This document shows positions 1 to 64,000 of a DNA stretch of 64,000 nt, piece by piece. This DNA is from Bryum argenteum (lineage: Eukaryota > Streptophyta > Bryopsida > Bryales > Bryaceae). Positions within the stretch are counted from its first letter, which is position 1, and the number at the start of each line of letters is the position of its first letter. The position numbers were made by a program, and so were the translations under genes. The notes beneath the pieces are model-generated. The model did not search any database. It saw nothing but the letters and a program-made list of their open reading frames with translations, and was not told the DNA's origin. The stretch spans positions 5,043,501 through 5,107,500 of the forward strand of contig CM073331.1 of the NCBI GenBank assembly GCA_037043015.1. The letters run 5' to 3'.

Positions 1-1
1 A

Positions 2-283
2 TCGGGAAAACTTCCTTTTGAAGGTCATCCTTGGAGCGATTATGATCTCATCCTTGAGAGAAAGCAACGACCTGTGCTTCCTGATTATGTGGATGATTGG
101 ATGCAAGATTTAGTGAGAAGATGTTGGGAGGAGGATCCTACTTCAAGACCTTTATTTCCAGAAATAATGGAGGTATTAGCATCTAACTCAAGTGAAGTTG
201 CTGAATATCAACATGATGCACAACAATGGGAGGACGATGAAAAACGGAATTGGAAGAAGAGAAGAGGTGAAGTTGAAGGGTGA
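2..283 (+). CDS. C-terminal end of a TKL-type protein kinase (5' part outside the window)
   Basis: The frame is open from the first bases of the window to a TGA at 283, giving about 93 residues. They match the last part of a Ser/Thr or Tyr-kinase-like (TKL) catalytic domain: a G-x-L-PFEG stretch (subdomain X), then LVRRCWEEDPTSRPLF, the CW...RP motif of subdomain XI, then EIMEVL. A short charged tail rich in E, D, K and R closes the protein. No hydrolase domain follows, unlike the three kinase-hydrolase paralogs elsewhere in the window. ATP-binding and catalytic motifs lie off the window, so activity cannot be judged. It could be an ordinary TKL kinase or a relative of the DUF1221/MLKL-type kinases. 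Confidence 0.8.
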   Translation, partial: SGKLPFEGHPWSDYDLILERKQRPVLPDYVDDWMQDLVRRCWEEDPTSRPLFPEIMEVLASNSSEVAEYQHDAQQWEDDEKRNWKKRRGEVEG

Positions 284-2325
284 GGAGACCTATTTACTGG
301 AAGATAGGCAGGTGGAGTTCTATGCGGATGGAGTGGTGTGTGTGTGAAGTGATGATGTAATTTACTTGACTCATATAAGAATAAGTCAAGCTCTTTGTTG
401 CAATATAATGATAAGTTGCAATTTAATTGATACAATTTTAGTAGTGATATTTGTGAAGTAATCAATGATTTTATATTTAGAACAATTTTTGTGTACGTTC
501 GTGTGACCTCGATAAAATTATGGTATGGTGATGAGATTAGGTTAAGTGTAATCTTGGTAGTATTGGATATGGAATATAACAACTCTTTAGTAAAAGATAT
601 TTTGATTGCCATCTTGGTTTGAAACTAATTAGATTTTATGTTATGGTTGATTATTGGAGTGAAGAGATCACAAGGAGAATGCACATGCAAAGAGATGCAT
701 AGATCATTAAACCTCCGACAAGAGTTGCAAATACTTACATAAACTTTGAGACTACAAGACAACAATAATGTTGTACAGAGGACAACCAATAGTCTTGTGT
801 ATCACCAATCTTTGCATGTCTCTAGTGTAATGTTTGATTGTTTAACTTTCATGTTGTTAATTCTATAAGCTTTGTCACTTGCTACAATCTCAATATTTTA
901 ATTTTCAAGCACAATAGAGAGCTCAAATTTCTAATAACAAAACAACCAAGCATGTGATAGTATACATTGGCATATGATCAATTGTTGTAAGTATAGAATC
1001 ACTTAAAAAATGTGTGTTACTACTCATCCTTTCTATTTACCATTCAACTTCTTTTGACCACTATCAAGCTTCAAATTCTCTTGCTAAATACACGTCACCT
1101 ATCATCATACAGTGTCCATACTCGTGCTCTACCATCAAATCTCAAGTGTAAAGAAATCAACACGACATTCATAAGCGTCCTAACCCACAAGCTGAAATAG
1201 AACCTTTGATTGAATCATGATCTTAAACCTAGCACCATAGTACTTAGAAGTTGATAGTACTATGATGAGCACAATAGTGGGAGCAATGTAATCCAACGAC
1301 TGCTTGTTATGAATAATCATCAAATTGCATTGCTCTCTTTCTTCAAACCACAACCTGACATTCGCAACATAAAATCTAAAACATCGATGTGTAGACCTCA
1401 GTCTATCTCATCTTTAATTGCCATATGCGCCTGCAAAGTATTACACATATCACTCAACAAAGAACAACTCTTCTTTTTATCATCGGAAACGCAATGGCCG
1501 GTTAGCTTGGGTAGCTATCAACTCAAAATGAAGTGAATTGACAAAGTTATCAAGGAAAACAAGAAAACGAAGAAACCCCCAAACAATCTAAACTAACTAA
1601 ACAACAATATCATCAGACTCTTTCATGGTTAGAGAAACCACGCTCATTACTCCAGAGTCCTTGAAAACTTCAGGAGTAAGCTCACAGACTTCATAACAAA
1701 TCACGATTCATATCATTTCAAATAAGCACATAACAAATATAATGCACGTTGAGAATGGAGTGATTTGTTACGGAGAGTGTGCTCTTCTCTGAGCCATTCT
1801 TTCCCATATCGCATGCCCCTGCGAATTTCGAGGACTGCTTTTTTATTGTAATTATGAGAGTGTCTAGTATCGTACTTGTTGCGAGTACAAGAAGAATCCT
1901 GGTCACTCTTTGTTTTCTGGTCGGAAGCTCCAATAGGAAAGAGCATCCAGCTGTGACAGAAATTTGGAGTAGACTTTATTCTTTGAAGTGTGGTTCCTAG
2001 TCCATTGCACCGCAATAGAAAGAAGTGTTAACTGTTGATATACCTCAAGTTTATACTGACTTTATTATGACTTTGTGAGATGGCTTTACTTTTTGGCTCT
2101 CTGACCGGTTGTTACACATCATGCACATGTGGTTTCCTATTAACTCAAATTCCTATCGATAACGTCACAATATTTAACCCCTAATTGCGCCTAAAGTTGG
2201 AAAACTACATTATGGATGACAAGCAGAAACTTAGAAGATCCAAACTTCAGGTTTAGGAAATTACTTGGGTTAGACGACAAACCTAGAGTCCGGATTGTGT
2301 TATGAAAATTGCAACCTCATCAGAT
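284..2325. other. Intergenic AT-rich DNA, no gene recognised
   Basis: This follows the kinase stop codon and presumably begins with its 3' UTR. Only short, low-complexity reading frames occur, with no domain signature on either strand. I see no transposon ends in it. Confidence 0.5.
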
Positions 2326-2370
2326 GAAGTATGAATTAATGGCATGCATTTTCATGGAAGCAACAACACC

Positions 2371-2520
2371 GAGTTGTTGCCCCTGCCCAACATCGAGTTG
2401 TTGCCCCTGCCCAACACCCAGCTACCGCCCCCGCTGCAGTATCTGGTCGCGAAGCACGACCAGGTCCCTACTAAATATTAGGGGCCCTGGCCAAGCCCTC
2501 GCATGCTCATGTGCGAGGGC
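2371..2520. repeat. 24-bp tandem duplication followed by a cluster of three GC-rich hairpins
   Basis: A 24-bp unit beginning GAGTTGTTGCCCCTGCCC is present twice in tandem at 2371-2418. Downstream lie three short inverted repeats: TGGTCG/CGACCA (2444-2462), CCCTA/TAGGG (about 2466-2485) and the perfect 9-bp stem GCCCTCGCA/TGCGAGGGC (2495-2503 and 2512-2520). The island is far richer in G+C than its surroundings. I cannot assign it to a known element. Confidence 0.6.
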
Positions 2521-2589
2521 CATGAGAGGTGAGACATGGGCCTCACTTACCACCGACATTCTCCTAATCATCCTATCAACAAAGTGAGA

Positions 2590-3400
2590 AGCAAATATCT
2601 AGAGTTTATTACATAGATAGCCATTATTAAAAAAGAACTCGAAAACTTTGATTGAGTCAAGCTCTTGTTAACTCTCTTTTGCCATGATTTAGAGCATGTG
2701 CCTCACCCAAAACCTATTGTGCTCTCCTAACTTGCCTCACCTCATGTTAGAAATCTAAAATCATGGTAAAATATTTGGTTCATAGTGTTGAATGTTTTAT
2801 TATTTTAAAAGAATAAAACACGTACGGTCTTGAGATTGGATGAAGCTGACATGGACCTTTTTATATTTCAATGTGGGATTTCCAACTCAACTCAGGAGTT
2901 GGATGTTTCCAGACTACTGTTTATAGAGATCGAAAAAATTATCGTTTTTCTCGTACTTGTAAATGTCCATAACCATGATTTGTTAAATGCATCATAATTT
3001 TGAAGAAAAATGCATGTATTTGAATATTTTTCAAGAAAGTACGTTATGTTTCAAAAGTATTTCTGAAATATTTGTAGGAGTATTGCGATACGCAAAATCC
3101 AAAATCCATTTCACTTGCTTAGCATTTGAAGCACAATTGATCATTTACAATCTCTACTAAACATAAACCACTGCAAGAAGCTTAACCCTCAGCCTTTATT
3201 TATAGTAAGTGGCTTAGAAACCGTTGGATTTTGAGATTGCCAAGTTGATTGGGGAGTAGACAAGTGGGTTAATTTTGGAAGATGTGGAAAGTAATTAGGA
3301 TATTCAACCGATTGGAATCATTTATTTGAGTTGGAACTGATTAAGCTATAAATTTTAGAAGTGGCAGCCCCAAGGATTGTATCGCACCAAGAGCGGGCGC
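2590..3400. other. AT-rich intergenic DNA
   Basis: No coding signature, repeat ends or RNA gene recognised on either strand. Confidence 0.4.
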
Positions 3401-3408
3401 GATAACTT

Positions 3409-3504
3409 CAGCAGGGGTGGCTCGCTGGCTCGTCTGAATTAATGGCATGCATTTTTCAGCAGGGGTGGCTGGCTGGCTTGTATGAATTAATGGCATGCAT
3501 TTTC
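3409..3504. repeat. 48-bp tandem duplication
   Basis: Two 48-bp units (from 3409 and 3457) begin CAGCAGGGGTGGCT and end GAATTAATGGCATGCATTTT. The second half of the unit also occurs singly at about 2332-2353, so this is a small local repeat family. Confidence 0.75.
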
Positions 3505-3539
3505 AGGCGCAAATCTACGCATGAGTAGCTCCTCGGTAA

Positions 3540-5010
3540 TTCATTAAAGTTTAGGAGGCAGAGCCGTGAGCACATACAGTGGATCTTGAAGTTGTGAGAA
3601 GCGCTCTTGTGCTTGAGTCTTTAGACACTCTTCCAATCTCTACTTCGTGCGCCGATTGCGTATCCAAAATGGTTGATTCCTTTTGTACGGGAGAACACGA
3701 AATTCAAGATACTATATCCTGCACACTTGCTCCAAGGCTCCCCTCGCCTAGTTGGGTGCAAGATACGCAATTCCAATTGTCGAGTTTCCTCGGAAGAGGA
3801 CATTGGTTAAGGTTTGTTTCAACTTCCAGACTTTTATTGGTGGTTTCGTTGATCCATGTGTTTTATCCTCTTGCGAACCTGCCAAAGACATCATGAACAT
3901 GTACCTCTTGCACTCTAAATATGCGCAATGGAGTACACATAGTACTAAATTCTACAAGATGGGTGGGTTTGTTGGTCACAATATTGTATTTGCCTTATAT
4001 TCCAAGGCGGAAAGGAATTGCTTTGTTTCTTGGGAGCACTCATTATCTCTTTGTTTGATCTCAGCAGAATGAGGTGCACCAACGATTTTGTGCATATGCT
4101 GATGTACTGGCCAGAAATCTTGGTCCTGAAAGTGTGTATGCTGGGCGTACTTCCATGTCTTCTGATAGGGGGACTGAGGAGTAGAGGATATGGCTCGTCA
4201 TTGAATTTTTTTGCTCTTAGGGATGGCCAGGCGGCTCTACTTCTTAGCATCTTGTTGGGATCCTATGCAACAGCGCAAGGAACGCAACAGGACAGAAGCT
4301 CCCATCCTTTTTGCTTTCGTTCGTTCACTCATCGCCGGTTCTACTTTCGAAGTTCAGATCGGGTTTCTCAGGAGGGCTCTGTCGGGGACGACCTCTTTCT
4401 GGGAATGGGCCCGTCTACAAATGCATTGCTAACCTTACTGAGAGCCTCGGTAGATGGAGAAGCTGTGTGGAAAAGAATCGATGCAGAACAATTCTTTCTT
4501 GAGTAAATTGCAAAGGCAGATGCTAGAGCCGAATGCAGGCCTCATCGAAGTCTTGCCCTGACACTGACACTGATGCCAGTCCTACGTAATCCGTTGCCAG
4601 AGTCTTCTAATGCCAAAAGTACTGAAGGCGGAGGTCCAGGCTTTGAAGCATACAGTGTGCATGTGATTGTTTAGGCAACGCCCTCACCTTGCCACCTCTC
4701 GCTACATCGAATGACGGGGAGAGGCGACAGGGTATCACTGGCTTGAAGTGGCCATAACATGTTTTCCTTTGCAATTGCCAGGCGTGAGCTTTGGAATCAC
4801 CGCAGCTTCGACGGCAAAGATCAGCCTTCAAGAAACGTCGCTTCTTCCGAGGTTACTAAGGAAGCAATTCAGGATAGCAGAGGGTTCTGAACCTCAACTC
4901 ACATCACATATATACTTGAAAACCCAAAAGCAACGATTGTCTTCACTAAAATGCATGTCATCAATTCATAGTTCATTGTTTGCGTATGCAATTTTTAATC
5001 ACACAAACGA
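3540..5010 (+). other. Gene-like stretch of unrecognised, broken reading frames
   Basis: Higher G+C and several overlapping open frames on the plus strand (3579-3896, 3752-4072, 4018-4506, 4211-4432, 4748-5017) set this block apart from its AT-rich flanks. No frame stays open for long and I recognise no protein family. It may be a decayed host gene or a copied gene fragment. I considered a mitochondrial insertion because of the style of the 4.0-4.5 kb frame but could not match it to any mitochondrial protein. Confidence 0.3.
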
Positions 5011-5030
5011 GATCTAATGTAGGACTAAAT

Positions 5031-6300
5031 CCAAGAATATCGATATGCAGTGTAATTGGAGTAGTAAATGAAAGTAGTCAAGGGTAGACAATATGCAATT
5101 GTTTACCGTTGACTACTCCATTTCTTGCTTCAACTACAATGTTCATTTTCACTTGTAAAATTTGATACGAGTTTCTAAAGTTGTTCTAGGGGTGTTTGAG
5201 CCCATGCTTGTTGAATCATAGATATATTTCTTGTTTTGGCTTGGAGGAACCTCTTAAAAAGTCCTAGTGACCAATAATATTCTTTGTGCACTTGTAAGCC
5301 TTCCAAAAAGAAGAAGAAGAACACCATACCCTTACGGGTTGGCGTGAATATAGTGTCCGTTCGACCTACCCTTGATGGTATGCCCACAGGACAACATAAC
5401 AACAGTGGTATAGGACTTGTAAGCCTTCCACAACATTTCAAATGTTGAATGTCACACTTCGATGTGATTGCAACTCACTATATTGGTTCTCAAGACTAAT
5501 TATTTTCGAGTATCCTATGCAATTTTCAAACATTTCACATAAATTTGAATTATTTATGAATCCTATATAGAGGAAGTGCATTGAAGAGTTTTTCTTTATA
5601 TTTTTTCGCACACAAAGCATGTAGCTTATGGCAGTTTTTGCATTAGTTGGTGAAGGGCATGCAACATTAAGTATTTACGAAGCATATATTGATGCATGTA
5701 TAACATGTTGAGTAGAACAAATTGATTTTTTCGGGTTTTTGGTGCTAAAAAATAAATAGGTCAAAAAGTACCGTAGTTGATGCTTGCCTGAACAAGCTTC
5801 ACATATCCGTCTAATTTGGTACATTAATTAGTGTATAGTGAATACCATTATTTTTGTGTGAGTACCAAGACATGTATGTGGTAAAAAATAGACAATAGTA
5901 GAAGATGGTGTCCCAAATTTCTCTATAATAATGTGTCTGGAGCTACATAGGTTCACTTATTTTTTCCTAATAACTTTGTATATCCAAATCAATCAACACA
6001 ACTATCAATATTTCGTAATCTTTTATTAGTGTAGTAGACCAACCTACACTAGTATTGAAGCAGTAAAACTTTGATGAAAATTGTCAATTATAAATTGATT
6101 GAAAAACACAAGGTTATAGAAAAAGAAACAACAGTTCTATGTAAATCCAGACATACAACTACGTACAAATTTTAGACACCATTTATTAGTGTGTGAATTT
6201 GATCGACCAAGTGGTGTACGTTCATTCCGTCTCTCCAATGGCTTTTTTAACAATAAACCATGATATTATTTACATTTGTAGATTAAAATTCCTGCAGTAA
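5031..6300. other. AT-rich intergenic DNA with one short repeat fragment
   Basis: A segment near 5325-5400 resembles one at about 13590-13660 (both contain a GGCRTGAATA-AGTGT core followed by a CCCAC/CCACCGGACAA stretch), suggesting a degenerate dispersed repeat. Otherwise nothing is recognised. Confidence 0.4.
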
Positions 6301-6309
6301 ATTGGGCGA

Positions 6310-7045
6310 CTAGTTGTTGGTTAGTGATTGGAAATTGGGTTCACCCCCCCCCCAATACAACAACATACCGTGCCACTGCACTGTACCGTCCCACCACTGT
6401 ATAGACACACCCCCATCACAAAACGTGGCCACCAAGGAACAGAACCCAAAATCCACCACGTTCCTAGATACAAACAACAGACCGCCCCTCCCCCGCTCCG
6501 ACCAAAGCCCGCGTGAACATCCACGAAACTCCGCCTCACCGCGTGGTGCTCCCCAGTATCAACTATCGATCGCTCTGCCTCGTCAATCTCACTTCCCCCG
6601 CATTCCGATCGATAACTCATCTCACCCATTTCCGCATCTCTTTGTTATCAAATCTAGAGCCCGATCCTTCCGTTTGAGCTTTTCGGTTCACTCCTTCTGC
6701 AGGTACGATCACGCGATCTTGCGGTTGCTCACAGTTAGGGTTTAGAGGATTGTTTTGAATCTCGTCTTCGTATTGTTAGATTGCTCGATCGGGGTTTAGG
6801 TGATCGTTTAAAAACCACTATTCATCTGTCTGTCGGTGAGCGTTTTGGCAACAGACTGGTACCGCCAATGAGTTGCTCGCGCTCTTGTTTTGCTGTTAGG
6901 GTCAACTTTGAGTTCCAATTTTGAGAGGAGAGTTTTCATGCACGTTTTTAGGAATCTAGTCCAGTCTTGTTATTAACGAATTTGTTCGAATTTGAGGTTG
7001 TTTTTGATAGATTGAACTGAATTGTTTGTTGATTTTTGTATGCAG
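6310..7045 (+). promoter_or_regulatory. FIS1 upstream region and 5' leader with a 5'-UTR intron
   Basis: C-rich, pyrimidine-rich DNA (6340-6700) precedes the FIS1 start. A good donor, CTGCAG|GTACG, lies after 6702 and a good acceptor, TGTATGCAG, ends at 7045, nine bases before the FIS1 ATG. This predicts a 343-bp intron wholly in the 5' UTR, common in plant housekeeping genes. The transcription start is not determined. Confidence 0.55.
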
Positions 7046-7054
7046 TGCAACAAG

Positions 7055-8453
7055 ATGGCAGAAGCTTTTTTCAACAACCTTACCAACAAGATCGAGGGTT
7101 TTTTCACTGGAGGCGATTCATTGCCATGGACAGACTCTGAAATGATCGCCGTAAGTCTACTTTACCATTCAGTTTGTGCTACGACGATCTCTAACAGTCG
7201 ATAGAGAATCTTACACTAGATGCTTTGTCTTGTTAAATAAAGTCTTTCTTATGTCGACAGAAAGTTTAAAGTACTGAGTAACGGTGATGCAGAGCTGTGA
7301 ATTGGAAGCTTCGGGTGAAAAGGCTGCAGTCTCCGGTGACAACAACGCAAGCATGATGCGACTAGCATGGGCTCTTGTGCATTCACGAAACGCATCGGAT
7401 GTTCAGCGTGGTATTGCTATGCTAGAAGGTAAAGCAGTTTTTCCATTTCATTCCTGTTTTTGCCATTTCGTTTCGATTTGCGCTCATTGTTTCCTTCGAT
7501 TTTGGTGCAGCCTCATTGTCAGGTGTAGGAGCTCCTACGCAGAAGAGAGAAGTGCTCTACTTGCTTGCTGTTGGCCAATTCCGAGCTGGTGAATATGCCA
7601 GGAGTCGACGCCTCGTTGATCAAGCTCTCTCGGTACTTACCTTCTCACGCATAATACTAATAGTAGAATGGAGTTTTTGAGCCTTACAGCAATTTTGTTA
7701 GAAAGTTGTCGAAAGAATAGCATATGAAGTAGTGGACAGTTTTCCATGCTTACAGAATAACACTCATTTCATAGTAATAATACTTGTCATCAGAAGTACA
7801 CCCAAAGGAGACCTTAAGAAACAATCAAACGATTATCATCATCAGATTTTGATCGGACTTATCACTACGGATCTGTGCCAAGACGAACGAACCAACATCG
7901 TCTTGTCACCAAATAAGTCTAGTTGTCTATACTTAAGGGTCTGTACCCACAGAGTGATATTATGTGGTGGTAGCAAAACTGACAGCAATGAATATAGTCC
8001 ATATATATACCTAGACTCACTTTAACACCCTCGATTCCACCACACTAACACCATCTATATACTCCTTTGTCCTATAACTGTGCAGTAAGGTGTTTTTGAG
8101 AGAACCTAAAGGATAGGACAGAGGGAGTATATATTTGTGCGTGAAGAGACTCTTGTATTGACTATTTTGATTACTGAGAGTGCGATTTACTGTGCAGATT
8201 TCGCCTGATTTTCGACAGGCTTCATCGTTAAAGAAGATGGTGGAGGATAAGATTGCCAAGGGTAAGCTCATATTGATGCAATTGTTTCTGATTGTGCCCT
8301 TTTTTCTCAGTTTTTTGAGGGGAGACTCATTTGTTCTTGTGGTTGCTTTTTTTTGCATCAGATGGATTGGTAGGAGTGGGCTTGGCGGCTGCAGCGGTGG
8401 GTGTGGTGGCGAGTGGCATTGCTGCTGCTGTTATCGGTGGTCGTAGGAGATGA
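7055..8453 (+). CDS. FIS1: Mitochondrial/peroxisomal fission protein FIS1
   Basis: FIS1 is a tail-anchored outer-membrane adaptor that helps recruit the division machinery (dynamin-related GTPases) to mitochondria and peroxisomes. Five exons with GT-AG introns join in frame: 7055-7150, 7293-7428, 7511-7632, 8198-8261 and 8362-8453, giving 169 residues, the usual plant FIS1 length. The plant signature RLAWALVHSR..DVQRGIAMLE spans exon 2, and exon 3 gives YLLAVGQFRAGEYARSRRLV, the TPR-like core. Exon 5 encodes the tail anchor: a Gly/Ala/Val-rich membrane segment (about residues 141-165) and a basic RRR end facing the intermembrane side. The ATG chosen is the first after the 5'-UTR intron acceptor and gives the expected MAEAFFNN start. 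Intron 3 contains a small MITE. All key regions are intact, so this should be functional. Confidence 0.95.
8060..8129. mobile_element. Miniature Stowaway-like MITE in FIS1 intron 3
   Basis: A 70-bp stretch is bounded by TA dinucleotides and imperfect terminal inverted repeats (CTCCTTTGTCCTAT at the left, ATAGGACAGAGGGAG at the right). TA targets and CTCC(C/T)T-type termini are the hallmark of Stowaway (Tc1/mariner-derived) MITEs. It sits inside the third coding intron and does not affect the splice sites. Confidence 0.7.
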
Positions 8454-9255
8454 ATGTGCCGTTATAAGAGCTAGTCTTTCCTCTTTTTCTCTTTATGCTT
8501 TTGTATCCAGGTTCGACAGCAGAGGTTTATTTTTGTATGTGTAAAGTTTTGTAGATACGGATATGGAATTTATGCAGAGAGCTGCTGGTAATGCTTTTTA
8601 TAGTTTGTTTTCTATTTGAGTTGTTTCAATCTCACGAGATGATTATTTGAATGTATGCAATGAAGCTCGTCGTTGTAGTTCCAACTCATTCTAGATTGCG
8701 CAGGTATCAAATGAAGTTTTAATCTCATATTATTGTAAGAATTGCAGATTACCAAAGCAATAGCGCTAATTCTATGCAACTTCTTTGATTTGTTACATTT
8801 TTGAAATGCATGCAGATTTCATTTGGAAAATGCATGACTCATTATCCTCGTATGTCACCGTTGGCTAGACTTCTGGCTAGACTTCGTTGTTGCAAATCTT
8901 GTTTTTGTTGTGAGATTCGTAGAAGTTGCAACCATTGTTTGCTTTTGAGACTTCCATGATATTGCACTGCCATTTAATAGAAAATCATACCCAATGTGGA
9001 CAAGATGATGTGGACAAGATCCGTCAGTTTGTATTTCTTGGTAAAGAGAAGTCCAAAATCTATGGTCCTCCTCAAGTATCTCATGGACTCATTTGTTGAG
9101 GTCACTATGATTACACAAACAAATTTAGCTCATGACAGAAATACAGCAGTGAATATATGGGACTGTATCCACAAGACCCTAACCCTATATCCACCCCTAA
9201 TTTTCTTCTCATCCATTTGAACAAAGAAAAAGTGTCAAAAGAAACTGCTCTGATC
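8454..9255. other. FIS1 3' UTR and the tail-to-tail interval to kinase-hydrolase paralog 1
   Basis: The interval between the FIS1 stop and the minus-strand stop of the next gene holds presumed 3' UTRs of both convergent genes. No further gene or repeat is recognised. Confidence 0.5.
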
Positions 9256-12200
9256 TTATGCAGCATTACGTTTTCCCCCATTCTGAATCGCGCGAATGAA
9301 CTTAACAAGGCACTGGTAAGCAAGGTGCTCCTTGTTGATGGGCTTGCACGTATTACTGTGATCCGAATCTTCCAGTCTCACCACGTCGCCTGTAAATTCC
9401 GGCATCGATGAGGCCGGCACAATCGTTCTCTGCACAACAACTCATTGTTTCAGATGCTTTAATCCTCAAATTACAACTTAGGTCCCCAGACTAGAATATT
9501 AGAATCTTTCCTAAATGGGCATGATAGATAGTGCTTAAGGAACCAATCAGTGAGGGCTGCCCAGCAAAAATGCTTCCAGTGCACAGATCACATTTTCAAA
9601 TTGGAATTAGAAATGCACAATTTTCCTTGATAGCTGCATTTTTGAAGGCAAAGAGATTGATATTGAGAAACAGACTTGGGATTGACTACACTAAATTTGA
9701 TAATTAGTGTTAGATTATTATAAGATTTGAAAATGCTATAAGTTTTTACTTTTGTTTGAAAAAAATTACCAAGAGCATTGATTCTGATACTATATAAGGA
9801 CCCCCATCTTGGCCAATATAGTGGGTAAAATTATTGAACAACAGTAAAAACTTATAACATGTTTATATAAATTAGTGTATCTAACACTAATTATCAAATT
9901 TAGTGTACTGACGAGTGTGAGAATTCATTGCACACTCAGTGACTGGGATTGACGTTTGAGAATTTATGAGAATACGAAGGAAACAAGCTCGGAGTATGAT
10001 ACTTACCCCGGCTGTCTCCGTGCCCTCGCAGAGCGCCATCAAATTAACTCGTTCGCTTCTGGCAACCATGAAATCCTTCAAGAGCTTCTGCAGTTTGGAG
10101 GCATCACTGCCCAAGTCCGCGAAGAGCTCACGTGAGTAGGTCAATCCTCCAAAGACTTCCTTGAGCACACTGTCCTGCGGCACCAGGCCTGTGAAAGGTG
10201 GAGCGTAGAAGAAGCACCCGGCTAGGCTGGCTAGAAATGCTTTCGCCAGCTTGGCGCAGTTGCCTTCGAATTCATCCTTCACGCTGTCGATCGACGTTGC
10301 CTTTTGATTTAGCGCCACCACCAAGTGCTCAATAACCACGCAGCCCAAGCTGTGCCCCACCAGCACGATGGGCCGGTCCCATTTATTCTTTCGGCTCCAT
10401 CGTTCACTGCGCCAGACGAGCAAGCATCAGACATATTTGCGAGTGAGAAAATTTAACTATGTATGGGGATGGCAGTACCTAAAGACGAGGTAGCGTTGTA
10501 GTTCGTCCACCACGTACTTCATGCCGTCGTATGAAATGTCGTACTGCAGCACCAAAACGCGAATTTCACCTTTGAAATCCTTGAAGAGCCAATCTCGCGG
10601 CCACCACACATTCGGCTTGCCGCGCTGCACCCATGTATCCTTGGAAGACAGAAACTTCCGTTCACCCACATTTCCTTCGAAGAAAATGACATCCAGCGTA
10701 CTGGTGGTACTGGCGCTTGGTGGCACGTCCTGCGTATTGGTGGTACTCTTATTGGTGGTACTCGCGCCCGTTTCTGGCGATCCCACATCATTCACCATGT
10801 AGCCCAGTGGCTTATTGTCCAATTTCGGCACTAATGAACCTGCAACACCCCATCACAATATCGTCATTACGACGCATTCAACTTCGAAGGAAATACATCT
10901 GAGGTTATGCATGCCACTGACTTCATCGGAAATGAAAACGCTCTTGGTCGCTGGGATCGCGCCATGTATACATACACATAAACAACAATAAGGATTTACT
11001 CGAACAGGGCGTTTGATGAGGGAACGATACTTGTTGAGGAGATGGATGTGCTTACGTCGGGCAAAGAGAAGGCGCAAGAAGAGCAACCAAAACGAGTTCG
11101 GTTCAATTCGGTTTGGCTTTTCAGGAGGAGGAAGTTTATGCAACCGTTGCTTCACACCCTTGCGCGTGGTGAAGGTGAAGAGCTGGTGATCATTACAAAT
11201 GATCCCAAGGCTGCGGACCTGCGCGCAACGCACCATTTTCCACAGGTCGAGGAAGTTCGGTCGATCTTCTTGCTTCCACTGCCAGCAGTGCTCAATGATG
11301 AACTTCAAGTACTCTGGACACGCCCTTGGCAGCTGCGGCCGCGCGCCTTTCTTTATGGCATCGTTCAATGCCTCTCTCATGGTCCCCGCAAACCTGCACA
11401 TTGTTGTGACAACTATGAAATTTTGCCACCTCAGGTGACCGCGGATATGCTGAATATGGCGATGAGTGCAAGAAGGTCAGATCAAGAGGATCTGCTTTGC
11501 ATTTCTATCAACAAAATGGAGGTAAACTTACGGTGGTTTCCCAGTCATGACCTCGTTGAAGATGATACCGTAGCTCCACACATCGGCTTTCCGAGGAAAG
11601 TGCTTCTCGGAGATTATTTCTTTGTTGAAAACTTCCGGAGCGGCGTAGGTTCTATTACCCACGTTTCTGCTTTGCTCGGAATAGGCCGTGCTCTGTGCCC
11701 TGGTCTTCGCAAGCCCGAAATCACCCAGCTTCAAGCGCAAGTAGCCTTGCCTAGCAAGCTCAGGGGCTTCCTCAATGCTCACAAGCCGCACAAGCACATT
11801 GTTGGGCTTAAGATCGCGATGCGCTACGTTCTTGCTATTTAAGTGCCACATCGCCTTGGCCAACTGCAACATCACGTCAATCGCCACATCCTGCGTCAAC
11901 GCTGCCTGCGCATCCGGCACAGAGCCCGTTGCGGGCCGCTTCGGCTGGACTACACCCGTCATTAGCTGCGCCAAGTCCAGGGGTAGAAGCTCCATGAGTA
12001 TATGCGACTTCGACGGGAAGTTTAATTGCTCCGTCGCTGATGATGTGCTTCTAGGTCTCGATGCAGCATCAGAAGTCACCTGTGTTGTCAAACAAAGTCT
12101 CTCTAAGTGCGCTTGGAACATATTTCAACTAAGATGGGTCGTTGAGAAGGTGCATACCGGTGTAGTAACGCTGCTGTTGCCACGGGAAATAGAGCGTGAC

Positions 12201-13057
12201 GCTTCCCAGTAGCGGAAGAACTGCACGATGTGCGGGTGTTGGAAGCCGCTTAAGGTCGTGGCTTCCTTGGTGCATGAGTACTGGAGCTTCTTTAATGCGC
12301 ACTCGCGTCCCAGCCATTTGACCATCATCACAGCGCCAAAGGCGCCAGAACCAATTAATTCTCCGGGTTCATAGGCGTTCAGCTCCGGATCCGCCATGGA
12401 CTTAGTGACATCGATGTCTTCCAGCCGTGATCGCACATGGGCTGCCAAGCAATACTCGCGATCGTGCGGTTTATCTTCGTACGTACACAGAACCTCCAGG
12501 ACTCGCTTGAGGAGCTCCTCTTTGTCGAATTTCTCTTTCTCGTCGAGTTCTTTCGCGGCCCAACCCCCCGGCATCAACTGAGCCCTCAACTTCTCCCAAT
12601 CCTCCTCCGCGGCTGTCAGAAGCTGGAGCTCGATTTTCGGCCCGAAAGACACCGACAAGACGGACGTAATGGCGATCCCGACCATGGACGTCCACCATTG
12701 GAGGTCCAGCAGGATGTCCACGATGTCCTCCTTGATGCTGGTGAACGTCACCGCGGCCTCCAGCCACGTCTCGAATTCGCAGGAGCAGCTGCGCACCAGC
12801 GTCTCCGCGCGCTTCACCGTGAAATGCAGGTGCCGGAGCGCCTTGCGCCGGATGTCTTCGACGCCCGCAACCCCCTGCAGCTGCTCCCTCTTCGCTTGCA
12901 GGAACTTCCCGGTCTCGCTCACCTTGGACGACAGGTACGAGCACTGATGGTGATGCAGTTGATTTGGATTCCCTGTTGCCCCGCTCGTGAACTCTCGTAA
13001 ATACGCTATGCACGACAACGCCTCCTGGGCCTCCGGGAAGTAATCCATATTGGCCAT
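9256..13057 (-). CDS. HeLo-like / protein kinase / alpha-beta hydrolase fusion protein, paralog 1
   Basis: Seven exons by homology to paralog 2 (minus strand): 13057-12158, 12079-11532, 11393-11056, a 42-nt microexon at about 10955-10914, 10839-10479, 10406-10007 and 9429-9256; total 920 codons with the microexon. Residues 1-130 form a helical HeLo/DUF1221-like region. The kinase follows, with G-loop GSGAFGAV, ALKKL lysine, HRDLKPNN, DFG and APE all intact. The last three exons encode a SERAC1/SesB-like hydrolase: WPRDWL, GHSLG nucleophile and DHSNTCK histidine motif. Oddities: the microexon acceptor reads TG where paralogs 2 and 3 have AG, so the exon is probably skipped (14 residues lost, frame kept), and intron 6 carries a MITE. 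The ATG matches the start context of paralog 2. Likely role is signalling in defence or cell death, by inference only. Confidence 0.85.
9689..9905. mobile_element. MITE with perfect 26-bp terminal inverted repeats in intron 6 of paralog 1
   Basis: The termini are exact inverted copies for 26 bp, starting CACTAAATTTGATAATTAG, and are bounded by TA on both sides (9687-9688, 9906-9907). A second inner inverted pair (ATAAGTTTTTAC / GTAAAAACTTAT) lies inside. TA target duplication suggests a Tc1/mariner-type MITE. It explains why this intron is 577 bp while the same intron in paralog 2 is 113 bp. Confidence 0.8.
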
Positions 13058-13470
13058 ACCCTCAAGGCTCTCCCGAGGGGGACACCTATGCCGCGACTTT
13101 GATTGAATCTAACTCCGAAACACTCGCCTCATCACCAGAAGCGCGAATCGGCCTCACCGACAATCCTCTAAAGTGGTGGGTGGTGCAATTGGCAGTCAAG
13201 TTCGCACACCAAGTCCTTCTAGAGCGTCCCCCTTCGACGACGTGCAGAGCTTTGAGCCGTGACAATGAGTACTGAAACTGGAAGGCGAGCACCAGGATGT
13301 TGGTGGAGTTTTGAAATCGGTAAGAAAGATACGAGTTGTGTTCAAGATGCTTCAGTGCAAGCGGGGAATCTGGAGGTCGCTCCAGCAGTGCAATCGCTAG
13401 CAACGTCGCGGTCATAGCTTCATAGAGGTTACGTCTCACATATAGAATATTATTTGCACGTAAGGCCATA
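13058..13470 (-). promoter_or_regulatory. 5' leader/promoter of paralog 1, conserved with paralog 2
   Basis: The minus strand upstream of the ATG is colinear with the leader of paralog 2: CTCTAGAAGGACTTGG lies 169 bp upstream of the ATG in both, and CCAGATTCCCCGC about 312-316 bp upstream in both. In paralog 1 a 127-codon frame (13469-13086) happens to be open here, but the matching frame of paralog 2 contains a stop, so I treat it as untranslated leader or promoter. Confidence 0.55.
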
Positions 13471-14137
13471 TGCGATTCGAAGGGTAGGCAAACAGGATTG
13501 GTGGATCGTGGATTTGGGTTTTACGTGTGTAGGGTTCCAAATTGGGGAGTGTTGTTTTTTGTGGCCGAGAGAGATAGATAGAAACTCCAGTTCCTTTTAA
13601 GGGCCGGCATGAATAAAGTGTTTGTTTGTAATGCTAATATCCCGATGGCCACCGGACAAGGGGAAATTGAAATATATTACTTCCCCCTCTCGAGGGTGGA
13701 CACTATAACTACGCTAGTTTCTAGCTACTTACAGGTGCCTTGAGGATACTTGACATAGTATCTCCCAAAGGGCCTTGTGGCCGAGACCCCTAGTTGGCCC
13801 GTTTGCACGCACGGATCCGGCAGCATTTTGCATCTAAGCCCCGTTGGCCTCGGGTAAGCGTTCGTAGTAGCTACCAAGGAGAATGGAGGAGGGGTAATGA
13901 GCCCCCTAATTTTTTGATTTATAGACATTAAATGCCAAGAAGAAGGCTTCCGAGGGTAACTTGAGATCGCAGACCTCTAATTTGAATTCAAAATTATCAA
14001 AAACGGCCTTGGGAGGTCCGCACGGATTATAGGGTGCCTCCTTGGTAGCTGCCACGAACCATTGCCCGTTGGCCTCAATGAACGGGCTCGACAAAACTCG
14101 ACGGACATGCTCGTCAGCACGGACGGAGGATGACTAC
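13471..14137. other. Intergenic DNA, no gene recognised
   Basis: Two short minus-strand frames (13725-13928, 13906-14094) show no family resemblance. The 13590-13660 segment resembles a repeat fragment near 5.3 kb. Confidence 0.4.
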
Positions 14138-14340
14138 AATTTGGCTTCCCTCCTTTCCAATTTGGCTTCCCTCCTTTCCAATTTGGCTTCCCTCCTTTCC
14201 AATTTGGCTTCCCTCCTTTCCAATTTGGCTTCCCTCCTTTCCAATTTGGCTTCCCTCCTTTCCAATTTGGCTTCCCTCCTTTCCAATTTGGCTTCCCTCC
14301 TTTCCAATTTGGCTTCCCTCCTTTCCAATATGGCTTCCCC
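14138..14340. repeat. 21-bp minisatellite, nine copies plus a partial one
   Basis: The unit AATTTGGCTTCCCTCCTTTC(C) repeats almost without change from 14138. As 21 is a multiple of three and the unit has no stop in most frames, long artificial reading frames occur on both strands. I do not call any of them genes. Confidence 0.95.
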
Positions 14341-15410
14341 TTTGCACTTCAGCTTTGCATTCAACCACTCCAATTTGGCAATTCTGGCTATGTGTGCATG
14401 CTTGAAATGCAGAAATTTTGTATACATATATATTGAATCATCAAAGAAATTTATGATATTCATGAAAACTATCACATAATATACGGAGTGTGATGGATCC
14501 AAAGATAGAGGTAGAGATGAGGGAATTGAGCTATAAAAAGGCCGCATCGATTCTTTACTACGTTTTGTACACTATATACAAATCACAGGTGGTCTTTGTT
14601 TTGTAACATGTTTCACCTTATGGCGAATGATCATAAAGAAAAAATTTCCTTCTCACCAGCTCACAACATCACTTTAATCCAAAAGATATTAGGATACCTC
14701 TTCGAACCAATACATACATCTAAGAAAATACCAAGGAAAATTAATCATTACTCTTGTGTGTATATATGTCTCCTCTTAAGATCGTGTCTTCCTCCTTAAG
14801 CTTGTATGTGTCGTCTCCTCTTAAGATCGTGTTTTCCTCCTTGAGCTTGCATGTGTCATGATTCTTCGGCTACAATTTAACTTTCCAATACTGCAATTCA
14901 GTTGTACACTCAACCACTCTTAGTTGGAAATAGTTGTTGTACACATTGCAATTCGGCGTTCCACTCAACCACTCAAAATTGGCAATACATTCTACATCAC
15001 TAATATCAAAGGCATACAATTTGATACAATTCTTCCATACAATTCTTCCATACAATTCGACCATCCTAAGACAAACAACTGCAATTCGTTCATTTATATA
15101 AACAAACAACTAGATAATTGCAATATTCTATTCATATCAAACTTGGCGATTCAGAAACCAACCAACTTGATCACAATTGGGAGCACAATTCAACATTTGC
15201 AAATGGGTCTGGAAATTGTCTCTCTCTCATCCTAGTTGAGTACTTGACCCATTTGCTGCTACTTCCTCAACTCTCTCTATTCGGCTACATCGTGCTGCTA
15301 CTTACTTCCTCTCTCTCCATGCTCCTATCTAGTATTGGAGCTTGGTCCTCTAAATCAATTTGTTTCTTCAAGAAGGTCTGTACAAGTCCCCTCCTCATGC
15401 CAAATACCTT
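14341..15410. other. AT-rich intergenic DNA with a 45-bp tandem duplication
   Basis: A 45-bp unit beginning GTCTCCTCTTAAGATCGTGT is duplicated at 14768-14857. The remainder is A/T-rich with repeated AATTC/CAATTC-type words and no recognised gene. Confidence 0.5.
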
Positions 15411-15938
15411 TTATGCATCCCCAATTAGCTTGTCATGAGCTCCTACATCTGGATGTAATTGGGCAAGTGATACGGTATCTTGGTGAAAATTGCAATATTG
15501 GTACTGAAAGCTGCTCCAACTCGGTAAACCACCTTGATCTTTAACTCCAAGACCATTCGGCAAGCACTGCTGCAAAAATGGTATCATGAAATCAAACCGG
15601 GTGTTTGTGTTCTCGATGATACCTAAAAACCTCAAACAAGCTTCAACACAACCTTTGACCGTATCAAACTTTCTTGGGATCTTCGGCCAATTGTACCTAA
15701 TTGTATACGATTCGGCATCTGTCCTCCATCTATAACACCTTGGACAATTGCAAAAGTTTGGATTGGCGGCCGCCAAGTGGGGCGGTTGTTGTGCTAGTCT
15801 ATGGCCCTCGAGTAAATCACTTATAGCCAAGGGGCGTTGCGGGACACTCGTATCCTGGCCATGATCTTTTACTATCCAACTAAATACTACCCAAGTCGCA
15901 AATGGTACATCATCATCGACAGAAATAGATTTGGCCAA
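15411..15938 (-). CDS. Hypothetical ORF of 175 codons
   Basis: An open frame from ATG at 15938 to a stop at 15411. It contains a possible CNCPRC cysteine pair followed by aromatic/basic residues (YRW, NWP) and a mixed, non-repetitive composition, so it may be a real or recently decayed coding exon. No family is recognised and no neighbouring exon could be joined. It lies alone in AT-rich DNA; a transposon-derived origin is possible. Confidence 0.3.
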   Translation of the reverse strand: MAKSISVDDDVPFATWVVFSWIVKDHGQDTSVPQRPLAISDLLEGHRLAQQPPHLAAANPNFCNCPRCYRWRTDAESYTIRYNWPKIPRKFDTVKGCVEACLRFLGIIENTNTRFDFMIPFLQQCLPNGLGVKDQGGLPSWSSFQYQYCNFHQDTVSLAQLHPDVGAHDKLIGDA

Positions 15939-16389
15939 TTCAAATACCTCTCATCTGCGATTGGGATCAAATGTACTGTAGGAAAAATTGAGTGCACCTA
16001 GTTGATGAAGTCTCTTTGCAATCGTGTTACTCTTTGCAATCGAGTGCTCAAGATGTTATCTTCTGCACTGAACGGGAATCTTTCAAAATCTTCGTGAATC
16101 TTTAGGAATATGAGTCCCCCATGACGGAACCTCTATTGCTCCAAACAAAAGTGAACAACTATAGTAAGTTTTGCATTAGGAGATGATCTTTGTAGCTCCG
16201 CATCAACAAATTTGTGAAAAAGTAAACCTTGAGATGTAGAAAGAAGAAGGAAGCAGCACGTTAAAGCGAGGAAGAGGAAGTAGAGGCGATGCTCACTTGT
16301 TCAAAACCCTACCTTAAGACTAGTTGTAACTACTAAAGACATTTAGTGTTTTGGGTAAATAGTGAACCTAATACTAATTTACCTTTTTG

Positions 16390-16640
16390 GGGTCGGTTTA
16401 CACTATGAAAAAAAGTCCACCAGTCAAGAGAAAAAAGGCATTTCTCCATTGTGATTGTTCGGAAATGTCATTCTTGACCGGTGACAGATTACCCTTGGTA
16501 AAGAAATAAAAGATGATGAACTTTTTTCATGGATGAAATAATGACATGGCGGCTTAGATGGCATTACTTTTTGCTCAAGGGCTTCTCCGGAACAGTGATT
16601 CATTGTCCGGCTTCACTTGAGGCTCGATAAGAAAACCCTT
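16390..16640 (+). repeat. Dispersed repeat, copy a
   Basis: Shares a degenerate but clear core (a TTTCTC-ATTGTGATTGTTC stretch, then a GACC-GTG stretch, then GGATG-A-AA, GTGGC/ATGGC and GCACTTTTTG-type words in the same order) with 20706-20970. Both end near CTTC(C/G)GGA. An old non-autonomous transposon is likely. Confidence 0.4.
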
Positions 16641-17764
16641 GTTCACGAGGTGTCCTTGTCAATAAAAAAATAAATTCAGAAACAGATTTAGACCGCTAAT
16701 TTCATATTCTCATTTTCTAGAACCCTAGACATTGGCAACAAGAATCAAACCATGTACCTCATGACCACCAATGCAAGCCACTTGAGCTAGTCATCCATCC
16801 CCACCTTCTCATTGAATTTCCTACTTCTCGGGATTATATATAATTTTACCGTTCCCACTCTAGCTCCATGTGCTGTAGCAAATTTTTCGAAGCCATTTTG
16901 AAGCCTTAGAGCATATTTATCTGACATTTTACCATCTTTTAGTGCACATGAGCATGCAAGGTACTCCTAAAAATGTTGACATGGATTCGGTTTTGATATA
17001 TGGGTTGACTTCACGCGCGAATGAAAGTGGCAATTTTTGGGTTTCCACGCACGGCTAAAGTATGTCAAAAGAAGTTTGAAACGGTTTTCAAGCAATACAA
17101 GGAGGACAAACTTGCTAACTCAATTTTAGGAATGACCGCCATGAATGGAAGTTTTATGATTCGGTTGATTATTGGTGGCATCAAGCTAATTCCGTTGTGA
17201 AGCACATGAGTGCTAATACAATAGACAACAGTAATGTGGGAGGACAATAAAATTCAGTAAATTGGAGATGAAATTCACAAGTTACTACCATCATCTACCT
17301 GGAAGAAGAACAAGTTTCAATACCAAGTTTTGCATCAATATTGTTGAATAACATCGAACATAATATGACCATGATATTTTTTCTCCAATATTAAAAGTAA
17401 AAATGAACCATAACAATTATTAGTCTATGACACAATTTGATAACAGAATTGAATTGAAGTTAATTCAAATTGCCATACATATGCATGTTGATTTTTGTGA
17501 AAAAATAAATATTTTGTTGATGTATCTTGACACAATGTGAATGTAGAGGACTATGATATTTTTTATCACAAAAAATCTTTTACCATTAGAAGAACGTCTC
17601 TTTACCGGTAGACTTCTCCGGCAAACATCACCGCTAAACTTCTTCAATAAGTGTTTAGACAACATCCAGTCAAGATTCTTAAAAAAGAGAAACAGTAAGT
17701 AAATATAATTCTTTAATATGCCTTCAATTCTTCTCCCTCCTCATCCACCATTTACCTCATATAA

Positions 17765-18145
17765 GAGCATTCCCACCCATCCTGAAAAATGGATGAACTC
17801 AACTTATATTGTGAGTGGCAACCCTCAAAAGTGCCCCACCCATCCTGCAAAACGGATGAACTCAACTTGTTTTGGGGTTAGAAGTTGAGGTTGGCCTGCA
17901 AATTGGGGTCATTTTCAGGGGCGGAGCTCCAACCCCAAAACCAAAAAGAAGCCTACTAAAGGACAAAGGACAAACTCCATATTCCTCTCTGATTTCCAAG
18001 GTGCCAATGAGATTCATCTTGCTTTTGTTTTTTCCTTGTTTTATCACCATGTATACAAGTCATGGGTGGGGCACCCGGCTTGCAAACCAACTCAACTCAA
18101 CTTATTGTGAGGATGATCCAACCTCCCTTTTCTGGGATGGGTGGT
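17765..18145. mobile_element. Possible MITE with CCACCCATCC termini
   Basis: About 380 bp bounded by a GAGCATTCCCACCCATCC end and a GGGATGGGTGGTG end, which are inverted copies over about 10 bp. The internal CACCCATCCTG-AAA-GGATGAACTCAACTT motif is repeated twice near the left end. A target-site duplication was not identified. Confidence 0.4.
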
Positions 18146-18238
18146 GATAACCATGTATTCTTGACCGCCCGGAGGCCTTCTCCACCGTAGTGTAAAACCG
18201 TCCTTCGTCAAAATGTCTGCATTGTAGCGAAGCTACGA

Positions 18239-18303
18239 GGAATATCATCGAGGAATACGAGGTTGCCGTATAAGAGGAATATCATCGAGGAATACGAGGT
18301 TGT
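18239..18303. repeat. 28-bp direct duplication
   Basis: AGGAATATCATCGAGGAATA plus eight further bases is present at 18239-18266 and 18276-18303, separated by nine bases. Confidence 0.8.
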
Positions 18304-20705
18304 CTTAAGCTTCCGACTGAAATTTGAATTGGCTGGCATGACCAATTTGGGCGCTGCGGGAGCTTCGAGGAATGTCCGCCGGAAGAAAAGTCCGGCCTAC
18401 CGACAATGCTAATAATGAGGGTGTGCCAGCATTGATCATGGATGTACAGTCAGGTTCACCGTTATTTCGAAGTTTTATTTGAAGGCAGTTTTTTTTAAGA
18501 CTTTGAAAGTTTCCTCTGAATCCAAAAAGGATCCAATTCCCCTCTTTGTCGAGCTTTGATTCAGGGATGCTTTACATGGGGAGTCAAGGTCACCAAATCT
18601 ATAAGCCAATTCACTCACAATTTGAGCCCAGTTGGCTCAACGAATTGCTTGCAAAAGACATCAAACAATCAGTAAAGTGGGGGTTAGTTTCCCCATGTGT
18701 AAAGCACTTGGGGCTGACTTCTAAAAGGAAAACCAAGCCCATGAGACCAATTTTTATTGTAAGCTACACTCCATGCTTTTTTATTTGTTTACAATAATAT
18801 ATTCTACTGAAATTATAATTTTGTAATGAAATCAAGAGACTTGCCTCTAGGTCATGGATTGACCCTCACATTCTTGTATCTCCCAACTTTTGGAGTGCAA
18901 GTGGTGTCATAACTCAAATCCCGCCCATTATAAAATAACTTCAGAGGATTGGCCAAGTAAAACCCTTGGGCCCAATTTCAAGAAATAGACCAATCACAAG
19001 AGAGGATATGAATTGGCCCCATCAATGGCTTGATTCCTCGTGAAAAACAACCCTCATTAATGAATTTTTGGAACGTTTAACCACTAAAGTGAATCAACCT
19101 CAAAACTGCAAGAAAGTCTTGAAATTGCCAAAAACTACCCTTTTTTGATGCAATATGAAAACTTTTCACATGAAAATTATAATTGGATTGAATCCAAAAG
19201 GTAAGATCATGCCTTACTACTATTTCTATAATTGCAAAAAACAAGACTTGAGGAAAAGTAAAATCTCAATTTCTGGTGAATTTTTGAAGTTTTTGCATTT
19301 TGATCACTTTCGAGCAAATTTTGAGTTTAAAGGAGCATTTACCGGAGTTTGGGTAGTTTAGGCAAACTTAAGATATTGTTTTCAAACTTTGACCATAAAT
19401 ATCTCCTACGATGTAAGGAATATTGAAGCATGAATTGACTCTTCTGAGAGGTATGAAAATACTCTACAACTTGCCGAAGTTCATGCGAGCTAAAAATAGT
19501 AAGTTAGAGGCTGGCCAAACCCCATACGACCACAATATAGCCTAAGTCCACTTTAGAGGTTAATATACCATTCATCCAAAACAAAACCAAAAACGGTGAT
19601 ACGGTCAATAAGGAGCTTCTTGACAAAATCAAATTGTTTCTAGTAATCTTATCCGGAGCAACCCGTTTTGGGCTTTTATCGACTGTGTGCACTCGGAACC
19701 ATTCGATGATCCCATCCAAGTACAAATGGAAATGTGGCATCATTCTAATTTTTTTGGAAACTTCTATACAATAACATATCTCACTGATTTGGATTCATCT
19801 TCACATCATCGGCAGGCCTCAATCTCATCCCGCCTACAATCCCAGAAGGTGCATCAATGCCTAAAAACAGCCCTGCCAACCAATTCAAATTACCGTCAGA
19901 AGCTACAGAACACGCTCGATTGACTTTCGTCGTCGCTTCTGCAGACAAAATGAAGTTTGACTCTCGAGACCACCGCACGAGAAGAACTCGCAATTATTCA
20001 TTGGTAGCTAGTGGAAATGGTCAGTCGGTTAAATTTTTCTAATTATAGAAGAATTGAGGAAACAATTACAAAAGAATTCTAGTTTCAGAACATATGAAAA
20101 TGATAAATAGAGCATGGAAGTGAAGAATAGGTTGAAGATGGGAAGTGAAATTCATATGTCAATGAAGCCTCCTTGAACTACTGTTAGGAAGAGGACCGAT
20201 TCTCCGTTCATAGAGCACCCACACTATTTCCTGTATTCAATTTTTATAACAATATGTTCTGAATTAGACTTACCCACTACCAATAAAGTGCACTTCAGTT
20301 CATACTTTTTCATTTGTACATTAGTATTACATGCCTTATGTTTTTGATTAATGAAAATAGGACATGCCATACTCTCCATCATGTTTTGATAAATTCGACA
20401 CTAAGCAAATCAACTCCAAGATCCAACTTTCTGATATTGTAAGATCAAGTTTTCTGCTTACTTCAAGTACGTACAATTAGCTTGGAGGCGCAAGGTGTAT
20501 GGTGAGAATTATTAGGCATTTAACCCCTAGAGCTTTGTAAGACAGATTCAGGTTTTGGATAGCCTACTTGAAGCATTGAAAATAAATGTTGTCCTCGAAA
20601 GCTTTCACATGGATGAAAAAAGTGAAACATTCCTCAATGTAAAATTTCAAAGTTTCACTACAAAGATAATTATTCAGCCAGTTTTTGTTTTGGGGAGTTC
20701 GGGCA

Positions 20706-20970
20706 AGGTGATTACCCGGTTTAAACTACGGTGGAGAAGTCCTCCAAACATGGAAAAAAGGGGTGTTTCTCAATTGTGATTGTTCAAATATTGGTCAACT
20801 CTAGACCAGTGGGTGTTTAGACTACGGCCAAGGAATAGACATTGGTAACCTTTTTGGATGGATAAGAAGTTGAAGTGGTTGCCTATGTGGCAACACTTTT
20901 TGGTATTGAGATTCTCAGACCTCAATAGTCCAAAGAAGAAACTACTACTTCGGAGAAGCACAATTCACTA
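20706..20970 (+). repeat. Dispersed repeat, copy b
   Basis: Partner of the repeat at 16390-16640 with the same ordered words. Both are substantially diverged, so the family is not young. Confidence 0.4.
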
Positions 20971-21239
20971 AAATAATGAAATTCTTGAGATGAATCTGGA
21001 CCGTAGATTATACTCTTTCTGATCAAATTGAGAAGATTTATATTAGGGGCTAATGATATGCTGGAGCCCATCGATAAGCCCTTTCTACAGTGCCTCCCAC
21101 TAACACAAGGGCGAGTCCATCAAACGAAACTCACATTAGCCATTTCGGAAGCTATGTACTATTATTAAACATTCATTTATATTAGTGAAATCCACACCCT
21201 TTACACTCCCCTGGTGAAGATCTCAAATTCAGTCAGCGG

Positions 21240-21695
21240 ACACTTTGTGTCTCCATCAAGCTTCTAGGGTTAAGTTGTTCAAATTTACAAACTGCGCGTG
21301 GCAAGCCGATCGTCTGTGACGCACCGTAAACGCCATTCTTGGAACGTGGAACGTTGTTAGCGAGAGCACTCGTGGAGCGAGCACCAGATTCCCCGCTCAC
21401 AGGTCGCACTCCAGCAGCATCTTAGGCAACTCGGAACTTCTTACCGATTTCCTCACCTTCGCCAAGAGCTGGTGCTCATCACTCACTGGGGGAGCTCACC
21501 ACTTTGCACATCGACGACTTGGCGCTCTAGAAGGACTTGGAGTTGCAAACTTCTCCGCCGATTGCACCATCTAGCACTTCGGAGGATTGTCGGTAAGGCT
21601 GATTCTTGCTTTTGGTGGTGAGGCGAGTGATTGTGGATTAGGTTCAAGCAGGGTCTCCCGCGGCATAGGTGCTCCCCTCGCGGGGTTCTGCGGGT
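21240..21695 (+). promoter_or_regulatory. 5' leader/promoter of paralog 2, conserved with paralog 1
   Basis: Colinear with the leader of paralog 1 for at least 310 bp, with shared blocks at the same distance from the ATG (for example CTCTAGAAGGACTTGG 169 bp upstream). Conservation outside the coding region suggests shared regulation or recent common origin. No TATA box is asserted. Confidence 0.5.
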
Positions 21696-24600
21696 ATGGC
21701 CAGTGTGGACTACTTCCAGGCGGCGTCGGCGTGCATCGAGCATGTGGTCAGGTTGAGCAGGATGCCAGGGCAACTGCATCACCAGCAGTGCCTGTACTTG
21801 TCGTCCGAGGTGAGCCAGACCGGAATCTTCCTGCAAAAACAGAAGGGAAAGCTCGAAGGGATCGCGACAGTCGATGACATCCGGCGCAAGGCGCTCCAGC
21901 ACCTGCATTTCGCGGTGAAGCGCGCGGAGACGTTGGTGCAGAGCTGCTGCTGCGAATTCGAGACCTCGTGGCTGGAGGCCGCGGTGACGCACACCAACAT
22001 CAAAGAGGACATCGTGGCCATCTTGCTGGACCTCCAGTGGTGGACATCCATGGTGAGGATCGCCATCGCGTCCGTCACGTGGGTGTCGTTTGAACAGAAG
22101 TTCGAGCTCGACCTTGTGACTACCGCGGAGGGGGAGTTTGAGAAGTTGAGGACGGAATTGCTACCGAGTGGTCGGGCCGCTATCGTACTCGACAAGGCCG
22201 TGGCGGACGACAAAGCGGAGCTCCTCGAGCGCGTCCGGGAGGTTCTGAGACGGTCTGGGAGTAAAGCGTACGACCGCGAGTATTGCTTGGCAGCCCATGT
22301 GCGGTCACGGCTGGAAAACACCGATGTCACTCAGTCCATGGCGGAATCGAATCTGAACGCCTATGAACCTGGAGAAGTAATTGGTCTAGGCGCCTTCGGC
22401 GCTGTGATGATGGTCAAATGGCTGGGACGCGACTGCGCATTAAAGACGCTCAAGTACTCATGCACCAAGGAAGCCACGACCTTAAGCGGTTTCCAACACC
22501 CGCACATCGTGCAGTTCTTCCGCTACTGGGAGGCGTCACGGTCTATTTCCCGTGCCAACAGCAGCGCTACAACACCGGTATGCACCTTCTCAACGATCCA
22601 TCTTAGTTAAAATATGTTCCAAACGCACTTACAGAGACTTTGTTTGACAACCCAGGTGACTTCTGATGCTGCATCGAGCTCTAGAAGCACATCATCAGCG
22701 ACGGAGATATTCAACTTCGCGCCGAAGTCGAACATTCTCATGGAGTATCTACCCCTGGACTTGGCGCAGCTCATGATGAGTAAAGCCCAGCCCAAGGAGT
22801 GGGTAGGCTCGAAGCGGCCCGCAACGGGCTTCGTGCTGGATGCGCAAGCAGCGTTGTCGCAGGATGTGGCGATTGACGTGATGTTGCAATTGGCCAAGGC
22901 AATGTGGCACTTGAACAGCAAGAACGTGGCGCATCGCGATCTGAAGCCGAGCAACGTGCTGGTGCGGCCCGTGAGCAGCGAGCACGCCCCTGAGCTTGCT
23001 AAGCAAGGCTACTTGCGCTTGAAGCTGGGTGATTTCGGGCTTGCGAAGACCAAGGCACAGAGCACGGCCTATTCCGAGCAAACCAGAAACCAAGGTACTA
23101 GAAACTACGCCGCGCCGGAACTATTTAACGAAGAAATATTCTCAGAGAAGAAGTTTCCTCGTAAAGCCGATGTGTGGAGCTTCGGAATCATTTTCAGCGA
23201 GGTCCTGACCGGGAAAGAACCGTAAGTTTGCCTCCAATTTGTTGATAGAAACGCAATGCAGATCCTCTTGATCTTCACCTTCTTGCACTCATCGCCACAT
23301 TTAGGATGTCCGCGGTCACCTGAGGTGGCAAGATTTCATTGTTGTCACAACAATGTGCAGGTTTGCGGGGATCTTGAGAAAGTCATTGAACGATGCCATA
23401 AAGAAAGGCACGCGGCCGGAGCTGCCAAGGGCGTGTCCAGAGTATTTGAAGTTCATCATCGAGCATTGCTGGAAGTTTAAACAAGAAGATCGACCGAACT
23501 TCCTCGGTTTGTGGAAGATGGTGCGTAACGCGCAGGTCCGCAGCCTTGGGATCATCCGTTATGATCACCAGCTCTTCACTTTCACCAGGCACGACGGCAA
23601 GCAGCAACGGTTGCATGAACTTCCTCCTGAAAAGCCAAGCCGAATCGAATCAAACTCGTTTTGGTTGCTTTTCTGGCGCCTCCTCTTTGCCCGACGTAAG
23701 CACATCCATCTCCTCAACAAGTTCTTTCCTTTATTGTTGTTTAATGCGTGTGTTCAGGGCGTGATCCCAGCAACCAAGAGCATCTTCACTTCAGATCAAG
23801 TCAGTGGCTTGCATAACCCAGAATGATGTATTTCCCTCCGGAGTTGAATGCGTCGTAATGACGATATTGTGAGCGGGTGTTGCAGGTCCATCACTGCTGA
23901 AATTGGACGATAAGCCACTAGGCTACATGGTGAATGATGTGGGAGCGCCAGAAACGGGCGCGAGTACCACCAACACGATGGTCGTGCCACCAAGCGCGAG
24001 TACCACCAGTACGCTGGACGTGATTTTCTTCGAAGGAAATGTGGGCGAACGGAAGTTTCTGTCTTGCAAAGATACATGGGTGCAGCGCGGCAAGCCGAAT
24101 GTGTGGTGGCCGCGAGATTGGCTGTTCCAGGATTTCAAAGGTGCGATTCGCGTTCTGGTGCTGCAGTATGACATCTCGGAAAGTGAGAAGGGCGTGGAGA
24201 ACAAGGGCATGGAGAAAAAGGGCGTGGAGAACTTGGTGCACGAACTGCAGCGCTTCCTCGTCTTCAGGTACTGCCACCCCCAAACGTAATTTAACTTTCT
24301 CCTCTTGCGAAGTTCGCTGATGCTTACTTGTATGGCGCAGTGGTGACTGGAACCGAAACAATAAGTGGGACCGGCCCATCGTGTTGGTGGGGCACAGTTT
24401 GGGCTGCTTGGTGATCGAGCGCTTGGTAGTGGCGCTAAACCAGAAGGCAACGTCGATCGACAGCGTGAAGGACGAATTCGATGGCAACCGCGCCAAACTG
24501 GCGAAAGCATTTTTAGACAGCCTAGCAGGGTGCTTCTTCTACGCTCCGCCTTGCTCAGGCCTGTTTCCACATGAGAGTACGCTCGAGTCCGTGTTCGGAG

Positions 24601-25027
24601 GTTTGACCTACACGCCTGAACTCTTCGCGGACTTGTGCCTTGATTCCTCCAAACCCCAGGAGCTCTTGGAGCAGTTCATGCACGCAAAAGGCGAACGCGT
24701 CCAATTGATGGCACTCGTCGAGGGCTCTCACACCCACGGGGTACTTGCCATATTTCGAGCTTGTCTTCTTAGAAACTCACACCTTTAGAGAATGAAAGCA
24801 CAGTTCGAGTAGTCATCAAAGGTTGCATCTGAAACGTTGCTTTTTTGTTGCAGAGGTGGGTTGTGCCGGCCTCTTCAATGCAGGAGTTTAAAGGTGAAGT
24901 GGAGGAGCTGGGAGATTCGGATCATAGTAGTACCTGCAAGCCCATCAACAAGGATCACCGCGCTTACCGGCGCCTCGTTGATTTCATTCGCAGGATTCAG
25001 AATGAAAGCAACGGAATGCAGCATTGA
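21696..25027 (+). CDS. HeLo-like / protein kinase / alpha-beta hydrolase fusion protein, paralog 2 (complete)
   Basis: Seven exons with GT-AG borders join in one frame: 21696-22577, 22656-23221, 23361-23695, 23758-23799, 23886-24267, 24341-24740 and 24854-25027, encoding 926 residues. Residues 1-130 are a helical HeLo/DUF1221-like region ending DLQWWTSMVRIAI. The kinase spans about 223-540: G-loop 230-237 (GLGAFGAV), K250, HRDLKPSN 387-394, DFG 420-422 and APE 447-449, with a CW...RP close. A linker (about 541-625) has the patch FWLLFWRLLFARR. The hydrolase (about 625-926) shows TLDVIFFEGN, WPRDWL, GHSLG (Ser755), FFYAPPCSG (the FLGTPHxG position of SERAC1-like hydrolases), candidate acid Glu863, and DHSSTCK (His893). 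All catalytic residues look intact. It was built from exon homology and splice rules, so transcripts could differ. An immune or cell-death role is inferred from relatives, not shown. Confidence 0.92.
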
Positions 25028-25190
25028 TTTGTAGCAGTTTGTCTAAACACTTCTTTCTGAGCACATGTAATGCATTGGAGATGGAAATAGAATGAGGGTG
25101 GTGTGGATGGAGCACCACTTCTTCTTCACTTTTTCTTTCCTAGTTTAATGTCATGAGTCAAGTTGGCTTGTGATTTTATGTGCTATGACC
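25028..25190 (+). other. 3' UTR/flank of paralog 2, shared with paralog 3
   Basis: The 160 bp after the stop align well with the inverted sequence at about 62245-62409 downstream of paralog 3 (shared words such as TTTCTGAGCACAT, GGTGGTGTG, CATGAGTCAAGTTGGCTTGT). The duplication that produced these two paralogs therefore included the 3' flank. Confidence 0.75.
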
Positions 25191-25850
25191 ATCAGACACA
25201 AGGAAGATTGTAGGTCTACTTTATCTATGTTGAGAAAAGACATTTTTACTATATCCTAATCATTACTTTGAATCCTTTAGAATGCATATAAATGTCACTT
25301 TGGAACCAATGTAAGCAATGAGACATCACTTAATTTCTTATTTTTTTATTATCTATGTAAATTCTTTAACTCCTAAAGCTAAGAGGCGGGATTTCAAGAC
25401 ATTGCCCTCATTCTACCATCTTTTATTACAAGCCCGAGCAAAATCACTTTGTGATGGAAAAGAGCAATTTTGAGAGTTTTTGAGACTACTCACCGTTGGG
25501 GGTCAAAATGAGCTAATGGAGAGGTATTTGAGGGCACTTGTGTGTGAGTCATGTCCCCTTGATTTCACTTTATTTCACTGTAGGCCTTCAAATAATCACG
25601 GGCTACTATTTAGGGAAAATTTTGAGGAACCATCTAGATGTCATCTTATGAAATCGAATTTCAATGAGTGATAGTAATTGCTTGTTCAAGGGAGCACTAT
25701 TCCTCTATATACGAAGTCAATTGCATTAATTTTACAATATTGGTTCTAAAATTACATAATCCCCTAAAGGCTTGAAGCTTGTTTTGTGACCTTTGGAATT
25801 TTCAAGAAGCCTCTTATGGCAGATGAGTGGGTGGTATAAATATTGTGGCT
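25186..25850 (+). repeat. Dispersed repeat family, longest copy (A)
   Basis: The first about 245 bp match, in reverse orientation, 49395-49632 (copy C). The next about 420 bp match, in reverse, about 40980-41465 (copy B). B and C overlap at most slightly on A, so A seems to be the fullest copy of a roughly 660-bp repeat. No reading frame of note, no obvious termini; class unknown. Confidence 0.7.
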
Positions 25851-25883
25851 GTGAAAGGTGGCCAACTATTTCCTAACTATAAT

Positions 25884-26265
25884 AGAGAAATCCGCTAAGT
25901 ACAACGGACTGGGGATGAGAACACCCAGTTTTGGTCGGACTGGGGACGAAATGTCGAACTGGGCACCAACTTTTTACACTACGATCGAACTGGGGGCTAA
26001 ACTCAAGAATGCACCGATTGTGATGGTATTCCGAGTTTGGTCCCTAGTTCGACTTGGTGCCCAGTCCGCAGCACAGTGAGAAGCTAGAGTGAAGAGTTCG
26101 GAGGGGCAGCGCCGAGCGCCGAACATCTGGTCCCCAATTTCGTGCATTTGGTCCCCAGTTTGCTCTACTTAGCGGATAACCGAAAACTGGGCACGAAACG
26201 ACGGACTGGGGACCAACTGGGGATCAACTAAGGTCCAAACTGGGGACTACTTAGCGGATTTCTCT
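25884..26265. mobile_element. MITE with perfect 18-bp terminal inverted repeats and AAT target duplication
   Basis: Ends AGAGAAATCCGCTAAGTA and its exact inverse, flanked by AAT on both sides (25881-25883, 26266-26268). A three-base target duplication fits PIF/Harbinger-type MITEs, although the usual target is TWA. Subterminal regions repeat the word CTGGGGAC in both orientations, as transposase-binding arrays often do. Confidence 0.75.
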
Positions 26266-26348
26266 AATGTCCTAAGTTTATAAGTTTTTGATTAGCTACA
26301 ATAAATGAAAGACATCAATATTTATGTATGCATCCGAAGGTTATAAGA

Positions 26349-27450
26349 TTAACCCTTAAACGCCCAAGGTGACCCGAGGGGTCACTTTCGATACTTTGGA
26401 TTAATGTAGCTTCGCGATGTATGGGCGTTTTTGCGCACGAGTGGTCTCAAACTGGTCGGGCCGAGACAGAGATTCGATTGCAACGGTTGGTTTGAACAAT
26501 TCGGTCCTAAAGCGATTAAGATTTCAATTCTTACTGAAACGCCCGTACGGAGAGGCATAGTCGGAGCTACCGGGGGTGGAGCATCGCAGTTGCAAGAGCG
26601 ATTGCCAATGTCGTTGCTAGACAGCAAGTTCGCTTTTTGCTTTGCTTGTCAGCGAGCGAAGCTCGCCAATTTTAGGTTGTCATAGGATTTGGACGTTCGC
26701 TCAAGCCGTTGGTGGAACCGTTGCTCTCAAAAGCCTGAAGATGGTCGCAGCCTGGGTACTTGAGAGGCGACGCACTCACAGAAGCGAAGTTATGAGAGAT
26801 TGACTTGTTCGCGATGAGAAGCAATCGGATACGGTCGTCGAAGCGTGTATGCAGCTGTTGCAAGAAGGCTCTCTGCTTTCGTTACCACTCCCGGTTGGAG
26901 TCGTTCTCCCAGTTGATATTGAGGAATTACCGTTTTCTATTCCGTCGTCACGTTGCCCAGCTACTTGGTTGGACGGAACGCCGCGAAGAAGGCCACGCTC
27001 AAGGTTTCAGTGATCCCGTCAACGACTTGGCTAGAGAAATCTGGTGGTGAGATGAGTCGGCAGAGACCCTCCATGGCGCGCGACAGCAGCTTCGGCACTC
27101 CAGATGAATCTCCGAACAAAAATTTACATATTGAAAATTTAGGGTTTAGCTCTGAGCGTGAGGTTGATTTGCTTGAAGAGGGGTTTGCCAGTGGGATATC
27201 GGATACATGCCCTTCTGAGGAGCACAATTCCGATCCCGTTGCGACACACTCGCTTCCAACACCTCGCGGGCAGCCTCACAGGAATTCTCGGCTTCGAGGT
27301 ACATCACCTATGGCAAATTTTGTAAGTTTTGGGAAGCTTGGTTGTTTCGATTGCATTTCTGGAATTCAATCCGGGTTACTTTCTGCAATTCAGCTGAAAT
27401 TTTTGGTTTCCCTGTGCTTGCCATGGACGCCAAACTGGTTCAGCCCATGA
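26349..27450 (+). mobile_element. Left end of a piggyBac-type element with a possible transposase N-terminal exon
   Basis: TTAA at 26349-26352 is followed by CCCTTAAACGCCC, and by CCCGAGGGGT starting 20 bp in. The same CCCTTAAA plus CCCGAGGGGT spacing occurs, inverted, at the end near 47815, so both are ends of one piggyBac family. The plus frame 26953-27450 is rich in S, E and D, as piggyBac N-termini often are, but has no motif of its own. The missing right end of this copy was not identified. Confidence 0.55.
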
Positions 27451-29514
27451 CCTCAGCAGATTTCGTTCAAGAAGATTCCCAGACATGCAAACATATATAC
27501 CTCTTCTAGACACTTAGCTTTGTAAGGCCTCCAATCATCACCTACCCATATCGAAGATGGCCTAACATCGCATGCTTTTACCGCTTGAATACCCTTATCA
27601 CTTGCAAATAGGATACGGAACGAACGCACCGCTGTAATTGGAATTGAATTCATGTCAAGAGCTTTTTCCAGATGATAAAGATCTAGACAGTGGGGTCTCT
27701 TCTATTGGTGATTTCTGTCGATGTAGCCGTTAGGACATCTTGAACTCCTGTGTATGAACATGCTATTTCTGACCATTGACGGAGCCTTTCATTTACGTAG
27801 ACCTGATTGTGGTTGTGATACATGTTGAGAGAGCCTGTAAACGCCCTCTTCTTTTATTGTCGTTAATTGTGACTTTTGTAAGTGAATTGTTAACAAACAA
27901 CACAACCTTGGAGTAATTAGATGAAATTATGCTAATTAGGTTGTAGACTCAATATGCATGTTGAAGGATGATTTTTGTAAAGCCTTGGTAGCTCATTTAT
28001 GCTCAAATTCAAGTTTAGATTAGTTTTTGTGCGGAGGACTAGAGGAGGGAAAATCCCCCCTAGTGAATCCAAAGAATGATGAGGAAGGACTAGAGGAGGG
28101 AAAATCCCCCCTAGTAAACTCAAAGTAGGTTTAGTTACTTGACTTTGAGTTAGATGTTTTACCATTTGCCTTATGCAATTAACTTTTGACATGCATTATT
28201 GTGTTTGTGACTTAATTACTTGGTTTTATCTATTTGACTTTGTGGTGGTGTTGCAAGTTACATTCATTCATGAAGGTGGTGGAGTGCTTCAAGAATGGAG
28301 TGCCATGGAGGTTGGGAGCAACATTCATCCTTGAAGACCTTAGATGTAGGGCTTTTAAGCCTTAGGGTTAGGGTGAGCCGCCTCTTTGGCGGCTCACTCT
28401 TTTGTATTTAAGAGCTTGTATTCAAGCTTAGAGATATCTCTCTCTAGTGCCTCCTTCTTGTGATGGTTAGTAGTTAGGAGAAGGTAGACCGGTGGCCTCC
28501 TTCTTGTGATGGTTAGTAGTTAGTAGAAGGAAGGCCGGGGGCCTCCTTCTCACTCTTCTTTGATCTAATTCTCCATGTTAAAGCCTCTCTCAATCTATCT
28601 TGATGTATTGTCTTGTTTTCTTCCTCCTCTACTTGTGTCCCATGCGGTTTTCCCCTCATGCTTTGTTCAAATAGAGTAATATTTGGTAGGCAAAGAGATC
28701 TTGAGTAGGGCTCTCCATTGGTATATGGCACGCCCGATTCCGAGTTATACAGAGTGAGAAACACCCCTCCAAAGTTGGGGGCGTTGAAGGGTTTTCCCGC
28801 CAGCGGTTAAAAGAAGTATGCCCCAGTATTTTGGCCATCAGTCCTCGGGTTTTGATCCTATGCTTCTGAGATTTTGGGAGTGAGTGAGAATTTGACTTAG
28901 CTTTCCAAAAAGCTATGGCACGCCCAAATCAGAGCTAAGATGAAGCGATGGCGAGCCAAAAACCGGAAGAGGGTTAAAAGGAGGCCGGCGGGGGTTTTCT
29001 TCTTCACTTCCCCTTGTTTCTTCTTCATTTCTTCTCGTCTTCTCTTCTCCCTTGTTCCTCTCTTCATGTGTTGTTCTTGTCAATTCCCTTGTGACCAAAG
29101 GCCACCTCCATGGTGGTTTTTTGGCTCACACATGTGAGCACTGCTCGTTCCTTTGTTTGCAAGACATTTGACTCGACGGCGTAGCACTCCGTTTCTTTCC
29201 GGACTTGCAGTCAGCAGGACATGACTATCGTAGAAAACTACCTCTGCATTCAACGATCTCACTTTGTTACTAATACTGAAAAATCCCAGACTAATCTATC
29301 TGATCTGATGACCATTTCATCATTGTTTCTAATATGATGCTTGAATGTCGTATAGGACGTGCTTCAAGCACGAGGACCGATAGGGCCAAGTGCCGGCAGA
29401 GGCGATGGTTGGAGCAGTCGCCGTGTAGATGGAGCGCCGGTGGAGATGGACTAGCAGCTGGTCATCCACGACATCGATTTTCCTGCGGGGCGGGTAGTAC
29501 GGCAACGGCCGGAG
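27451..29514. other. Repeat-rich interval with duplicated hairpins; possible insertion in the piggyBac copy
   Basis: Contains two copies, 51 bp apart, of a hairpin CTAGAGGAGGGAAAATCCC...CTAG (28039-28063 and 28090-28114), and a 45-50 bp tandem duplication beginning CCTCCTTCTTGTGATGG (about 28447-28545) just downstream of a TATTTAAG box. The block has the look of a long terminal repeat of a retroelement fossil, but no second copy and no coding part were found, so I leave it unassigned. Confidence 0.3.
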
Positions 29515-30982
29515 TTGGGATCCAACGATACTGATTCTTTAGAACAGATTGTCTCAGCAAGGATTTCGGTAAGGGAGGGGAGCAGCGAGGCTCCATCAAC
29601 AAAGCCAATCAGGACAGTAAAAACCAAGACTGGAAGGAAACGTTGTACCTCTGTTTCTACATGTATGCCTCTACCCCAAAAAAATTCAACTTTGGCTATG
29701 GATTCTTTCCTCCAGAATTCAAATGCCCCTGGTTGTGGATTTTTGCAAGATGAAGGAGCGCCGGTAGATATGCTCTTAGAGGCACTTAGGGATAACACTA
29801 TTTGTAACTTAGATAGCCAAGCTACAAGCAACTTTGAGCTTGTGTGGGCTACTTCTACATTATCCAATAGAAATGTTACCCTAAGAAGTGATGCTTGTAA
29901 AAATCTGCTTATGCCTCTATATGATTTGGGATGTGTCGGTCGTTGTTGCAATTGTGCCTAAATGTGAGTTGGTTGATTTGGTAATTCCCTAGATAGTGAG
30001 GCTCTATATTTGGATATGTTTCGGGGGCACTATTGTTGAGGAATTTTATGATCCCATCCTTGCCATAGATATGTTCAGAGTTTTGTTGTTTGGGCCTTGG
30101 GGGACTTTCAATGTCCCAGAAGCCGTTTGTAAGCTAATTGATGAAAACATGGATATTGGTAAGGTTAGTGAGGCACAATTGTCGAGGTATACACTTAGGG
30201 CCCCTAGTCCTTCAAGTCAAGATACATCCGATTGCATCTATGTTCCCGGTGAATCATCATCCTTTATTTCTCAAGACATTGACAAATTAGATAATTTAGA
30301 GTTAACACCTAACTCTAAAAAGTGGTTCATAAATTTATTTAATCCAACTAATGAATTAGGATTAAATTGCAATATGTCATTTAACGAATTCACTTCTTTA
30401 CCAGTCAATGAGCGTTTTGCTCCCGGAATGTGGAATTCTCCATCTACTAACATTCCCCCTCCATTTTGGTTTGGATATAACCAAGGCTTGGTAAGTCCCT
30501 TGATACAATGTAAAAATCCCATAGATTTCTTTTTGTTGTTTTGGCCTAACCATGTATTAGTCAAAATTGTGAGAATGACCAACTTGTACTCCGCTTCAAG
30601 CCATGAAGAAGGTAAAACCCGAGGAGGAGCACGGTGGGTCCCATTGACTGTAGAAGAGCTTTTGACCTTCTTTGGTATTTTAATGCACATGGCTACTAAA
30701 AAATTGCCAGATGTTAGATTACATTGGTCCAAATGTTTTGACGAAATGTTTTTAACCAAAGCAATAAAAAAGTGCATGAGTAGAAATAGGTTTGAAGATG
30801 TTTTACGATGTTTGCATTTAGTAGATAATAGGAATGTTATAACAGATAAATCAAATCCCAACTATAACAAGCTAGCTCTAACAGAGTGGTTAGTCCATGA
30901 ACATAACAATTTATGTTCTATAACACCGAATTCGATAATCTTGCACCCAAGAAGTGCAATGTACATTTGCAATCCGTTTTGA
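29515..30982 (+). pseudogene. PiggyBac transposase, N-terminal half (DDE_Tnp_1_7 family), broken
   Basis: Two plus-strand frames (29515-29961 and 29996-30982) encode the beginning of a piggyBac-type transposase. The second carries PLTVEELLTFFGILMHMA, then a W-K segment and MSRNRFEDVLRCLHLVDN, the hallmark order of the DDE_Tnp_1_7 N-terminal part. Family resemblance stops near 30915, before the catalytic aspartates, and the two frames are separated by stops. A compatible later piece lies at 35937-36292, so a roughly 5 kb insertion or rearrangement may separate the halves. Confidence 0.75.
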
Positions 30983-33175
30983 CCAAAATCCCTACTTTTT
31001 TCAAATTGGTATACCAAATCATTATCAATGTACATACCCTATTTTCTTCATGACAATGTACACTTAATAAATGTCATTGCAACAAGCAAAACTTATATAC
31101 AAGAATTTTTAAAACACTCATGATATTTTATGAACATTTTAGTAATGAATAGTCCATATGGGAACATGCATTTATTGCAACTTAATACTCAAATACATTC
31201 ATGATGAAAGAAAGCTTTCATTACTTTACTCCAAATAAAACATTACATGCTTTCTTGTCACAAATCAAATATACATTTGACACCGTCCAAACGTGCATTG
31301 CACTCTTCACAATATGTATTGTATAAAAACATATCACTGCATGTCTAGAGGAGTTTCCGCTATTAAATTGACACTTTCTGATTGCAATTGCTCTTGTAGA
31401 TGTAACTCCTCGCCCTTCACGTGGCCGCATCTCCCATGCAATCGAGGGTTTGCATAATCCATTGCTCCTTTCACCACCATAACATCTATCACTCCAGATG
31501 GTTCTCAGTCCAAGCTTGCATTTTCCTCCAAAACAAATGATGCCTTACAAACGTATGGTTGCCCTCTTCACCTACGTGGCGAAATCTGACCCCGTCTCGT
31601 TTGAAATAGAAATCCCCATCTACAAGGATCATTCCATGCTCGATGTTTGCCCATTCAAAAGGTGTATGTGAAGATGTTGTCTGTGTTGAAAGCGGAAAAC
31701 CTTCATGTAATCGGTTTCTGAGGTGCTCTATGAATTGGACTATCACCAACAACTGCTCCTATAATGCCACCCGTGCTCCAATATTATCCACCCTTGCTCA
31801 CACCATTGGCTTTGAGGTGCCATGTTTACTGTGCAGATATATATTATAAACAAACAATAATTAGTTCAGATATAAGAAATGAATTTTTTAAGTAATAAGT
31901 TATCATGTGGTAATTTTGCATTTATCAATGTGATATATTTATAAATATTTATTATTTTAGAACTAAATAATATAAATAACAATAAAAGTTTCTATTTTTA
32001 CATTGATTTTTGCAAAAGTAAAATCTAAAAATAAAAGTTTGTAAGATAGAATTCAACGATGTTGGAGGATTCGGGAATTAATTTCATCCTTAGTGGTTAA
32101 TATCCTATAGTTCACTTGTTCAATTGGTTTTAGGTGAAATTATCATGGCAATTGACTCATTTTATATCGACTATAGAAAGTATCTTGTGATTTTCATCGG
32201 TTTTCAGCTGGTGTTTTTAAGAAAAAATTGGCTAATCGTTATTTCCATTGGCTGATAATGAACTAGCCATCGGTTTTTCCTGATCATTGCAATGTTGAAA
32301 AAAGTGATGAGTTTACAAACACATATAACTTTTGAGTTAATAGGAAAATAATTGTCAATTTTTGGGAAATGAAATATTAAAACCTCCAAAAAGCCAAAAA
32401 AAAATCAATACCCACAAAAAACCTCAAATTACAAAAACCCACAAATTACAAATAACCACAAATTACAAAAAACCTGAAGGGTACAAACCATTATAAATAA
32501 ATTCAAAAAATGGTATTGCAATGTAACTCATGAGTTACATAACGCTTTACTTTAATACAAAACAAAATTTGAAACAAACTTTAAAGCTCAAAATACAACA
32601 ATTAATACCAAAACCACAAAAACCCTCAAACAAACAAAAAACCTAGAACTTAAAAATATTGTTGCAATGAAAATCTAAAATCGTGAAAGAAAAACTATAA
32701 AAATTGCAATAGGTCCAAAAACTACAAACGACACAAAATCTTATAACTACATAAATGCATTCCAATGAAATCCTAAAACCCCAAAAGAAATTACAAAAAC
32801 CTATAAAACCAAATAACACTACGGAACAACAAAATATTTTAAACTATATTAATCCTTAAAGCTACAAAATAAGTTTGCAATGAAACCCTAATATCTCATG
32901 AAATTTTTTACAAACACAAAAAACCACGAAACAACCAAAAAAATAATTAGTATACAAATAATTAACCCTAAAGCTACAAAAACATTAATTTGCAATGAAA
33001 CCCTAATATTGCAAAAGAAAGTTTACAAGAGTTTGTGAAATCATGTAAAATTGAGTTTCTTAACAATGAAACCCTAATTTATTTGGTATAAAAGGCTCAA
33101 GTGGTCATCATTTCTTGTTATTCCAAAAAAAATCCACCTTCAATGTATTTGAAATTTGTAAGTGATGAAAATGAA
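30983..33175. other. AT-rich DNA without a recognised gene
   Basis: Very A-rich, with degenerate ACAAATTACAAA/AACCCTAAT-type repetition from 32390 to 33110. The minus frames 31221-31430 and 31489-31752 are unassigned; the first contains a few cysteine and histidine residues but no convincing zinc-finger spacing. Confidence 0.45.
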
Positions 33176-33179
33176 ATAA

Positions 33180-33500
33180 GGGGAGGGGTACTTATACCCT
33201 CCCCGTGCCGACTTGCCGTTGCGGCAAGGCCGGTGACATGGGAGGGAGGGCGGCGACCCTGTGAAGGAGCCCCGGAGCCAGTCAGCCTAGGCTGCTGGGC
33301 AGCCAGCCTGCCGCGCCAGACAGCCAAAGAGCTTCCGGCAGACAGCCAAAGTATTTATACCCTCCCCCGAGCCTGCAGGTCGTCAAGCGACCAGCCACCT
33401 TCGGCTTTGGGGACTGCCGCAGGGGGACCGCCACCCCTCCGCACGCGCGGAGGTCTGTGGTACCGCCGGGCGGCCAAGGGGCTTTCCGGCGGCACGAGAG
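33180..33500. repeat. GC-rich island made of clustered palindromes
   Basis: Within strongly AT-rich DNA, about 320 bp of high G+C contain several stem-loops: GGGAGGG/CCCTCCC (33181-33204), GCCGTTGCGGC, AGCCTAGGCT and CCTCCGCACGCGCGGAGG. The word TTATACCCTCCCC near 33192 recurs near 33355. It is probably a small mobile or foldback GC cluster, class unknown. Confidence 0.55.
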
Positions 33501-35930
33501 TTTTAATTTATTTTTTATTTTTTATTAATTTTTGTTATTTATTTTAAAATCTTAAATTAAGAATTAATCAACAAAAAATTAAGAATTTTTTTCTAGCTTC
33601 TGTTGTTTTTTTTTTTTTTTTTTTTTGTTAATGGTTTGCTCTAGTTTTTGGGTTGGGAAGTGGCATCTTCATGTAATATAGTATGGATAAATAACATGCA
33701 TGTAGTATTTATAAAAATACTCAAAGCGACCATTTATTTTGAACTTTAGTTTACTTATGTGTTGTGAGATTCCCAAGTCTGTATGGCTCTAACTTACTCA
33801 AATTTGATAATATTGACTTGAAATTTTCTAGGAGCGCCGGTGGCACAATATTAATAGCACCCTTGACAATTTTTGGTTTTTTAGAAATAAAATAGGATTT
33901 TCATGAATATGACATTTTATAATGAATAAAAATCATGGAGACAACCTCATATTATAATCTACTCTCATTTGTATTATCAAACCAAAATATTACATTTTTA
34001 CAATACCAAAAGTTAAATGGGGATCCCTAACAAATTTTTTTTTCAAATGCTACTTAAGTAAAGGAATGTCCTAGGTCTTGCTTTAGTAATGTTCTTACAA
34101 AGACAAGAAAGGTCATTGTATCGATTAGAAACGGTGTTTACAATTTCAAATATTTAAAATTGAAAACATTGCTAGAGCAAGTACTAAGACGTTGCTCCAC
34201 TTGAACAACATTTCGAAAAAACCTTGCAAATCCCACTCTTTTCTAGTAGTGTTGTTTATAGATTTCCATACTTAAATACAAGGTTTGAGGTACAAGGGGC
34301 ATGAACATATTTTTTCTAATAATACTTTATGCTTAGAATCAAAGATCTTGACAAACATGTCATTTTATCTCTTACCACATAATTATTCTCCCATATGCGA
34401 GACACATAGAGTGCATGTCATACACTATAAAAACTTTAGTAGTTTTATTTTCAAATATTGTGGCATGTATAACACCTTAATGGGATATTTGGAATTTAAT
34501 TGGCTTTCAGTTGTAAAACATATCTTACATTTTCAAGTCTCTCAAAATAGAGCTACCTTCATATTATAACATGCTATACATTCATAAAATCTTCTTCAAC
34601 TTTGTAATTTGTAGCAAAAACCTAGACTTCATTTGGAGTCCAATCTAAGTGAATCTATCAACATTGAATGCTATAGTAAAGTCTCAGGTCTCCGAATGGA
34701 TTTGAGCTTGTCATCCAAAGTGTCCAACTTGATAATAGGATTTCATAGGTATTACATCAATCTCTAGTTCAAAATCAAGTGAACTTGATGATTTGATAAT
34801 AGAGTTTTAAAAATAATGCTCACCTTGAGATTTTTAAGCTTCACATTATGAATGACATAGTGTTCGTGGGTTTCTTGTAGGTTGATAAAGATGGAGGATT
34901 TGGGTTTGGAAGTCGGTTGTTGGATATGAAATTGTAGCACCTCCTAGAGCAAGAACAAATACGGTGGGCGGAAGACTTCTACGTAGTCTTGCAACAGATT
35001 TTGACAAACAATCCTTTGAAGAGCAACGTAATTTGAGTAGGCCCGATGGAGTTGTAGAGCTTCTTTTAGAGAACGACGTATTGGTGGGGAAACACAACAT
35101 GGAAGAATCAATGAACGGCAACAACTTTGTATTTCGATATATGGTGTTTCAACGGAGCGAAACATCCAAATTCCAACTTTTGCAAAACCACACTTTTAGC
35201 ATACATTGCAATGCAGATTGAATGCATAGATAACAAACGCCTTCAAAATGATATAGACTGTTATTAGTATATAAATTAGGTAGTAATAGATATTTAGGGA
35301 AGAGAAGGTTTACTTACAGCATTGTAAGTTTATTTTAGTAGTAATCATAAATTATGGTTGCTAATTATAAAAATTTGTAGAAGTATTGGATTTCTTATAC
35401 ATTACATGCTTTTTTGTCACAACAATGCAATAAAGTTTTGAATATCTTGGCCATTTGAATCACTTGAATGGGTCCAAAATTTGGGAAATGAATGGTACAC
35501 ATAAAACTCAGATACATCGCATCTAATTATGAGGTTCAATAATTACCAACAATAAATATTTCTTCAGAATTTTGATATCAAAATAGGATACCACATTCAA
35601 GAATGACTTGGTCCACCTAATTTCTCTAAATTCGATTTTTTGAACCATCCATTTGCAAGTGCATGATTTTACCCCCAAGTGCAAAAATTCCTAATTTTGT
35701 GTTCTATGTACTATAATCCGGAACAAAACGTGTGCGTAGAAGAAATGATGATTAAATACACTGGAAAGTACGCCCCCATTCGCCAATATATGAAAGCAAA
35801 GCCAACTTAATATAGTTTAAAAGTTTGGTGTTTGGCTAATTGTGAGTCCAAGTATGTGTAAAGAATTGAAATATATTGCGGAGCGAGCGGATTCCAAGAA
35901 GAGGGAAACGTTGGCGGGAGAGTGGTGCTA
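33501..35930. other. AT-rich DNA, one unassigned ORF
   Basis: A poly-T run lies near 33608. The plus frame 34964-35221 (85 codons) has ordinary composition but no recognised domain. No other coding signal. Confidence 0.4.
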
Positions 35931-35936
35931 ATTCTT

Positions 35937-36292
35937 ATGTTTGGTTTGGAAGGTAAGGGTCACATAGTTACTTGTGATAAATTTTTTTGCCTCACCGGCA
36001 TTATTTTGGTCTTTGTTGGAGTGTGGCATTTTTGCCATGGGAACTTGTAGGACCAACCAGATTGGGTGGCCTCAAGCACTCACCAACTCGACCACAGGAT
36101 CTCGGGGACAACTTTGGTACCAGGTGCACGCAAGCGAACGGATGTGTGCGGTGACTTGGTATGATAACAAACCCGTGTCTTTACTTTCTACGGCGTTTAG
36201 CGCGGTTGATTCCTCTAAATCTTTGTTTGTAACCCGATGGCATGCCGGGGGTTGTATCCAAATCCTAGCGTCCCCGGTTACTAAGGGCATTT
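35937..36292 (+). pseudogene. PiggyBac transposase, later catalytic segment, fragment
   Basis: Plus-strand reading gives GKGHIVTCDKFF (the V-T-x-D-x-F motif that carries the second catalytic Asp), then GIFAMGTCRTN, and later TWYDNKPVSLLST, all in the order of DDE_Tnp_1_7. The match ends near 36292. It may be the missing later part of the copy at 29515-30982 or a third copy. Confidence 0.75.
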
Positions 36293-36421
36293 CCAACGAA
36301 CTCGTTGAATGAACAAGATTGGCATGACGTGCCACATTGAGCGGCTTGCTAGACAAAGCAGATATAGTGGCCGTAGTGCGGGGCAAAATATAGCACGGTC
36401 ATTTAGCTAGTCCGTTGGAAA
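36289..36421. mobile_element. Short MITE-like inverted repeat
   Basis: Left TTTCCAACGAACT and right AGTCCGTTGGAAA are inverted copies with one mismatch, enclosing about 105 bp. GGGCATTTCCAACG-type ends are frequent in plant MITEs. Target duplication unresolved. Confidence 0.5.
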
Positions 36422-36431
36422 AGGGTGTGAA

Positions 36432-36838
36432 CAACCTCAATTCCGTTAATTTGGCAATATTCTGGTAAAATGGCACGATTTAAGGTGGAAAAAATGAAAT
36501 AAACAACACTCGTTTTTGTCATTTTTTTGACATAATAGAGCAAATTTTTCTGAGCGGCCGTTGACAAAAAACTGCCCTTCGACAGAATTTGAAGGTCAAA
36601 ATTCATCAAATAGTGTGATATTATGGAAATTTTGATGATATTACAGAAATTTGTTGATATAATGGAAGATGTGGGTGATATTAAAAAACGTGCCATTTTG
36701 CAAGCATAAATCTTTGAGATTTTGAGTTCAAAAATATGCCGGTAAAATGGCACGTTTCAGAAACGCGACCAAATTGGCACAACATGGCTTTGGCAATATG
36801 GCACAAGGAATTGTGCCATTTTAACAAAATTGAGGTTG
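36432..36838. mobile_element. MITE-like element with CAACCTCAATT termini
   Basis: The left end CAACCTCAATTCCGTTAA and the inverse of the right end (CAACCTCAATTTTGTTAA) differ at two positions. Inside, AATGGCAC / GTGCCATT words recur in both orientations. It abuts the previous MITE-like unit. The class was not resolved. Confidence 0.55.
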
Positions 36839-37106
36839 AACTCAAAAGAGTGCTACATTTAGCAACCTCTCTTGCCTCACTATATTTACCGAGCCTTTTA
36901 GGGTAAGGAACGCCTTAACCGCTCTTGAAGCTTGCAATACGTTTTACAATTTTGGATAGCCTAGAAGAAGGTGTTAACAGTAATATTTTTGTCTAAAACT
37001 TCTACAAGGCGCTTCTTATATTGTAAAGTCTATGAAGTAAAAATTGTAAAGCTAGATTCCAAATTTTTATCTAAATTTTTGCAATTCTCAGGATGTGAGC
37101 TGAGAT

Positions 37107-40100
37107 CAGGGATGTCAATATGGACGTCTTTTGAGTTTTTTTGGTCGGACGTCCGTCCAGGACCGTCCGGACGTCCGTCCGGGGGGGGGGGGTAAAATGG
37201 AATTACTACGACAACAGTAAAAATTTCAACCATTAGATCTTCTTGGAGCTCGCATCTAAGCCGTTCAAATCTGATCTTCTTTAGAGCGACCGAGAAAATT
37301 CGCTCCGACCGGCGCCCGGTCGAGGCGACCGAAGGTCGTGGTGACCATGAGATTTGATTCGGAGATCGACAACCGTCAGATCGATAACGGTCGACGGATC
37401 GGTCGGCGGTCGACGGATCGGTCGGCGGTCGACCGGTCGGACGGCTGTCAGTGTTGTCTTATTAGACAAAATTCCTATTCATTTGTCAGACAAAATTTAG
37501 ATGAGATGTACATTTGATACATTGAAAACGTCTCAGATGTACACATTATTTAACTTGTGTTTGACAAATGAATAGGAATTTTGTCTAATAAGACAACCCT
37601 GACGGCGGTCGATCGGTCGGACGGCGGTCGATCGGTCGGACGGCGGTCGATCGGTCGGACGGCGGTCGATCGGTCGGACGGCGGTCGATCGTTCGGTGGT
37701 CGACCGGTCGGACGGCCCGACCGGAATTTAAGGAAAAAAAATAAAATAAATAAATCTAAATTTAGAATCCAGTCGCTCGTCCGATCGGTCGAGCCGAGCC
37801 GATCGATCGGCCCGACCGATCGGACGGAGCGACCGGATTCTAAATTTAGATTTTTAATTTTTTTTTTAATTTTATTTTTATTTTTTATTTTTAATTTTTT
37901 AAAATTTCCCCGGACGGCGTGGGCGTCCGAAGCCGCCTTGGTGGGGAGCTAAGGATGGCGGCCACTCCTCTTAACCCTAAACCTATTCTAATTTATTCCA
38001 ACAACCATTTTGAATTTCTTAACAACTCCCTCCCTAAAGTTTTTCAAGATCCAGATTACACTATTTGGGGTTCCCGCCCAAATAAGATTCTCCTTGCTTT
38101 GAGCACTTCGATCTCACTAATGGAAAAGAATCAACGGTTTAAATTTTACGAGTGACTAAAAACTCAAGTGAACTTTAAGATCCTACGGTTGGATCTTCTA
38201 AACATTGTTTCAAATGGGGCTTTATAATCATGGAGAATTTAGGCAATTTCGCATCAAGGATATCTAGGGATTAAGATCTCTTTATTTTATCTATAAATTA
38301 TAACCATACTTAAGTTACTTTTGCGAATTGATTGATGATTCATTTAATCTTATTATCATGGTCCGGAAGATGTTACTTACTTTGTACTACTTATGGCATG
38401 TTGATGTTTAACAACTTAAAAGAGAAAATAGGATGATGTTCATGTGTTTTTTAGTTTAAATTACGTATTTTTCTTTAATTCCCAAATTGCAAACTTTAGG
38501 AACAAGCCTAATGTCTTAATTCACTGTGAAGGGCACTTGGTATTTTTGGGGTGTAAGTTCTTAGTGTCATTTGCCAAAAACACATAGCATCATAAGGGTC
38601 AAATAAGATTAAATAAAAAATCTTTACTTGAGGATAAGAAAACGCTTCCACAAATATTATTTTTATTCATTACAAATTTTATTGCCATATAAATCAAATG
38701 GGGTCAATATTAACTAATCGCATCTTAAAATAATATATCATTGTATATTTGATCATGTAGTATTATGAATTGCTATAATAAGATATTGAAGATACATCAC
38801 TTTCTACAAAAATAAAAAATAACATACGCCATAAACGTGGACATGACTCATATTTATTCAGGAGTTATGAACATCTACCAAGATCAATTAAATGAAAAAT
38901 CTATATTTACACATTACCACTACGTAATTTGTTAAATGTTTAGGAGAGTCTTATAGAAATATAATCTTCATACTCACACATACACTTGAAAGACAAATAT
39001 TAGCACATAATACTTTGTAGTATTGTTCTTCTAAATTTGGGTTGCATGAATTTGTATTGTAAGTTTTATGTTATATGTCTTTTTCCTTCACATATTTATA
39101 TACTTATATGATGCTAATAGCCTTTCAATATAGTACATGATTAGATATTCACTCTAACGCTCAACTACTAAAGGCCCAATCAACCATTTTGTACTCTATT
39201 CCAAATTTTGACAAGATGTATCTGATTTAAAAAGGATTCTTGTTGGACTTATTTTTTACCTCCGAGATGTAAGATGGGTTGAAAACCTCATCTACATTAC
39301 AAAACCTAGTTTGGAATCATGTATTTTTCACACCAACCCCTTTAATCACAAACATGACAAGGTTTGCTTAATATTGAATAACTTATTATAAAAGGAGACC
39401 AATAGTATCTTCATAGATAAGTATTGGCCTTTATCATGTAAGATAAAACTTAAGGAAACCATACAAATAAATAAGTACTAAGAATAGAAATGAGAATTTT
39501 ATTTTGCTATTGAAAGTTTAGGTGTCTTTAATCTATTACAAGAGAATTATTAATTGTTATGAGGATTTCAAGTTTTCACCTACAACAATTTAATCTTAGA
39601 ATTATGGTTTTTATATTGTCTTTGGGAAGAAAGTTTACAAGAGTTAGAAAACTCACATTTCTTAACACATTTATTTTTCCTTCAACCCCCCTAGCCTTTA
39701 GGGGTTAAATAAACAACCACCCATTTGAATTCAAATAAAATTTGCTTAGATACTTAGATCCGTAAATGGTTAGTAACTATAATATTTCTCATTATCATAA
39801 GTCAATGTAAATATATTGCAAATTCTATCAAAGCATGACATTGTACCCCTAAAGAATTCCAAGTGATTCATGGATAGTTAAGATTCATATGAACAATGAG
39901 GGGTTATTTATAATAAGTTCTATTTTTCATGTGTGTCCAAGCCCATAAGATCTTTTGAGTAAAACATTCCCTTCTATGAAAAGAAGATCTTCCCGACATT
40001 CCCCTGACAAAATCGGCATGTGGATTAATGCCCTGATTTAGATTGTAGGTACAATGTCAGGTACCTAAAAATAGACAATTCTTAAATGCAAGCAAGAGGA

Positions 40101-40397
40101 GGAAGAAGAAGGGAGAAGTGGAGAGATGAGGGAGTATTGGTGAGTGAGAGAGGAAGAGAGGAGCGCAAGACACCGACCGGTCGCTCGGTCCATCGGTCGG
40201 TCGCTCGGTCGGTCCATCGGTCGGTCGACATCGGTCGGTCGCTCGGTCGGTCGCTCGGTAGGTCAATCGGTCGGTCCCTCCGTCGATCGGTCGCTCGGGC
40301 GATAAGCCAAAGTTTTTTTTTTATTTTTTTTTTTTTTATTTTTTTTTTTCCTTCTTTGGTCGAGACGACCGCCCGGTCGACCGCCGACCGATCAGCC

Positions 40398-40431
<34 letters not shown>

Positions 40432-40713
40432 CCCCGGTCGGGTCGACCGCCGACCGATCAGACGGCCACTGCTCTACCGGTCGCCCCGGGTTGGGCCGGT
40501 CGGCGGGCCAGTCGCCCGGGCCAAAGACCGGTCGCCCCGGCCAAAGACCGGTCGCCGCGGCCAAAGACCGGTCGCCCCGCCCAAGGACCGGTCGCCCGGG
40601 CCGAGGATCGGTCGCCCCTTTTACCTTAGGTAAATAGTCCAAAATCTCTAAGTCACGGACGCTCCCATAACCCCCTGCGGACGTCCGGACGTCCGGACGC
40701 TGTGACATCCCTG
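37107..40713. mobile_element. hAT-type DNA transposon, non-autonomous, with perfect 8-bp target duplication
   Basis: Ends CAGGGATGTCA and TGACATCCCTG are exact inverses, flanked by the identical 8-mer GCTGAGAT (37099-37106 and 40714-40721). Eight-base duplications and CA(G/A)...(C/T)TG termini define hAT elements. Both subterminal regions are dense CGGTCGG/GACGTCCG arrays (37137-37830 and 40170-40710), while the centre (38.0-40.0 kb) is AT-rich without a transposase. The RS/RD-rich frames in the arrays are artefacts. A second MITE is nested near its left end. Confidence 0.9.
37449..37601. mobile_element. 153-bp hAT MITE nested in the larger hAT element
   Basis: Starts CAGTGTTGTCTTATTAGAC and ends with its near-inverse finishing GACAACCCTG. 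The arms pair over roughly 40 bp. Flanks ACGGCTGT (37441-37448) and ACGGCGGT (37602-37609) differ at one base, fitting an 8-bp target duplication in the CGGTCGG array. Confidence 0.85.
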
Positions 40714-40979
40714 GCTGAGATAGGGCAAATTTTTTTTTGGTTTCTCAAAAAAAGAAAAATAAAAATAAATTGGAAATATGTTTATAACCAAATGACTACT
40801 TAAGTTTTATAGGACCCCTAGTTTAAAAGTATACAAAACTTACAAAGGCAACCTCCAAAGATTCCAAAAATAATTATGACAACGCCCAGCACAGCTTGGG
40901 AGAATTTATTTTGGATATTTATCATCTTTCAAATGGTAAACAAGCAACAAATAATTTTTTGGAAAAGTAACTCAAAATA

Positions 40980-41465
40980 GTCTTAAGTAAAATATTTCAC
41001 AATTGGAAGTTTAGAGAAGGGAAAAGAATTGGTCCATTCCTTTGTAGAGGCAATAATTTGCATTCTCGAAAATTCCAAGGTCACAAAACACAACCTTGAG
41101 CCTTTAGGGGATTATATAATTTTAGAACCAATATTGTAAAATTAGTGCAATTGACTTCTTACCAGATCACTTTTATAGAGGAACAGTGCTTGTTGAACAA
41201 GGAATTACTATCACTCATTAAATTTTAATTTCCTGAGATATCTAAATGGTTCCTCAAAAATTTCCCTAGGTAGTAGACCATGATTTTTTAATGGCAACTA
41301 TAGTGAAATAAAGTGAAATCAAGGGGACAAGAATCACATACAAGTGCCCTCTAATATCTCTCCATTACCTTGTCTTGGAGCCCCAACACTAAGTAGTCTC
41401 AAAAACTCTCAAAATTGGTCTTTTCCATCACGAAGTGATTTTGCTTTGGCTTGTATTAGCCCTTA
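40980..41465 (-). repeat. Dispersed repeat family, copy B
   Basis: Reverse complement of the second part of copy A (about 25427-25830), including a shared AAAATCACTT-GTGATGGAAAAG block and a GGTTCTAAAATTA-ATAATCCCCTAAAGGC block. Diverged by roughly one base in six by eye. It lies just outside the right end of the hAT element. Confidence 0.7.
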
Positions 41466-42690
41466 ATATCTAGGAAAAGTGATTTGACATTTTCAAGTTT
41501 TGGTCAGGTTCATTTAGCAACTTGGAATGAAAACTTGGGGCAGTTTTTTTCTTTTTTTGTAGGGGTGAGGGATAGGGTAAAGTAGGTGTGGTAAAAATTG
41601 TACTCATAGATTCAATTTTTTGACTTGTGTGGAGCAAATAGAAGTTTTGATATCCACAACAGGCAGAAGGTGGGTTCCTAGCCAACAAGAGATAAGGGCG
41701 CAGAGTCGGTAGCAAAGACGATCAGGAAGGAAAATGGAGCGAGGGCTAGGCTGAGGTTTAGAGCAGAGATCTTGACGAACCCATGACTCTAATCAAACAA
41801 AAGCGAGTAGTGGGCCACCTACTTAGTAATTGCATGATCCGTTGGTGTTGTAGTGGCGGACGAGAATGAGCGTTTTTGTAGGCATGGCAGTTGCTAATTC
41901 CAACATTCATTTGAGAAGAGTATTCAACATCATGGACAAATTGGAGCTTCCTAACATTGAATCAACTAGAGAATTCAAAGGAAAGATTGTGTCCATACTT
42001 CTCCTGCTTTGAAGTTAGCATGCGAGAATCATACGAGTGACTTCGTTCTTGCAAAACTATTGTATGAGAAGCATTTCGGGGAACAATACTGTAGCTCAAA
42101 AGTACCAGAGGTCAAAGTTCAAGTAGCCAGCGATAGTGAATCAACAGCCATGCCTTAGGTGAAGCACAAGTTCGGGTGGCCTGTTGACAGAAGTTTCAGC
42201 AACCGGAGGGGTCGATGAGCATCAAACAACACTTGGAGGGATCGGTGACCACTAGGCAGAAGCTAGAAGGGTCGAAGAGAAGCAGTCATCTGCCAGAGGG
42301 GTCGGTCGGCAACAAGTAGCAGCTCGAGTTGTCGGAGGCTAGCTTAAGAGGTGGATAGGCAAGGGGCCTAGAGTGCATAGGAAGGTCAACACTAGGCAGC
42401 AATTGTAGCAACAACCGAAGTCATCGACAATCACAAAGTGCAGTGCTACAGATGCTTCTGCTGAATCGAGACATATCAAGCGACGACGATTGCTTCAAGG
42501 GCCATCATCTCTCACTTCTGCAACCTTTCGTTGCATTGACGCTATATACCATGAATATCAATATGATGTAAGAGGACGAGCTGACAATGGGTGGACAGTG
42601 ATGAAAAGTGGTAGCTACATCTACATGCAGCTATACAGACATAGAACATTCCAAAGTAGGTATAATGTTCTGAAGAACAATTAACGAACC
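41466..42690 (+). other. Unassigned, possibly transposon-derived region
   Basis: From about 41890 the plus strand reads like decayed coding sequence (an NIHLRRVFNIMDKLELPNIE segment, later ENHTSDFVLAKLLYEKHFGE in a shifted frame), followed by a Gln/Gly/Glu-rich repetitive stretch and a small frame 42490-42684. No family recognised. It directly precedes the captured fragment and Harbinger genes and may belong to the same element. Confidence 0.3.
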
Positions 42691-42742
42691 GAACAGAATT
42701 ATCAGCAACAATTTACATCTATGTAAGCTAAATACCCACCTG

Positions 42743-43085
42743 CTAGTGGATATCTTTGATATGTGCAGCTCTCTTCGCCAACTCTTCCGACTGCTTGTTT
42801 GAGAGTCTCCTTAATTCTCCAACTTCCGTCCTGCACAATCGAAATTAGTAACAAGATTACCTGAAAGAAAACTATGATTTTTCTAGGACACAAGGCGCTT
42901 TGAGATGGACTCTGATGTAAAATCCACAGTGCCAAGAAATGAATCAGTGAATAGATCGATACATTTAGTTGCGATGAGCTGAGAGAGTAAAAGTGTGAAG
43001 GACATTACCTTGCTTGTGCTAAGGTCATTTCAAGATCCCCAATCTGCTGTTTTAATTGATTAACTTCACTTTCAAGGGCAGTCAC
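42743..43085 (-). pseudogene. Captured coiled-coil gene fragment with two spliceable exons
   Basis: On the minus strand, exon 43085-43009 (acceptor CACAG, donor GTAATG) and exon 42830-42743 (acceptor GTGCAG) join in frame to read VTALESEVNQLKQQIGDL..., then TEVGELRRLSNKQSEEL..., a heptad-rich coiled coil, ending at TAG just before a CAG|GTGGGT donor. Upstream (43150-43300) more decayed coiled-coil-like sequence occurs. This resembles a piece of a kinesin- or myosin-like host gene carried along with introns, as transposons often do. The parent gene is not identified. Confidence 0.55.
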
Positions 43086-43481
43086 CTGTGAGGTAAAGTG
43101 TTAACACATGAGTTAGAGCTCAAAAAGGTGAGTAGCAAAGAAGACAGACTGTGACAATCCTGGTTACTTGCTCCTGCGAGGTTTTCTCTCACTCCTCTTT
43201 CTTTCCCTTCCATGAGATTCATATTCTCGTGCCAAGCTCCAAGAGTGCATTCAGCTTGGTTAAGCATCATTCAGGCATACTCTGTTTCTCGTCTACATTC
43301 TCATCAGATGTTACAGATTCGGGTTCACCAGATTCCTCATGAGGTAATTCAAGCAAGCATTTGCGAAGTTTGGAAATGTTACATTAATGTAAACAATTTA
43401 ACTGTAAGGTATCATAACTTCCTAGCAGGTTTAACAATGGCTTGATGTTGATTTTAACACTGGGTTGGTGTGCACATGCAG

Positions 43482-44002
43482 GTGTGGACAATTGGTCGCG
43501 ATTGCACACGAAGCTCGTTTCCATGTGCCCGGATTTCACAAAGAACAGCGAAGCGTGTCGGAAGAAATGGAGTGTCATCTACAACGACTACAAGGAGGAC
43601 AAGATTATGAATGCCACGGTGAGATCACAACGATCGGAGAAGTGCCGTTGGTACCAGCTCGTGGATGAATTTATGTATAACAAGGCCAATATCGTCTCGC
43701 ATGCACATGCAAGCGCTATCAATCCGGATGGACCCAAGTGGACAACCAGCTCCGACACGAAGACAACATTGCAACGAAGTAAGGTGAGCACATCCAAATC
43801 TCTACAGCCAAAGCGTATTAAGGAAGAAATCTTTTTAGAGCGTTGCATTGGTGAGATAAGAGAAAGTAGTAAAAGCTTCATGGAAGGAATGAAGGCAAGC
43901 AATGACATGAAAATGTCTTTACTAGTAAGCATACAACAAACAATGCAGAAGTTAGTAGTAAGAGAAGCTGTGAGTTGCTACTTTCTGCAATACATGCCTT
44001 AG
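43482..44002 (+). CDS. SANT/Myb-like DNA-binding protein of a PIF/Harbinger element
   Basis: After an acceptor CATGCAG ending about 43481, the frame reads WSRLHTKLV...ACRKKWSVIYNDYKEDK...CRWYQLVDEF, a trihelix/SANT-like fold typical of the second protein of PIF/Harbinger transposons, which helps bring the transposase to DNA and to the nucleus. A Ser/Lys-rich and then helical C-terminus (ERCIGEIRESSKSFMEG) follows. The first exon was not identified. It converges on the transposase gene 263 bp away. It could alternatively be a host trihelix factor, but the neighbour argues for Harbinger. Confidence 0.7.
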
Positions 44003-44264
44003 TCTTGGCCATCCAGAGACTCTTTGCTATTCCATTCATTCTTGCTCAAAGCTCTTTGTATGTTTCCCTCCTGTGCCCATTGCAATTTGGAACTCTTTTG
44101 CACATTCTTGTTTCATGTATTCCAAGATCTTTGTTGTTAATGTCAATGCTTGCCAAGCTGTGGAGTGCGTTGTTTGCAACAACCAATCTCTCCTGTGTGG
44201 AAATCCCTACTAGCTTGCCGGCGGATAGACCATTGTGCACTTCGTTTGTTGTCTCCTACATCCA

Positions 44265-45091
44265 CTAAGTTTTCCAGAAACTGTCTCCAAATATGATGCA
44301 CATGTTGTGCGACACCAAGCATGTGCTCACAAGATTAGGGACATTCTTCAAATGCTCCTCAACTCTCTTTAACAAGATGCGCCACCTGCCCTTGAGCATC
44401 CCAAATGCTCTTTCTACGCACATGCGTGTTGAACTCTGCACATAATTCCAGTGGTATTCCTCTCTTGTCAAGCCGTCTTTATAGCCTTTGAATGGAGATA
44501 ACATCCAAGGACGACAAGGATATGCGGCATCACCAACCAAAACGTAAGGTGTGAGTTTTCCTTCCTCACAGAACTGTCCAATATCGGATCTCGCCCACAG
44601 GTTTGCATCATGCAACGAGCTCGCCCATCCTGTATTAGAATCCTAGAACAAACATTTACTGGAAACCACCCCCTGCAAAAGGATGGAGTGGAATCCCTTC
44701 CGATTGTAGTAATCGGCGGCGTGTAGCTGAGGCCTCCAATGGGAATGTGGGAGCCATCTAGTGCCCCCACCACATATGGTATGTTGTGAATGTCCTCAAA
44801 CTCTTTTGCAAATTTTTCCATAATGCTAGGTGAAGGCCATCTAATATATTTCTTGAGCAAAACAGATTTCACAGCACCAATGAACCCAAAGACCGCAAGT
44901 TTACTTGTGGAAAGACCAATTTTGTACAAATCTGCGATGCTTTGCATTGAATTACTTGTCGCCAGTCTAGATATGGCTACGGCAATCTTCATTTTACCAG
45001 GGACAGCAAGCCGCATGTTCATATTCTGCCTTAGCATCAGTAATGCTAGAGTGCTACACAAACATTCAAACGTGGATACATCCATGCGCAT
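44265..45091 (-). pseudogene. PIF/Harbinger transposase (DDE_Tnp_4), one frameshift
   Basis: Two overlapping minus frames (45091-44468 and 44615-44265) carry the DDE_Tnp_4 motifs in order: YVVGALDGSHIPI (first Asp), SSLHDANLWARSD (second Asp), YVLVGDAAYPCRPWMLSPF, and VERAFGMLKGRWRILLKR (Glu). The N-terminal part shows the helix-turn-helix-like IADLYKIGLSTSKLAVF. A single frameshift near 44640 separates the frames, so this copy is inactive as it stands. Element ends were not resolved. Confidence 0.85.
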
Positions 45092-45925
45092 TCAGCCTTT
45101 GAACTCCCTTGCGTTGAATGACCCCAACATGTTCTGATCGAAGAATCCAGGCCGGTGTAAGCCTCTATCATGTGCTCACAAGCTTTTTGGGCGTGCCGCG
45201 ACAAGTTTCATGAATCCGTGCAATGCTTGGTACATGAAGTATAGTTGCTGCTATTGCCACACAAGAACCGCACACTGATTTTGTGACATACTCTCTAGGA
45301 TGACAAACAGAGAGCACTGAAAAACAAATACAATCATGAGCTTCCGGCCCTCGACATCGTCCATGTTTATAGGTTCACGGAGGGGATGCTTACGGCCGGG
45401 ATGGCTTGACAGTGGCTTTGCTGGTGGTGCAGTGCAAGGTTGGCATTGGGAGGAGGACCACATCTACTTCTGCTTGCCGCGTGTGTGGTGGGGGTGCCCG
45501 CCAAGGATATGAGGTGGCTTAAGATTTTGCTGCTGCACCAGCGCCTGCAACGAATGCCGCCCTGCCTGACATGTGGTAAGGACCTCATTTCTTCGCCCAA
45601 TGCCCTGACTGACAACTCGGCAAGGCTCTAGCGTGGAATGGGGCAAGGCTCTAGCGCAAAGTGAACAACGAGGCCATGGGCCCTTCCATGGGCTCAGACA
45701 GCTGTGGAGGATGGCCAAGGAGCCCAACAACTCTAAGACAATTTGCCTAGCGGAGAACTCTCCATGTACATTTCTGAACACTATTCCAACAAACAAGGCA
45801 TTGACTGCAAATAATAATGGGGCTAATATGGAGGAAGATAATCAGTATATAAGAGAATATAAGATGATACTATACTTAAACATCATGTAGAAGGTAACGG
45901 GTCTGAGGATTTACCAAACATTGAC
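45092..45925. other. No gene recognised
   Basis: Contains the upstream part of the Harbinger transposase gene and short G/C-richer frames on both strands without family signatures. Confidence 0.4.
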
Positions 45926-45929
45926 ATTG

Positions 45930-47581
45930 ATAGTGGAGTGAAGAGGGGAATGAACAAAACAATCGAAAATGGCAATTTAGGGATGAAACATGGGAAACTA
46001 AAAATTTCACATACAATCCACAACGTAAACTTTCTAGTGTCCCTCAAAGAGGTCCTACAAGACACTACTGTACACTCCCTTCCTTCCGCCAATTATTCTC
46101 TTTGTTTTGGACTGTTGAGATTTTGTCTACTATTGAAGAGACAACTTGCTATGCCAATTGTCCATTTGAGGATCGTGGCAATATTAGAGGTGGTCTACTC
46201 TGGACCAATGTGACCGTCGAGGAGCTTCAAGCCTTCATGCCTTTAGCACTTTATATGGGCTTGAAGCCGCAACCTCATTATTATACCTATTGGATGAAAG
46301 ACATTTGTTATATTGTCATGTGATTTCTAGTATTTGTACTCGGTAGAGGTTCCAACAACTAAGGAGGTGTCTTCATCTAACCAATGAAGATAACATTGTT
46401 AGAGGTTTTGTGGGTTACAAAAAAACTGGCCGGACTAGGTGGCTAGTCAATGCTATAAGGGACCGTTGCAAATTAGCTTGACATCTAGGTAAGTATCTCA
46501 CTGTGGATGAGATGATGATTACGTGTAAAGGTACCTATTCTCGTGTCGAACAATACATGCCAAAAAAGCCCCAAAAATGAGGTTTGGAAGTGTAGTACTT
46601 TACAGATTCTATTTCCAAACATGTTTGGAATTTTGAAGCTTACTACGGAAAGGAAGATATTCCCCCTCCCCCTCCACAAGTGACTGTTGGAGGTGATGCT
46701 AAATTGGCTAACAATGTAGTGGTAAGGCTACTTGAGGATTGTTGAAATGTTGGACATGTTGTTACTGTAGACAATTTTTATTCCAGCATAGGCTTGTTTA
46801 CTACTCTTCTTTCCGGAGGTGTCTATGCTTCCGATACTGTCTGTTGCAACCGTGTGGACCTCCCTACAAATTTCAGGAACCTCAAGTCTTCAACAACGTG
46901 GCTCATGACTCTATTTTGTGGACAATGCATGAGAGCTGGACAATTTGGTCTGTATTCTGTAATGGGGAATGACAAGAGACTTGTCCCGCTCATATCTACT
47001 CATAGTAATCCTATTCAGGCCTTGTGTAAGAGAGTTGTGACGGTCCCTTGACGAGACGGTATGTTGCGTCCACAAATCCAGACTTCACCTGTGCTATTGA
47101 AATACATTACGTACAATCGCACATGCGTGACTTCCATGTAGCTGACGAGTTTAGAGCCTCATGTTCTTGCCAGCTGGTGCGTTCACACAAGTAGTGGTAC
47201 AAAATTTTCTTTTTTCTCCTGAATATTTCAGTGGTAAACATGTATATCATCTATCTTGATTCCACGACAAACTATAACCTTCATCACAAGCCCCTCCGTC
47301 TTATGACTCACCTTGAGCTCAAAAAAGGTTCATGTAACGCCTTGTTAGTAGATTGGCCTATGAGATCCGCGGAGCCTACTCACATTCTCCCACTAGAAAT
47401 ACGACCGTCTATTTGTGCCCCATCCCGTAGAATAATGCGCCAAAAATGTGTGGTATGTCATGTTTGTTCTCCACATTATTATTGCTATCAATGTCGCCAC
47501 AAGGGGATGTGCTTGGAGAAGGGATGTTGGTTGCGGTGGCATATAGCGCTTCCATGCGGAGCACAAAATCAACGATTTTAA
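45930..47581 (+). pseudogene. PiggyBac transposase, nearly full-length but multiply broken
   Basis: Across three frames the plus strand encodes, in order: NVTVEELQAFMPLALYMGL, YLTVDEMMITCKGTYSRVEQ with QYMPKKP (first Asp), TVDNFYSS (second Asp), GVYASDTVCCNR, and a C-terminal cysteine-rich domain KCVVCH...YYCYQCRHKGMC...H. That is the complete DDE_Tnp_1_7 layout with its zinc-binding tail. Several stops and frameshifts interrupt it. The terminal stop TAA overlaps a TTAA that begins a CCCTTAAAC terminus. It is distinct from the copy at 29515-30982, as both contain the VEEL region. Confidence 0.85.
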
Positions 47582-47819
47582 CCCTTAAACGTCATATGTT
47601 GTCCCGATACCACACCCGAAATCTCTTTTAAACTCCACTTTTAGCATTATTCTATTTTTAATTTGCGTGAGCTCTATTCTAAGAAAGTATAAATCTCTTT
47701 AAGGTGCTCAGTTTGGAATTTTAAAAATTCCGTTTGGTATAATGGAGTGTAAGTTATGAGCAAGATTCTCTCCAAAAAAAACCCAACCCCTCGGGCTGGG
47801 TGTGACATTTAAGGGTTAA
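47578..47819. mobile_element. PiggyBac right end, or a 230-bp piggyBac MITE
   Basis: Bounded by TTAA on both sides (47578-47581 and 47816-47819). The left terminus CCCTTAAACGTCA and the inverse of the right terminus CCCTTAAATGTCA are near-identical. The right terminus also shares CCCGAGGGGT at the same 20-bp offset with the piggyBac end at 26353. Either this is a MITE inserted at the stop codon of the transposase or it is the 3' end of that transposon with an inverted subterminal repeat. Confidence 0.65.
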
Positions 47820-48858
47820 GTATGAACTCTTTCATCTTCATGATTTTGTTGAATTGAAGCAACTATATATTTTTACATGACAATTTCAAAATTAGGCATG
47901 TGCACTTCTAAATTTTGATACTTTGTTATGCATTTTTTAACGCACTCTCATAGGTGTTTCTTGAATGGTGCTCTAATTTTGCACCCTGTAATGTTTGCCG
48001 TAAGTACATGCTACTGTAGAATGAAGAAGCTATTATCTACCTCTGAGTAAAGAAGTATAGTGCTCTACTATTGATATAGCTCCAATTTTAAGCACTCTCC
48101 CTTACTGACCTCTTTGCCAACATATGTTCAAATTACCATATACCTTCTTCTTTTTTTCTTTTTTTCTTTTTTTTATTTTTTTCTTTTTTTTTCCTTTATG
48201 TAGCTCACAATTGTGTCAGGAATCAGAGCAACGAAGGTGAGAAGGTGAGGACAGGCTACAACCTGCTCGATCGAGGGAATGCTCATCCACTGCGGAGGGC
48301 GCCATCGACGATGGCCAGGCTGTGGTCCGGCGCCCACCGTATGGAAGCTACTGGGGGCCAATTTAGTTGGACCCCATGCATGGCTCCGTACGGGCAGTCA
48401 ACTAGCCATGGGTCCCTTTGACCAAGGCAAATGTGTTTGACATCAAAAAGCCCCACCTCTGCCATCAATTATATGCTTATTCCCTTGTCCACGCCCATGC
48501 CACGAAGGGGTGCTACAAGGGTAAAATGGGGTCTTGGATCTCATTTTTAAACTCATTAAAAAATAAAAAAAATAAAAAAAAATAAAAAAAAGTGGTTGGA
48601 AGCCTCGAAAAATGAAAAAATAACAATGTCCGTTTTTTGGCCAGGCAGTGAGTATCGGCGGGCGGCCACGCTGATAAGTACTAGTGTGGGGATGTCCTGT
48701 CCACGCATTTTCTCATAGCCCAACAGGTGCAAGGGGAGATCAAATATTGCTTTCTTACTCGTCTCAATTTACGAGGGATTTCACATTTGTTCTGCTTAGA
48801 AATACTTAAGAATTCGGGATTTCACAAAAATAAAAATAAAAATAAATTAAAATTTTTT

Positions 48859-48897
<39 letters not shown>

Positions 48898-49394
48898 TTC
48901 ACATATGTTCACCGTTTGGATTTAGAGGTACCCGTATATTTATGGTACTATGTTCATTTTCACCAAACCTAAGATTTCCCTTCTTTTATACCTCCACCAC
49001 CAAAACAATTTAGATGAAGGTTCTAGAAGCATATGTGGTCAAAAAAAATTTGCATGCATGTTCCCAACTTGGTTTGCTTCATGGAAAAAAATGAGGGAAA
49101 ATGTTTGGAATAACAATCATCAAGTTGCCCTTGGCACCATTTTGACAATGCCTCTCGGGGCAACAACAAAGTGTTGGACAAACTTTGATCGTTACGATCT
49201 CACACATGATAAACATCCAACAACTAAAATTTTGACCACTTCTTTGAATACAAATTAGGTACAATAATGTACGGTTTGAAGTCTAAAAACAAGAAGAAAA
49301 AAAGGTTTCTCCATTTCTCCATTTCCCAACGGCGGTCAAAAATGGAGATTTTGGTTTTGGAGGTCAAGGAAATGCTTGGATTTTTAGGGCTTAA
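47820..49394. other. No gene recognised; simple-sequence tracts
   Basis: CTTTTTT-type runs (48150-48195), an AAATAAAAA tract (48557-48592), and an A-run followed by (AT)n near 48855-48898. A G+C-richer patch at 48220-48450 has no assignable frame. Confidence 0.45.
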
Positions 49395-49632
49395 AAGAAG
49401 GTAGATTAAAGGCAATGTCTTGAAATTACTCCTCATAGCTTTACGAGTTAAAGAATTAACATCTATAATAAGAAAATAAGAAATTAGGTGATGACTCATG
49501 GCTTACATTGGTTCCAAACTGACATTTGTATGCATTCTAATGGCTTCGAAGTAATGATTGGGAAATAGTAAAAATGCCTATTCTCAACATAGATACTAGA
49601 GACCTACAATCTTCCTTGTGTCTGATGGTCAC
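49395..49632 (-). repeat. Dispersed repeat family, copy C
   Basis: Reverse complement of the first part of copy A (25186-25430), sharing GACCATCAGACACAAGGAAG and TTGGAACCAATGTAAGC blocks. Confidence 0.75.
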
Positions 49633-49650
49633 CTTCTTTCTTCCAGTTGA

Positions 49651-50200
49651 ATGGAACAGCTAGACGACAAAACTCGCCCCTACTTCCGAGGTATCATTGC
49701 CTCTCCCAGCTCCAATGTATCTGTTCTACGATCGATTATGGTGAAATCTGTAAGCATGGAACTTACTGATTGATCATTCTAGGTTTGGAACTGCGGTATG
49801 TCAAGGCCGAAAACATCACAGTCCGCACTGTTGTCACCAATTTAGAACTTCTAGGATTAGGGTTTCATCCGTATGTGCATTTCCTGTCCCACGCAAATTC
49901 AAAACAAACAAATCAATCTCTTTTTTCAGGATTTGAATTTGCGTACGACAGGTTTTGAAGGATTAAGGCCTTTGTGTTACATTTTATGATATTAGTAATG
50001 TGGAGGGAGGGAAGCTCTGTATTTCCTACCGATGGTGCGCCTCACTTCACGGTTCATTTTTCTCTCACCTACACCTGAGCAACGTATGTTTTCTTTGTGA
50101 TCCCCTGTCTGTAGCAATACCCTCTTGCAATGGAGTCTGTGATGGATCGATTGCTTTCAAGCTCCCTCTGAAGGAATTCGAAGTCCTTCTATCTTGACAA
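49651..50200 (+). other. Gene-like fragment of unknown identity, with a segment repeated at 61.0 kb
   Basis: A short exon-like frame opens at 49651 (MEQLDDKTRPYFRG...), with a GTAAGC donor near 49749 and a CTAG acceptor near 49784 leading to GLELRYVKAENITVRTV. Another piece near 50115-50197 reads GVCDGSIAFKLPLKEFEVLL. The region 49870-49985 recurs in diverged form at 61005-61130, on the other side of the copia element. No family recognised. Confidence 0.3.
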
Positions 50201-50742
50201 GGATTAAGTAGCTAATGCTTTATATCACAAAATGTTGTTGTGATGTTGTAGTCTTGATCACTTCAATTGAACATAATAAAATTCAAGATTTGTTCCGAGA
50301 AGCTCTTCAAAAAGAAACCGCCATAATTTGCTTCAGATGTATTGTTTCTTGAGTTTAGAAACTAAAATGAGGATACTAAAAGTCTCATCATAATTGATAC
50401 AGTGGTCGAACATCTTCATCCCCCCATGTTACGTTTACTCAGACTATCTTGATCAGTCGTGATATCGTGTAAAGTTTGTGTTTCAGAAAGAGTGGAATGC
50501 ATACACTCTGTTCATGTCGACAGTGTTAAATTACTATTGTCCTTCGTGTAGTACTATGCTTGCAATTGATAACAGAAGATGTGTCAGCTTCCAGGGAGTT
50601 ATGAAATTGCACAGTTGATGTGCTTTTCGAAGAAAAGAGCTACTCTGGAGCTAATTTTATTTCGAAGGATACTTCGATAACACTTTTGTTTGGATTGTCT
50701 GCTATACGAGTATGTTGTACGAATGTTTGGAGCCACCAGGGC

Positions 50743-51060
50743 TGTTGAACTATAACTAGTAACTTCACACAAGAAGTACCGTAAACACTACTTTGCATTA
50801 CATGAATATCAGACATATACAATGGTATTCTTGCAAAGATTGAGCAAGCAGTCTAAAGGCTAAAACTGCATATAACAATACTTGCTTATCACTTGCTATC
50901 ACATACACACATTGATTAACTTCAAAGTCAGGTACTATATATATATATAAATCAGGCTTGTTCCGCTCCCATTCTCCCGCTTCACATTCTTCCACTTCAC
51001 ATTCTCCCGCTTCACATTCTGTGTCAAATTAAGAAACACGTCACAAGTGTTGATATTCCA
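50743..51060 (-). repeat. 3' LTR of the copia element
   Basis: About 318 bp, TG...CA ended, almost identical to 60276-60594. Contains an (AT)n stretch and a repeated CCGCTTCACATTCT-type motif. Confidence 0.92.
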
Positions 51061-51139
51061 ATACTCCCACATCAACACTGTGCTGACATGTGAATGAATT
51101 TACACACGTCTCCCACTTCAACACAGTGTAAAATATCTT

Positions 51140-53590
51140 AGTCACTGCAAGTTAGGCCCATGAGAGTACGGAAATGCTGAAACTTATCGCGCGGAAGCGG
51201 CTTGGTAAAAATATCTACTAGTTGATCTGCAGAAGGAATGTAGGTAATAGCAATCTCGCCATTCGCTTGATATTCTCGAAAAATGTGAAACTTAACATTG
51301 ATATGCTTAGTTTGCTTATGAAGTACGGGATTCATGACGAGGCGAATGGCAGCTTGGTTATCACAGTACAGAGGTGTCGGCAGAGATTGTTCGTAGCCCA
51401 AGTCACCTAGCAGACCTCGCATCCATGAAATTTCGTTGGCAGCAAGATGAGCAGCGACATATTCAGACTCGGTGGTGCTGGAGGCGGTGCACTGCTGTTT
51501 GCGACTACCCCATGCGATTGCTGCACCGTTAAGCATGAGTACAAACCCCGAACGCGACTTGCGATCATCTAAATCAGCTGCGAAGTCAGCATCACTATAC
51601 GCAGTCAAGACGTGCGGAGTACTCGTTGCGCTATAGGTAAGACGGATAGTAAGGGAGCCTTTGAGATACTTGAAGATGCGTTTCACAGCGGAAACATGCG
51701 GTGCCTGTGGCTGATTGGAAAACCGTGAGACGTTGCTAATCGAATAGGCAAGGTCTGCTCTCGTGCCAATAGCTGCAAATTGGATGCTACCAATTGCTTC
51801 CCTGTATGGGTAGTTGACTAAACCAGTCTGGCCATCCATGAGCAGGGTCAGTTGGGAAGCGCTATTAGGATCGGCTGGGACGACAAGTGGATTACAATCC
51901 TCGTGCTGAAACTTGTGCATGAGACGCTCCACATATCGACGTTGGTCAACGTGAATCAGCTTGTGTGATCGGTCGCGAAGGAGATGAAGACCAACATAGA
52001 TTTCAGCAGTGCCTTTGGTGATCTGAAAGGCGCCTTGCATGTACTCAAGCATTGTATCAACACGAGTTGAGGTTGGCCTGCAAGCGATGTCGTCATCGAC
52101 CCAAATAGCGAGAATAAGCTTTGGAGCAATCTTGTTGATGTAGACGCAATGATCATGAGGTGACTGCAGCATATCAAAGCGTTGAAGAAACGAACTGAAC
52201 TTGTGGTTCCAGACGCGAGAAGATTGTTTTAGTCCATAGAGGGCTTTCTTGAGTCGGCATACCATGGTAGGGGAGTCTGGAACAATAAAATCCATGGGTT
52301 GATCCATGTAAATGACTTCCTGAATTTCACCATATAAGAAGGCCGTGCAGACATCGAATTGAACAAGCTCCATGTTGTCTACGGCAGCAATGGATAGAAT
52401 AGCGCGGATGCTATCGAACTTGACAACAGGACTACAAGTCTCAGTGTAGTCAATTCCTGCACGTTGAGTGAAGCCTTTAGCGACCAGCTGAGCTTTGAAG
52501 CGACTGACGGAGCCATCTGCAGCCATTTTAATCTTGTAAACCCATTTATTACGGATAGGCTTGCGGCCTGCAGGAAGCATCTCCAAATCCCACGTATGAT
52601 TTGCAAGTAGCGAATTGTATTCATCTTGCATAGCTTGAAGCCATTGCTCACATTCAGGGGAGCTGAGAGCTTGTTCAAAAGTGAGCGGTTCCATAGGAAC
52701 ATATTGCGTGTCAAAAGCAGTTGCCACACCAGCGTAAGAATTGCGTGTGATCGGATAAATCCAGTCACCATATCGAACTGGTGGTTTGCGTTGACGGCGA
52801 GGTGAGACTAACTCGGGATTCTGAACTGCTTCATCAAGCTCCGACTCGGAGCCTAGAGTTTCCGTATCCACTGGTTCTACAGGAAGAGAAGGAGCTCTGA
52901 CACCATCCAATGAAGTATTAGTAGCCGGAACAGGAAGATCGGTGGGATAGCTAGCTTCGCCAGAGTCATGATGTATAGATTGAGTATCGGCACTACCACT
53001 AGCAGGGGTAGATAGAGTGGATGTGCTAACAACAAGCTGATTGTTCGTTGCAGGATTGTCTGCTGCATGATGGACTCCCACTGACGGATCAGCTCCTAGT
53101 GGCACATCAGCTCCCAATGGCCCACCATTTTCCACAGGCACATGAGCTCTCACTGGCCCACTTGTTCCCACTGGCACATGAGCTCCCACTAGTACAGGCC
53201 GCGCAATTTCACCAAGGCGTAAAGGCTCAGGAGGATGGAAATTATCGGAAACATGGACTGAAATAGTCTCGTCAAAAAGCACGTCACGGCTTTCAACGAT
53301 GCGACGAGTGTCGTTAAACCAAATGCGATATTCTTTACTACAAGCAGAATAGCCCATCATAACGCCCTTCTTAGATTTTGAAGAAAGTTTAGTGTGCAGT
53401 TTCACCGGCGTGTGAACATAGGTATCGGCACCAAATATTCGAATATGCGAGAGAGATGGTTTAACATTATACCACGCTTCGTAGGGTGTGCGACCATGGA
53501 GAGTGTGAGTCTCGGTACGATTTAAGATATAGACGGCAGTATGGACAGCTTCACTCCAAAACTTGATGTGAACATTTGCTGCATACAACA
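51140..53590 (-). pseudogene. Copia pol: reverse transcriptase and RNase H region (fossil)
   Basis: This part of the element shows the copia RVT_2 signature (FKAQLVAKGFTQ, YGLKQSSRVW, WVDDDIA at the catalytic YVDD position) and the RNase H region (SDADFAADLDDRKSRSG, TEHI-like KHINVKFHIFRE). It follows the C-terminal part of integrase with the usual GYSA...KEYRIW segment. Confidence 0.9.
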
Positions 53591-54265
53591 TGCTTCAACA
53601 AGCCTCCATTATTGTTCGATTATCGCGCTCAGAGACGCCATTATACTCGGGCGTATAAGAGGGTGTAAGCTCATGACCAATGCCTTCCTCTTCAAGATAC
53701 TGCTGGAATGCTTTATTTGTATATTCTGTTCCACGATCGCTACGAAGAAACCGAACGGAGTGTCCAGTTTCAAGATGAATCTGTTTCACAAAGCGCTTGA
53801 AGCTTGCAAGCGTGTCTGTTTTGGATTTCAAACACTCAACAACTATGTATCCAGAGTAATCGTCCTTGAAGAGGATGAAATATAAGGATCCACCAACTGA
53901 TGGAACACTCATGGGTCCGCATAGATCCGTGTGAACAGGTCCACTAGGAACAGAGGCTTTGACCAAGGTTGTCATACCGGGCGGGCACCCCGCCCGCCCG
54001 TCCGTCCGCCTTGTCCGTCCGATAGAGCTCTCGCTCGCCCGATACGGTCAAACCTCTGTTGACTTTAATTTAGGTAAAAAAACGAGGACGTGGCAAGGGT
54101 TAGGGTAAAAACCAAGCCACTTGGCCGCCACGTATGCGCCACGTATGCGCCACGTAGGTTGAGGACAGGGCGGGTGAAAGGGGTTAGGGGCGGGGGAGGG
54201 GGGGCCAGGGCGGGGGAGGGGGAGGGGGGGAGGGGGAGGAAGAGCGTTCCGACCGCGATTACGAG

Positions 54266-54469
54266 ATGAATTGGGCAACGGATGAATCCGACTGGGCAGA
54301 CCTTTTACACCACCGAAGCATTGATTTTCTGATGGAACAACATAGTCCCCAAATCGGACGCATGCTTCGAGCCATGCAACAATCGCAATTCCTGAGGGAT
54401 ATTCTTGAAGAAGACGGGCCTGCGAGGAGGACTCGATCGGCGATTCGTAGACTTGATTGGGCGGGGTGA
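54266..54469 (+). other. ORF inside the hAT resembling the N-terminus of a PIF/Harbinger transposase
   Basis: 67 codons from ATG to TGA: helical and acidic (SDWADLLHHRSIDFLME, later FLRDILEED), ending RRTRSAIRRLDWAG, like the basic R-R-x-R-R-x-x-R-x-D-W-x-G segment that precedes the helix-turn-helix of some Harbinger transposases. The similarity breaks off at the stop. It may be a captured fragment. Low confidence. Confidence 0.3.
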
Positions 54470-54889
54470 AGATTTGCGGAGGGTACGAATGATGCCGACG
54501 CCGGCCCAAGATGCGGCAAAGAATGGACGAGAACTAATTGTCGATTTTCTAATGTAGCAACCAAGATATACTTCTCTTTTTTCTATATCATTAAACACTA
54601 CTGAAATACATATGCTTTTCTTTTGCAAACTTGTTGCCACACTCTATGCATGTGTTTATAATCATATGATCATGTGAATGCTAATTATCATGGTGTCATT
54701 GTATGGTTAGCTTGATAAATAGTTAAGTGGGAGAAAAAAATTATTTTAAATCTTGTAATAATTAATAAATTTCTTATAAACATGATAGGACAATAAAATA
54801 ATAAACATACCGGTAGCGGATGTCAATCCAAAGTGAGGGGGAGAGGGGAAGTGAGGAGGGGTGAGGTTAGGGGGGTGGGTAAGGGGGTG

Positions 54890-57200
54890 GAGAGGGAGGA
54901 GAAAAGAAGAAAGGGAGGAGTGGGGAGGGAAGAGGAGAGAAGGGGAGGAAGTGGAAGAGGAGTGGAATGATGGTCAATCCAATCATTGAAATCCAAACAT
55001 TCCTCACTATATCCGGGATACTCCAAATCCCGGCTTTAATGAGGGAATGTTTGGATTTGTTTATCCCATTAATGATGCTTGTTTGCAAAACACAAGATTG
55101 GTGAGAGAGAAGGCAAATTTTTTTCAAAAAACTACGTGGGGTGGGTGAGAGAGGAGGGGCGGGTTACGGGGGGGAGGGGCGGATTACGGGGGGAGGTGCG
55201 GGTACCATGGGGGTAGGGCGGGTACCAAGGGGAGTAGGGCGGAGATGGTAAGGGGAATGGGGAGTGAGTGTGAGGGGGTGGGGTGGGGTGTGGGGTGGGG
55301 GGGGGGTGTGGGGAGGGGGGGGTGGGGTGGGGTGAGGGGGTGGGGTGAGGGTGGGGTGGGGTGGGTGGGGGGTGGGGTGGGGTGAGGGGGATGGGGTGGG
55401 GTGAGGGGGGTGGGGTGGGGTGTGGGGGGTGGGGTGGGGGGGGTGGGGTGGGGGGGGTGGTGTGAGGGGGGGTGGTGTGAAGGGGGTGAGGATGAGGGGG
55501 CGGGTGAGGATGAGGGGGGCGGGTGAGGGGGAGGAGAAAAGAAGAAAGGGAGGAGTGGGGAGGGAAGAGGAGAGAAGGGGAGGAAGTGGAAGAGGAGTGG
55601 AATGATGGTCAATCCAATCATTGGAAATCCAAACATTCCTCACTATATCAGGATACTCCAAATCCCGGCTTTAATGAGGGAATGTTTGGATTTGTTTATC
55701 CCATTAATGATGCTTGTTTGCAAAACACAAGATTGGTGAGAGAGAAGGCAAATTTTTTCAAAAACTACGTGGGGTGGGTGAGAGAGAGGAGGGGCGGGTT
55801 ACGGGGGGGCGGATTACGGGGAGGTGCGGGTACCATGGGGGTAGGGCGGGTACCAAGGGGGGGTAGGGCGGAGATGGTAAGGGGAATGAGGGGAGTGAGT
55901 GTGAGGAGGTGAGGATGAGGGGGTGGGGGTGGGGGGGTGGGGTGGGGTGAGGGGGGGGGGGTGGGGGGGTGGTGTGGGGGTGGGTGTGTGGGGGGGTGTG
56001 TGAGGGGGGGGTGGTGTGGGGGGTGGTGTGAGGGGGGTGGTGTGAAGGGGGTGAGGATGAGGCGGGTGAGGATGAGGGGGCGGGTGAGGGGGAGGAGAAG
56101 AGAAGAAAATGGGAGGAGTGGGGAGGGAAGAGGAGAGAAGGGGAGGAAGTGGAAGAGGAGTGGAATGATGGTCAATCCAATCATTGAAATCCAAACATTC
56201 CTCACTATATCAGGATACTCCAAATCCCGGCTTTAATGAGGGAATGTTTGGATTTGTTTATCCCATTAATGATGCTTGTTTGCAAAACACAAGATTGGTG
56301 AGAGAGAAGGCAAATTTTTTGAAAAAACTACGTGGGGTGGGTGAGAGAGGAGGGGCGGGTTACGGGGGGAGGGGCGGATTACGGGGAGGCGCGGGTACCA
56401 AGGGGGGGGTAGGGCGGAGATGGTAAGGGGAATGAGGGGAGAGTGTGAGGAGGTGAGGATGAGGGGGTGGGGTGGGGGGGTGGGGGGGGGGTGAGGGGGG
56501 GGGGTGAGGGGGTGGGGTGGGGGGGTGGTGTGAAGGGGGTGAGGATGAGGGGGCGGGTGAGGATGAGGGGGCGGGTGAGGGGAGGAGAAAGAAGAAAGGG
56601 AGGAGTGGGGGGAAGAAGAGGAGAGAAGGGGAGGAAGTGGAAGAGGAGTGGAATGATGGTCAATCCAATCATTGAAATCCAAACATTCCTCACTATATCC
56701 GGGATACTCCAAATCCCGGCTTTAATGAGGGAATGTTTGGATTTGTTTATCCCATTAATGATGCTTGTTTGCAAAACACAAGATTGGTGAGAGAGAAGGC
56801 AAATTTTTTTCAAAAAACTACGTGGGGTGGGTGAGAGAGAGGGGCGGGTTACGGGGGAGGGGCGGATTACGGGGGAGGTGCGGGTACCATGGGAGGTAGG
56901 GCGGGTACCGTGGGGGTAGGGCGGAGATGGAATGGGAATGAGGGGAGTGAGTGTGAGGAGGTGAGGATGAGGGGGGTGGGGTGAGGGGGGTGGGGTGGGG
57001 TGAGGGGGTGGGGTGGGGTGAGGGGGGTGGTGGGGTGAGGGGGTGGTGTGAGGGGGTGAGGATGCGGGGGGTGAGGATGGGGGTGAGGGGAAAGAAGAGG
57101 AGGGAAGGGAAGGCATACTCAATACAATCGTAGAAAAGTCAAACATTCCCCCCACTATATCCGGGAAAGTCCAAATCCGGGCTTTAGTGAGGAATGTTTG
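54890..57200. repeat. Tandem array of four and a half 490-640 bp units
   Basis: Units start with AGGAGAAAAGAAGAAAGGGA at about 54896, 55532, 56092 and 56581, with a decayed partial one from about 57083. Each unit has (1) a purine-only tract, (2) a conserved foldback of about 75 bp (AAATCCAAACATTCCTCA ... TGAGGGAATGTTTGGATTT around CCGGGAT/ATCCCGG), (3) a conserved TTTATCCCATTAATGATGCT stretch, and (4) a variable (GGGGTGAGG)n tract. Unit length differs through the G-rich tract. Long Pro/Thr-rich frames on the minus strand are artefacts. Confidence 0.92.
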
Positions 57201-57412
57201 GACTTCATTACTTTAAAAATACCCGGTAGGTGGAAGAAGGAGCCAAGGGGGGATCCAAGGAAAGAGAGAAATGAAGTTTCCGTATTTCCTCTCTTATTCA
57301 AGATTGCCCCACTACAAACCAATTCCCCCCTCTATTTCAAAGTCGAGCTACCACATCCCAAAAAAAATAATATTCTTAAAATGTGTGCTATTTTTCTCCA
57401 ATCCCACCTTCT

Positions 57413-57828
57413 ATTATGTTTAATTCATTCTTCTTCCCAATGCTATATTACAAATAAATTTATCATCCTAATGGTTTAATCATATATTTGATTTTACGAT
57501 CACAATTTATATTAAGACTAAAGAATGTACTAGTGGGTGGTATTATGTTTATTTCATTCTTCTTCCCAATACTATATTACAAATAAATTTATCATCCTAA
57601 TGGTTTAATCATATATTTGATTTTACGATCACAATTTATATTAGGACTAAAGAATGTACTAGTGGGTGGTATTATGTTTATTTCATTCTTCTTCCCAATA
57701 CTATATTACAAATAAATTTATCATCCTAATGGTTTAATCATATATTTGATTTTACGATCACAATTTATATTAGGACTAAAGAATGTACTGGTGGGTGGTA
57801 TTATGTTTAATTCATTCTTCTTCAAATA
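57413..57828 (+). repeat. 129-bp tandem repeat, three full copies and a partial
   Basis: Units begin ATTATGTTTA at 57413, 57542, 57671 and 57800 and are over 95% alike by eye. The unit is AT-rich and ends CTAGTGGGTGGT. Confidence 0.95.
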
Positions 57829-57889
57829 ACATTTTATTTAAAAAAATTTAAAAAATTTAAACAACATTTAAAAAACGCAGCACGTGTCC

Positions 57890-58310
57890 TTACTCCCTCT
57901 CCTATCCCACCTCCCACCTCCCACCCCCTTTCCCCCTCCCCTTCCCCCCCTTTCCCCCCTCCCCCTACCCCCCCATTATCCCTCCCTCTACCCCCCCTTA
58001 TCCCTCCCTCTACCCCCCCCTATCCCTCCCTCTACCCCCCCTATCCCTCCCTCTACCCTCCCCTATCCCTCCCTCTACCCCCCCTCTATCCCTCCCCCTA
58101 CCCCCCCCTATAACCTATCCATCCCCCTACCCCCCTTTCCCCTACCCCCTACCCCCTTATCCCTCCCTCTACCCCCCCTCTATCCCTCCCCTACCCCCTA
58201 TAACCTATCCATCCCCCTACCCCCCCTAACCCCCCTTTACCTCCCCCCCCCCCCTCCCGCCCCTACCCCCTCCCCCCCCCGCCCCCTCCCCCCCCGCCAC
58301 CAATGTAACC
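57890..58310. repeat. C-rich simple-sequence tract
   Basis: Pyrimidine-rich, made of variants of TATCCCTCCCTCTACCCCCC. The complementary strand has many runs of three to nine G, so G-quadruplex formation is likely. The Pro/Ser-rich frame over it is not a gene. Confidence 0.9.
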
Positions 58311-58999
58311 CCCCCCTCATAAGTTCACCCGCCCTCTCAAAAGTTCACTCGCCCTAACAAAAGTTCACTCGCCATGGCACGATTTCACCCGCCCCGACGC
58401 CACGATGGACTTACACGTCACATCCTACGTGGCTTTTTACTGCAAAGTTTCTTACCCATGAAAAAATTACACGCCCCCTTCAAACAAGGTGGGCGGGCAC
58501 GCCCGTCCGTCCGGGACAACTCGTACGTCCGTTTTGTCCGCCCGATTGCCTCAACACGCCCGATATGACAACCTTGGCTTTGACTCGAGGATCGTGAGAA
58601 GGGAAAGATGTGCGATGATGTTTACCATACGCACAGCCTGCACAGAAACGATGTTGTGTGCTCTCGAGAATGAGACCATCCACCAAATGCGTAGTGGCCA
58701 TATGTCGAATGGTGGCATAATTGAGATGAGCCAATCGCTGATGCCAGATGTCCAATGACTGCGTACTCTCCGTAGTAGTTGTTGGCCAAAAAGAGTTGGC
58801 GGTGAAAGCAACGCTCAGATCGATTGGTTGGATTGACGATGAAGAAGACGGTGTAACAACGTCAAATAGAAGGCGATACAGGCGACGGTGAATTACTCCT
58901 GCCATGATAACATGACCGGCCTCAATAACATGGCAGGTTTTCTCCATATGAAGAATATACATCTTCTTCTGAGCAGCAACGTAGGTGGAAAACAGGTTA

Positions 59000-60145
59000 C
59001 GTCCTTATCCCGGAACGTGGATGACGTCTTTTAAGATGCCAAAAGTAAATATCGCATCAATATATATCTTGATGAGAATATCGCCAATGCCAGCAGTAGT
59101 TAGTTGCACCCCACCAATTCCTTCAATAGAACGTTGTTGAGCAGAGATATCGACATATGTTGAGAAACTCGAGCGATTTTGGCACATGTGTTCCTTACAA
59201 CCAGAATCGACATACCAATATGAGGAAGCAGAATCAGAAGGTAGAAAAGATGTCGTGTATGTTTTGTATGATGTGACATCTTTCTTGGCATTCTTTGAGG
59301 CATCTATTGCGTTTTTAAGTGCATGTTGTGTTGCCTTGAATGCTCTGCATTCCTCATCTGTACTTTGGCATTCTTTGCCCCAGTGGCCGAGTTTGCCGCA
59401 GCGCCAGTACGGCGTGATCTTCTTTCGTTCATTGATCTCTTTTCGTCGAACAGCTCGTTGCTTAGGAGTAAACTCAATCTTGCTTGACTCTCCAGTCGCT
59501 TTACCCTTGCTCAAGGCAACGTAGGCTGCTGTAGTAGCTGCTTCGTTATCAAGACGTTGTTTAGCACGAGATTCAGCTGTGACCAAACGAAGTGTGAGGT
59601 TATTGAGTGTACGATCAGCCGCTGGAGTAACATCCCAGGTAGAAATGACATTGTGAAAGAGGGGAGGAAGCTTCGCTAGAATCTTGGATATGATAGCTTC
59701 ATTGTTGAAAGTTGTGCTACCGCGAGCTGTAAGCTGGAGGATGATAAGATCGAGCCTCCCAAGAAAATTTGCAATTGGCTCGCCATCTTGAAGTTCACAC
59801 TTGAAGAATTGAGTCTGTAAAGAGTGAATGTTCTCAGAAACATTCTGCTCATGAAGCAACGTCAGACGATCCCATATTGCCTTTGATGTCGTGCAGCACA
59901 TGATATTTCTGAGATATTGCTTCTCTAAAGTAGAGCATAGAAGACTAATGGCTTGATTGTCTCGCTTTTTCCACTCCGTGCGTATTTGCTGTGGTTCGGT
60001 CGTAGGAGGTTGAGGTTTGGTACCGTCGACGACATCCATAAGATCTTTTCCGTAAAAGACCGCAGTCATTTGAAATTTCCACATGTGAAAATTTTCACCA
60101 TTATAGCGATCAATATTGCCGAGATCACGAGAAGAATCGGCCATT
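59000..60145 (-). pseudogene. Copia gag region (fossil)
   Basis: Begins MADSSRDLGNIDRYNGENF, the usual copia Gag start (x-x-L-x-G-x-NFxxW), with UBN2-like middle and a zinc knuckle YWRCGKLGHWGKEC, followed by a retropepsin-like segment WYVDSGCKEHM. Confidence 0.9.
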
Positions 60146-60275
60146 TTATGAACTGAACTTGATGGCAAGAAGTAAGGATGAAAGCGACGTGAGGTGAGGA
60201 CGGAGTCCTGAATAACAGACCAGAATACACTATCGGATCACAAAAGCACAGGGAAGATTGTTGGGCCCATAACCA

Positions 60276-60594
60276 GTTGAACTATAACTAGTAACTTCAC
60301 ACAAGAAGTACCGTAAACACTACTTTGCATTACATGAATATCAGACATATACAATGGTATTCTTGCAAAGATTGAGCAAGCAGTCTAAAGGCTAAAACTG
60401 CATATAACAATACTTGCTTATCACTTGCTATCACATACACACATTGATTAAATTCAAAGTCAGGTACTATATATATATATATAAATCAGGCTTGTTCCGC
60501 TCCCATTCTCCCGCTTCACATTCTTCCACTTCACATTCTCCCGCTTCACATTTTGTGTCAAATTAAGAAACACGTCACAAGTGTTGATATTCCA
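60276..60594 (-). repeat. 5' LTR of the copia element
   Basis: About 319 bp, near-identical to the 3' LTR. On the minus strand it is followed at once by TGGTTATGGGCCCAACA, a TGG-initial primer-binding-site-like sequence. Confidence 0.9.
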
Positions 60595-60599
60595 ATAAA

Positions 60600-61341
60600 G
60601 GCGAAGCTCTCATTAGCATCCAAAGTTTTTCATTAACATCAGGGAGGTTACGAGTGCGAAGCTTTTATGGGAATCTGCTAAACTTTGACTTTTGTATGGG
60701 AGTTTGCGGCCGAATCAGTGAGGTAACGAGTACGAAGGTTCGTGGAATTCTGCTAATCCAGAATTTTGTATAGGAGTTCACGCATTAGGAAGGTTACGAG
60801 TACGAAATTCTGCTTAACCCCGACATTTGTAAGGGATTTTGCGATGTATACAATTTTAGAGGAGGCTGAGTCCTGATTCTTTTCAAGATGGTAATACAAG
60901 AATACTATTCTTTTGACTAGTGCTTGCATTTAACTAGCTTTCCATTCAGTTCACTTAATTTGCACACTGATAGGATATTTTTTGGTGGCGCTTGCTGCCG
61001 AATGGATGCTTTTTCCGTATGTGCATTTCTTGTCTATGCGGACCTTTTTTCATGTTGAGGAATTTTGATTGTTTTGAATTTGCGTGGGACAGGTTTTGAA
61101 GGTTTTGAAGAGTTTAGGCCTTCGTGTGACATCTATATATATTACAGAATTGGGTTCGTCCTTCGGCGATCCTTCCTACCCATCAATGTACCAACCTACT
61201 AACATACCAACATACCAACATACCAACATACCAACATACCAACATATCAACATACCAACCTACAAACTTACCAACCTATCTACCTTCTTTTGTGTTTTTT
61301 GGATTATGTATATATAAAAAGAAATACGAAACAAAAATAAA

Positions 61342-61384
<43 letters not shown>

Positions 61385-61590
61385 ATAGGAAATGGTAAAC
61401 AGGGGATACTTTTGTAAAAGTACCATATAAAGAGCTTTCCGTTAGGGCGACGGGAACCTCACGAGAAAGCATTGCTTTGACTTGTATGAGAATTGCACGC
61501 ATTCATGACATTAAAAAGAGTTGATCTCAGCTTTGACCTATATGAGAATTGCACGCATTCATGACATTAAAAAGAGTTGATCTCAGAAGC
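60600..61590. repeat. Short tandem repeats and microsatellites
   Basis: About 60640-60850: three degenerate units of roughly 80 bp containing GAGGTTACGAGTRCGAAG and TTTGTATRGGAGTT. 61005-61130: diverged copy of 49870-49985. 61190-61260: 8-bp CCAACATA repeat. 61346-61382: (AT)n. 61475-61586: exact-looking duplication of a 56-bp unit beginning CTTTGAC and ending GATCTCAG. No gene. Confidence 0.8.
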
Positions 61591-62244
61591 AATATCGTAT
61601 CTTCAATCTAAGCTTATGTACGGTCACACATGAATATTGACCGTCATTGTCCGTCGGATCGACGTGTACCACACTAGTCCTAGTTGTATGATATTAGTAA
61701 CAAGTCCTTAGTGGTGTCCTCCAGACACGAACATCAAAAAGGTCAAAGGATAGGAAGTGGGAACGGAGCATGGAAACCATTAACAAACAATGAAAACTAG
61801 AAATGACTTATGGGAAATAGTAACAACTTATTAGAAATACAAAATCAATGAATGATGAGAACCAAGAACAAATGATGGAAACCAATGATGGAAGTTGGGG
61901 GACAAGGAACTAGTAAAAAAAGATGGGAACCATGAACGGGAGTTTGGAGATAGGGAATCAGTAAGAAAAAAATGAAGAATGAGAACCATAATAGAGGACG
62001 GGGAACTGGGAGCTGGTAACAATGGAACAAGGGAGCGAAGGACATGCTACAAATCTTAAAAAGTACGTGAAAGCATGGACAATCGAGAAGCAAGGATCTT
62101 GCATATTGATTGCATATTCCATAATTTCAACATCACCAAGAACATCCAACTTCCTTTTTTTTTTGTTTTTATTAAAATACCAAGGTCTAAATTATTTATA
62201 CATTTTATGAATTTCAACCTCACCTTTTTGATGTCAGTGTCCGC
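61591..62244. other. Intergenic, low-complexity
   Basis: From about 61750 to 62040 the words GGGAACCAT/GGAAACCA/GGGGAACT recur irregularly. No gene recognised. Confidence 0.4.
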
Positions 62245-62409
62245 ATAAAACGGGAAAGGACTTGTAGCACATAAAATCACAAGCCAACTTGACTCATGAC
62301 ACAAAACTAGGAAATTGAAGTGGTGCTTCATTCACACCACCCTCATTCTATTTCCATCCTCAATGGATTAAATGTGCTCAGAAAGAAGTGTTGGACAAAC
62401 TGCTACACA
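62245..62409 (-). other. 3' UTR/flank of paralog 3, shared with paralog 2
   Basis: Aligns in reverse to 25028-25190 downstream of paralog 2, marking a duplication that extended past the coding region. Confidence 0.75.
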
Positions 62410-64000
62410 TCAATGCTGCATTCCGTTGCCTTCGTTCTGAATCCTGCGAATGAAATCAACGAGGCGCCGGTAAGCGGGGTGATCCTTGTTGATGGGCTTG
62501 CAGGTACTACTATGATCCGAATCTCCCAGCTCCTCCACTCCACCTTTAAACTCCTGCACTGAAGAGGCCGGCACAACCCGCCTCTGCAACAACAAAGCAA
62601 CGTTTCAGATGCAACCTTTGATGAGTACTCGAACTATGCTTTCATTCTCTAAAGGTGTGAGATTCTAAGACAAGCTCGAAATATGGCAAGTACCCCGTGG
62701 GTGTGAGAGCCCTCGATGAGCGCCATCAATTGGACGCGTTCGCCTTTTGCGTGCATGAACTGCTCCAAGAGCTCCTGGGGTTTGGAGGTACCAAGGCACA
62801 AGTCCGCGAAGAGTTCAGGCGTGTAGGTCAAACCTCCGAACACGGACTCGAGCGTACTCTCATGTGGAAACAGGCCTGAGCAAGGCGGAGCGTAGAAGAA
62901 GCATCCTGCTAGGCTGTCTAAAAATGCTCTCGCCAGTTTGGCGCGGTTGCCATCGAATTCGTCCTTCACGCTGTCGATCGACGTTGCCTTTTGGTTTAGC
63001 GCCACCACCAAGTGCTCAATCACCACGCAGCCCAAGCTGTGCCCCACCAGCACGATGGGCCGATCCCATTTATCCTTTCGGCTCCACAGCTCACTGCGCC
63101 AGACGAGCAAGCATCAGACATTTTTGCAAGTGGGAAAATTTAGCTATGTTTGGGGATGGCAGTACCTGAAGACGAGGTAGCGTTGCAGTTCGTCCACAAC
63201 GTACTTCATGCCGTGGTATGAAATGTCGTACTGCAGCACCAGAACGCGAATTTCACCTTTGAAATCCTGGAACAGCCAATCTCGCGGCCACCACACATTC
63301 GGCTTGCCGCGCTGCACCCATGTATCCTTGCAAGACAGAAGCTTCCGGTCGCCCACATTTCCTTCGAAGAAAATCACGTCCAGCGTACTAGTGGTACTCG
63401 CGCTTGGTGGCACGACCAGCGTATTGGTGGTACTCGCGCCCGTTTCTGGCGCTCCCACATCATTCACCATGTAGCCCAGTGGCTTATCGTCCAATTTCAG
63501 CAGTGATGGACCTGCAACACTCGCTCACAATATCGTCATTACGACGCATTGAACTTCGGAGAGAAATACATCTGGGTTATGCAAGCTACTGACTTGATCT
63601 GAAGTGAAGATGCTCTTGGTTGCTGGGATCACGCCCTGAACACACGCATTAAACAACAATAAAGAAAAGAACTTGTTGAGGAGATAGATGTGCTTACATC
63701 GGGCAAAGAGAAAGGAAAGGCGCCGCCTGACGAGCAGCCAAAACGACTTTGGTTCGGTTTGCTGGAAAGATGGAAGTTTATGCAACCGTTTCACCACGCG
63801 GTCGTGCCTGGTGAAAGTGAAGAGCTGGTGATCATCACGGATGATCCCAAGGCTGCGGACCTGCGCGTAACGCACCATTTTCGACAAATCAAGGAAGTTC
63901 GGTCGATCTTCTTGCTTCAACTTCCAGCAATGCTCTATGATGAACTTCAAATACTCTGGACACGACCTTGGCAGCTCCGGCCGCGTGCCTTTCTTTATGG
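62410..64000 (-). CDS. HeLo-like / kinase / alpha-beta hydrolase fusion protein, paralog 3 (5' part outside the window)
   Basis: Minus-strand exons: 64000-63698 (partial, last part of the kinase and linker), 63635-63594 (42-nt microexon with a proper AG acceptor), 63511-63166, 63093-62694 and 62583-62410; all junctions keep the frame. The visible protein has the kinase close EHCW...RPNFLDL, the hydrophobic-basic linker patch SFWLLVRRR...FLFAR, the Thr/Ser-rich linker, TLDVIFFEGN, WPRDWL, GHSLG, FFYAPPCSG and DHSSTCK. It is much closer to paralog 2 than to paralog 1, with exons 6 and 7 of the same length (400 and 174 nt). The HeLo-like region and kinase core lie outside, so completeness is unknown. 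Confidence 0.9.

What the first reader, a model, noticed from the sequence alone, without database searches (positions are those of the whole stretch)
21696..25027. Single-chain fusion of a HeLo/DUF1221-like region, an apparently active kinase and a SERAC1/SesB-like hydrolase
Seen: seven in-frame exons give 926 residues with a helical N-terminus, complete kinase motifs (GLGAFGAV, K250, HRD, DFG, APE) and a hydrolase with Ser755 in GHSLG and His893 in DHSSTCK. Known: plant MLKLs pair a HeLo (DUF1221) domain with a pseudokinase; fungal cell-death loci link HeLo-type domains with SesB lipase-like hydrolases; bryophytes have kinase-NLR and hydrolase-NLR receptors. Inference: one protein that combines a membrane-active helical domain, a switch kinase and a lipid/ester hydrolase could be a compact cell-death or defence module. 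I know of no description of this exact three-part layout.
Basis: partly seen in the sequence, partly recalled or inferred. Interest (0 to 1): 0.92.

Follow-up and report, generated by a model that had tools for sequence, protein, structure and literature searches.

The report
Kinase fused to cell-death-type lipase
A gene family, probably from a plant, makes one long protein that joins a helical front end, an intact-looking protein kinase and a lipase-like enzyme whose bacterial relatives often sit in anti-virus defence proteins, so it may be a compact immune switch, although nothing about its action has been tested.

Summary
The 926-residue, seven-exon model is reproduced. It is not alone: the window holds a complete second copy (B, 906 aa) and a third cut by the window end (C). 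A/B dN/dS is about 0.40 for kinase and hydrolase, and 7 of 8 A/B exon indels are multiples of three, so the fusion is real coding sequence.

The kinase has all catalytic motifs; its best single stretch among solved structures is 6ka4, an Arabidopsis MLKL by recall. The hydrolase is DUF676/SERAC1/SesB-like: Ser755 and His893 are kept in 17 of 17 bacterial relatives, Glu863 in 16; several match PD-Lambda-4 or ABC-3C defence models.

The N-terminus looks helical and MLKL-like in layout, but no profile, solved structure or confident model confirms HeLo. MLKL_NTD plus active-looking kinase is known (wheat Pm13), as are bryophyte hydrolase-NLRs and kinase-NLRs. The single-chain three-part layout did not appear in the listings of ten paper searches; plant proteomes were not searchable. 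New variant of a known kind; interest 0.56.

The parts
21696..22373 (+). gene A, N-terminal helical region, aa 1-226 (putative HeLo/MLKL_NTD bundle, about aa 1-130, plus possible brace helices about aa 134-206)
   Evidence: 66% identical to copy B; low-confidence all-helical AF2 models; helices amphipathic as a set, permutation p 0.0004
22374..23532 (+). gene A, protein kinase domain, aa 227-540 (introns 22578-22655 and 23222-23360)
   Evidence: PF07714 E 4.4e-39; all catalytic motifs; best single-stretch PDB match 6ka4
22443..22445 (+). codon of Lys250 (ATP-binding lysine)
22938..22940 (+). codon of Asp389 (HRD)
23031..23033 (+). codon of Asp420 (DFG)
23533..23980 (+). gene A, linker aa 541-640, including microexon 4 (23758-23799, 42 nt, same phase at both ends, so skipping keeps frame)
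   Evidence: in copy B the acceptor of the microexon is not there (sequence) and splicing exon 3 to exon 5 stays in frame
23981..25027 (+). gene A, SERAC1/SesB/DUF676-like hydrolase domain, aa 641-926 and stop
   Evidence: PADLOC PDLC02918 E 5e-7; bacterial relatives
24396..24398 (+). codon of nucleophile Ser755 (GHSLG)
   Evidence: S in 17 of 17 bacterial relatives aligned
24720..24722 (+). codon of Glu863 (probable catalytic acid)
   Evidence: E in 16 of 17 bacterial relatives aligned, D in the other
24923..24925 (+). codon of His893 (catalytic histidine)
   Evidence: H in 17 of 17 bacterial relatives aligned
9256..13057 (-). copy B, complete paralogue, 906 aa; exons 13057-12158, 12079-11532, 11393-11056, 10839-10479, 10406-10007, 9429-9256
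62410..64000 (-). copy C, 3' part of a third paralogue (end of kinase C-lobe, linker, hydrolase), cut by the window end; exons 63998-63698, 63635-63594, 63511-63166, 63093-62694, 62583-62410 with stop
   Evidence: the script ended the last exon one base short, inside the stop codon; one search gives 420 residues and a stop

Best explanation
Gene A is one member of a small duplicated family that encodes a single-chain, MLKL-related kinase with a SERAC1/SesB-like hydrolase fused to its C-terminus. Most likely mechanism: (1) the N-terminal helical bundle is a HeLo/MLKL_NTD-type oligomerising, membrane-acting module held by brace helices (inferred); (2) the kinase is catalytically competent and acts as the switch, by auto- or trans-phosphorylation, that releases or clusters the bundle (competence predicted from motifs, switching inferred by analogy with MLKL and Pm13); (3) clustering brings the C-terminal serine hydrolases together or to a membrane, where they cleave lipid or ester substrates (catalytic residues shown conserved, substrate inferred); (4) the outcome is local cell death or defence signalling (inferred from the kinship of the parts). 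The organism is not identified; a land plant is inferred and a seed-free one is a guess.
For: Single gene: frame and splice sites recur in copies A, B and C, apart from microexon 4 in B. A/B dN/dS is 0.49 over 893 codons, 0.40 for the kinase and 0.40 for the hydrolase. A/B exon indels are 9, 12, 3, 18, 3, 15, 36 and 1 nt (7 of 8 multiples of 3), against 1 of 9 intron, 0 of 9 upstream and 1 of 5 downstream indels.

MLKL kinship: among the 60 best of 276 solved chains shown for the kinase, the best single stretch is 6ka4 at 83 bits; the next named kinase, MAP3K9, totals 78.5 bits with a best stretch of 66; a tandem EGFR entry tops the summed list with two copies at 46 each. 6ka4 being an Arabidopsis MLKL is recalled. 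Both AF2 models give four long helices with a short helix between the third and fourth, then further helices. PMC9815663 describes such a short helix, hM, for MLKL and HeLo-like domains (passage).

Hydrolase: S755 and H893 are kept in 17 of 17 and E863 in 16 of 17 bacterial relatives aligned. All 14 relatives scanned pass the Pfam DUF676 cut-off; 4 of 14 carry the ABC-3C CTD9 domain and 4 of 14 match PD-Lambda-4_A. Two Marchantia NLR alpha/beta-hydrolase domains elicit HR-like responses and ion leakage in N. benthamiana (PMC11218826 section 8).
Against: No HeLo/DUF1221 profile match for the N-terminus, with E-values up to 10 asked for; the only hit was a spectrin repeat model with copy B (E 7e-4). 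Foldseek gave no match with E <= 0.001 and no MLKL in the 50 rows shown of 92. Model confidence is far too low to settle the fold (mean pLDDT 43 and 41, pTM 0.40 and 0.27).

The linker between kinase and hydrolase is weakly constrained: dN/dS 0.61 (A/B), 0.89 (A/C), 1.10 (B/C).

The hydrolase departs from its bacterial kin at two motif positions: residue 658 is E in all three copies and H in 16 of 16 bacterial rows with a letter; residue 807 is C or F and is H in 16 of 17. Activity is therefore not certain. There is no transcript, no species name and no functional evidence.
Confidence: 0.5

Rival explanations
1. An MLKL_NTD-like kinase-hydrolase that serves ordinary lipid signalling or development and not defence or cell death; the hydrolase is a SERAC1-like phospholipid-remodelling enzyme under direct control of the attached kinase.
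For: [quoted passage not shown] Kinase and hydrolase are both constrained. Nothing in the locus itself proves a defence role.
Against: Of 14 bacterial relatives scanned, 8 sit in PD-Lambda-4-like or ABC-3C proteins. The family is locally duplicated and mosaic, and its N-terminal region has a higher dN/dS (0.64 and 0.78) than its kinase (0.40), which is usual for immune clusters, though not proof.
Confidence: 0.25
2. A kinase-fusion immune sensor: the hydrolase is an integrated decoy or bait that pathogen effectors touch, and the kinase signals; hydrolysis itself is dispensable.
For: Two altered hydrolase motif positions (residues 658 and 807) with the Ser-Glu-His set kept. Integrated domains in plant NLRs and kinase-fusion resistance proteins are known (passages in PMC10951266, and PMC11218826). 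A carries a 12-residue insertion in the hydrolase region that B and C lack.
Against: GHSLG, Glu863, DH and CKP are retained in all three copies, with dN/dS 0.39-0.47 over the hydrolase, as expected for an active enzyme.
Confidence: 0.17
3. Two neighbouring genes joined in error: a kinase ending in or after exon 3 and a separate hydrolase starting near Met623.
For: Reading through intron 3 gives a kinase with a short alternative tail, and exon 5 holds an in-frame Met. The linker shows little constraint (dN/dS 0.61, 0.89 and 1.10 for the three pairs). No transcript was available.
Against: Exon 3 donor and exon 5 acceptor are kept in A, B and C. B has no acceptor for microexon 4, yet splicing 3 to 5 stays in frame. 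The same order and close spacing recur in three copies, and exon indels keep frame in 7 of 8 cases.
Confidence: 0.07
4. The N-terminus is some other helical module (spectrin-like, coiled coil or plain scaffold), so this is a kinase-hydrolase without a membrane-acting part. This rival overlaps the first three and is not exclusive of them.
For: Spectrin-type hit with copy B only (E 7e-4); no HeLo profile hit; no MLKL in the 50 fold-search rows shown.
Against: Helix order resembles an MLKL bundle with brace (against passages), and the kinase behind it is nearest to 6ka4.
Confidence: 0.33

Closest known systems
Plant MLKLs (Arabidopsis, DUF1221 HeLo + pseudokinase; 6ka4 and 6lba by recall) and MLKL_NTD-kinases (wheat Pm13)
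   Same: Helical layout like a bundle plus brace (low confidence), and 6ka4 as best single-stretch kinase match. Like Pm13, all kinase motifs are present (passages of PMC10951266). A weak, non-significant N-lobe piece aligns at aa 236 here and 248 in 6ka4, which would mean N-terminal regions of similar length.
   Different: No DUF1221 profile hit. Active-looking, unlike 6ka4, whose aligned catalytic loop lacks HRD and DFG. Carries a C-terminal hydrolase absent from those descriptions. The Pm13 kinase is placed in an RLK/Pelle subfamily.
Bryophyte hydrolase-NLRs (HNL / Hyd-NLR) and kinase-NLRs (PNL / Pkn-NLR)
   Same: Same two enzyme classes in immune-type proteins of bryophytes; a sesB-related hydrolase is reported in a putative bryophyte NLR (passages: PMC3352924; PMC4986451; PMC11218826; its section 8).
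   Different: Kinase and hydrolase are on one chain here, the hydrolase is C-terminal, and there is no NB-ARC or LRR match in the product.
Fungal SesB-like lipase domains of NLRs, and SERAC1
   Same: Predicted lipase or esterase of alpha/beta-hydrolase type used as an NLR effector domain (passages).
   Different: In fungi described as N-terminal domains of NLRs. Kinship here runs through DUF676 and the bacterial relatives; no direct alignment to a SesB or SERAC1 sequence was made, and the likeness of the C-terminal signature to theirs is recalled.
Bacterial PD-Lambda-4-like proteins and ABC-3C effectors with an N-terminal DUF676 hydrolase
   Same: Same hydrolase family by sequence, with conserved Ser, acid and His.
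   Different: No kinase domain was listed for any of the 14 proteins scanned; the hydrolase is at or near the N-terminus there, and L016 is little more than the hydrolase.

Membership tests
Plant MLKL / HeLo (DUF1221) kinase family | DUF1221 or HeLo profile match in the N-terminal region | tested here: not met
   Pfam scan of aa 1-226: none at E up to 1; A and B at E up to 10: only a spectrin model with B. CDD MLKL_NTD could not be tested.
Plant MLKL / HeLo (DUF1221) kinase family | Four-helix bundle with brace helices | tested here: inconclusive
   Helix order fits, but mean pLDDT 41-43 and no significant PDB match
Plant MLKL / HeLo (DUF1221) kinase family | Kinase or pseudokinase domain of MLKL kind behind the bundle | tested here: inconclusive
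   Best single-stretch PDB match 6ka4, 83 bits; PF07714 E 4.4e-39. No tree was made and the MLKL label of 6ka4 is recalled.
Plant MLKL / HeLo (DUF1221) kinase family | N-terminal domain triggers cell death | not testable with these tools
   needs expression in planta
Active protein kinase | Gly loop, VAIK Lys, alpha-C Glu, HRD, DFG, APE | tested here: met
   All present in A and, read from the alignment, in B; C lacks these parts because the window cuts it
DUF676 / SERAC1 / SesB-like serine hydrolase | Pfam DUF676 above the curated cut-off in the protein itself | tested here: not met
   14.2 bits against 20.3 for A; best E of the three copies 0.0054
DUF676 / SERAC1 / SesB-like serine hydrolase | Homology to DUF676 members over most of the domain with Ser, acid and His conserved | tested here: met
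   PDLC02918 E 5e-7; plasmid tblastn E 3e-6 over 86% of the query; S 17/17, E 16/17, H 17/17
DUF676 / SERAC1 / SesB-like serine hydrolase | His before the first conserved Gly (HG) and His of the TPH motif, as in the bacterial relatives | tested here: not met
   Residue 658 is E and residue 807 is C or F in the window copies; bacterial rows H 16/16 and H 16/17
Hyd-NLR or Pkn-NLR | NB-ARC and LRR on the same chain | tested here: not met
   Pfam scan of the 926-aa product lists only kinase and weak hydrolase models

The most novel reading that the evidence does not exclude
A self-contained two-effector executioner: a necroptosis-type kinase (HeLo bundle plus active kinase) that carries its own SERAC1-type lipase, of the hydrolase family that bacteria place in antiphage PD-Lambda-4-like and ABC-3C proteins and fungi in NLRs. 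Membrane attack and lipid cleavage would then be switched by one kinase on one chain, bypassing the NLR altogether in a plant.
Probability: 0.27. Interest if true: 0.85.

Novelty: new variant of a known kind. Interest (0 to 1): 0.56.

Why it matters
HeLo bundles, kinases and SesB/SERAC1-type hydrolases turn up as separate or NLR-borne parts of cell-death systems in fungi and plants, and the hydrolase family also in bacterial antiphage proteins. A plant-like gene family that keeps a kinase and such a hydrolase on one chain under purifying selection gives a compact test object. One can ask whether an MLKL-like switch can drive a lipase, and whether the hydrolases of bryophyte NLRs and of bacterial antiphage proteins share a function. 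Changes at Ser755 and Asp389 and removal of the N-terminus make that directly testable in leaf assays.

Tried and rejected
HeLo test by profile, by solved-structure sequence search, by two AlphaFold jobs on single-exon N-terminal sequence of A and B, and by Foldseek: all negative or too weak. I did not run the second structural aligner, because long stretches under pLDDT 60 are left out there and nearly all of the model is below that.

Relatives of the N-terminus in viral contigs: 225 pattern matches, none confirmed. First hydrolase scan of genome contigs with the paralogue-only alignment: 42 pattern matches, none confirmed. NCBIfam gave only two weak hits (E 0.06 and 0.13). A profile search of PDB with the hydrolase gave three hits, all E > 1.

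'Two genes joined by mistake' judged unlikely: see rivals. 'Pseudogene' rejected: open frames in three copies and pairwise dN/dS 0.46-0.54.

Papers: ten searches. The listed titles and abstracts showed no HeLo-kinase-hydrolase protein; lists were capped at 10 to 25 rows (up to 78,024 papers held the asked-for terms; one search returned none and one a single paper). Only open-licence PMC papers are held, and annotated plant proteomes were not searchable, so the architecture may exist there unremarked. Seen: passages of PMC11218826 plus its section 8; passages of PMC10951266 plus its section 13; passages of PMC3352924, PMC9815663 and PMC4986451; the rest as listings only. I looked in PMC10951266 and PMC9815663 for the names 6KA4 and 6LBA to confirm that these chains are Arabidopsis MLKLs and found neither.

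Recalled, from no call: that 6ka4 and 6lba are Arabidopsis MLKLs; the likeness of the C-terminal hydrolase signature to SERAC1/SesB; my comparison of helix boundaries with human MLKL; that seed-free plants hold many MLKL_NTD kinases; the PIF/Harbinger reading of one neighbour.

Mended on checking: the last exon of C ends at 62410, not 62411; the MLKL label of 6ka4 and the weak N-lobe alignment are now marked as such; the linker dN/dS values and the single-helix results that run against me are now told. The rival 'two genes' was raised from 0.06 to 0.07 for the linker values, and 'other helical module' from 0.30 to 0.33 because the MLKL label is recalled.
Full report
What is in the sequence. 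The seven-exon model is right. Exons at + 21696-22577, 22656-23221, 23361-23695, 23758-23799, 23886-24267, 24341-24740 and 24854-25027 splice with GT-AG ends into 926 codons. The start codon is the first ATG in its open frame and is matched by a Met at the same place in copy B. Pfam sees only the kinase above cut-off (PF07714, E 4.4e-39), weak alpha/beta-hydrolase models, and nothing in aa 1-226.

There are three copies, not one. A tblastn of the product against the window finds copy B on the minus strand (13057-9256, six exons, 906 aa, complete). It also finds copy C on the minus strand (63998-62410), which the window end cuts inside the kinase C-lobe. A and B lie head to head. B has no acceptor for the 42-nt microexon 4, but because both ends of that exon have the same phase, B stays in frame. 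A/B amino-acid identity is 76% over 893 codons. dN/dS is 0.49 overall, 0.40 for the kinase, 0.40 for the hydrolase, and 0.64 and 0.78 for the two halves of the N-terminal region. A/C is 0.54 and B/C 0.46 over their shared part. Of the A/B exon indels, 7 of 8 are multiples of three (the eighth shifts the last few residues); of intron indels 1 of 9, upstream 0 of 9, downstream 1 of 5. A/C: exons 3 of 3, introns 1 of 3, downstream 1 of 4. So kinase and hydrolase look translated, constrained and inherited as one unit.

Results that cut the other way. The linker (aa 541-640) shows dN/dS 0.61, 0.89 and 1.10 for A/B, A/C and B/C, and the kinase-end stretch shared with C (aa 496-595) 0.34, 0.75 and 0.53. 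A free linker fits this, but so would two genes. Introns 1 and 2 are more alike (0.94, 0.92) than exon 1 (0.83), and the odd-one-out pattern switches along the shared span. I read this as gene conversion among copies, which makes dS uneven.

The kinase. Gly loop (230), K250, E259, HRD (387-389), DFG (420) and APE (447) are all present, and B keeps them. Against all solved structures 276 distinct chains match at E <= 1e-15, 60 shown. A tandem EGFR entry tops the summed list (96.7 bits from two copies at 45.7 each). The best single stretch is 6ka4 ('F22L4.1 protein'; an Arabidopsis MLKL by recall) at 83.3 bits, aa 360-538; the next, MAP3K9, totals 78.5 bits with a best stretch of 66.1. 6lba, recalled as a second Arabidopsis MLKL, scored 69.7 bits with the longer query, no better than Src-family kinases. 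The 6ka4 alignment shows the same catalytic loop without HRD or DFG. A further N-lobe piece pairs aa 236 here with 248 in 6ka4, but it is not significant on its own (-1.7 bits).

The N-terminus. Both AlphaFold jobs (A first, 226 aa; B first, 195 aa; two sequences each) give only helices: four long ones with a short helix between the third and fourth, a shorter one after the second, then two or more behind. Over eight of the ten helices of model A, chosen by me, amphipathicity summed beats shuffles (p 0.0004), and none of the three prolines of aa 1-226 falls inside them; one by one only the third helix (p 0.011) and the second brace helix (p 0.034) pass 0.05. The layout resembles that described for MLKL and HeLo-like domains and for Pm13 with its brace. 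But mean pLDDT is 43 and 41, Foldseek finds nothing significant, and no HeLo profile or solved chain matches. I put HeLo/MLKL_NTD at about two in three; it is inference, not result.

The hydrolase. It falls below the Pfam cut-offs on its own, but PADLOC model PDLC02918 matches all three copies, best E 5e-7. tblastn against plasmids finds six records (best E 3e-6), four of which I fetched. In an alignment with 17 bacterial proteins (13 of the 14 loci and the four plasmid ones), Ser755 and His893 are kept in 17 and Glu863 in 16 of 17, Asp in the other. All 14 bacterial proteins that I scanned (10 of 14 loci and four plasmid ones) pass the DUF676 cut-off. Four carry the ABC-3C CTD9 domain (L002, L005, L006, L009), four match PD-Lambda-4_A (L001, L003, L014, L015), two carry a HTH_upst_double_PIN domain (L008, L011), four show neither (L004, L007, L010, L016), and none is listed with a kinase domain. 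The window copies differ from these at residue 658 (E; bacterial H 16 of 16) and residue 807 (C or F; bacterial H 16 of 17), so enzymatic activity needs a test. PMC4986451 links the sesB-like lipase domain of fungal NLRs to SERAC1 and to a bryophyte NLR (passages).

How it probably works. Bundle and brace in front, kinase as switch, hydrolase as a second effector behind. Shown here: one frame through three copies, complete kinase motifs, conserved Ser-Glu-His, paralogue constraint. Inferred: bundle fold, membrane action, phosphorylation switch, lipid substrate, cell death. The nearest experimental support for the parts: two Marchantia NLR hydrolase domains gave HR-like responses and ion leakage in N. 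benthamiana, the wheat Tsn1 kinase domain gave a reliable HR and a moss kinase a modest, variable one (PMC11218826 section 8). Pm13, an MLKL_NTD protein with complete kinase motifs, is a wheat mildew resistance gene.

What is new. [quoted passage not shown] Kinase-NLRs and hydrolase-NLRs are known in bryophytes. The kinase-hydrolase single chain with a helical front did not appear in the listings of ten searches of open-licence papers (named in Tried and rejected); plant proteome databases were not available. I call it a new variant of a known kind. A land plant is inferred from the kinase match and the copia element, and a seed-free plant is only a guess.

Noticed in passing
50744-60597: A copia-type LTR retrotransposon: flanking repeats 50744-51063 and 60276-60597 are 98.8% identical, with RVT_2 and integrase matches within 51141-54047 and gag at 59008-60237, minus strand, suggesting a recent insertion.
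   Followed up: partly
54833-57850: Strongly G-skewed repeats (GC skew 0.55 over 54001-56000; repeat pairs) lie inside the copia element between its gag and pol parts, an odd repetitive stretch of about 3 kb.
   Followed up: no
29993-30979: ORF with a DDE_Tnp_1_7 transposase match (E 4e-21; piggyBac-type by recall), about 5 kb downstream of gene A.
   Followed up: no
9687-9907: Palindromic, MITE-like repeat (70% self-complementary) inside the last intron of copy B, which is 577 nt against 113 nt in A.
   Followed up: no
23758-23799: Microexon of 42 nt with the same phase at both ends; acceptor kept in A and C, absent in B. Possible cassette exon between kinase and hydrolase.
   Followed up: partly
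43418-45091: ORF with a weak Myb/SANT-like match (E 0.0097, below cut-off) next to a second long ORF without a Pfam match at E 0.01; from memory this pairing recalls a PIF/Harbinger element.
   Followed up: no
24166-24240: Gene A alone has an inserted run of short near-repeats (KGVENKGMEKKGVEN) in the hydrolase region, 36 nt longer than B and C.
   Followed up: no
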